From contig CAMYJD010000030.1 in NCBI GenBank assembly GCA_947258655.1, forward strand, positions 3,747 through 43,081: DNA of 39,335 nt. The letters are read 5' to 3'. This document shows positions 1 through 39,335 of this stretch, piece by piece. Each line of letters opens with the position of its first letter. The stretch's first letter is position 1. Origin of the DNA: an uncultured Gammaproteobacteria bacterium. GTDB lineage: Bacteria; Pseudomonadota; Gammaproteobacteria; JAADHQ01. The notes under the pieces were generated by a model. The model was not told the origin of the DNA and did not search any database. It saw only the letters and a program-made list of their open reading frames with translations. The position numbers were made by a program, and so were the translations under genes.

Positions 1-1346
1 GCACGTTGGAATAACGGTTCTGCTTCCGTGTAGCGGCCCTGGTGCTGATATAGCGTGGCCAGGTTATTGAGACTGAATGCAACATGAGGATGCTCCTTGC
101 CGAGCATTTTTTCATTTATCGCCAGACCTCGCTTTACCAGTTTTTCCGCATCGGCATATTTACCCAGTGCCTGATAAAGCATCGCCAGATTATTGAGACT
201 GACTGCAATACGTGGATGATCCTTGCCGAGCGATTTTTTATCGATCGCTAAAGCCTGCTTAATAAGTGCTTCGGCATCGGTATAATGGCCCTGCTCCTGA
301 TAAACAATCGCCAGGTTATTGAGGCTCAGAGCTATTGCCGGATGATCCTGACCAAGAACCTTGTTCTTGATTGCCAGTGCCTGCTTATGCAGGTCTGCGG
401 CCATGTCATAACGGCCCTGATATTGATATAAGGATGCCAGATTAGACAAGGTTGTCGCGACGAAAGGGTGCTCCTCACCATAATATGCTTTATTGATTGC
501 CAGCGCCCGTCGAAATAACGGCTCAGCATTGTCGTAGCGGCCCTGCTTTAGATAACTCAATCCAAGACTATTGAGTGTGGTCGCCAGGTCAGGATGCTCC
601 TTACCCTGGACTTGTTCCCGAATGGCCAGGGCCTGTTTATGTAGTTTACCGGCGTCAATATATTGGCCCTGGTAACGATAGAGCGTCGCCAGGTTATCAA
701 GGTTGTCAGCTGTAGCAGGGGAATCCTTACCGTGAAGTTTTTCATCAATCTGTAATACCTGTACGAATAGAGGTGCTGCTTTAGTATAGTAGCCCTGTTG
801 TTGATAAAGCATTGCCAGGTTATGGAGAACGTCAGCCACATCAACGTGTTGGTTGCCATGGAGTTTCTGATATATTATCAAGGCCTTTTTCAGATGTGAC
901 TCGGCCTCGATATAGCGGTTTTGCATTTCGTAATTTAAGGCCAGATTTTGCAGGCTTTCGGCTACCTTGGGATGGAGCTTGCCCAATGAACTTTCATTAA
1001 TCGCCAATGCCCGTTTCAGTAATGGATCAGCCTCGCGATAGCGTTTCTGTTGTGAAAATAACATGGCCAGTTCATTCAGTTCTGCTACGACATTTAAATG
1101 GGTATTACCATAGATCTTTTCTACAACGGCGAGGGTTCGCTTCTGTTTTTCAATGGTATTGGCACGAGGGTCGGATCTGGTATTTAATTGAGACAGGTGC
1201 AAGGACATGATGTCTGCACCGTTATCACCATGGCCCGGTATTTGTGCGGGATGATGATCATGATGTTGTATGTTTGCCCCAATAACATGGGCATATGTGA
1301 TGAGGCCAATAATCAGGATTATTACAGGCTGATTTCTAATCATCAT
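1..1346 (-). CDS. Exported kinesin-light-chain-type TPR protein, 3' end outside window
   Basis: Reading the minus strand from the ATG pair at 1346/1343 gives one uninterrupted frame of about 448 codons that leaves the window at position 1, so the gene is partial. The N-terminus (MIRNQPVIILIIGLITYAHVIGA) is a Sec signal peptide, followed by a His-rich stretch (QHHDHHPAQIPGHG). From about residue 85 there are nine 42-residue tetratricopeptide repeats of the form LNNLATLYQ-QGRY-EAE-L-KQALAI-EK-LGK-HP-VA, the last one cut by the window edge. Such repeats are protein-interaction scaffolds, here predicted to be periplasmic. The frame stays open upstream to an ATG near 1419, but only the 1346/1343 starts place the signal peptide at the N-terminus. 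The gene is divergent from the phospholipase D gene. The binding partner cannot be told. Confidence 0.85.
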   Translation of the reverse strand, partial: MMIRNQPVIILIIGLITYAHVIGANIQHHDHHPAQIPGHGDNGADIMSLHLSQLNTRSDPRANTIEKQKRTLAVVEKIYGNTHLNVVAELNELAMLFSQQKRYREADPLLKRALAINESSLGKLHPKVAESLQNLALNYEMQNRYIEAESHLKKALIIYQKLHGNQHVDVADVLHNLAMLYQQQGYYTKAAPLFVQVLQIDEKLHGKDSPATADNLDNLATLYRYQGQYIDAGKLHKQALAIREQVQGKEHPDLATTLNSLGLSYLKQGRYDNAEPLFRRALAINKAYYGEEHPFVATTLSNLASLYQYQGRYDMAADLHKQALAIKNKVLGQDHPAIALSLNNLAIVYQEQGHYTDAEALIKQALAIDKKSLGKDHPRIAVSLNNLAMLYQALGKYADAEKLVKRGLAINEKMLGKEHPHVAFSLNNLATLYQHQGRYTEAEPLFQR

Positions 1347-1512
1347 GGGTTTTACTTTACAAGCAAAACAATAGAATATAAACAGCGATGGGATTATTAT
1401 ATACAAAAAACCGGACATCGAGTTTATTGTGCAGCGCCATGATCATAAAGCGGCTGATAATGATTGCTATCGATAGTAAAGCAGGCTGTTTTATCTGTTT
1501 TCGAAGATGCAT

Positions 1513-3093
1513 ATGATATTTCCAGCAAAAACAATAGCATTCCTAATCATTCTGATAACTGTAATGACGGGCGGTTGTGCACATATTTCGCTGGACAATA
1601 TCGAAAAATCCTCCTCGTTCAGTATCAAGCACCCCGAAAGTACCTCTCTGGGTAAGTTGTTTGCTTCTGCCATGGAGCGTCATGTCGGTCAATCAGGCCT
1701 GTTGCTACTGGACAAGGGTGAGGAGGCGCTTGTATGGAGAGGGGTATTGGCTGATTCAGCACAACGCTCAATCGATGCACAATATTTCATTTGGGAGGAG
1801 GATAATACGGGTACTATTGCCGCTGAATACCTGTTACGCGCCGCGAATAGGGGAGTGCGGGTTCGGGTGTTGATTGATGATTTTCCTATCAACACAAAGC
1901 CACGTTATCTGGCATTACTCGATGCACATCCCAATATAGAGATTCGAATCTACAATCCGGCCGGGGAAATATCCAGTTCTGTAGTCACAAAACTGCTATC
2001 AGCTGCCTATGATCTAAAACGCTTTAATCAACGTATGCATAACAAGGCGTATATCGTTGATGGGAGTATTACTATATTAGGCGGCCGTAATATTGCAGAC
2101 GAATATTACGATATGCACACGAGCTATAATTTCCGGGATCGTGATGTTTTGGCTATCGGGCCAATTGTTCAGAAAGTCACACATGGTTTTGATATATATT
2201 GGAACAGCAAATGGGCTGTCCCTGTAAACGCGTTGATTAAACAAAATACAACAGAACAGGAAAGGCATGATTATTATACGGCGTTACATAAATACGCTCA
2301 GGACCCGAATAATCATCCGCAGCGGTTTCACAGATCGCTTGTAGAGGGCAGTAATGAATTGGCAAGCATTGCTGATCGTGTGGTATGGGGAAGCGTCGAA
2401 CTCATCAATGATGTCCCGGGGAAAAATGATGATCCGGAAAAGCTGGATGCATTCGGGCGCAGTGGAAAAAAGTTGACAGAAATCGCGCTACAAGCGCAGC
2501 ATGAGATTTTGGTTCAAACACCTTATCTTGTCATGATGCCGGGTACATTTGCAGTTGTGAAGAAACTGATTGATCGCGGTGCAACCGTACGCATTCATAC
2601 GAATTCATTCGCTTCAACAGATAATCTGCCTGCGTTCGCTGGATATGTGCGACATCGCGAAAAAATATTGCAGCATGGAGTTGAGCTCTATGAGCAGAAA
2701 GCCCAACCTGTATCGCGTCAACACCTGATAGACAGGCATAAGCACCTTGGTGAGAGTACAGTTTTCGCCTTGCATGCAAAGACAGCGGTATTCGACCGCA
2801 AAACCGTATTTATCGGGTCGTTTAATCTTGATCCAAGATCCACACATCTTAATACCGAAATGGGCTTGTTAATAAACAGTTCCGAGTTTGCCGAGAAAGT
2901 GGCCGCGATTATTGAACGTGATATGGGATTGGATAATAGCTGGCATGTGACTCTTGATGAAATGGAAGAGCTGGAATGGATATCAACAGAAAATGGCAGA
3001 GAGGTACGTTACGCTAATGACCCATATATTGGTGTCTGGAAGGGAATCAAATTGTTTTTATTTTCACTTTTTCCTATTCAAGATCTGTTATAG
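1513..3093 (+). CDS. Phospholipase D-family lipoprotein (cardiolipin synthase ClsC-like)
   Basis: A protein of 526 residues with two phospholipase D (HKD) motifs: H176-x-K178-x4-D183 followed by GGRN, and H421-x-K423-x4-D428 followed by GSFNLDPRS. Two motifs form one active site in this superfamily, which hydrolyses or transfers phosphatidyl groups. The N-terminus MIFPAKTIAFLIILITVMTGGC ends in a lipobox (TGGC), so the protein should be a lipid-anchored envelope protein. The layout resembles the YmdC/ClsC cardiolipin synthases. ATG 1513 is chosen over ATG 1507 because the GAAG at 1503-1506 sits six bases before it and directly abuts 1507. The stop is 48 bp before the hydrolase gene, suggesting an operon. 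Which phospholipid it acts on, and whether it synthesises or degrades, is not visible. Confidence 0.88.
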   Translation: MIFPAKTIAFLIILITVMTGGCAHISLDNIEKSSSFSIKHPESTSLGKLFASAMERHVGQSGLLLLDKGEEALVWRGVLADSAQRSIDAQYFIWEEDNTGTIAAEYLLRAANRGVRVRVLIDDFPINTKPRYLALLDAHPNIEIRIYNPAGEISSSVVTKLLSAAYDLKRFNQRMHNKAYIVDGSITILGGRNIADEYYDMHTSYNFRDRDVLAIGPIVQKVTHGFDIYWNSKWAVPVNALIKQNTTEQERHDYYTALHKYAQDPNNHPQRFHRSLVEGSNELASIADRVVWGSVELINDVPGKNDDPEKLDAFGRSGKKLTEIALQAQHEILVQTPYLVMMPGTFAVVKKLIDRGATVRIHTNSFASTDNLPAFAGYVRHREKILQHGVELYEQKAQPVSRQHLIDRHKHLGESTVFALHAKTAVFDRKTVFIGSFNLDPRSTHLNTEMGLLINSSEFAEKVAAIIERDMGLDNSWHVTLDEMEELEWISTENGREVRYANDPYIGVWKGIKLFLFSLFPIQDLL

Positions 3094-3140
3094 GCAAAAT
3101 AAATATATGTATTATTCTGGATAGAGGATAAGGAAACGTT

Positions 3141-4556
3141 ATGATAAATAATCCAATAAATAAAATATTATTAGTTGTCATAGTATTAATTCAGTTCGCA
3201 GTGCATGCCGGGGAACCAGCGACGAGTGATTTGAAAAATAAAACAGCACAGCAGGCTCTTCCTGATGAGGAGACTATATCGGCTGTCAGGAATGCTATTG
3301 CAAAATACTTTTCTGTGCCCGTCGACGAAATCACGCTGGATACTGATATAGTAAAAGACTTAAACGCAGATCATATGGATGCATTTGAAATTGTTGCCAT
3401 GATCTGTGATGAACATGGAGTGATTGTACCCAAGCAGTCAGTATTAACAACTGTGCGAGAAATATCGGCCTATTTAGTAACTGCAGAGTTGAAAAGGGTG
3501 GGTTTTAAATTACGGGGTCGGGGTAGCCCTATGGGAGATAAAAAATTCGATCCAGTTGATATTCAGAAGGTTTTCTTTGCGACTAACAGGAATACGACTG
3601 GTAGTACGTTAGCAAACGACTATTTCAGTGGACAGCGGGCTTCTGTGGAAGAAGCTATGAGTTATGGTGTGTGTGAGGTAACAATTCCTGTAAAAGTACA
3701 CACGCTAGGAAAGATTGAGAGACCGAATATTGTGTTCCCCGATGAAAATCCCAGGCAGCATATCGTAATTAAATCACTGGAAGTACTTGAATGGGATTCC
3801 TTTGTCAATAATATCAATCAACATGTTAACCTAAGTAGTGATGGTAACAATTGGGCAAATGATGTCTTTGTATTTATTCACGGCTACAACGTATCATTCG
3901 ACAAGGCGGTACGCCGAACGGCGCAGATCGCCTATGATTATGGATTCAAGGGAGCGCCTGTTTTATTTTCCTGGCCTTCAGACGGAAAAACGAAAGCGTA
4001 TTTTTCAGATCGGGTAGATGCGGAGTGGAGTGCGCTTTATATAGAGCAGTTTCTTGTCAGCCTCAGGAAACAAAGTAGTGCAAAACGGTTGCATTTGATT
4101 GCGCACAGCATGGGGAACCAGGGTTTATTACGCGCTTTAAATCGTGTCGCGCTGAGACAGGGTGAGATTACGAAACCATTGTTCGATAATGTTATTATGG
4201 CCGCGCCGGATTTTGATACCCGGCTTTTTACAGAGCAGATAGCACCTCGGATCCATTCTTTATCTAAAAGATGGACAATCTATACGTCTAATAAGGATAG
4301 CGCTTTGAAAATATCTGCTGCTTTTAGTTCAGCCAAACGTCTTGGAAAGCCGGTTTCGGTAGTGAATGGATTCGAAACAGTTGATGTTACTGATATCGAT
4401 GTATCACCATGGAGTGTGCCCGAATTTCATTCCTATTACGCAAGTAAAATTAATGTAATAGCCGATCTTATTTCAGTTCTCAAAAATGAAAAACCTGATG
4501 CTCGTAGCCTGATACCGAGAATGTTTGAAGGCATTCAGTATTGGCAGTTGAAATAA
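3141..4556 (+). CDS. Exported DUF900-type alpha/beta hydrolase fused to a degenerate acyl-carrier-like domain
   Basis: A 471-residue protein with a signal peptide (about residues 1-23, ending AVHA-GE). Residues about 41-115 follow the acyl carrier protein helix pattern, including DLNADHMDAFEIV where ACP has DLGADSLDTVELV. The phosphopantetheine-bearing Ser is therefore His78, so the domain should not be loadable. Residues about 140-440 match the DUF900 alpha/beta hydrolase family: VFIHGYNVSFDKAVRR (oxyanion region), nucleophile elbow AHSMGN with Ser323, then APDFD and a late FHSYY that could supply Asp and His. A good ribosome site (AAGGA) precedes the ATG. It lies just downstream of the phospholipase D lipoprotein, which suggests joint envelope lipid processing. 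The hydrolase call is firm; the substrate is unknown. Confidence 0.85.
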   Translation: MINNPINKILLVVIVLIQFAVHAGEPATSDLKNKTAQQALPDEETISAVRNAIAKYFSVPVDEITLDTDIVKDLNADHMDAFEIVAMICDEHGVIVPKQSVLTTVREISAYLVTAELKRVGFKLRGRGSPMGDKKFDPVDIQKVFFATNRNTTGSTLANDYFSGQRASVEEAMSYGVCEVTIPVKVHTLGKIERPNIVFPDENPRQHIVIKSLEVLEWDSFVNNINQHVNLSSDGNNWANDVFVFIHGYNVSFDKAVRRTAQIAYDYGFKGAPVLFSWPSDGKTKAYFSDRVDAEWSALYIEQFLVSLRKQSSAKRLHLIAHSMGNQGLLRALNRVALRQGEITKPLFDNVIMAAPDFDTRLFTEQIAPRIHSLSKRWTIYTSNKDSALKISAAFSSAKRLGKPVSVVNGFETVDVTDIDVSPWSVPEFHSYYASKINVIADLISVLKNEKPDARSLIPRMFEGIQYWQLK

Positions 4557-4691
4557 GCGTTTTAATAAGCCACTGAGGAAGATGCAGGTATTGAACCATC
4601 ATGATTACAGAGCTGAATTATGATGAAAATGCGCACTCGCTTCATTATATGTCAGCAGATTTAGCATATTCATTATCTACGAGATTCTATT

Positions 4692-5051
4692 ATGTGGAAG
4701 ATCACACTTTTTTGTAATATTTTAATACTGTCCCTGCTTTGGTTGCTCTCAATGGTTGCTATAACGCCAGCACATAACATGTTAGTGCAGTATGCGGAAA
4801 TGGGCGTGGTTTTTCCTTTATTAACTGACTATGCAATTCAGGTTCGTTCCTTCATGGGTATAGTTCCATTAGGCTGGACTATACTGACTGTATTTTATGG
4901 GAAATGGGTAAGTAAACAGGCAGATAGCAAGCGTAATGAATACCTGGCATCCCATATTACAGTAACGTTAGTGTTAGGGTTGTCAATGCTGCTGTTTTTT
5001 TCACTTGCTGGCATCTTGCCCATTTTAAAAATTAGTGCGGCACAATTGTAG
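4692..5051 (+). CDS. Small three-helix membrane protein, unknown function
   Basis: A 119-residue hydrophobic protein with three predicted membrane segments: about residues 5-25 (LFCNILILSLLWLLSMVAI), 53-71 (FMGIVPLGWTILTVFYG) and 89-112 (TVTLVLGLSMLLFFSLAGIL), separated by short polar loops (KWVSKQADSKRNEY is positively charged and probably cytoplasmic). No family was recognised. It lies 135 bp after the hydrolase gene on the same strand and could be a third member of that transcription unit, but the gap is large enough for its own promoter. Confidence 0.6.
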   Translation: MWKITLFCNILILSLLWLLSMVAITPAHNMLVQYAEMGVVFPLLTDYAIQVRSFMGIVPLGWTILTVFYGKWVSKQADSKRNEYLASHITVTLVLGLSMLLFFSLAGILPILKISAAQL

Positions 5052-5147
5052 CGATCATTTTCAGAATCAGTTTCAGTTTGCAGCAGCGCTGATATCATTC
5101 ATGTTGAAGAGTTGCCGTCTGAAAAATCCTGTTGAAAACTCAGTTAT

Positions 5148-5552
5148 TCAATCCATATTTTTCGTATTGCCTAAACAGCTGTAATAACACATAACCTGAC
5201 TTTTCGGGTTATTGTTTTGACCTATATAAGCACTGAAAGTGTAATCATTATCTCGTTCCTGAATAAAACATTCAGACGACTGTCCTTCCTGTATCTTATG
5301 AAGGTTTATGCCACTGAAATAACAGAACTGAAACCTGGCTTGATACTGTTTTTTTGGTATAGAGACCTGGCAACCATAGTCGGTATGTTTTCCAGGGATC
5401 GAACCCGGGTTTTTGTTGTTTAACGAATACCGTTCTTTTAGTTCGCATTTATAGTTGGCCATATCGGGGGTAGCGTACATGGCATATTGATGGAGATCCC
5501 CTGACCATGCAAAATTCGAGCAGAAAATAATTGCCAGGCCTGGAATAATCAT
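5148..5552 (-). CDS. Secreted cysteine-rich protein, unknown function
   Basis: The minus-strand frame is open from an ATG at 5690, but a start at 5552 places a convincing signal peptide (MIIPGLAIIFCSNFAWSG) at the N-terminus, giving about 134 residues. The predicted mature part has six cysteines (in YKCEL, YGCQV, QFCYF, SECFI and MCYYSC), an even number consistent with three disulfides in an oxidising compartment. No family was recognised. It is convergent with the small membrane protein gene and lies downstream of dbpA in the same orientation, 79 bp or more away. No strong ribosome site distinguishes the possible starts at 5690, 5669, 5630 and 5552, so the start is uncertain. Confidence 0.55.
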   Translation of the reverse strand: MIIPGLAIIFCSNFAWSGDLHQYAMYATPDMANYKCELKERYSLNNKNPGSIPGKHTDYGCQVSIPKKQYQARFQFCYFSGINLHKIQEGQSSECFIQERDNDYTFSAYIGQNNNPKSQVMCYYSCLGNTKNMD

Positions 5553-5768
5553 TTTGTGTATGGCGACGCCAGGAGCCAAAGATGATGGGGAATAGGGTTT
5601 AACCTGAATTATAGAATTGTGTGAGTTCATGTCTTCAGTAACTTCAGTCTGATTGCATCTTAGCTTCATTAGGGACTTGCCAAGTACCATGATTATGTTA
5701 ACGGAGCAGCAGTGGAGCTGAATATTTAAAAATGGGCTAATGTTTATTTTAATTATAGCTCTGTAACA

Positions 5769-7151
5769 CTAACGCATTTTTCGTACCCTGTACTTTCTCC
5801 CTTTGATCTTGCCTTCAGACAGAATCCTTAGCGCCTGCTTGGCAACAGGGCGTTCCACAGCGATATAGGTCAGGTTATCAAAGAGATCGATTTTCCCGAT
5901 TTGCTTGCCAGGAAGGTTGGTGTTTGCCGTTAAGGCACCTAATATATCACCTGCACGAAGCTTGTTTTTACGTCCGCCATTAATACACAGTGTAACCATC
6001 GGTGGACTCAGTCTGAAATTTTCCCTGGTTTTAAGTGCAGATGCTTTTTCAATTCTGGCAGGACTATCCTGGTATTCTTCAATGGCTTCAACCCTGAAGC
6101 GTTCTGATGCCATGAACAAACTCAGCGCTAAGCCTTCATTACCCGCACGCCCCGTGCGCCCAATACGATGAATATGTACCTCCGGGTCCGGTGATAATTC
6201 GAAGTTAATCACGGCCTGTATATCCTTGATATGTAGTCCACGTGCTGCTACATCGGTGGCAATGAGAACAGAGCTGCTTTTATTGGCAAACTGCACCAGC
6301 ACCTGGTCACGCTCTTTTTGTTCCAGATCACCATGCAAGGCCAGTGTATGGAATCCCAGCTGCCACAATTCATCAGCCAGTTCCTTGCATTGTTGCTTTC
6401 GGTTGCAAAATACAATACTGGATTCAGGATGATAATGTTGCAACAGGGCAACTAATGCTCGGGTTCTTTCACCTTTTTGTATTTCATAGAAGACCTGTTT
6501 AATTTTGTTATTATCATGCAAGCCTTCTATACGGATATCGACAGGATCGCTCTGAATGGCATCACTGATGTCTTTGATCTCATCGGGGTAGGTTGCAGAA
6601 AATAGCAGGGTTTGTCTCTTACGTGGCGTCTTGCTGATAATGCGTATAATCTCATCATGAAAACCCATATCCAGCATACGATCGGCTTCATCCAGCACCA
6701 GTACCTTCAAGCCATCCAGTTTCAGAGAATCTTTTTGTATATGCTTTAGTATGCGTCCTGGCGTTCCAACCGCGATATGTGGACGATGTTTTAGTGAGGT
6801 CAGTTGTGGGCCTATCGGTGTGCCGCCACACAAGGTCAGTATTCTGGTATTGGCTATCGCGCGTGCCAGAAGACGTATTTCCTTACTGACCTGGTCAGCC
6901 AGTTCTCGAGTTGGACACAGAACCAGCGCCTGAGTCTGACTACTAGACACATCAAGCTGATGAAGTATGTTAATTGCAAATGCTGCTGTTTTGCCACTGC
7001 CTGTTTTTGCCTGTGCCAGCATATCTCTACCCTTTAGCAGGGCAGGCAGACTATGTGCCTGTATGGGTGTCATTTTCTGATAGTTCAGTGACTGAATAGC
7101 AGTTAAAATTTCTGTTGCTAATGGCAGTGATGAGAAGGTCGTTGTTGTCAT
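5769..7151 (-). CDS. dbpA: ATP-dependent RNA helicase DbpA
   Basis: A 460-residue DEAD-box helicase, very close to the usual DbpA length. All core motifs are present in order: the Q motif (MTPIQAHSLP), motif I AKTGSGKT, Ia PTRELADQV, Ib TPGR, II DEAD, III SAT, V ATDVAARGLH and VI HRIGRTGRAG. After the helicase core comes the C-terminal RNA-binding domain (about residues 385-460, PPMVTLCINGGRKNKLRAGD...), which in DbpA recognises hairpin 92 of 23S rRNA and directs the enzyme to late 50S subunit assembly. It is cytoplasmic and transcribed alone. The start ATG at 7151 follows directly from the alignment with the family N-terminus (TFSSLPL). A 369-bp gap separates it from the divergent macro-domain gene. 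Confidence 0.95.
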   Translation of the reverse strand: MTTTTFSSLPLATEILTAIQSLNYQKMTPIQAHSLPALLKGRDMLAQAKTGSGKTAAFAINILHQLDVSSSQTQALVLCPTRELADQVSKEIRLLARAIANTRILTLCGGTPIGPQLTSLKHRPHIAVGTPGRILKHIQKDSLKLDGLKVLVLDEADRMLDMGFHDEIIRIISKTPRKRQTLLFSATYPDEIKDISDAIQSDPVDIRIEGLHDNNKIKQVFYEIQKGERTRALVALLQHYHPESSIVFCNRKQQCKELADELWQLGFHTLALHGDLEQKERDQVLVQFANKSSSVLIATDVAARGLHIKDIQAVINFELSPDPEVHIHRIGRTGRAGNEGLALSLFMASERFRVEAIEEYQDSPARIEKASALKTRENFRLSPPMVTLCINGGRKNKLRAGDILGALTANTNLPGKQIGKIDLFDNLTYIAVERPVAKQALRILSEGKIKGRKYRVRKMR

Positions 7152-7520
7152 GGAGTAGTATATCTTTGGTGTTTATGAACAAGCCGTCGCATAATAACAG
7201 AATAGGGCACTGGTCGGGTTATATATACTAAGAACATATATTTAATAAATGCATATTAACTTATATAAACAATAAGTTATATTATATACCTAATCTATTT
7301 ACTAGATATCAATTACCTGAATGTTTGCCATATAAGTGAGCTGATTCTAGTTGTATACACAATGATACTGATTACAGGGATATAGTAGCATCCTGATGTC
7401 GACACTTATCGCGAATGGGGAATCGTCTTTTTATGAGTTCAATCGGAAATCTTTAGACTATGTTAATATCAATCACATAATATTATTATCAAAATTAGTA
7501 TGCCAAGTTAAAGATAATAT
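7152..7520. other. AT-rich divergent intergenic region
   Basis: A 369-bp stretch between the divergent dbpA and macro-domain genes, very AT-rich around 7225-7300 (runs such as ATATATACTAAG and TTATATAAACAATAAG). It must hold promoters for both genes, but no hexamer pair is strong enough to call. No open frame or recognisable RNA gene was seen. Confidence 0.5.
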
Positions 7521-8204
7521 ATGAGCAGCAGAGCAATGCAATTTCTATATGGCGATCGTGAACTGTTGTTGACTGCCAGCGATTTGTTAACATTCCCCGT
7601 TGATGTGATCGTCATTACAACCGATTCAGCCTTATTACATCAGAATGAACTGGCGCAGCGTTTACTGCATGAGGCAGGAGACGATGTAGCGCAGCAGAGC
7701 AAGCAGTTGATTCAGCAATATGGCGAGATCGAGCCGGGGATGTCGGTCTACACCAGTGCTGGCAATTTGTCCTATGAAGCCGTGATCCATACAGTTGCAC
7801 CCAGTACAGCAGATACAGATATACAGGGTATATTACAACAATCGATTTCGCGTAGTCTGTTGCTCTGTGAAACCAACTCATGGGCTTCGATCGCCTTTCC
7901 TGCGCTAGGTGTTAGTGATAATGACATACCCGTGGATGTGTGTGCCCAGGCCTTCTTCCGCGCCATCACCAGTTTCTGGGATGCGCGCTTTGAATGCGCA
8001 GTTGAAAAAATCGTACTGTGTCTGGATGAAAAGCAATTACGTCCATTCTTTGATGCATTTCGTCAGGATGCCATTGAGCCTGATCCGGAGTCGCTGACTT
8101 CTGCCACACCGGAACCGGAGGGCGCAAACGTCGGTGTTGTTGACCTGCAGCAGGAGGATCTTGACAATCTGGATGATGATGAGATCGCCGGGTGGTTCAA
8201 GTAG
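7521..8204 (+). CDS. Divergent macro-domain protein with acidic C-terminal tail
   Basis: A 227-residue protein whose first ~175 residues follow the macro (ADP-ribose-binding) fold: strand DVIVITTDSALL, helix ELAQRLLHEAGDDV, GEIEPGMSVYTSAGNL, the strand YEAVIHTVAP, then WASIAFPALGVSDNDIPVDVCA, which matches the family's phosphate-loop region (IAFPALGTG-G-P). The usual NAAN and GGGVDGAI motifs of ADP-ribose hydrolases are replaced by ITTD and HQNELAQRLL, so catalysis as in MacroD enzymes is doubtful. The C-terminal ~50 residues are acidic and low complexity (EPDPES...DLQQEDLDNLDDDEIAGWF). It is monocistronic with a weak ribosome site. The role could be binding ADP-ribose, another nucleotide or a protein partner. 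Confidence 0.75.
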   Translation: MSSRAMQFLYGDRELLLTASDLLTFPVDVIVITTDSALLHQNELAQRLLHEAGDDVAQQSKQLIQQYGEIEPGMSVYTSAGNLSYEAVIHTVAPSTADTDIQGILQQSISRSLLLCETNSWASIAFPALGVSDNDIPVDVCAQAFFRAITSFWDARFECAVEKIVLCLDEKQLRPFFDAFRQDAIEPDPESLTSATPEPEGANVGVVDLQQEDLDNLDDDEIAGWFK

Positions 8205-8236
8205 GATTATTTGTATTGGTGCGGATATATACTGTA

Positions 8237-8351
8237 TAAATTCAGACACGATCCGACAGATTATTAGACCTGTTTCAATATAACTTCACAGTCAATATGC
8301 CGAATAACCAACGAAGCGGACATTCACAGCAATGGGGCTGTCAGGATGGAG
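8237..8351. repeat. 115-bp dispersed intergenic repeat, copy A
   Basis: This stretch aligns without gaps over 115 bases to 32266-32380 in the same orientation. Shared blocks include TAAATTCAG, GTTTCAAT, GACAGTCAA-like, ATGCCGAA, AACCAAC, AAGCGGACATTCACA and GAGGCTGT-like. The copies differ at scattered positions, so they are old. It lies in the 3' flank of the macro-domain gene and has no coding potential shared between the copies. Confidence 0.8.
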
Positions 8352-8374
8352 TTGCCCCGTTGCCGCCGACGACA

Positions 8375-8491
8375 TGTCATTGCGAGCGGAGCGAAGCAAT
8401 CTCTAAAACGGAGGATACGATCTGCGTTAATGATCTGGATATACCAGCAGAGAGATCGCCACGTCGCGAAAAGATGCTCCTCGCGATGACA
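8375..8491. repeat. Palindromic intergenic repeat (TGTCATTGCGAGC type)
   Basis: The left arm TGTCATTGCGAGCGGAGCGAA... (8375-8402) is matched by an inverted right arm (about 8452-8491, GAGATCGCCACGTCGCG...CTCCTCGCGATGACA). The unit is a ~117-bp imperfect palindrome able to form a long hairpin. Elements beginning with this sequence are widespread intergenic repeats in proteobacteria and other phyla; they are non-coding and mobilised in trans, if at all. An open frame crosses it but is not a gene. Confidence 0.75.
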
Positions 8492-8661
8492 GCTTCCGAA
8501 AAATTCGGTAAATTTTGTCTAGCTTTATGACAGGCTGCTTCTGGTCGGTTTCTTCCGGTTGGCAAATAATACTGAAATATTGAATGATTACGACAATAAA
8601 ACAGGCCATCGCCCCGTCTTTATGTCCAATTAAAACTGCGAATCTGGATATGGGGTTGTGG

Positions 8662-8689
8662 AGATTGCTTCATTCCATTCGCAATGACA
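8662..8689. repeat. Solitary inverted arm of the palindromic repeat
   Basis: The 28 bases AGATTGCTTCATTCCATTCG...AATGACA are the reverse complement of the left arm at 8375-8402 with 24 of 28 positions identical. It stands 170 bp beyond the complete element and is either the remnant of a second copy or the outer arm of a larger nested palindrome (8375-8689). Confidence 0.7.
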
Positions 8690-8793
8690 GCAGTGATTAT
8701 ACTTTTTTATGTTATCGCGAAAGATAAATGGCCATTTATTTGAAAAATCAATAACAGCCACGAGAGTAATTGTGGCGATGCAGGATTATTAAA

Positions 8794-9294
8794 ATGCCTC
8801 CGGCAGACAAGGCACCCAAAACCTTTCTCTGTGATGAAATGCTGAAGGGATTAGCGCGCTGGTTACGCGCGGCAGGTTATGACACGATGACCTGTAACAC
8901 GGGACTCAGTGACCGTGCCTTGCTCGAACTGGCAATACGCGAGCAGCGTTTATTACTGACACGGGATAGAAAACTGCTGGAATTTCGTCACGCGCCTGGT
9001 AATGTCATTTGCCTGCGCTGCAATGCACTCGATGATTGTGTTGATGAATTAAGCACACTGCTCAAGTTTGATTGGCTATATAGGCCTTTCAGTCGCTGCC
9101 TGTTATGCAATACAGAGCTTATCGCCGCAGCGGAAAATCTGTATAGCAGGATTCCTGCAAGCAGTCGGGAAAACGCACAGGAGGTATTATATTGCCCGTC
9201 TTGTGACAAGTTATACTGGCACGGTAGCCATGTTCGCCGAATGAAGAGAATGCTGTCAGTATGGGCACAAAGGCAGGGCCTGCGGGAAGACTAA
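8794..9294 (+). CDS. Mut7-C (DUF82) PIN-like RNase-domain protein with zinc ribbon
   Basis: A protein of 166 residues. The N-terminal half shows the Mut7-C pattern: FLCDEMLKGLARWLRAAGYD with the conserved Asp, then LLELAIREQRLLLTRDRKLL, as in the PIN-like nuclease fold, where acidic residues bind metal. The C-terminal half carries a zinc ribbon (CLLCN...YCPSCDKLYW-GSH), the characteristic tail of this family. The product is probably a cytoplasmic RNA-acting enzyme, but no substrate is established for bacterial members. The frame opens at a TTG (8770); ATG 8794 is preferred because the family starts close before FLCDEM and a purine-rich GCAGGA lies about eight bases upstream. The stop is only 10 bp from the end of the convergent PilZ gene. 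Confidence 0.85.
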   Translation: MPPADKAPKTFLCDEMLKGLARWLRAAGYDTMTCNTGLSDRALLELAIREQRLLLTRDRKLLEFRHAPGNVICLRCNALDDCVDELSTLLKFDWLYRPFSRCLLCNTELIAAAENLYSRIPASSRENAQEVLYCPSCDKLYWHGSHVRRMKRMLSVWAQRQGLRED

Positions 9295-9303
9295 TAATAC
9301 TGC

Positions 9304-9741
9304 TTATTCTTGCTCGCGATAGTCGGCGGCATATTTACTGATCCACTCCAGCGCGGCTTCCTGTGTGGTTAGATCCCTGCCGTCAGTATTTTTAACATCT
9401 TTACGATACTGTTCGATATTGCATACCTGTTCGACCATGCGAATTCCATACTCGGCTTCATTGTTCAGGAACTGTACACCGATCTCATGCCCGTATTTCC
9501 TGGTATGACACCAGACCACTTTTGCGGTCTCTTCAAAATAGGGGCGCGTTATACGGATAACCAGATTGATGGTCTGGTTTATTTTTAAGGGGGCTTCGGA
9601 GATAAAGGACAAGCCACCGTTACTGATATCATGGGTAGAATTGACCTGTTTGGACCAGCTTTCTTCAGGGGTGCTGATTTCAACCGGAATCTGTGCCTGG
9701 TATCGGTGGAAGCGCCTTCTACTGCTGTTTTGTGGCCGCAT
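9304..9741 (-). CDS. PilZ-domain protein (predicted c-di-GMP receptor)
   Basis: A 145-residue protein made of one PilZ domain. The N-terminal RRRFHRYQAQIPVEI supplies the RxxxR c-di-GMP motif, and HDISNGGLSF supplies the (D/N)xSxxG motif about 28 residues later. Both ligand-binding motifs are intact, so binding of cyclic di-GMP is likely. The beta-barrel continues with INLVIRI, TAKVVWC and YGHEIGVQF. A helical C-terminal tail (residues about 100-145) is typical of stand-alone PilZ proteins. It is cytoplasmic with unknown partners. It is monocistronic and convergent with the Mut7-C gene. Confidence 0.9.
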   Translation of the reverse strand: MRPQNSSRRRFHRYQAQIPVEISTPEESWSKQVNSTHDISNGGLSFISEAPLKINQTINLVIRITRPYFEETAKVVWCHTRKYGHEIGVQFLNNEAEYGIRMVEQVCNIEQYRKDVKNTDGRDLTTQEAALEWISKYAADYREQE

Positions 9742-9915
9742 GATTGCTTAAGGTCCGCGAAAGAGGTCTCTACCTGTTAACATAGACCATATTCTATAAT
9801 TTATACAGGCTTGCCTGATAATGGCTGCGGTACTTGCGTTATTATTTATCGTAATTATAAATATAATTAATAGTGCGGGCGATCTATGTTGCGCTGATCA
9901 TTTGCATACGGATAC

Positions 9916-10122
9916 CTACAGTGGAATGAGATCTACTGTATCGGCTGCAACATCGATGGCATCATCAGCGACATTTCCTACAACCGGTACCACCGATACA
10001 ATCGCGCCGCCCACACGCATCGGTACGGTGACAATCTTGGTAGCGAAACAGCCGCTTAATTGCATGCTGGTGAGGATAACGAGTATAGTCGTTACAATTC
10101 TTCTGTTGGGATATGTGTACAT
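9916..10122 (-). CDS. Small DUF6726-like lipoprotein
   Basis: A 68-residue protein with an N-terminal hydrophobic signal and lipobox: RRIVTTILVILTSMQLSGC, with Cys25 as the predicted lipidation site. The short mature part (FATKIVTVPMRVGGAIVSVVPVVGNVADDAIDVAADTVDLIPL) has the VVK/SVVPVVG-VAD pattern of the small lipoproteins grouped as DUF6726. The function is unknown. An overlapping plus-strand frame of 121 codons has no such signature and is taken as its shadow. Confidence 0.75.
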   Translation of the reverse strand: MYTYPNRRIVTTILVILTSMQLSGCFATKIVTVPMRVGGAIVSVVPVVGNVADDAIDVAADTVDLIPL

Positions 10123-10297
10123 GCTCTATTTTCCGTTACGGTGTACCAGACTAAATATTAGTGAATCTGTGTGTAAAAATATATAGCTTGAATTACTTTA
10201 ATTTTATTGATCTGTATCATTGTGAACCAGTACACGTCTGTTGTACTTTTATCGACCAGGCTGATTTATATCTGAATAAACAACGGGTAACCAGTTT

Positions 10298-10756
10298 ATG
10301 ATTAAGTTAGTGAACAATAATACATCTCTGATCCTGATTCTGACGCTCAGCATGTTGATGATGACCGGCCATGTTTCTGCAGAAATCGATGGCGCTTCCA
10401 CGACTGGCTTTCAGGTCCCACCGGCAAAGAAACCTGAGCTACGCGGTAAACCTCCTGCCTGGAACTACGTCTGGGTGGATGGCTACTGGAACTGGGAGAA
10501 AAACGGGTGGCAATGGCACCAGGGAAAGTATGTACAGGCGATCCAGGACAGGCCTCCAATAAATAACCGCGATTTCAGGACCATTCCACCCTCCGTTCAT
10601 CATGTATGGATACCGGGTGAATGGAAAATTGAGGCAGGCGACTGGACCTGGCAGAAAGGACATTACAAGCAGAAACCCTTCCGTAATGCCTTCTGGCATG
10701 CCGGCTACTGGCGTCACCAGGCCCCGGGATGGGTTTGGATAGATGGACACTGGTAG
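10298..10756 (+). CDS. Secreted YXWXXGXW-repeat protein
   Basis: A 152-residue protein with a signal peptide (residues 1-28, ending HVSA) and a Trp-rich mature region with repeated Y/W-x-W-x2-G-x-W units: YVWVDGYWNW, WQWHQGKYV, HVWIPGEWKI, WTWQKGHYK, FWHAGYWR and a final WVWIDGHW at the very C-terminus. This matches the YXWXXGXW repeat family, which is common in beta- and gammaproteobacterial envelopes and has no established function. It is transcribed alone, with about 240 bp to the L,D-transpeptidase start. Confidence 0.85.
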   Translation: MIKLVNNNTSLILILTLSMLMMTGHVSAEIDGASTTGFQVPPAKKPELRGKPPAWNYVWVDGYWNWEKNGWQWHQGKYVQAIQDRPPINNRDFRTIPPSVHHVWIPGEWKIEAGDWTWQKGHYKQKPFRNAFWHAGYWRHQAPGWVWIDGHW

Positions 10757-10998
10757 TTCAAGCTCCGACGTATATCCCACCCTATAAATCCAGGCTTATT
10801 GATGTATACCATGCCATATATATTTAATGGTAATATGGGCTGAAATGTATAGCTTTGTTAAATATACACGGGGGCTGTTAATCCGATTCAAATATTTTGT
10901 TATATTCTTACTCACCCAGGCTCGTACTTCATGCCATTAACAATCCATCAATACTGACGCTTCAGTTTCTTGGTTTACAGTCTTTAGGGAACAGGGCG

Positions 10999-12720
10999 AT
11001 GTTTTATCGTATTGTCATTTTAGTTGCTGTTATATTCCTCGCGCCGGTTACCTCTGCGACAATCGACAACCCGCAGGTGCGTGCACAGATTCAGGCCTAT
11101 GTCGAACGTCTAGATACGGCACAAGCCCTGCAACTTCGCGATACATTTGTTGCTTCGCAAATCGTGTTGCCCGCATTGTATAGGCAGCGTCAATATGAAC
11201 CTGTATGGCAGAATGTGCGTTCGATTCATCAATTACTGGAAATACTCGATGAAATCGATGCCGATGGACTGGATGCCAATGACTATCATGTCAGGGAACT
11301 TCTGGATTTGCAGCATGAGCTATGGCATTCCGACAGTGACAATGCCGTCTTGCAGGCCGAATATGATCTGTTGTTGACCGATAGCCTGATCCGTCTGGGT
11401 TATCACCTGTTGATTGGCAAGGTAGACCCGGTTGAGCTGGACAGTCAATGGAATATGGAAAATACCGTCGGTAGCCTGGAGATGGTCCTGAACCTGGCTG
11501 CTGCCATCGACGTCAGCGACATCGATAGCCTGATAGACAAGCTACGGCCGCGCTCCAATATCTACACGAATCTGAAAAAGGCACTGGCGCGTTATCAGGA
11601 CATCGCTGCCGACGGTGGCTGGCCAGGCATAGACAGGGGAGCCACAATTCGCCCGGGTATGTCGGATCCCCGTGTCGTAGATTTGCGCCGGCGCTTACAG
11701 ATGACAGGCGATTATACGGCTGCGGATTCCCCATCGATGCTGTATGACCGCGATCTGGTTGACGCGGTCAGGCTGTTTCAGTTCCGTCACGGTCTCGATG
11801 ACGATGGTCTGGTCGGGAATAAAACCATCCGCATCATGAATATTCCGGTGCAAGATAAAATAGAAAAACTCAGGGTAAATCTGGAGCGCGCGCGCTGGGT
11901 GCTGCATGATCTTCCGCAAGAGTTTATCCTCGCCGACATTGCCGGCTTTACGGTCAGATATTACCGTCAGGGTCAGGAGATATGGAGCGCACGCGCCCAG
12001 GTGGGCCAGCCTTACCGCAAGACTCCCATATTCCGCTCGCGCATCAGGTATCTGGTCATGAATCCGACCTGGACTGTACCCAGGACCATACTGGAAGAAG
12101 ATATCCTGCCGAAATTACACCAGAATACGGACTATCTGCACAAAAAAAGACTGCAGGTACTCGATTTCAATGGCAAGCCTGTTGATGAAAGCATGATCGA
12201 CTGGGCATTGTATCCCGACAAGGCATTTCCGTATATGTTACGCCAACAGCCCGGTCCCGATAATGCGCTGGGCCGGATCAAGTTCATGTTCCCGAATGAG
12301 CATTCTGTGTATCTGCATGACACGCCATACCGTTCACTGTTTCATAATAACGAACGCGCCTTCAGCTCGGGCTGTATACGTATCGAGAAACCCTATGAAT
12401 TGGCAGAATTGCTGCTGCGGGATCAGGATCGATGGAGTAAGGGAGCGATACTGGACACCATTGATTCTCTGGAAAGCCACTCCGTCTCCTTGCCTGAGCC
12501 CGTCACTGTCATATTGTTCTACTGGACTGCCGGCGTCGACAGTAATGGCCATATCCTGTTCCGGCGCGATATCTATGAGCGTGACGAGGCCATCGCAAAG
12601 GGCCTGTCCAGTCGCTTCCGTTTCAGGGATAAACCGATCCTGGATGATGATATGCAGTCTGGTAAGTCCTCAAAACGCCGTATACCTCCGTTACTGTCAC
12701 ACGCAGCAGGGATCAATTAG
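10999..12720 (+). CDS. YcbB/LdtD-type murein L,D-transpeptidase
   Basis: A 573-residue exported protein. Domains in order: signal peptide (MFYRIVILVAVIFLAPVTSA), a YcbB-type scaffold domain, a peptidoglycan-binding module (about residues 210-275, MSDPRVVDLRRRL... LFQFRHGLDDDGLVG), and a C-terminal YkuD catalytic domain with the HDTPYRSLF and SSGCIRIEKP motifs; Cys459 is the nucleophile. These enzymes form 3-3 crosslinks between diaminopimelate residues of peptidoglycan in the periplasm. The length is close to E. coli YcbB (about 615). The frame opens 34 codons earlier at a TTG, but ATG 10999 gives the signal peptide and has AGGG 5' of it. It is followed 118 bp later by the PPK2 gene. Confidence 0.9.
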   Translation: MFYRIVILVAVIFLAPVTSATIDNPQVRAQIQAYVERLDTAQALQLRDTFVASQIVLPALYRQRQYEPVWQNVRSIHQLLEILDEIDADGLDANDYHVRELLDLQHELWHSDSDNAVLQAEYDLLLTDSLIRLGYHLLIGKVDPVELDSQWNMENTVGSLEMVLNLAAAIDVSDIDSLIDKLRPRSNIYTNLKKALARYQDIAADGGWPGIDRGATIRPGMSDPRVVDLRRRLQMTGDYTAADSPSMLYDRDLVDAVRLFQFRHGLDDDGLVGNKTIRIMNIPVQDKIEKLRVNLERARWVLHDLPQEFILADIAGFTVRYYRQGQEIWSARAQVGQPYRKTPIFRSRIRYLVMNPTWTVPRTILEEDILPKLHQNTDYLHKKRLQVLDFNGKPVDESMIDWALYPDKAFPYMLRQQPGPDNALGRIKFMFPNEHSVYLHDTPYRSLFHNNERAFSSGCIRIEKPYELAELLLRDQDRWSKGAILDTIDSLESHSVSLPEPVTVILFYWTAGVDSNGHILFRRDIYERDEAIAKGLSSRFRFRDKPILDDDMQSGKSSKRRIPPLLSHAAGIN

Positions 12721-12837
12721 CTCCAGGAATATACTTTGCTTGGTGTTTGCACAAAGAATAGTGAATAGACACCACTGTTTGTAATATTCAGCCTGGCATC
12801 ATAAAATCAGGCGATACCCATCATAAAGGTTGCACGT

Positions 12838-13716
12838 ATGTTCAAGGCCCCGCAAAGCCCATACCTGGTACCATTCGACGGTTCCTTCCAGCTCGACCAG
12901 GCCGAAACCCGGCCCCCGAAGGACCTAAAGGATGGAAAAAAAACATTAAAGAATAAACTGGAACAATGCGTTGATCGCCTGGATGAATTACAGCGCATTT
13001 TCTATGCCCATGACAAACATTCGATTCTGCTGATCTTTCAGGGGATGGATGCTGCCGGCAAGGACGGCACGATCAGGGCGGTGCTGCAGGGAATCAATCC
13101 CGCCGGTTGTCAGGTGTTTTCTTTCAAACAGCCATCGGCAGAAGAACTGGACCATGATTTTATGTGGCGCACCACCCGCAGTCTACCTGAACGCGGCAGA
13201 ATAGGGGTGTTTAATCGCAGCTATTATGAAGAGGTGCTGATCGTCAAGGTGCATCCTGAATATCTGTCTTCTCAGAAACTGGTTATTGAAAATCATGACA
13301 GCATCTGGGACGGGCGTTACCGATCAATCCGCGAGCATGAAGAGCATCTGGCCCGTAACGGTACGGTGATCCTGAAATTCTGGTTGAACGTATCCCGGGA
13401 TGAGCAGCGTCGCCGCTTCCTGAAACGACTGGATGAGCCCGAGAAAAACTGGAAATTTTCCACTGGTGATGTCCGCGAGCGAGGATTCTGGGACAAGTAC
13501 ATGAACGCATTCGAGATGGCCGTGGGTGAAACGTCGAGGTCCTGGGCTCCCTGGTATGCCATTCCAGCGGATGACAAGCCGTATATGCGCCTGTGTGTGG
13601 CCGATATTGTTATGCAGGCCATGGAGTCGCTCGAACTGCATTATCCCCGCGTTGATGACAAGGAACGTGAGCGTTTTGACGAGATGCGCGATATTCTTAC
13701 CAGTGAGGATAAATGA
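12838..13716 (+). CDS. Polyphosphate kinase 2 (PPK2) family phosphotransferase
   Basis: A 292-residue protein of the PPK2 family, which transfers phosphate between polyphosphate and nucleotides. Seen are the Walker A motif GMDAAGKDG (residues 69-77), the Walker B-like region IGVFNRSYYEEVLIV, the lid region with R-R-RFLKRLDEPEKNWKFS, and the conserved APWYAIPADDKPYMR near the C-terminus. The single-domain length fits class I or III enzymes. Whether it prefers AMP, ADP or GDP cannot be read reliably from the sequence. It is cytoplasmic with AAAGG 10 bases before the ATG. A hairpin-rich repeat begins at its stop codon and may end transcription. Confidence 0.92.
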   Translation: MFKAPQSPYLVPFDGSFQLDQAETRPPKDLKDGKKTLKNKLEQCVDRLDELQRIFYAHDKHSILLIFQGMDAAGKDGTIRAVLQGINPAGCQVFSFKQPSAEELDHDFMWRTTRSLPERGRIGVFNRSYYEEVLIVKVHPEYLSSQKLVIENHDSIWDGRYRSIREHEEHLARNGTVILKFWLNVSRDEQRRRFLKRLDEPEKNWKFSTGDVRERGFWDKYMNAFEMAVGETSRSWAPWYAIPADDKPYMRLCVADIVMQAMESLELHYPRVDDKERERFDEMRDILTSEDK

Positions 13717-13808
13717 AGTCGGATGTATTGAGTCTTAAGTCGGAAGTCTTAAGTCTTATGTCTTGAGTCTTTTAGACTTCCGGCTCAAGACTTTCGACTT
13801 CCGATTCC
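13715..13808. repeat. Imperfect AAGTCTT tandem array forming a hairpin
   Basis: A run of near-identical 7-8-base units (AGTCTTA, AGTCGGA, AGTCTTA, AGTCTTATG, TCTTGAGTCTT) is followed by their reverse complements (AGACTTCC, CTCAAGACT, CGACTTCCG). GGAAGTCT (13742-13749) pairs with AGACTTCC (13774-13781), and an inner AGTCT-TTT-AGACT hairpin is present. It starts at the PPK2 stop codon; it could act as a transcription end or mRNA-stabilising structure, though no T-run follows. Confidence 0.65.
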
Positions 13809-14089
13809 AGCGCCGCGCAGGCAGCTGTTCACGGTCGTGGCATTGCTTGAGTTATTCAGGAATGTATGGCTTACAAAAATAAATAATAATAAACATAGTG
13901 ATTAGCTTCTGTACGGAAGGCAGACTCTTGTATAGTATGTGCCTGGACTGTAAATATATAAAAAACAATAATATATGTAACATTGTTAATATGATTTGGT
14001 AAATAAATGTTGTATTAACCTACGCTAAACATATAAGTGTATGCGTGATCATTCGAGTATTGAAAATTCATGATGAATCTGATTATCTA

Positions 14090-14118
14090 TTGACAAGTAA
14101 ACTTTAACAGTTGATATT
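14090..14118 (+). promoter_or_regulatory. Possible sigma70 promoter of the TonB-dependent receptor gene
   Basis: TTGACA at 14090-14095 is a perfect -35 hexamer. Seventeen bases later stands GATATT (14113-14118), a weak -10. It lies about 140 bp before the receptor start. The surrounding 13809-14242 is AT-rich with no open frame. No clear Fur, TyrR or other operator was recognised. Confidence 0.35.
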
Positions 14119-14260
14119 AACCCGCAGGCGTATCAAGGAAAAATAATAAAGGGAAATATTTATGAGTTAGCTTTAGATGAATGTTCAGGTTTGCCGAGTG
14201 TAAATTGATTTCATTTTGCACTCAAAATCAATAATGTGAAGTATGAGCTGGGGGGAGCAT

Positions 14261-16897
14261 ATGCGGGACAATTATTGTATTTCTTTTTTCGGGATGGTTT
14301 TACACAGATCATCTTCCTTTAAGTTTTTGTTACCGCTGTCGGTTGTATTACTCTATCTCCAGGTTGTTATTTCAGCAGAGGTATCGGCACAGGATGTAGT
14401 CCAGCTGGAGAAAGTCGAGGTTACCGGTTATCGTATCAAGCGTACCGATGCAGAGGGCCCATCACATGTTCTGAAGCTTGGGCGCGAGGCCATCGAAAAA
14501 TCCGGAGCAAGCACGTTACCCGAACTGCTGACGCAGTTGCCCGGGGCTACAGTTGCCAGCGAAAGTTTCGCGTTAACAGATACACCTGGTGCCGCATCAA
14601 TCAACCTTAGAGGCCTGGGTCCTAACCGGACACTGGTTCTGGTTAACGGTCGACGCGTCGCATCCAATGCGACATCCAGCAATGTAATAGAATCTTTTGT
14701 AGACCTGAATAGTATCCCGCTGGCGGCCGTCGAACGTATTGAGGTGCTGAAAGACGGCGCATCAGCAATCTATGGTGCAGATGCGGTTGCCGGCGTTGTC
14801 AATATTATCCTGCGCACCGATTATGAAGGAGCAACGGTTAGCGTTGGATATGGGCAGACAGGTGAGGGTGATACGAATGAGTCAACAGTCAGTATTCTGG
14901 CTGGCAAGAAATATAACAAAACCCACATAACTGCCGCATTTGACTATTTCACGCGTGATGAACTGATGCTGGCCGATCGCGATTTTTCCAAAAGTGCAAA
15001 CCATACTTCTAGAGGCGGGATTTCCTATTCGAGTGCATTCGGTAATCCGGGCTCTGCATTTCTGTTGAGCAGCAACTCATTTGCTGCCGATCCAGCCTGC
15101 GGTACAGTACAACCACCCAGTACTTTTGGTGCCAATGGTCTGCCTGGCACGACGGGTGAAATTGCGTTCGGTTTTGCCTGCGGATTTGACACCAATCCGT
15201 TTATCACTGCAATTCCAGAAACTGATCGTTATGGCATTAACCTGACGATGAATCATGAACTGAACAGTAGTCTGGATGCCTTTGCCGAATTCGGTTATCA
15301 AAACAGCATTAGCAGTCATAGGGTTCCTGCAACGCCTGTAGGTGCGGATTTTGATATGCTTGTTCCTTCCACACACCCTACCAATCCATATGGTGATAAT
15401 GTCCTGTTGTTATATCGAATAACCGATGCGGGCCCGCGTATTTTCGAGGCAGATTCAGACAACACACGGTTAGTGCTTGGCCTGAAAGGTAGTACAACTG
15501 AATATGACTGGGACGCTTCGGTGCTGTATTCCAGTAACGAGATATTTCAGGATATCAAAAATCAGATCTCTGTCTCTGCCATGCAAACCGCGTTGGCGAA
15601 CGGTACTTTTGATCCTTTTGGAGGCGCAAGCAACGCGGCATCTGTAGTTGACGGGCTGAAGATCAATACTTTTCGTGATTCCAAATCATCATTGCTGACC
15701 GCAGATCTGAATGTTACCGGTCCCGCTGGTGAATGGGAAATGGATGGCGGCCAGGTATATGTTGCTGCTGGTGTCCAGCTACGTCACGAGGCACTCAAGG
15801 ACAGGTATGACCCGGCTACATTGGCGGGCGATGTAGAGGCTGCAGGTGGTACCTCATCAGATGGTGATAGAGACGTGATATCAGCCTATATAGAGTATTC
15901 ATTGCCCGTCAATGATGATCTCGAAATGCAGGCGGCATTGAGAACAGAGCATTATGATACATATGGACATACACTGGACCCCAAACTGGGCCTACGCTAC
16001 CAGTTTAATGAGCAATGGATGTTCAGGGCTTCTGCAGGGACCGCATTCCGGGCGCCAAGTCTGGTAGAGAATTTCATTGGTGCTACGACCTCCTTTGATT
16101 TTCTGACAGATACAGAGCGCTGCAATCTCACTGGGGCGCCCGCGGATTGTGGTGCCAGTCAGTACCAGGTTGTGTCAACAGGAAACAGGAATCTCGAGCC
16201 GGAAACAGCAAGCTTTTTTAATCTGGGAACAGCAGTACAGATTACTGATGACCTGACTATTACTGTAGATTACTGGAAAATAAATCATCGCAATATCATT
16301 GCAGATAATAAACAATTTATACTCGATACCGATGGCCTGAATCCGGCGCTGGTTCAACGTGGTGCGCCGCAATTTGCCGGGGATCCCGGAGCAATATCAC
16401 AAATAAACGCCAGTTATGCCAATTTCGCCAAACAAAGGATTCGGGGTATTGATCTTGACCTGAAATATGAAGATTCCAGGTGGTATGCGGGTACATTTGC
16501 ATCTTACCTTATAGAGTTTGAAAGAAAATCAACCGCCGATGGCCCGTTTGTTGATTATGATGGTAACCGTATTGGAGACGTGGCCTATCCGCACATGAAA
16601 ATGCAGGTGTATGGAGGTATTACTCGCGAAACATGGAATGGCCAATTGACTATGAACCATCGCAGAGCCATAAAGGACAGCAGTGATGCGGTTGGTGTAA
16701 GGGACATCAATGACATAACGACAGTTGATTTGCAGGTCAGTTATACAGGCGTAAAAAATATGACGTTTACGCTGGGCGGTATCAATATCTTTGACAAGCA
16801 ACCGCCCTTCACAGTTGATGAGGTCTCCGGCTATGAATGGGGGACTGTTGATCCACGGGGTGCTTTCTGGTACCTGCGCATGAAATATGAAATGTAA
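14261..16897 (+). CDS. TonB-dependent outer-membrane receptor
   Basis: About 878 residues. Signal peptide (to about residue 45, ending VSAQD), TonB-box-like VQLEKVEVTGYR, a plug domain (LPELLTQLPGATV, INLRGLGPNRTLVLVNGRR, IERIEVLKDGASAIYGADAVAGVVNII) and a 22-strand-type barrel with conserved FRASAGTAFRAPSL, RNLEPETASFFNLG and the C-terminal FDKQPPF..DPRGAFWYLRMKYEM. Such receptors import a bound substrate using energy from a TonB-ExbB-ExbD complex, which is encoded just downstream (17820-20757). The receptor ends in Met instead of the usual aromatic residue. A start at 14243 is possible; 14261 has GGGGGGAG close upstream. The ligand (siderophore, cofactor or saccharide) cannot be told. Confidence 0.93.
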   Translation: MRDNYCISFFGMVLHRSSSFKFLLPLSVVLLYLQVVISAEVSAQDVVQLEKVEVTGYRIKRTDAEGPSHVLKLGREAIEKSGASTLPELLTQLPGATVASESFALTDTPGAASINLRGLGPNRTLVLVNGRRVASNATSSNVIESFVDLNSIPLAAVERIEVLKDGASAIYGADAVAGVVNIILRTDYEGATVSVGYGQTGEGDTNESTVSILAGKKYNKTHITAAFDYFTRDELMLADRDFSKSANHTSRGGISYSSAFGNPGSAFLLSSNSFAADPACGTVQPPSTFGANGLPGTTGEIAFGFACGFDTNPFITAIPETDRYGINLTMNHELNSSLDAFAEFGYQNSISSHRVPATPVGADFDMLVPSTHPTNPYGDNVLLLYRITDAGPRIFEADSDNTRLVLGLKGSTTEYDWDASVLYSSNEIFQDIKNQISVSAMQTALANGTFDPFGGASNAASVVDGLKINTFRDSKSSLLTADLNVTGPAGEWEMDGGQVYVAAGVQLRHEALKDRYDPATLAGDVEAAGGTSSDGDRDVISAYIEYSLPVNDDLEMQAALRTEHYDTYGHTLDPKLGLRYQFNEQWMFRASAGTAFRAPSLVENFIGATTSFDFLTDTERCNLTGAPADCGASQYQVVSTGNRNLEPETASFFNLGTAVQITDDLTITVDYWKINHRNIIADNKQFILDTDGLNPALVQRGAPQFAGDPGAISQINASYANFAKQRIRGIDLDLKYEDSRWYAGTFASYLIEFERKSTADGPFVDYDGNRIGDVAYPHMKMQVYGGITRETWNGQLTMNHRRAIKDSSDAVGVRDINDITTVDLQVSYTGVKNMTFTLGGINIFDKQPPFTVDEVSGYEWGTVDPRGAFWYLRMKYEM

Positions 16898-16937
16898 TAT
16901 TATCTATTCCGTATTTTTTCTGTAATTAACTCAGGCG

Positions 16938-16943
16938 TATAAT
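16938..16943 (+). promoter_or_regulatory. Possible -10 element of the TonB2-type operon
   Basis: A perfect TATAAT stands 86 bp before the DUF3450 gene, but the -35 position holds only a T-rich run, so this would be a weak or activator-dependent promoter. Read-through from the receptor gene is an alternative. Confidence 0.3.
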
Positions 16944-17028
16944 GGCAGTAGTTGTCTAAAACATTATATAAATTTTCGTGACAACTATCCGTTGTACCTG
17001 CCTGTATAGAATTGGGGTGTACAGGTTG

Positions 17029-17823
17029 ATGAAAAATATAAGAGTAAAAATACTGGTACCGATCTCTATTGCAGCCATATTTATCCTTGGTGGAATCTTT
17101 TCTTATCAGCCAGTTGCGGCAGAGACAACTTTAAAAAAATCAATTGCAATCCAGAACCAGATCAACAGAGCGTCGGCGAACTCCCAGAAAAAGGTTGATC
17201 GTATATCTGATGAAGCGGACCGGCTTCTGCATGAATATCGTTATACGCTCAGGAAAACAGAAGGCCTGCGTGTCTATAATGATCACCTTGAAAAAATCGT
17301 CAGCGCACAGGAAGAGGAAATATCCTCGATAAACGATCAAATCGACAGGGTAGAGGTCACCAATCGCGAAATTGTTCCCTTGATGCTGAGAATGCTTGAT
17401 GCATTAAAGAAGTTTGTGTCGCTGGATGTCCCATTTCTACAGGATGAAAGACAAAACCGTATCAACAGTCTTGCCAGAATGGTAAACAGGGCAGATGTCA
17501 CGACCTCGGATAAATTTCGACGTATTATGGAAGCCTACCAGATAGAGACAGAATATGGTCGTACTATCGAAGCCTACAAGGGGCAGTTGTCGAATGGTGA
17601 TAGCAACAAGACTGTAGAGTATCTCAGAATCGGACGTCTGGCACTTTTCTATCTGACCCTGGATGCAAGAGAATCCGGTATATGGGATCTGGCAACCAGG
17701 GAGTGGATAACATTGCCTGACAAATACCGGCTATCGATCAGGGAAGGCATCCGTATAGCCAGGAAGCAATCCGCTCCTGATCTTCTTGTTCTGCCTGTCA
17801 GTGCTCCAGAGGTCCTGCAATGA
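17029..17823 (+). CDS. DUF3450 periplasmic coiled-coil protein of the TonB2-type operon
   Basis: A 264-residue protein. Signal peptide (residues 1-32, ILVPISIAAIFILGG...PVAA), then a long coiled coil (about 35-115) and a helical domain with LDVPFLQDERQNRI, TTSDKFRRIMEAYQIETEYGRTI and LALFYLTLDARESGIWD, the family signatures of DUF3450. This family sits at the head of TonB2-type operons in Vibrio and relatives and is thought to be an accessory of the energy-transducing complex; its exact role is not known. The frame opens at a GTG (16978), but ATG 17029 gives the signal peptide. Its stop overlaps the next start (ATGA), showing translational coupling. Confidence 0.88.
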   Translation: MKNIRVKILVPISIAAIFILGGIFSYQPVAAETTLKKSIAIQNQINRASANSQKKVDRISDEADRLLHEYRYTLRKTEGLRVYNDHLEKIVSAQEEEISSINDQIDRVEVTNREIVPLMLRMLDALKKFVSLDVPFLQDERQNRINSLARMVNRADVTTSDKFRRIMEAYQIETEYGRTIEAYKGQLSNGDSNKTVEYLRIGRLALFYLTLDARESGIWDLATREWITLPDKYRLSIREGIRIARKQSAPDLLVLPVSAPEVLQ

Positions 17824-19175
17824 AAAACCTGATAATGTCTGCAATGCTACTGATGCTGTTGGATTTCTCCTTTATCCCTGCTGCAGTATCGGCCGAAATA
17901 AAAACGCTGGAGCAACTGCTGGACCATGTGCGTAAATCGAAATCACTGGAGACAGCAGAGAACAGACAACGTGAACAACGGTTTATTGCTGAGCGAAACG
18001 AGAGGAAGCGCCTCCTTGCCGAGGCTGTAGGCAATCTGAAAAATGAAGAAAAAAGGGAAAAGAAGCTCAGACGTAAATTCGATGAGAATGAGAAAATACT
18101 GGCTAAAGAAGAGGAAAGGCTGCATCTGAGCATGGGTTCACTCGGTGAATTGTTCGGTGTTGTACGCCAGATGGCTGGGGACACATATGCGATTCTGGAA
18201 AATTCACTGGTTACAGCGCAAAATCCGGACAGGACGGAGACCGTAAAAAAACTTGCAATCCAGAAATCCACCCCTGATATCGAACAGTTGGAGAATCTCT
18301 GGATCAGCCTGCAGGATGAGATGACACATTCCGGCAAGGTGGTAAAATTTCCGGCCAGTGTCGTCAGTATAGACGGCACTGAAACAGAACAGCAGGTAAC
18401 ACGAATCGGGGTGTTTAATATTGTCTCTAATGGAAAATATTTACGTTATATCGCAGAAACCGGGCAACTTGTTGAACTTGCGCGACAACCATCATCACGT
18501 TATCTGGACATAATATCCGATCTCGAAAATGCCCAGGAAGGCATGCATGCGGCAGCTATCGATCCTTCCCGGGGTACAATTCTCTCCTTGCTGGTACAAA
18601 CGCCGGGACTGGGGGAACGTATTCAACAGGGAAAAATCATAGGCTATATCATTCTGGCCATTGCCTGTATCGGGCTCCTGATTGCACTCGAACGTATCAT
18701 CAGGCTACAAATAGTCAGTAGGCGTATCAATAAACAGATGAAAAATCCTGAGCCATCAGGGAATAATCCGTTGGCTGCCATCATGTCTGTCTATCAGAAA
18801 AACATTTCACTCGACGCAGACAGTTTATCCAGAAAGCTTGATGAAGTAATACTAAAACAAATACCACCTGTGCAACGCGGTATCTCGACCATTAAAATAC
18901 TGGCCATGATTGCGCCATTGTTGGGATTGCTCGGTACCGTTACAGGCATGATCGAAACATTCCAGTCCATCACCCTGTTTGGAACAGGCGATCCAAAATT
19001 GATGGCCGGAGGAATATCCCAGGCCCTGGTTACTACAGCTTTGGGTCTGGTTGCCGCAATCCCGCTTATTTTGTCACACACTTTCGTAAACACGAAAAGT
19101 AAACAAATCATCGATATTCTTGATGAGCAGAGTGCCGGTCTGCTTGCTTTGCAGGCAGAACAAGAAAAAGCCTGA
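17820..19175 (+). CDS. ttpC: TtpC-type MotA/TolQ/ExbB family protein with periplasmic coiled coil
   Basis: A 451-residue protein: signal peptide (to about residue 27, AAVSA), a charged coiled coil (about 30-110, rich in KRLLAEAVGNLKNEEKREK), a periplasmic domain, and a C-terminal ExbB/TolQ channel domain with one helix around 280-300 (IIGYIILAIACIGLLIA) and two at APLLGLLGTVTGMIETF and ALVTTALGLVAAIPLIL. This long ExbB-like form is TtpC, the extra component required by Vibrio TonB2 systems; it sits in the inner membrane and works with ExbB2/ExbD2/TonB2. It is translationally coupled on both sides (ATGA before, TGATG after). Confidence 0.88.
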   Translation: MKNLIMSAMLLMLLDFSFIPAAVSAEIKTLEQLLDHVRKSKSLETAENRQREQRFIAERNERKRLLAEAVGNLKNEEKREKKLRRKFDENEKILAKEEERLHLSMGSLGELFGVVRQMAGDTYAILENSLVTAQNPDRTETVKKLAIQKSTPDIEQLENLWISLQDEMTHSGKVVKFPASVVSIDGTETEQQVTRIGVFNIVSNGKYLRYIAETGQLVELARQPSSRYLDIISDLENAQEGMHAAAIDPSRGTILSLLVQTPGLGERIQQGKIIGYIILAIACIGLLIALERIIRLQIVSRRINKQMKNPEPSGNNPLAAIMSVYQKNISLDADSLSRKLDEVILKQIPPVQRGISTIKILAMIAPLLGLLGTVTGMIETFQSITLFGTGDPKLMAGGISQALVTTALGLVAAIPLILSHTFVNTKSKQIIDILDEQSAGLLALQAEQEKA

Positions 19176-19696
19176 TGGATCAGTTTATATACATAATGGA
19201 TGCGCTAACGGATTTTTTTGAATCCGGAGGGATGGTGCTCTGGTTGATTTTGGGTGTGGCGATCATATTATGGACGCTGATTATAGAACGCTACTGGTAT
19301 ATGTATTTTACCTATCCTGCTCATGCAAAGCGAATCAGGCAACAGTGGAGCGACAGGATGGACAGGCACTCATGGTATGCAGAAAGAATCCGGGAGACCT
19401 ATGTATCAGACGCAAGCACCCGGCTTAATAAGTCATTGGCGATTATCAATACTCTTATTGGTCTTTGCCCGCTATTGGGACTGTTGGGCACCGTTACAGG
19501 CATGATTCATGTTTTTGATGTTATGGCTGTCTCGGGAACGGGCAACGCCAGAGAAATGGCTTCTGGCGTATCTTATGCGACCATTCCTACCATGGCCGGC
19601 ATGGTTATAGCGTTGTCCGCCTTGTATTCACGTGTACAACTGAAGCAGAAGGCAATTCATGAAACGCGAAGATTAACGGACGTATTAAGCGAATGA
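19175..19696 (+). CDS. exbB2: ExbB2 proton-channel subunit
   Basis: A 173-residue MotA/TolQ/ExbB family protein, short as ExbB2 forms are. A first membrane helix lies near residues 18-38 (GMVLWLILGVAIILWTLII), then CPLLGLLGTVTGMIHVFD and the last helix TIPTMAGMVIALSALY. Its LLGLLGTVTGMI motif matches the one in TtpC. With ExbD2 it forms the inner-membrane channel that uses the proton gradient to drive TonB. The start overlaps the ttpC stop. Confidence 0.9.
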   Translation: MDQFIYIMDALTDFFESGGMVLWLILGVAIILWTLIIERYWYMYFTYPAHAKRIRQQWSDRMDRHSWYAERIRETYVSDASTRLNKSLAIINTLIGLCPLLGLLGTVTGMIHVFDVMAVSGTGNAREMASGVSYATIPTMAGMVIALSALYSRVQLKQKAIHETRRLTDVLSE

Positions 19697-19712
19697 TTTG
19701 AGGGTTGTATCT

Positions 19713-20120
19713 ATGGGACGCAGAAGAACAGAACATGAGGAAGACACAGAAATAAACATGACGCCAATGCTGGATATTGTGTTTATTATGCTGATTTTCT
19801 TTATTGTAACCACATCCTTCATAAAGGAATCAGGCATCGATGTTAATCGCCCAGACGCAAGTACGGCAGAGCGCAAGGAGCGGGGTAATATTCTGATCGC
19901 AATCAATGAGAGCAATGAAGTCTGGATGGACAGACGTAATATAGATCTGCGTGCGGTCAGGGCCAATGTTGAAAGATTTCGTGCCGAGAACCCTGAAGGC
20001 TCCGTGGTTATACAGGCCGATAAAAACGCCAGAACAGGTATCCTGATACAGGTTATGGATCAGACAAGACTGGCAGGTGTAACCAATATCTCGATTGCAG
20101 CTAATCAGGATACCCGTTAA
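19713..20120 (+). CDS. exbD2: ExbD2 biopolymer transport protein
   Basis: A 135-residue single-pass protein. After a charged start (MGRRRTEHEEDTEINMTPML) the sole membrane helix DIVFIMLIFFIVTTSF begins with Asp21, the proton-carrying residue of ExbD/TolR. A periplasmic domain follows (NILIAINESNEVWMDRR, VVIQADKNARTGILIQVMD), typical of the family. The frame opens at a TTG (19698); the ATG at 19713 has TGAGGG about eight bases upstream. It lies 16 bp after exbB2. Confidence 0.92.
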   Translation: MGRRRTEHEEDTEINMTPMLDIVFIMLIFFIVTTSFIKESGIDVNRPDASTAERKERGNILIAINESNEVWMDRRNIDLRAVRANVERFRAENPEGSVVIQADKNARTGILIQVMDQTRLAGVTNISIAANQDTR

Positions 20121-20124
20121 TTAG

Positions 20125-20757
20125 ATGCGATATACGATGTCACTACTGTCTGCGCTGATTATCTCAGGTTTGTTGTTTATAGCGATGAACCTGCTGATCT
20201 CACGCGGACAATGGAATATCAGTGACGCGCAAAGCTATTCTATTGTCGATTTTGTCAGAATAAAGCCGGAAGAACGTGTAGATGCGCGTAAGAGAACATT
20301 GCCAAAAAAGAAACCGGTTCCACAGCAGGAAGTGCACAAAACTCAGGTCCGCACCAGTAAAGTTTCGAAAAGAGAAATACAGATGTCAAATCTGTCAATG
20401 GAAACTCCTGCAATCGACGGAATCAAACTGCAAAGTGGCCTGTTCCTTGGTGGATTCAGTAAGGAAACTACAGCATCATTGCCTGATGGTGATGCCCAGC
20501 CTCTGCTCAGGATTGCACCGCAATATCCGAGGAGGGCGGCCGTAAAAGGTGTAGAAGGGTGGGTCAAGATTGCATTTACTATACAGGGAGATGGATCCGT
20601 GCTCGATGCAAAGGTCATTGATGCAAAACCATCCAGGATATTTAATCGGGCTGCCCTGAATGCCATCAAGAAATGGAAATTCAAGCCCAGACTGGTTGAA
20701 GGTAAGCCAGTACCGAGAAAAGCAGAACAGATCATAGAGTTCACATTGTCAAAATAG
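20125..20757 (+). CDS. tonB2: TonB2-type energy transducer
   Basis: A 210-residue protein: N-terminal membrane anchor (LLSALIISGLLFIAMNLLI), a basic, Pro/Lys-containing linker (about 45-95, LPKKKPVPQQE), and a C-terminal TonB domain (about 130-210) with PQYPRRAAVKGVEGWVKI, GSVLDAKVIDAKP and FNRAALNAIKKWKFKP, the family's YP and AL--W-F signatures. The linker is short, as in TonB2 proteins. It transmits energy from the ExbB2/ExbD2/TtpC complex to outer-membrane receptors, plausibly the one at 14261. It starts four bases after exbD2; an ATG at 20137 is also possible. Confidence 0.92.
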   Translation: MRYTMSLLSALIISGLLFIAMNLLISRGQWNISDAQSYSIVDFVRIKPEERVDARKRTLPKKKPVPQQEVHKTQVRTSKVSKREIQMSNLSMETPAIDGIKLQSGLFLGGFSKETTASLPDGDAQPLLRIAPQYPRRAAVKGVEGWVKIAFTIQGDGSVLDAKVIDAKPSRIFNRAALNAIKKWKFKPRLVEGKPVPRKAEQIIEFTLSK

Positions 20758-20762
20758 GTCTC

Positions 20763-21983
20763 ATGCCGGCGCATACACAAAATACTATTGCTAATTTACT
20801 GGTCATCTTCGTGCTGTTTTTTGTGATCTGCCCGGAACAAGCCAGCAGCAAGCTGTTGACTGAGAAAACCTACAAGAAATTATCCAGAATTCATGAGCTG
20901 GTCAGTACGAATAAATACAATGATGCACTGGTCAAGCTGGATGCCCTTTCTACAAAAATAAAAAATAACAAATATGAAACAGCTCTGGTCAATCAAACCT
21001 ACGCGTATATATATGCATCCAGGGAAAATTATCCAAAAGCCATTGCATATTATAAAAAAAGTCTTACCAGTGGCGCACTGGACAAACGCCTGGTCAGCGA
21101 TATCAGGTTTTCGCTAGGCCAGATATATATTATGACGGGTGACTACAAGCAGGGTATTTCAATACTGGAGCCAATGCTTGAATCTGCTGAAAGGTCAACG
21201 CCAAATGTTCAAATCCTTGCCGCAAGTGCCTACATTGAATTGAAGGCGTATCAGAAGGCCGTCAACTTACTCGAGTCTGCACTGAAACAGGTCAATAAAC
21301 CCCGTGAAAGCTGGCAGCAAATGTTATTGTCTGTGTACTATAAACTGAAGCAATATAGAAAGGCAGCCATCCTGCTGGAAGAGCTTGTTGAGCGATTTCC
21401 CGATAAAAAGATTTACTGGAACCAGTTGTCCAGTGTTTATTTCAGTCTGAATATGCCACTACGCTCATTGTCAACAATGGAACTGGCCTATCAGCGAGGC
21501 TTGTATGTAAAAGAAACGGAACTGAAAAACCTGGTTAATCTTTATTTATTAAATAATATCCCGTTAAAAGCGGCAGAAGCGTTCGTTACCGGACTGGATC
21601 AGGGGATAGTCGGCAAAAGTGAAAAGAACTGGCTACATTTGGCAAATATATGGCTGGTTGCAAGGGAATCGGGTAAGGGTATACAGGTTCTGAACAGGGC
21701 CTTCAGTTCTGATCATAATCCGGATATCGGAATGAGGATGCTGGACGTTTTTCTCAGACAGCAAAAATGGAATGACGTCATAACATTGACCCAGACAATA
21801 ATCGATCGTAGTAATGCTAGCGAACTTGACCGAGCATACTATCACCAGGGCATCGCTTATTACGAAGTTGGTCAGTACAAGAAAGCATTAAAATCACTGC
21901 AGAAAATAAAGAATCCAACAGGAGTAACGGGCGATACAGCAACATGGATACAGCACATCAAAACAGCTGTGGTCAATAACTAA
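20763..21983 (+). CDS. TPR protein, last gene of the TonB2-type operon
   Basis: A 406-residue protein with an N-terminal hydrophobic signal (LLVIFVLFFVICPEQASS) and tetratricopeptide repeats through most of its length (ALVNQTYAYIYASRENYPKA, RFSLGQIYIMTGDYKQG, LAASAYIELKAYQKAVNLLE, LLSVYYKLKQYRKAAILLEE, YYHQGIAYYEVGQYKKALKS). TPR proteins occupy this same position after tonB2 in Vibrio-type clusters. It probably acts as a periplasmic scaffold for the complex; direct evidence of function is not in the sequence. Five bases separate it from tonB2, so it is in the operon. Confidence 0.85.
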   Translation: MPAHTQNTIANLLVIFVLFFVICPEQASSKLLTEKTYKKLSRIHELVSTNKYNDALVKLDALSTKIKNNKYETALVNQTYAYIYASRENYPKAIAYYKKSLTSGALDKRLVSDIRFSLGQIYIMTGDYKQGISILEPMLESAERSTPNVQILAASAYIELKAYQKAVNLLESALKQVNKPRESWQQMLLSVYYKLKQYRKAAILLEELVERFPDKKIYWNQLSSVYFSLNMPLRSLSTMELAYQRGLYVKETELKNLVNLYLLNNIPLKAAEAFVTGLDQGIVGKSEKNWLHLANIWLVARESGKGIQVLNRAFSSDHNPDIGMRMLDVFLRQQKWNDVITLTQTIIDRSNASELDRAYYHQGIAYYEVGQYKKALKSLQKIKNPTGVTGDTATWIQHIKTAVVNN

Positions 21984-22056
21984 TACCATGTGACAAAAAC
22001 AAGTAATTCAATAAAAACACGATGTTAAGGAGGCTAAATTATTTGATGATATTTAC

Positions 22057-22085
22057 TTGACACGTAGAAATTATTAAACAATAAT
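22057..22085 (+). promoter_or_regulatory. Strong sigma70 promoter candidate upstream of the PFFGL-repeat gene
   Basis: TTGACA (22057-22062), a 17-bp spacer and AATAAT (22080-22085) match the consensus at 11 of 12 positions. Transcription would begin near 22092, leaving an untranslated leader of about 300 nt before the ATG at 22396. Confidence 0.55.
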
Positions 22086-22091
22086 TAACGG

Positions 22092-22395
22092 CAAATAATG
22101 CAACGACTAATAAACTGTGTTCGCCAGGATGTATGAAAGCAGTTTATACAAAAAATAAAGTCGTGTTCCCCCCAAACAGGTTACGTTCTTGACAGTTCGT
22201 TTTTGACGAGATGTGGATGAGAAGTTGAACGCAAATGGAAGTTGCCCATGAATTAGTTTAACCGGGCATACTGTTTTCAAGTTTTATCAATGAACAGTCC
22301 ATGAACAGTAATCCCGGCTACATGTATCTTACGAAATGTATGATGCATTTCTATTAATGCCAGCGAGACTACAAAATTAAATTGGGGTGTATGTC
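22092..22395 (+). other. Long 5' leader of the PFFGL-repeat gene
   Basis: About 300 bp between the predicted transcription start and the start codon with no open frame of note. Local direct or inverted repeats are seen (ATGAACAGTCCATGAACAGTAAT at 22289-22311 has two copies of ATGAACAGT). No known riboswitch was recognised. The gene's ribosome site is GGGGTG, seven bases before ATG 22396. Confidence 0.4.
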
Positions 22396-25300
22396 ATGCT
22401 TAACTCTGAAAAATCAGTATCTGATCGCAAAGGCCTTCCTTCATGGGGAATCATCTTCCTCCTGTTATGCGGAGTATTTTTTTCATCTCTGGCAAGTGCC
22501 GCAACCGGTCTTGTTAATCCCGGATTCGAATCAGGCCTGACTGACTGGTCAGTCACTGAGACGGTGACCGGATCGGTCGCCGCAGTGGGTACCGAAGACG
22601 GTTCGGTTTCACCGACATACAGTGATACGGGAATAAGCATATCGCCATTTTCCGGTAACCAGATGGCGCGCACTGCGAATCCCAAGAACATATCAGAGAA
22701 ACAGGAACGTGGCACCTATTCCGTATCGCAAACATTTGTTGCAGAAAGTGACTCATTACATCTCGCATTCTGGTTGTTGTCATGGGAGCACAGGGGGGAC
22801 GATCAGTTCAGGTTAAACCTGACATCAAACGGCCAGGCAGGATACAACGTCAGTCTTGGCGGGAATAGCAACGGATCGTTGCAGCTAAGCAAGAAAGGTG
22901 CGATCGCTGCATCCGGTACGGTCCTGTCGAATTGTGTAACACCTTGCGAATTCAATATCGATGCGGGCAAAAGAGGCAAGTTCGTTAATACGGGTTGGGT
23001 CTCGGCGTCCATTGACGGTTTAACTGTCGGTCAAACCTATAAGGTTGAATATGCCATTATCGGCGGACAAAACGAGGCACACGCGTCCTGGGCCTACTTC
23101 GATAACTTGAATACGCCTCCAGTAGCCATTTTTGATTATGGACCCAAGCCAGGCGTGGAAGGTGATTTTACTCAGTTTGTTGACAAATCCTATGACCCGG
23201 ATCCGGGCGACAAAATCGTGTCATGGAAATGGAGTATCATCGGTGTGCCAGACGGCATAATAGAACTCCAGCATCCTCCTTTCCCTTTCCCTGATGAAGG
23301 CGAGCATGTGGTTGAACTGACAGTGACCGACTCCTTTGGTGAGAGTACTACAGTCAGATCGGGCGAGCTTGCGACAGATGGTACACTTGTACCTGAAGTT
23401 GTTATCGATAATGTTGCCCCCTTTGTCAATGCTATTAGTCATGAAGTGCTCGCCGGCGAACAGGTAGGACTCATCGGACGGTTTGCAGACCCCGGTTTTC
23501 TCGATACACATAAGGCCAAATGGGGCCACAACGGGATCATACAGATATGTACTGCGGGAGCGGACACGGGTGATGCGGTGACCTGTCTGGAAGAAAACGA
23601 TCCATCATTTTCCACCGGAATAACACGTGAATTGATAGACATTCCAGACGATGCAGTTGCTGGAACCAGCTTGACCAGTAAATTGACAGTCATTGATAAT
23701 GTCGGTGACAGGAGTTCCAGTACAGCCAAACTGCAGGTTGTTGATGCAACTGGTGACATGCATGAAAGCGGTAGCGATGATGTCAGCACAGCGCCTGTCC
23801 TGTTAAGTGACTGGTCCTATCTGGCCAAGATCGAAGAAACAGGTGATATCGATATCTTCGAATTGAAACCGGATTTTGACGGCAATGGCCAGGCAGACAG
23901 TTTGCCTGCAGGCAGTGAAATACTGGTTGAGCTCAGCGGCTTGAATGCTGATTATGACCTGATCTTTGTTACAGATGATCCGAGTTCTGCAGTGCCGGGG
24001 CAGGTCCAGAGCGCACCATTCTTCGGCCTGCCGTTCTTCGGGCTACCGTTCTTCGGCTTGCCTTATGAAAGTACCCCATTCTTTGGCCTGCCATTCTTCG
24101 GCTTGCCATTCTTTGGCCTGGATACCATGAGTACGCCGTTCTTCGGACTACCGTTCTTTGGCCTACCATTCTTTGGCCTGCCATTCTTCGGACTACCATT
24201 CTTCGGCCTGCCCGCCGATCTTAATCAGTCGCAGCTGACCAATATCTACCAGAATTCCACGTACTCGGAAATTCCGTTAAGCTGGAATGGCTATACCACG
24301 CCGGAAGGCTCGCAACTGGGTGGCTCTGACCTGAGCCCGACAGAACTGGGAATCAGCAGCGTACTCCCGGATGGCTACAGGATAGCCGCCTATTCAGCAG
24401 GACGCGGTACGCAGAACGAAAAGATTATTATTCGTACCGATCGCCCGGATACCAAGGTCTATGCATATATAGCGGGTGCCAACGGTGCTTTCAACATTAA
24501 CAAGCCATACAGGTTGCAGGTTGAGATGTCCCGTCCGCTGGACATCAAGGCACAACTCAAGGCACAGGGGCTGTGCACGGGTACGCCTATTGTATCTCCG
24601 GCAACGCCACTTCGAACGCTGGCCGGTACAGGGGGTGGTACACAGACGTTAATAGTGACCCAGCTGGAGCGCATGGCCGTTATCCATGGCGACGTGGCAG
24701 CACTGGAGGCAGACCTGGCCAGCTTTGGTGCCAGTCACAATGCCAAGGTCATCTCGCTCCCAAGTGATCTTTATGACAACTGGGATATAAATCCCTGTGA
24801 TGTGGATGCTGCCAATGCTGTAACGGCAGAAATCCGCGACATCATCAATGATCAATTATCGCAGAATGATTTTGAATACATTGTGTTTGTTGGCGGGGAC
24901 TCGGTTATTCCATCACGACGCGTCAAGGACGAGACCTCGATCGGTAATGAAAGCCTGTATACATCACAATCGTTTGTGGCGCCGGGCACACCATTATTCT
25001 TCAGTTTGCGTGAAGGCAATATACTGACAGATGATTATTATGTGGACAAGGATCCGATCCCGTGGCGCGGCCGTGAGTTGTATATCGCCGACAAGCCGGT
25101 TGCCAGGCTGATCGAGACCCCGGCACAAATCAGCAAGGCCTTGAACAGTTACGGTCCGGTATTGACCGCCAGTACGGCAATGCTGAGCTCCTACGAGTTC
25201 TTCCGTGATGGTACAGAAGACACTGCTGTAGCCTTGAATGGACTGGATCAGGATACGCTGTTCAGTGAGACCTGGACTGCAGATGACTTACGCTGCAGCT

Positions 25301-27369
25301 TGCTGGGCATCGGGCAGGGCTGTTCGGTCAGTGATATCAGCAATCCGAATGCACATTACTCGCATTACGCAGCATTATCTGCACTGGGATACAACACCGG
25401 GCTGGTGGATATCCTTACCAGTGCAGACATTGAGTCTGTGCCTTCGGCGCTGGAAGACAAGCTGGTATTTTCGATTGGTTGTCATGCCGGCCTGAATGTT
25501 CAGAATGGTACCTCGGTACCAACGGGTTCCGGTTTGCTGCAGGTGGATGGAAATCTTGATCTGGCTGAAACCATGGCCAGGCAGGGCGCCATCTTTGCAG
25601 GATCGACCGGATTCGGCTACGGCGAAACGGAAGGTTCTGCAGGAACCGAAAGGTTAATGACCTTATTCGCAGAAGAAATGGCCAAGGGAACCAATATCAG
25701 TGTTGGCAAGGCAATGCTCAGGGCCAAACAGCGCTATATCGCCAGCCTGTCGACATTGACCGCCTATGATGAAAAGTCGGTTATCGGTATGACCCTGTAC
25801 GGACTGCCCATGTCCCAGGTAAATATCCCTGTACCGACCCCTGTCGCCGCTGCTCCGGCTGATTACACCTTTACATTGAGTATTGATGACCAGCAACAGG
25901 CACCGGTCAATCTGACCGGCATATCAAAGGGCAGTCTCGGTGAGTATTTCGCGGCCGATGGTGATACCCAGGTAACAGCCGGACGCGCGATCCAGCCACG
26001 CGTTGTTGTATCGGGCCTCACTGCCGCTAATCAAACAGCGGCCCATGGTGTGTTGGTCACTGCAGGAACGTACATTGATTTGCCCGGTCTTGACCCGGTC
26101 ATATCACGTCCAACCCAGGAATGGGAACAAGCCGTGACGGAGCCGCAAATCTGTCTGCCCGCTTTCTGGCCTTCGCTGATGGCTTCAATCAATACGGTCG
26201 GCTCAGACGCCAATGCATCGCAGACATTGGTGGTGACGCCTGGACAGTTCAGGTGTGACAGCGCAGCTGCCGCAGTTGTTACCGGTACCCAGCGTTTGAT
26301 GACATCCATGAATGTGGATGTACTGCGCTCGGATTCTGACGACTTTACACCACCGCAGATCACGACTGTCGACATACGTACACCAGACAACACGCTTGAA
26401 CTGGATATTGATACGACTGATGACAGTGGTATATCGAGAATTGTCGTATTACTGTTCAATAATGGAGTGGTAACACCGGTTGTAAATTTTGTTCCTGCAA
26501 GCGGGGATGTAGCACCCTATACCTTGCAAGTTGACTCTTATCCGACAGATGCCAGGATTGCAATCCAGGTCGTGGATGGAAACGGTAATGTGTCCAATTG
26601 GACTGCGAAGGGGCTTAATGCAAAACCATTGAGAGTCGATGCGGGACCTGACCAGTATTACACACCGAATCAAGCCACAACATTGACTGCCACTATCGAG
26701 GAATTCGATAAGCTGGTATTCAGTGGTAATGACGTCTACTACAGCTGGTACTTTGGTGATGGTGAGGAAATATCCGGTCTGCTGGTCAAGGACGGGGTAA
26801 CTGTACCCACTGATGTAAACAGGCCGGCGCCGATTGTTGTCGATGCAAATGGAACAGCATCATTCGATGTCAGTCACGCGTATCCCGGTCCTGACACATA
26901 TGTTGCAACTGTCAAGATTACCGATAAGGATGCCGGCATCGGTGTCGATAAGGTCACGATCAGGAGATTGTGTGATGCGGTCGACCAACCGGATTTCCCT
27001 AATGGTGATCTGGTTGGCTGCTCATTGAGCAATGATGCCGATAAATTCAGGCTCTCTGTGAGAGTGGCAGGTACCATCGATCCGGACTTCCAGTACCGTG
27101 TCTACCTTGATCTGGATAATGGGCAGGGCGGTTTCACCCAGATCAAGTACGCAGATGGCAATGTGACCGGTCTTGGCAGTTTACAGGCCTTCATTGATCC
27201 TGAAGACCCGCAGACGGTCGTCTATACATTTGATCGCACAGAAGTCGATACATCTGTGAGTACGATTGACTGGTATGCGGAAACCCAGGATGGTATCAAG
27301 GGAGGGAAAGGCCAGGGATTTGTTGATCGTATGCCAGATGTCGGAGGAGAAACCTATACCATCAAGTAA
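22396..27369 (+). CDS. Giant exported C25/caspase-fold-like protein with PFFGL pentapeptide array and PKD domains
   Basis: A 1657-residue protein. Signal peptide (cut near ASA36), a beta-rich N-terminal module (GLVNPGFESGLTDWSV..., carbohydrate-binding-like), a PKD-like domain (about 241-335), an Ig-like segment, then an 11-copy PFFGL array (541-605). Residues about 752-1145 resemble peptidase family C25 (gingipain, clan CD): FEYIVFVGGDSVIPSRR, a His-containing HYSHYAAL (His987/His990), FSIGCHAGLNV with Cys1029 as likely nucleophile, and GAIFAGSTGFGYGETEG. The classical GHG is not conserved, so activity is uncertain. A second PKD domain (about 1413-1525) and a beta-rich end follow. There is no type IX secretion tail. 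It is followed by a hairpin and the cyclase gene. The GTG at 22387 is a possible start. Confidence 0.75.
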   Translation: MLNSEKSVSDRKGLPSWGIIFLLLCGVFFSSLASAATGLVNPGFESGLTDWSVTETVTGSVAAVGTEDGSVSPTYSDTGISISPFSGNQMARTANPKNISEKQERGTYSVSQTFVAESDSLHLAFWLLSWEHRGDDQFRLNLTSNGQAGYNVSLGGNSNGSLQLSKKGAIAASGTVLSNCVTPCEFNIDAGKRGKFVNTGWVSASIDGLTVGQTYKVEYAIIGGQNEAHASWAYFDNLNTPPVAIFDYGPKPGVEGDFTQFVDKSYDPDPGDKIVSWKWSIIGVPDGIIELQHPPFPFPDEGEHVVELTVTDSFGESTTVRSGELATDGTLVPEVVIDNVAPFVNAISHEVLAGEQVGLIGRFADPGFLDTHKAKWGHNGIIQICTAGADTGDAVTCLEENDPSFSTGITRELIDIPDDAVAGTSLTSKLTVIDNVGDRSSSTAKLQVVDATGDMHESGSDDVSTAPVLLSDWSYLAKIEETGDIDIFELKPDFDGNGQADSLPAGSEILVELSGLNADYDLIFVTDDPSSAVPGQVQSAPFFGLPFFGLPFFGLPYESTPFFGLPFFGLPFFGLDTMSTPFFGLPFFGLPFFGLPFFGLPFFGLPADLNQSQLTNIYQNSTYSEIPLSWNGYTTPEGSQLGGSDLSPTELGISSVLPDGYRIAAYSAGRGTQNEKIIIRTDRPDTKVYAYIAGANGAFNINKPYRLQVEMSRPLDIKAQLKAQGLCTGTPIVSPATPLRTLAGTGGGTQTLIVTQLERMAVIHGDVAALEADLASFGASHNAKVISLPSDLYDNWDINPCDVDAANAVTAEIRDIINDQLSQNDFEYIVFVGGDSVIPSRRVKDETSIGNESLYTSQSFVAPGTPLFFSLREGNILTDDYYVDKDPIPWRGRELYIADKPVARLIETPAQISKALNSYGPVLTASTAMLSSYEFFRDGTEDTAVALNGLDQDTLFSETWTADDLRCSLLGIGQGCSVSDISNPNAHYSHYAALSALGYNTGLVDILTSADIESVPSALEDKLVFSIGCHAGLNVQNGTSVPTGSGLLQVDGNLDLAETMARQGAIFAGSTGFGYGETEGSAGTERLMTLFAEEMAKGTNISVGKAMLRAKQRYIASLSTLTAYDEKSVIGMTLYGLPMSQVNIPVPTPVAAAPADYTFTLSIDDQQQAPVNLTGISKGSLGEYFAADGDTQVTAGRAIQPRVVVSGLTAANQTAAHGVLVTAGTYIDLPGLDPVISRPTQEWEQAVTEPQICLPAFWPSLMASINTVGSDANASQTLVVTPGQFRCDSAAAAVVTGTQRLMTSMNVDVLRSDSDDFTPPQITTVDIRTPDNTLELDIDTTDDSGISRIVVLLFNNGVVTPVVNFVPASGDVAPYTLQVDSYPTDARIAIQVVDGNGNVSNWTAKGLNAKPLRVDAGPDQYYTPNQATTLTATIEEFDKLVFSGNDVYYSWYFGDGEEISGLLVKDGVTVPTDVNRPAPIVVDANGTASFDVSHAYPGPDTYVATVKITDKDAGIGVDKVTIRRLCDAVDQPDFPNGDLVGCSLSNDADKFRLSVRVAGTIDPDFQYRVYLDLDNGQGGFTQIKYADGNVTGLGSLQAFIDPEDPQTVVYTFDRTEVDTSVSTIDWYAETQDGIKGGKGQGFVDRMPDVGGETYTIK
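24016..24210 (+). repeat. 13-unit, 15-nt tandem array encoding PFFGL pentapeptides
   Basis: Thirteen consecutive 15-base units encode, in order, PFFGL x3, PYEST, PFFGL x3, DTMST, PFFGL x5. The two spacer units are also exactly five residues long, so the period never slips. Codons vary silently between copies (CCA/CCG, TTC/TTT, GGC/GGG/GGA, CTG/CTA/TTG), so the peptide rather than the DNA is conserved. Confidence 0.97.
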
Positions 27370-27387
27370 ATCTACATGTTATAAACA

Positions 27388-27421
27388 ATTCAGGCTACCA
27401 TCCCAACATGGTAGCCTGAAT
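27388..27421 (+). terminator. Perfect 14-bp hairpin after the PFFGL-repeat gene
   Basis: ATTCAGGCTACCAT (27388-27401), a six-base loop CCCAAC and ATGGTAGCCTGAAT (27408-27421) form a perfect stem 18 bp after the stop codon. No T-run follows, so it may be a weak terminator, an attenuator before the cyclase gene or a 3'-end stabiliser. Confidence 0.6.
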
Positions 27422-27476
27422 CTATTATGGACATGGAATAATCCGATGGTAACCGATTCTGGAATGTATTACGGAA

Positions 27477-30400
27477 TTGAAAACAGTGGTTGATTCTTCA
27501 AAAAGCCCCGATAGCAGAGCACAGAAAACTGTTCTTCAATATCTCCCCTCACCGTTAATCCAGGAATGGGTGAATAATACCCCGCAGGAACCGATCTGGG
27601 GTAAATGGCTGACCGGCTCCCTGATGCATTGTGACGTCACCGGTTTTACAGCCATGTCAGAAGCTCTCGCAAAAACTGGAAAGGAAGGCGCCGAGCTGAT
27701 GGCGACAATCCTTAACCGCTTCTTCGAACGCATGATCAGCCTGGCCGGTGAGTGGGGTGGTGCGCAGATGAAGTTCGGCGGCGATGCCATGTTGCTCTAT
27801 TTTACAGGACATGATCATGCACTGCGTGCCTCTGCATGTGGCCTGGAATTACAAAAAGCGATGCGCGAATTTCATCGCGTCAAAGTGCTCGATGGTTACA
27901 CAACCCTGCGGATGCGTATCGGAATTCACAGTGGTAGGTTTTATTCGGCTTCAACCGGGCAACAGCAGGGGCTGCTTCATTATCTGCTTATTGGCAAAGA
28001 CGTTAATGAAACTGCACTCGTGGAACCGATGGCGGAGCCGGGCGAGGTGGTTATCAGCGAGGCATGCAAGGATCTGCTGGACCAGCGCAGTTATCTGAGT
28101 ACGACTGCACATCAAGGTATTTACAAGGTGAAAAAAGTTGTAGCCAGCAAGGATCAGCTGGAGCAGATAGATACCTCAAAAGTGCCCGTGGAAATTCTGC
28201 GACGTTACCTGATGCCGCCCATTGCGAATGGTATGACATTGGGTCTGAAGGGCGAGAACAGGCGGGTAATCATAGTATTCATTGATTTGCATGGTGCAGC
28301 CGGCTTGCTTGATCGGGACGGAGAGAACGTAGCACTTCAGGAACTGAATACGTATATGGATATACTGTTTAATCTGGTCTCCAGACATGGAGGTTATTTG
28401 TCTGCCAGTGATGTCGCTGAGGAAGGCGATAAACTGATTGTTTTATTTGGCGCACCGGTTTCACTGGACAAACCGGAAGCCAGTGCGATGCGATTTGCGC
28501 TGGGCCTGCGCGACAGTATCTTGAATTCCGGTTTACATCTGAAACAGCATATCGGCATTAATTCCGGATATGTATTTTCAGGTGAAATAGGCTCGCTCAA
28601 TCGTCGCGAATATACCGTGATAGGCGACAGTGTGAATCTGTCCGCCCGTCTAATGGCCGCTGCGGATATGAATACAATCCTCGTATCAGAGGCGACAGCA
28701 ACCCGAGCAGGGGGAGAATTTGACCTGTGCAAACTGGATCCGATCCGGGTAAAGGGCAAAAGCCAGCCGATCGATATTTGCCGGCTTGATGGCTTCAAAT
28801 CAGCATCCGCCCAGAAGCACGATGAATTACCGTTTCTTGGCAGGGATGCCGAGTTGGCGCTACTGTCAAAAGTGGCCGCGAAGACACTGGAAAACAGGTC
28901 AGCATGTGCCTATGTATCAGACAAACCAGGTATCGGAAAGTCACGCCTTTGTGAAGAATTTTCACAATCACTGGAAGCAGAAGGCTGGCAATACCTGAAA
29001 AGTTTATGTCAGCGTCATACTGCCGACACGCCTTTCAGCGCATGGCGAGTACCGTTACGTGTTCTGTTTGGACTAAAGGTATCAGACCCTCCTGAAGTCT
29101 GCTGGCAAAAACTGTATGCTGCGGTTACTGAAATTGATCCCGGCCTGAAAGATTTTGCCGTTCTTGTTGCGGACGTTTTGCTGATATCCGGGGAAGAAAA
29201 CCCCGTTGTCAATTCAATGGACAGCAAAACCCGTCACGAGAGACGATTGTCCACGATCGTAAAACTGCTCAATCATTATGCCCGTATCAATCCCATTGTC
29301 GTTTTGATCGAGGATGTGCAGTGGATCGACGGACCGTCATGCGAACTGGTCAATACCATTCTGTCGAAACAATCCAGTCGCATCCTTATATGTCTTAACT
29401 CACGCAGTGTTGAAGTACCCGAGCACATTACACTTAAACCCGACCTCGAAATAAACCTGCCTGAGCTGACGGAAAATATCTCCACAGAACTGGTCGCATC
29501 ATACCCGCATATAGAACCGGAGCGGATATCGGCGATCGTAGAAAAGTCGAGCGGTAATCCATTATTTATCAGTGAATTACTCAAAAGCCATGCAGCCGGT
29601 GCAGGTGCACTGCCTGAGACCGTATATGACGTCATTATGGTCAGGCTGGATCAGCTGACGGAAGAGAAAAAAAATATCCTGCGACTGGCTTCTGTCATTG
29701 GTCATAATTTCGAGTATGAAATACTGAAGTTGATACTGATCAGTGAAATTGCTGATGAACAGCTGAATATCATTCTTTCTGGTCTGGTCGATGACGGTTT
29801 TCTGGAGCCACATGCCGACAGGCAGATTTATGAATTCAGCAACAACCTGGCCTGGGAAGTTGTGTATGAAACATTACTCTATGCCTCGCGCAGACGGATT
29901 CACAAGCGGGTTGCGGAGGCAATCGAGAAAAATAACACCGATAATATCATGCCCATTGCAGGTTTGCTGACGCATCATTATGAACAGGCGGGAATGCAGG
30001 ACAAATTCATCCATTATGGTGTGCTGGCCGGTGATCATGCCGCATCCATGTTCGCCAATGATGAAGCGTTTGATTATTATAAAAAGACACTCCATTCCCT
30101 AAAACAGAACTACAGTCACTATATCGGTGATCTCAGCGCATTATATGAACGGATCGGTGATGTATATCAGACGACAGGGCATGATAATGAGGCTGAATCC
30201 AGTTACATGAAGGCATTGACAGCATGGCATACAACGACCAAAGGCAGGCGATCAAAATTTATAAAACATGATCATCCTGGCCGTCTGAGTGAATCTGTTA
30301 TAAGTCATAAAATAGCCATTTCCTGCGAAAGAAAATCAGAGTGGGACAAATCCATAGACTGGGTCAACAAGGCACTCGATGCCATTCCGGACCGGCCAGG

Positions 30401-31418
30401 CAGTCTTGCTGCGCAGATATGTGCCACCAAGAGCGGAATTTTGCTACGCAAAGGTGAATACCAGGAAGCTATCAAATGGGCAAAAGAGGCACTGCAACGC
30501 TCGGAAAAAACCAAGGACACCAAGTCAAAGGCGCATGCGAGGAATGCGCTAGCCCTGTCCTATATAGAATCAGGGCAATTGACTGACGCTGTCGAGTGTT
30601 TGCAAAAGGCCATCACATTATATGAAGAGCTGGGCGATTATTCCGGCCTGCTAACCGCAAACAGTAACCTGGGCGGTTGCCTGCAATATACCGGTGATTT
30701 CGATGCAGCGGCCAGACATTATAAAATCGCGCTGGATGTCAGTAAGCAAATGGATAATGTCCTGTGGGTGGCAATCAGTTCGAGTAATCTTGCCGAACTG
30801 TATATTATCTGGGGGGAAATCGATGAAGCCATAAAGCAACTTAATGTAGTGGCCGATGCCTATAACGATAATCTCTGCTCGCCTGCAATAGCCGGATTTT
30901 CATTTATCAACCTGAGTCGTTGCCATATGGCACAGAAAGACTATCCGGCAGCCATGGATAGCCTGAACAAGGGTATAGACATCCTCAAGGAGCTAGGCGC
31001 AACTGGATTGCTGGTCGAGGCGGATTTGCAACTGGTAGAGCTCTGGCTTGAACAAGGTAAGGCTTCTGATGCATTAAAAAGTTGCAAACAGGTCCTGAAA
31101 AAGATCAAGGAGCTTGATGCAAAAATGCTCCAGGTAAAAGGCGAGCGTTTAATGGGGATGTGTCTGATTGCGGTAGGTGAAATAGAGGCAGCAACCATAC
31201 ACATCAGGGAAAGTGTTGAACTAGGCAAAAAGGTCGGTGCGGACCTTGAACATGCCAGATCACTGATAGCACTGGCAAAACTCTCCATGGAAGACTTGGC
31301 CGGATTCAGTCATCTGACCAGTAAATACATAAATAGTGCAATTGAAATATTTGAGCGAATTGGCGCAAAACTGGATCTCAAGCATGCACAACAATTACTG
31401 GAGAAGGGGGCAACATAA
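27477..31418 (+). CDS. Tandem class III nucleotide cyclase with AAA ATPase and TPR domains (soluble adenylyl cyclase-like)
   Basis: A 1313-residue cytoplasmic protein. C1 cyclase domain (about 45-225) has metal Asp53 in HCDVTGFT and Asp103 in KFGGDAMLLYF. C2 (about 262-440) has Asp270, EEGDKLIVLFGAP with Asp318, and transition-state residues Asn387/Arg391 in VIGDSVNLSARL; C1 has Asn177 but no matching Arg. An ATPase module follows (ELPFLGRDAEL, Walker A DKPGIGKS at 482-489, Walker B VVLIEDVQWID), then TPRs to the end. This order equals that of mammalian soluble adenylyl cyclase, a bicarbonate-responsive enzyme. The likely product is cAMP; nucleotide specificity is not proved. The start is TTG 27477 (GTG 27486 possible); an in-frame stop at 27450 rules out earlier ATGs. 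The next gene encodes a cyclic-nucleotide-binding protein. Confidence 0.88.
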   Translation: MKTVVDSSKSPDSRAQKTVLQYLPSPLIQEWVNNTPQEPIWGKWLTGSLMHCDVTGFTAMSEALAKTGKEGAELMATILNRFFERMISLAGEWGGAQMKFGGDAMLLYFTGHDHALRASACGLELQKAMREFHRVKVLDGYTTLRMRIGIHSGRFYSASTGQQQGLLHYLLIGKDVNETALVEPMAEPGEVVISEACKDLLDQRSYLSTTAHQGIYKVKKVVASKDQLEQIDTSKVPVEILRRYLMPPIANGMTLGLKGENRRVIIVFIDLHGAAGLLDRDGENVALQELNTYMDILFNLVSRHGGYLSASDVAEEGDKLIVLFGAPVSLDKPEASAMRFALGLRDSILNSGLHLKQHIGINSGYVFSGEIGSLNRREYTVIGDSVNLSARLMAAADMNTILVSEATATRAGGEFDLCKLDPIRVKGKSQPIDICRLDGFKSASAQKHDELPFLGRDAELALLSKVAAKTLENRSACAYVSDKPGIGKSRLCEEFSQSLEAEGWQYLKSLCQRHTADTPFSAWRVPLRVLFGLKVSDPPEVCWQKLYAAVTEIDPGLKDFAVLVADVLLISGEENPVVNSMDSKTRHERRLSTIVKLLNHYARINPIVVLIEDVQWIDGPSCELVNTILSKQSSRILICLNSRSVEVPEHITLKPDLEINLPELTENISTELVASYPHIEPERISAIVEKSSGNPLFISELLKSHAAGAGALPETVYDVIMVRLDQLTEEKKNILRLASVIGHNFEYEILKLILISEIADEQLNIILSGLVDDGFLEPHADRQIYEFSNNLAWEVVYETLLYASRRRIHKRVAEAIEKNNTDNIMPIAGLLTHHYEQAGMQDKFIHYGVLAGDHAASMFANDEAFDYYKKTLHSLKQNYSHYIGDLSALYERIGDVYQTTGHDNEAESSYMKALTAWHTTTKGRRSKFIKHDHPGRLSESVISHKIAISCERKSEWDKSIDWVNKALDAIPDRPGSLAAQICATKSGILLRKGEYQEAIKWAKEALQRSEKTKDTKSKAHARNALALSYIESGQLTDAVECLQKAITLYEELGDYSGLLTANSNLGGCLQYTGDFDAAARHYKIALDVSKQMDNVLWVAISSSNLAELYIIWGEIDEAIKQLNVVADAYNDNLCSPAIAGFSFINLSRCHMAQKDYPAAMDSLNKGIDILKELGATGLLVEADLQLVELWLEQGKASDALKSCKQVLKKIKELDAKMLQVKGERLMGMCLIAVGEIEAATIHIRESVELGKKVGADLEHARSLIALAKLSMEDLAGFSHLTSKYINSAIEIFERIGAKLDLKHAQQLLEKGAT

Positions 31419-31462
31419 ATAATTCAATACAGCTTTTCAATAATTAATAAAGGGGAGATTTT

Positions 31463-31990
31463 ATGGATGATATTAACAAGAATGGTCTGGAAGAAGTCGA
31501 TAAGGATGCACAGTATCTGGATAATTTCAGGAGCATTATTTCAGATATTCACATGTTTTCTGAACTCACTGAAGACGATATTGATGATCTATCAAAATAT
31601 TTATCAAAATACAAGGCAGTCAGTGGCGTTGAGGTGACACGTGAGGGTGATACCGAGGGCTATATGTGTATCGTCGTAAAGGGAAAGCTTGAAGTGATGA
31701 AAAACGGCGCTACGGATGATGAATATCAACGTATCGCTGTAATACGTGCAGGCAGAACCATTGGCGAGATGACGTTGCTGGACGAACTGCCGCATTCGGC
31801 AACAATCGTCACATCCGAAGATTCTATTTTTCTTATTTTAACCAAATCGATGTTTGATGACATGATTGCGCAAAATATGGCGCTTGGTATCAAGATTCTG
31901 AAAATCATTGCGCGCCTGGTCAGCCTGAGATTAAGGCAAACCAGCGGTGTGCTTGTGGATGTATTACAGAACCAGAATAATTTTTACTAG
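31463..31990 (+). CDS. Stand-alone cyclic nucleotide-binding domain protein
   Basis: A 175-residue protein of the CRP/PKA-regulatory cNMP-binding fold: FSELTEDDIDDLSKYL, then GVEVTREGDTEGYMCIVVKGKLEVM (beta roll), and the phosphate-binding cassette GRTIGEMTLLDELPHSATIVT. Glu102 that binds the ribose is present, but the position of the phosphate-binding Arg holds His111. There is no helix-turn-helix, GAF or kinase domain after it, only the C-terminal helix. It begins 45 bp after the cyclase gene with a strong GGGGAG ribosome site and is probably the receptor for that cyclase's product. The His substitution may change ligand or affinity. The downstream target is unknown. Confidence 0.85.
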   Translation: MDDINKNGLEEVDKDAQYLDNFRSIISDIHMFSELTEDDIDDLSKYLSKYKAVSGVEVTREGDTEGYMCIVVKGKLEVMKNGATDDEYQRIAVIRAGRTIGEMTLLDELPHSATIVTSEDSIFLILTKSMFDDMIAQNMALGIKILKIIARLVSLRLRQTSGVLVDVLQNQNNFY

Positions 31991-32265
31991 GCATTCACTA
32001 ACACAATATAGCTGTATAGATATGCTGGAAGCTATCGCTACTGGCGGCACTTATTGCACACACATTTTTGTGAGTGACCGGTAATTGTGTCCGTGTCGGG
32101 TTAGTGCCGGCACCGGGAAGCCATTCCCTAGAGCGGTCAGGAAAGGGCCATGCTGTTATTTAACCTCCTCAGTGAGGAATGCACAGTTGTGGCGCCGATG
32201 TCGGACCTGTAGCAGGGGATAGCGTCCGGAAAAATTATTACAAAAGTAAATCATTATGTAATGTG
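31991..32265. other. Intergenic region with GC-richer, palindromic segment
   Basis: No gene is seen. From about 32085 to 32230 the sequence is more GC-rich than its surroundings and contains a perfect 10-base palindrome GTGCCGGCAC (32104-32113) and short stems such as CCTCAGTGAGG. It might be a structured RNA or part of a degenerate repeat, but no known class was recognised. Confidence 0.35.
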
Positions 32266-32380
32266 TAAATTCAGATGCGATCTGGCAGATTGATAGACCA
32301 GTTTCAATGTTATTTGACAGTCAAGATGCCGAAAAACCAACAAAGCGGACATTCACAACTATGAGGCTGTAAGGCCGGAG
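32266..32380. repeat. 115-bp dispersed intergenic repeat, copy B
   Basis: The gap-free partner of 8237-8351, same orientation. This copy is followed by CCGGTCCAGACTGTGTGAAAACC, which the other copy lacks, so the homology ends near 32380. Confidence 0.8.
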
Positions 32381-32756
32381 CCGGTCCAGACTGTGTGAAA
32401 ACCCTCAATCGGAGTATAATCATATTTTTCATATCGCTGTTCATCATGAAACATTAGATAAATAGAGCGACATGATTTTCCACATAATTAATAATATTAT
32501 TATCGCATGCCGCATCTAGCGTCTTAAGTTAAATAGCTCAATGTTTTCAAACAATAAAAACATACTCTATATTTCATACAGTCAAAATATAACACTCAGG
32601 TTTTAATCTAGTGAAACGCATATCAGTGACCTAAAATAGAAAATAAATGTAATAGAAAACTAAATTGTTAGCATAACTAGAATATCAGTTGTTTTCTAAC
32701 TATAACTACTATCATAAAAAATAATAACCAATGTATATATGCAAAGGAGTAGTGTT
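32381..32756. other. AT-rich intergenic region
   Basis: About 375 bp with very low GC content from 32460 on, marking the beginning of the accessory region. No open frame, RNA gene or terminal repeat was recognised. The promoter for the disrupted gene that follows must lie here, and AAAGGAG (32742-32748) is its ribosome site. Confidence 0.45.
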
Positions 32757-33295
32757 ATGACGCGTTTAACTAATGTTCTGGCAGTATTGTCTTTATTTAT
32801 TAATACATGTATCGCAAGTATTCCGAATAGGATTGAATATCCATACGTTGAGCAGGTACTAAAAAATGAGTATACAGGCTATTACGGTAAAACAGTACCA
32901 AAAGAGATATTGTGTGGATAGATGATGTAATTCACATTAACTCTGAAATAAAAAGTAATGGCGGTAATGTATATATCTTTGCTAACAAAGTTCATATTTC
33001 TGCCCCAGTAGATACACGAGTTCACTTTAATGTAGGGAGAGAATATTGGGAACAATTTCTACATGAAAATAGAAGAAGTTTTGCTAGCGAATTAGGTGGG
33101 TGGATTACTCGTACGTATGCTCTTGATGCATTTGATCAGCTTTACTTCTGGCGGGATATGTGGAACAAGGATAAAAAAATATATGAATATTCTCATTTCA
33201 CAGCACCTAAAGGTGGAGTTACAGCAGTATACGTACCTAAATTAGGTAAATATGAATTTCCAAAAGCAATTCCGCTTAATGAAGATAATTTGTAA
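32757..33295 (+). pseudogene. Frameshifted secreted protein gene, unknown function
   Basis: The first frame begins with a good ribosome site and signal peptide (MTRLTNVLAVLSLFINTCIA) and continues IPNRIEYPYVEQVLKNEYTG to KEILCG-stop at 32919-32921. The second frame is open from about 32905 to 33295 and continues naturally (IVWIDDVIHINSEIKSNG, NVYIFANKVHISAPVDTRV). The overlap and the absence of a start for the second part indicate one ancestral gene broken by a frameshift between about 32895 and 32912. The INSEIKSNGGNVYIFAN pattern recalls repeated beta-helix strands. Codon use is AT-rich like its flank. A sequencing error cannot be excluded. Confidence 0.65.
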
Positions 33296-33317
33296 ACCCC
33301 CCGCTTTTAGTGGCACC

Positions 33318-33945
33318 CTAAATTAGAGTTATCTCCTTTTTTATGAATGGCCAGATACTCCTAGGGAGAGAGGTCATTCAGTGAGTCATGTGGTCGTTAT
33401 TCGTTATACTCTCTGATCCAGTTTTCAGTCATTTATCTGACTTCGTTTAATGTTTTAAATGCATACATGTTCAGGATTTCATTCCGATAGGTTCAATTAA
33501 AACGTTCAATGTATGAGTTCTGTGTCGGCTTGCCAGGCTTAATGAACTCAAGCTTGATGTTATGTTCTTCAGCCCACTCAGCGAGTGTGGCAGAGATAAA
33601 TTCTGGCCCATTGTCCATGCGTAGTTGTTTTGGATACCCTCGCCAGGCAACGATCGTTCCATCACCCTGATCACACGTTGTGACGGTAGGCTCAGATCGA
33701 TTTCAATCGCCAATGCCCCCGGTTAAAATCATCTACAACATTAAACGTTCTAAACAGCCTGCCACAGAACAAGCTATCGCTTATAAAATCAATCGACCAG
33801 GACTGATTCAGTGTCGCAGGGACTGCCAGGAAAAAAGTGGGCAGACCCCGTTGATCCTCTTTTGGCCACGCCAGATTTTTAACTCAACGTCAGCTTCTGG
33901 CCGTTCTATGCCTAACAATTTAAAAGTCTGAACGGCAGCTCCAAG
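33318..33945 (-). pseudogene. Decayed IS3-family transposase (OrfB) remnant
   Basis: Read on the minus strand in three frames, this region gives the typical IS3 OrfB series: LNQSWSIDFISDSL, FRTFNVVDDFNRG (first catalytic Asp), LAIEIDLSLPSQRVIRVMER, RGYPKQLRMDNGPEF (second Asp), WAEEHNIKLEFIKPGKPTQN, SYIERFN (catalytic Glu) and TYRNEIL. At least two frameshifts and four in-frame stops (after ERFN, LNEVR, EYNE and DLSP) show it is dead. OrfA and the N-terminus of OrfB are missing, and no terminal repeats were found. It marks past insertion activity next to the protease gene. Confidence 0.85.
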
Positions 33946-34377
33946 GTGGTGGAAGAAGATGGGAAAAGAGGGCGTAGACTAAGAAGAATGGAAATAAACT
34001 ATCTGGTTTTCTACAATAATATTGAAATCGGAGATACTATATTTATAGGGAATTAACCCCTTGAACTGAACTCCTTGAATTACGTCATGATGTTATTTTC
34101 TGAACACGAGACCATAGAATATCATCATGTAATCTAATTATAATATTTTCAGATGGATTATAGAAAATTAAATGAAGCTTGAATGGCTGAGTATCATCAA
34201 ACACAAGTTTAGAGTTTGTATACTTTTAAGTTTAATAACTGAAAAAGATAATTCCATTTGTAATTGACTTGGGGGGAAAGCGCTTCTATTCTTTAATATT
34301 AGAAAAGGGAAACTTATTTTCATTTATACTTGGTAAGGGATGAGCTAAATTCCCTACTCCAAACCGAGGGGGCGACA
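33946..34377. other. Intergenic region before the S8 protease
   Basis: About 430 AT-rich bases with no recognisable gene. GGGGGGAAA (34271-34279) resembles the GGGGGGAAA (36951-36959) just after the protease gene, so the two may mark the ends of one transferred unit, although nine bases is too short to be firm. Confidence 0.4.
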
Positions 34378-36945
34378 ATGGAAAAGTCCAAGGAACAACG
34401 AGTTCCGAATATTCGTGTTTCGGTGCACCTTCCAGACGGGAAGTTATGCGACAAGGGGGCCAAAGTGGTCCTCACAAGGGGGAAGGAGCAGATAACCCTC
34501 GAGCGTTCACCATCTTCTGCACTCTACGAGGCCTGGGTCGAGGTCGGGAACTACCGGCTAGAGGCCACGGCCGGCGATTTAGTCAGCCCACCGCGTACTG
34601 TTTCAGTAGGATCCGAGCCCACCACTGAGAGTGTCTACCTCGGTAAGCCGGACTGGCCTTTCTACCGCTATGGAAAGAACTGTGTGCCCTTCGAGCCTCA
34701 TGATGATCTGATTGGCTTGGCATTCCCTGAACGGCAACCGGACCGTGATGAGACTGAGAAATTGGTCAGCCGTCTAATGGATCGTCTTTCACTTGAGCCT
34801 TTCACGGTCGAGTACGAAAAGGGTGAACGTGGACACATCGTGGCCAACGGGGCCATCTGGTTGTTCCGCCTGGCTGGTAGTCCCGAGAAGCGTGAGCCTG
34901 CCATGAAGGGGCTGCGAGAGGCTCTGGGACCTGAAGTGCGGATCGGTATGCCTGTTGATCTCGACAAGCAACAGGTGAAGATCCTCGACAACCGCTTCGT
35001 CGTCCGCTTTCGGGACGACATCTCAGATGTCGATATTGAACGCCTGGTCGCCAAGGCCGGCGGTCGAGCGCTCCGCAGCCTTGTTCAGGCGAAGAATACC
35101 CGGCTAATCGAGTTCACCGGTGGCATCTACACGGAGCATCTGGCAGTTATCGAGGACTGGTATGAGCGGAATCTCCTGGTGTACGGTGAGCCTGATCTGA
35201 TGGCCGAGATCACCGATGATGTTTTTCCTGGTACTGTTCCCAACGATCCAACATTTGGCACCCAGGCCAACCTGACGCTGCAAAATGTTGATGACGCCTG
35301 GCAGTATCTCAATGCCAAGGCAACAACACTTACGCTTGGAAGTCCCGATGTGTACGTGGCGACGCTTGACCGCGGTGTCGATACAGATCACCCCGACATC
35401 GGAGGTAATCTCACCGATGGAACAGCTCAGCTCGCCCGGTGTTACGACTTCTCCGGTCTTCGGGCCTGCACGGTGGCGGGATACGCACCTGACACATCGC
35501 ACGGTATGGGTGTCTATGGAATTATCTCGGCCCGCACTAACAATGCCGAGGACATCGCCGGTATCGCTCCCAATGTTCACCACATCGGTATGGAGCGGCC
35601 TAGCCTGACATCGGCCAACTATCCTGATGTCCTCCTGTGGGCGGCCGGTTTTACCACCAACAACACGTCAGCGGGGTGGCCGGCTGAGCCAATCGCCCCT
35701 GGCGCCGATGTGATCAGTTGTTCCCACGGCAGTAACAACCTCGCATTGTCGGGGGTAATGAATGACACACTTAATACGCTGGCGACTCAAGGTCGAGGCG
35801 GTCGCGGTACTCTCGTGGTCTATTCCGCCGGTAATAGCGATAGACTTATTACCGGCTTCCGAACCTGGGCGGCACATCCCCGCACTATAGCAGTCGCCAA
35901 TTCCTTACAACCCGATGCCGCGGGTGTGGAGAGGCGCGATGCTGATTCAAACTTCGGTGCCGAGATTGACATCTGTGCCCAGGGAACCGATGCTCCATCG
36001 CTCAACGACACTGGTGGTGAACAAACATTCGGGGGAACATCAGCGGCGGCACCGACTGTAGCTGCCGCTGCATGTCTGATGCTATCTGCCAAGCCCAACT
36101 TGACCCGGATCCAGCTCCGTGATGTGCTCCGGCGTCAGGCCGTGGTGATTGATGGTGCCAATACCGATCCTGTCGGTCAGTGGGCAAACGGTTTCAGCCA
36201 ATGGTACGGGTTCGGCCGGCTCGATGTACTTGATAGTGTCCAGGATGCGGACCTTTTTGGCTGGGTCAATCAGGGCGCCTGGCGTCCAGGGACCAACAAT
36301 TATGAGTTCGGTTTCCGCTCAATTGATACCATTCCCATCACCGGAGCCCCCGCCGACACAAACTTCCGTCGCTGGGCCATGCTCCATGATGGCAACGCAT
36401 ACCGAATGTATTTTTTTCAGGGGAACTCGTCCGATACACTTTACCAGTTCTCGTGGAATGGAAGCTCGTACGCCTTTGGTCACAACTCGATTCCGATCCT
36501 GACCCTGGTGGGAGCTCCCACTGACGCCGACGCGTCGAGCTTTTCAATGTTGCATAGCGGTGGTAACTACCATCTATATCTCCGGCGGCTCGGCGAGCCC
36601 AGGACACTTTATCAGTTCATCTGGGAACCGGGTACTACGACATACACCTGGGGGCCCGGTACATGGTTGAAGTCGCTAAGGGTGACAGATTTTCCCAACA
36701 ACACCGACTGGTCGCGTTGGCAGATGTTACATGATGGCAATGCATATCGTATTTACGCCTTCCCATATGGTGCAAACGACAGACTCTACCAAGGTTCGTG
36801 GAACTCGGCAATTCGTACCTATCAGTTCGGCTTCAACTCAATTAATGAACTGGACCTGGTTGGTTTTCCACTAGATAGTGATGTGGGACGTCCGGCTATG
36901 CTTCATGATGGGGTTAACTATCGTTTCTACTTCCAGACCTTGTAA
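34378..36945 (+). CDS. S8 (subtilisin-like) serine protease with C-terminal repeat domain
   Basis: A protein of 855 residues. An N-terminal carboxypeptidase-regulatory-like beta domain (about 10-75) is followed by a propeptide-like region, then the peptidase S8 domain with an intact triad: Asp331 in VATLDRGVDTDHPD, His375 in TSHGMGVYG and Ser555 in GGTSAAAP; YSAGNSD is the oxyanion region. From about residue 625 four ~55-residue repeats carry RW-MLHDGNAYR-Y and LYQFSWN-FG-NSI patterns. No signal peptide is visible, so it acts inside the cell or leaves by an unseen route. ATG 34378 is preferred over TTG 34330 because GAGGGGG lies six bases before it. Codon use is GC-rich against the AT-rich flanks, and it sits between IS remnants: likely acquired. 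Confidence 0.9.
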   Translation: MEKSKEQRVPNIRVSVHLPDGKLCDKGAKVVLTRGKEQITLERSPSSALYEAWVEVGNYRLEATAGDLVSPPRTVSVGSEPTTESVYLGKPDWPFYRYGKNCVPFEPHDDLIGLAFPERQPDRDETEKLVSRLMDRLSLEPFTVEYEKGERGHIVANGAIWLFRLAGSPEKREPAMKGLREALGPEVRIGMPVDLDKQQVKILDNRFVVRFRDDISDVDIERLVAKAGGRALRSLVQAKNTRLIEFTGGIYTEHLAVIEDWYERNLLVYGEPDLMAEITDDVFPGTVPNDPTFGTQANLTLQNVDDAWQYLNAKATTLTLGSPDVYVATLDRGVDTDHPDIGGNLTDGTAQLARCYDFSGLRACTVAGYAPDTSHGMGVYGIISARTNNAEDIAGIAPNVHHIGMERPSLTSANYPDVLLWAAGFTTNNTSAGWPAEPIAPGADVISCSHGSNNLALSGVMNDTLNTLATQGRGGRGTLVVYSAGNSDRLITGFRTWAAHPRTIAVANSLQPDAAGVERRDADSNFGAEIDICAQGTDAPSLNDTGGEQTFGGTSAAAPTVAAAACLMLSAKPNLTRIQLRDVLRRQAVVIDGANTDPVGQWANGFSQWYGFGRLDVLDSVQDADLFGWVNQGAWRPGTNNYEFGFRSIDTIPITGAPADTNFRRWAMLHDGNAYRMYFFQGNSSDTLYQFSWNGSSYAFGHNSIPILTLVGAPTDADASSFSMLHSGGNYHLYLRRLGEPRTLYQFIWEPGTTTYTWGPGTWLKSLRVTDFPNNTDWSRWQMLHDGNAYRIYAFPYGANDRLYQGSWNSAIRTYQFGFNSINELDLVGFPLDSDVGRPAMLHDGVNYRFYFQTL

Positions 36946-36963
36946 ACCCTGGGGGGAAATCTA

Positions 36964-37146
36964 ATGTAAAGATACTCATTTATTTTAATTAGTGTGTCCA
37001 TATTGGCGATAGGTGATTGTGTTTCGTTTTGTCCCAAACCTGAGCCGGTAACTCAATCTGATCCAAAGGGGAAAACAGGTGGCATGATGTTGTCATCCTC
37101 ACTTTGGGAATGGACGAAAATCAGAGGGCAAGTCATACATTCTTGA
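36964..37146 (+). pseudogene. Small lipoprotein gene with stop at codon 2
   Basis: GGGGGG stands seven bases before ATG 36964, but the next codon is TAA. Ignoring it, the frame is open for 58 more codons: RYSFILISVSILAIGDC, a signal with a lipobox-like end, then VSFCPKPEPVTQSDPKG and SSSLWEWTKIRGQ. A single change (such as AAA to TAA, Lys to stop) would explain it. The frame ends at TGA 37144, shorter than most lipoproteins, so the 3' part may also be lost. A later GTG (36994) could start a shorter version without a good signal. Confidence 0.5.
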
Positions 37147-37334
37147 AGTAAACCTAAGCTACGCTCTAACTAAAAGTATATAAGATGGGAAAAGAGGAAA
37201 AGATTGAGCCTGTCCGAGATTAGCTAGGAGTGGATATGCGGGCGTTATAATCGATACAGCGGGTGTCGTCTGAAGCAAACTATTAGATAATCTAATGATG
37301 ATCTCAGCTAGCCAGGACCGGACCTAATAGAGTT

Positions 37335-38842
37335 ATGGTCCAACTTCCGGAGTCGACCCTGGCAAGGAGTGCCGAGTGGCACGGGTTGGCGCACGCCTAT
37401 CAAAGGCACAAGCCCGAGCACACCCGACTCTATTATATTGTTGAACACTATTATCCGAAGTTTGTTACTCACTTAGCTGAGCAAGGTCGAAGCCTGCCTG
37501 CATACATCGAGCAGGAATTCGACGACTATCTCAAATGCGGTCGGCTGGAATACGGCTTTTTGCGTGTGCGTTGTGAGCACTGTCACCATGAGCGGCTGGT
37601 TGCGTTTAGTTGTAAGCGCCGTGGATTTTGTCCCAGTTGCGGGACACGGCGCATGGCCGGCAGCGCAGCGTTACTGGTGGATGAAGTCTTACCTGAACAG
37701 CCGATGCGGCAATGGGTGCTAAGTTTTCCATTCCAGTTACGTTTTTTGTTGGCACGTTATCCTGTTGTAATGTCGAGAGTGCTGGGCATCGTGTATCGTA
37801 CATTGGCGACATCACTAATACAAAAAGCCGGTCACACCCATTGCACAGCTAAGACAGGTGCCGTCACCTTGATTCAACGCTTTGGCAGTGCACTGAATCT
37901 CAATTTTCACTTTCATATGTTGTTTTTAGATGGTGTGTTTACCACAACGAAACAAAAGCAACCATCTTTGTGCGCACCAAAGCGCCGACACTGGACGAAC
38001 TCTACAAACTGGTGCACACCCTGTGTCATCGTGTGGCCCGTTACCTGGAACGCCAGGGTTTATTGGTGCGTGATGATGAAAACACCTATCTGCAGCTGGA
38101 TAGCCTGGATGACGATCCGCTGCAGGATTTGCAAGGGCACTCCATTACTTATCGAATTGCCATAGGCCCGCAACAAGGGTGCAAGGTCTTTACACTGCAA
38201 ACGGTACCCGCCCGAATCGATAACGAGCGCCCATCGGATCGGGTAGCTAAGCAGGCGGGGTTTTCATTGCATGCCGGCGTGTGCGCCGAAGCCCATCAAC
38301 GCGAAAAGCTCGAACGGTTATGCCGATATATCACCCGCCCTGCAGTGAGCGAACAACGTATTTCGTTTACTTCCAGCGGCAATATCCGATATGAACTCAA
38401 AACCCCATACCGTGATGGAACGACCCACGTTATCTTTGAGCCGTTGGATTTTATCGCGCGCTTAGCAGCCCTTGTCCCAGCACCGCGGGTGAACTTAACC
38501 CGTTACCATGGTGTGTTTGCACCGAACAGTCAGCATCGCGCATTCGTGATCCTGGGCAAGCGGGGCAAAGGCAACACGACTCAGGGTGCGGATGAAACAC
38601 AAGAAAAAACACCCGTCGAAAGACGCGCAGCTTTGACCTGGGTCCAACGCCTCAAACGCGTATTCAATATCGACATCGAAGTCTGCACCCAATGCGGCGG
38701 TCCGGTGAAAGTCATTGCCAGTATCGAAGACCCTGATGTTATCAAGAAGATCCTCGATCACCTGAAGAAAAAAAACGATACACAAGAGGCCGTTCAATTG
38801 CCTGTTGCGCGTGCGCCGCCGCAAGGCCGGTTATTCGATTAG
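37335..38842 (+). pseudogene. IS91-family (HUH) transposase, frameshifted
   Basis: Two overlapping frames make one IS91-type transposase of about 500 residues. The first (from ATG 37335) has the N-terminal zinc-binding domain (CEHCHHERLVAFSCKRRGFCPSCGTRRM) and the HUH motif NFHFHMLFLDG; it leaves the correct frame near 37940-37970. The second (intact from about 37964) carries VRTKAPTLDEL, GHSITYRIA, LCRYITRPAVSEQR with the single candidate catalytic Tyr, TPYRDGTTHVIFEPLDFIARLAAL and a C-terminal CTQCGG zinc pair to the end RLFD. Such enzymes move DNA by rolling-circle-like transposition and can carry adjacent genes. The frameshift should inactivate it unless it is a sequencing error. Confidence 0.88.
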
Positions 38843-39037
38843 GGAAAATACAATAGATAAGTACAGGTACGTTGTCGAAAATAAAGGGCAAGGGATAACC
38901 GCGGCCTGGTCATTGGGTGGGGCGTGAAAACGCCGGTTCCGGGCGGAGTGTTGAGTGATTTGACGGCACCGAGGAGTGCAAACTGGGGGCACGGGTTAGG
39001 AAAACGCGGGGTTGGATTCAGTCTGGATGAATGGACT
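38843..39037 (+). mobile_element. Presumed IS91 3' end region
   Basis: Non-coding, GC-rich tail after the transposase (GGCGTGAAAACGCCGG is a hairpin at 38921-38936; GGCGGAGTG and GCAAACTGGGGGC follow). IS91 elements have a hairpin-containing replication end here. The exact boundary was not established; it must lie before the methyltransferase-coding sequence that becomes recognisable at about 39053. Confidence 0.45.
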
Positions 39038-39335
39038 TTGGGTAAAAAGGGTGTTTATACTTCCTATACACAACATGCCTCGACTTATGACATTTGGAGT
39101 AGCCTCATGGAATCCAAAGCGAGACAGCGTTGTCTAGAGGTGGCTGATATAAAGAGCGGTGAATCTGTTCTGGAAGTGGCGGTGGGTACCGGCATACTGT
39201 TTGAGAAAATCCTACAGTTGAATCCGACAGGAAGAAATGAGGGCATAGACCTCACGGAGCAAATGTTGTCTCGCGCAAGAGCGCGGGCGCATAAATCAGG
39301 TGTTTCTGATTATGTGCTAAAAGTCGGAGATGCCT
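39038..39335 (+). CDS. Class I SAM-dependent methyltransferase, 5' part
   Basis: The frame with codons GTT TAT ACT (39053 on) encodes YTSYTQHASTYDIWSSLM, the usual N-terminus of UbiE-like methyltransferases, then motif I SVLEVAVGTGILFEKIL (SAM-binding), and NEGIDLTEQMLSRARARA with the acidic residue that contacts the ribose. It leaves the window at its 3' end. No ATG lies before the conserved N-terminus: a TTG at 39038 is possible, ATG 39107 would remove conserved residues, and the frame is open back to about 38884 within the IS91 tail. The gene may therefore have lost its own start to the insertion. The substrate is unknown. Confidence 0.75.
   Translation, partial: MGKKGVYTSYTQHASTYDIWSSLMESKARQRCLEVADIKSGESVLEVAVGTGILFEKILQLNPTGRNEGIDLTEQMLSRARARAHKSGVSDYVLKVGDA

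Follow-up and report, generated by a model that had tools for sequence, protein, structure and literature searches.

The window analysed here, a stretch of 39,335 nucleotides from the genome of an uncultured gammaproteobacterium, carries on its forward strand a gene (22387–27369) for a predicted secreted protein of 1,660 amino acids, matched over all or nearly all of its length by homologues in two other genomes. A hydrophobic, signal-like segment at the N-terminus is followed by an NPGFE-type N-terminal domain, PKD domains, a PPC-like domain containing an array of short repeats, a C25 peptidase domain and a further PKD domain; PKD domains thus flank the array and C25 region on both sides. Export of the protein is a prediction from its sequence. 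When the whole protein is scanned against Pfam only the PKD domains are reported, and an NCBIfam scan of all 1,660 residues gives no match. Among proteins of known structure, the PKD part has a weak relative in the collagenase ColH (E about 0.04), and other PDB sequence searches with the host protein returned nothing useful.

Directly upstream and on the same strand lies a TonB2-type operon (16978–21983), recognised by its Pfam matches and gene order. It encodes, in sequence, a DUF3450 protein (TtpB-like), a MotA/ExbB protein with an N-terminal extension (TtpC-like), ExbB, ExbD, TonB and a TPR protein (TtpD-like), and so unites all six components in one operon, the equation of the DUF3450 protein with TtpB and of the TPR protein with TtpD being made by domain and order only. 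The set matches the Vibrio TonB2 operon; V. vulnificus cannot take up siderophores through TonB2 unless it has both TtpB2 and the TPR protein TtpD2 (PMC6957404). Gene order is identical at a locus of a genome of the same genus (L011). A gene for a TonB-dependent receptor (14243–16897) precedes the operon, and a tandem AGTCTTA-type repeat (13716–13771) is found straight after a PPK2 gene. On its downstream side the array gene adjoins a forward-strand gene for an adenylate/guanylate cyclase–AAA–TPR protein (27477–31418, assigned by Pfam). The latter is followed by a gene for a cyclic-nucleotide-binding protein, and the two (27477–31984) may form a signalling pair beside the peptidase. The same two neighbours, array gene and cyclase gene, are also adjacent at loci L010, L016 and L023, where TonB-type genes remain nearby. 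It is plausible that the peptidase and the TonB system might co-operate, for example in the uptake of released peptides or of a metal. A predicted S8 (subtilase) peptidase (34330–36945) is encoded downstream of this cluster. The window also contains an IS91-type transposase (37335–38842), which may be frame-shifted, its zinc-binding domain (37335–38165) being overlapped by a second frame (37970–38842), and, at its start, a 126-nucleotide tandem repeat in 2.2 copies (45–323).

The array itself occupies positions 24016–24210 of the forward strand. It consists of eleven perfect PFFGL units in a single frame and a strict 15-nucleotide register, arranged as three copies, the spacer PYEST (24061–24075), three copies, the spacer DTMST (24121–24135) and five copies. 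This is the arrangement given in the preliminary description, which had also pointed out, correctly, that both spacers end in ST, short though this shared ending is; the interval of residues 530–620 that it had named narrows to residues 544–608 of the reading frame 22387–27369. At the array, Tandem Repeats Finder detects repeats with periods of 15, 45 and 60 nucleotides, the 60-nucleotide period corresponding to a super-unit of (PFFGL)3 plus one spacer that occurs twice. Within the host protein there are 30 positions at which a pentamer equals the next pentamer, whereas none of 2,000 shuffled versions of its sequence had more than 1. The array, 65 residues in span, is strongly hydrophobic (GRAVY 1.07), with 35% aromatic residues and a net charge of −2.

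Neither Pfam nor NCBIfam has a model at this site, so that the array does not belong to a described domain or repeat, and a literature search for PFFGL, WGELAWG and FFGLPFFG found nothing relevant. Several known repeat systems nevertheless bear a likeness to it. In nucleoporin FG/GLFG repeats, as in the PFFGL array, Phe-Gly pairs recur at regular intervals along a stretch that is probably disordered; there is no homology between the two, however, the array belongs to a bacterial secreted protein, and one relative has Trp-Gly. The five-residue period is shared with the pentapeptide-repeat proteins (PF00805), but PFFGL does not fit their A(D/N)LXX register, the host protein has no Pfam match to PF00805, and one homologous array has a period of seven residues. 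The intragenic tandem repeats of bacterial surface proteins, such as the Ser-Asp repeats of staphylococcal adhesins (PMC3324548), are similar in being short, in frame, located in exported proteins and probably subject to slippage-driven change, whereas here the unit is aromatic and hydrophobic, is replaced between relatives, and changes its period (five or seven residues).

The array is inserted into a candidate PPC-like beta-sandwich (residues 465–720; 23779–24546, forward strand), which was delineated by hhalign and an AlphaFold2 model and which sits immediately N-terminal to the catalytic domain. It is preceded by the strand DLIFV, and the later strands of the sandwich end in VYAYIAGANGAFNINKPYRLQVE. 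With the array removed, the region aligned with 18 PPC domains at an hhalign score of 26.2 (E 3.8e-4), over only 28 columns in its N-terminal part, compared with scores of 7.6–12.3 for five column shuffles. The array-removed region has no Pfam match to PF04151, nor was one found in a search of its own genome. We call the domain PPC-like rather than PPC because the PF04151 match is absent and the profile–profile match is partial; a PPC-like fold is thus partly shown. AlphaFold2 models built from three sequences are weak (mean pLDDT 37 and 46). They place strands on either side of the array and render the array as coil at a pLDDT of about 22–32; the structure prediction proposed in the preliminary description therefore yields a coil between strands, at low confidence. 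Fold searches with the sandwich model of mean pLDDT 46 retrieved generic beta-sandwiches only (best Foldseek E 1.9; best Z 7.0), hits that a model of such low confidence leaves uninformative. A close parallel is with PPC/collagen-binding-type and PKD modules such as those of clostridial ColH: the motif PAG...L...ADYDLIFV and the final strands of the host protein resemble PPC, and PKD domains are present in the same chain; it differs in that its sandwich lies below Pfam detection, is interrupted by the 65-residue array and is placed N-terminal to the peptidase.

The peptidase domain (residues 793–1139; 24763–25803, forward strand) matches PF01364 at E 5e-8 (33 bits against a cut-off of 23) when residues 459–1147 are scanned separately; the match is reported neither by the whole-protein scan nor by a six-frame search of the genome. 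All three homologues match the profile at E ≤ 10, the best at E 3.5e-8. In an hhalign comparison with 22 C25 open reading frames from other genomes of the class (98.1% probability), His990 falls on the His of the GHG motif and Cys1032 on the catalytic Cys, and both residues are invariant in the three homologues. The canonical GHG has become AHY in the host protein, and since its Gly residues are not kept we regard the domain as a divergent branch of the family. The protein thus resembles the gingipains and other C25 peptidases in its PF01364 score above the curated cut-off, in its aligned His and Cys and in having a sandwich domain just ahead of the catalytic domain; it differs from them in the AHY motif, in the PKD domains on both sides and in the internal array. 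By these features the host protein is a divergent C25 (gingipain-family) peptidase, and a putatively active one.

Proteins of this kind are rare. Of 369 genomes sampled evenly across the class, two contain the family, that of the window and that of the uncultured Gammaproteobacteria ES_Gamma_034 (G003), a member of the same genus; a third genome has a match confined to the PKD region. The search for more homologues also covered the orders of the genomes that contain L014 and L016 and another sample of 368 genomes of the class, which yielded G003 alone. A search for (PFFGL)n, as had been suggested, located the array in the window's genome only: among the 369 genomes no other contains even two adjacent units. 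The corresponding WGELA-type pattern was confined, in the class sample, to G003. Several candidates were rejected. Matches in G241 and G035 cover the PKD region only, and one in G048 is the GEMPG-type tail of a SurA-like protein, which we attribute to chance low complexity. The (GEMPG)n-type array that ends a SurA-like protein at L012 (2302–2565), outside the window's genome, is unrelated to the PFFGL array. Among plasmids, four from cyanobacteria match weakly, and in the PKD region only; phages contained no match to the host protein and viral contigs no homologue of it. Two viral contigs (L024 and L026, with the same open reading frame) have three PFFGL units in a Ser/Phe-rich frame outside the context of an array gene, again probably by chance, and a third (L025) matched the DNA pattern for two units, but no PFFGL frame is read there.

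The homologues carry arrays at the same site, made of other units. That of G003 is 56% identical to the host protein and has (WGELA)n, comprising 13 WGELA units and one WGELS with one interruption of TPLIA plus A (76 residues; net charge −14; GRAVY 0.24); its contig begins inside the gene. Two paralogous array genes are present in this same-genus genome (L010, 8219–12643; L011, 7735–9296), both on contigs that end inside the gene, and the second paralogue stops with its contig exactly at the array site. In PMV_4.23 (L014), a more distant gammaproteobacterial metagenome-assembled genome, a full-length homologue of 42% identity has (TPFLFGR)8 (56 residues; net charge +8; GRAVY 0.31). Only the C-terminal end of a homologue is present at L016, in a third genome. 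The comparison covers three proteins whose arrays can be read, of which two or more come from metagenome assemblies. In each of the three there is exactly one array region, its span lies between 56 and 76 residues (65, 76 and 56 for PFFGL, WGELA and TPFLFGR), and every unit contains an aromatic-Gly pair and a Leu. The unit sequence, the period (five or seven) and the net charge (−2, −14 and +8) are not conserved; outside the array the proteins are 42–56% identical. It appears, then, that the slot, a span of about 56–76 residues and the aromatic-Gly repetition are conserved and that the repeat unit is replaced. A TP dipeptide stands ahead of units or after interruptions in all three proteins (ESTPFFGL, MSTPFFGL, LSTPLI and TPFLFGR), a post hoc observation that is only a hint of a common origin of the arrays.

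Within each genome the units are uniform in peptide sequence. Eight DNA sequences encode the eleven PFFGL units. They depart from the consensus at 17 places, in six types of change that are all synonymous, although of all single changes possible in the consensus unit only 26.7% would be silent (p ~4e-4). Each variant type was counted once because slippage can copy variants, so this value is conservative. Likewise, all 4 variant types of the WGELA array (p ~4e-3) and all 13 of the TPFLFGR array (p ~2e-8) are synonymous; perfect units alone were counted, with spacers and edge units (WGELS and TPWLRDP) set aside. The purifying selection on the peptide that the preliminary description had proposed for the PFFGL array therefore holds up in all three arrays, and within each genome it seems to be the residues of the units that were under selection.

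We propose, at a probability of roughly 0.4, that the array is an exposed, disordered and multivalent adhesive loop on a secreted C25 peptidase. It would form a flexible loop between two strands of the PPC-like sandwich, immediately before the catalytic domain, and its 56–76 residues could supply many weak, identical contacts because each unit carries an aromatic-Gly pair and hydrophobic residues. Adhesion by avidity might then be directed at a hydrophobic or polymeric substrate, at the outer surface or at other copies of the loop, and would assist the PKD and PPC-like modules in keeping the peptidase close to what it cuts. Within a genome the units would be homogenised by slippage and unequal recombination, and selection would purge residue changes in them, with the whole unit being replaced over longer times. 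The evidence that we count for this reading comprises the same-site arrays, their silent-only variants, the low-pLDDT coil, the PKD and PPC-like neighbours, and the C25 domain with its His and Cys. Against it, low pLDDT from three sequences is not proof of disorder, and the units differ so strongly in charge and hydropathy (GRAVY 1.07, 0.24 and 0.31) that one common ligand is hard to imagine. Moreover, no short-period array was found within about 1,500 nucleotides of the domain at 30 loci around other C25 matches in the class, by a detector that finds all three known arrays, and C25 peptidases in general therefore do not need one.

The variability of the units, at a roughly constant span of 56–76 residues and in proteins that are otherwise 42–56% identical, would also be expected of a permissive site at which repeats grow by slippage and are tolerated as a spacer, length or flexibility mattering and residue identity hardly at all, under moderate constraint and homogenisation. 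This explanation is less likely, since 6, 4 and 13 variant types that are all synonymous are unlike neutral drift and an aromatic-Gly pair recurs in every unit. Somewhat less likely still is a role in zymogen latency, in which the array-bearing sandwich would be a prodomain and its loop would mask the active site, or compete for it, until cut by the enzyme itself or, for example, by the S8 peptidase encoded nearby. The sandwich does lie directly ahead of the C25 domain, and there is a parallel in RgpB, whose N-terminal prodomain inserts an inhibitory loop into the S1 pocket; autoprocessing cuts this loop first (PMC4357240). Yet PFFGL, WGELA and TPFLFGR have no obvious common cleavage residue apart from Leu, blocking one active site needs no repeated array, and the likeness to PPC domains favours a module for binding over a prodomain. 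Self-processing sites, a further idea of the preliminary description, are possible, though the three units offer no obvious residue at which all of them could be cut.

The stacked Phe-Phe or membrane-inserting hydrophobic ladder of the preliminary description fits the composition of the PFFGL array, with its GRAVY of 1.07 and 35% aromatic residues, but it does not survive as a conserved function: in the homologues the same slot takes units that each carry a charge (one Glu per WGELA, one Arg per TPFLFGR; net −14 and +8), so that neither the five-residue period nor the FF pair is required, and Pro recurs every five residues. We consider insertion of such a ladder into a membrane or surface very improbable. 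Slighter still is the chance that the loop is a variable decoy whose changes evade recognition by grazers, phages or rival bacteria. TonB-dependent receptors are often used by phages, a gene for one lies near the array gene, and the unit is indeed replaced between relatives; the variation within a genome is silent, however, and no diversity is displayed inside one array.

If the adhesive-loop reading is extended to the family, these proteins would form a rare C25 subfamily in which a fixed slot in a substrate-binding domain holds species-specific aromatic-Gly micro-repeats, uniform in each genome but exchanged as a whole from one species to the next, and serves as a swappable sticky module that determines what the peptidase attaches to; in this full form we think the proposal unlikely. 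In tandem repeats of exported bacterial proteins it is usually the copy number that varies and the unit that is stable. Here, in contrast, three homologues keep the site and roughly the span of the array but differ in its unit, period and charge, and the variants within a genome are silent. The family thus offers a small natural experiment on which property of a low-complexity loop is visible to selection, be it length, the spacing of aromatic-Gly pairs or the identity of the residues, and the protein lends itself to expression and testing.
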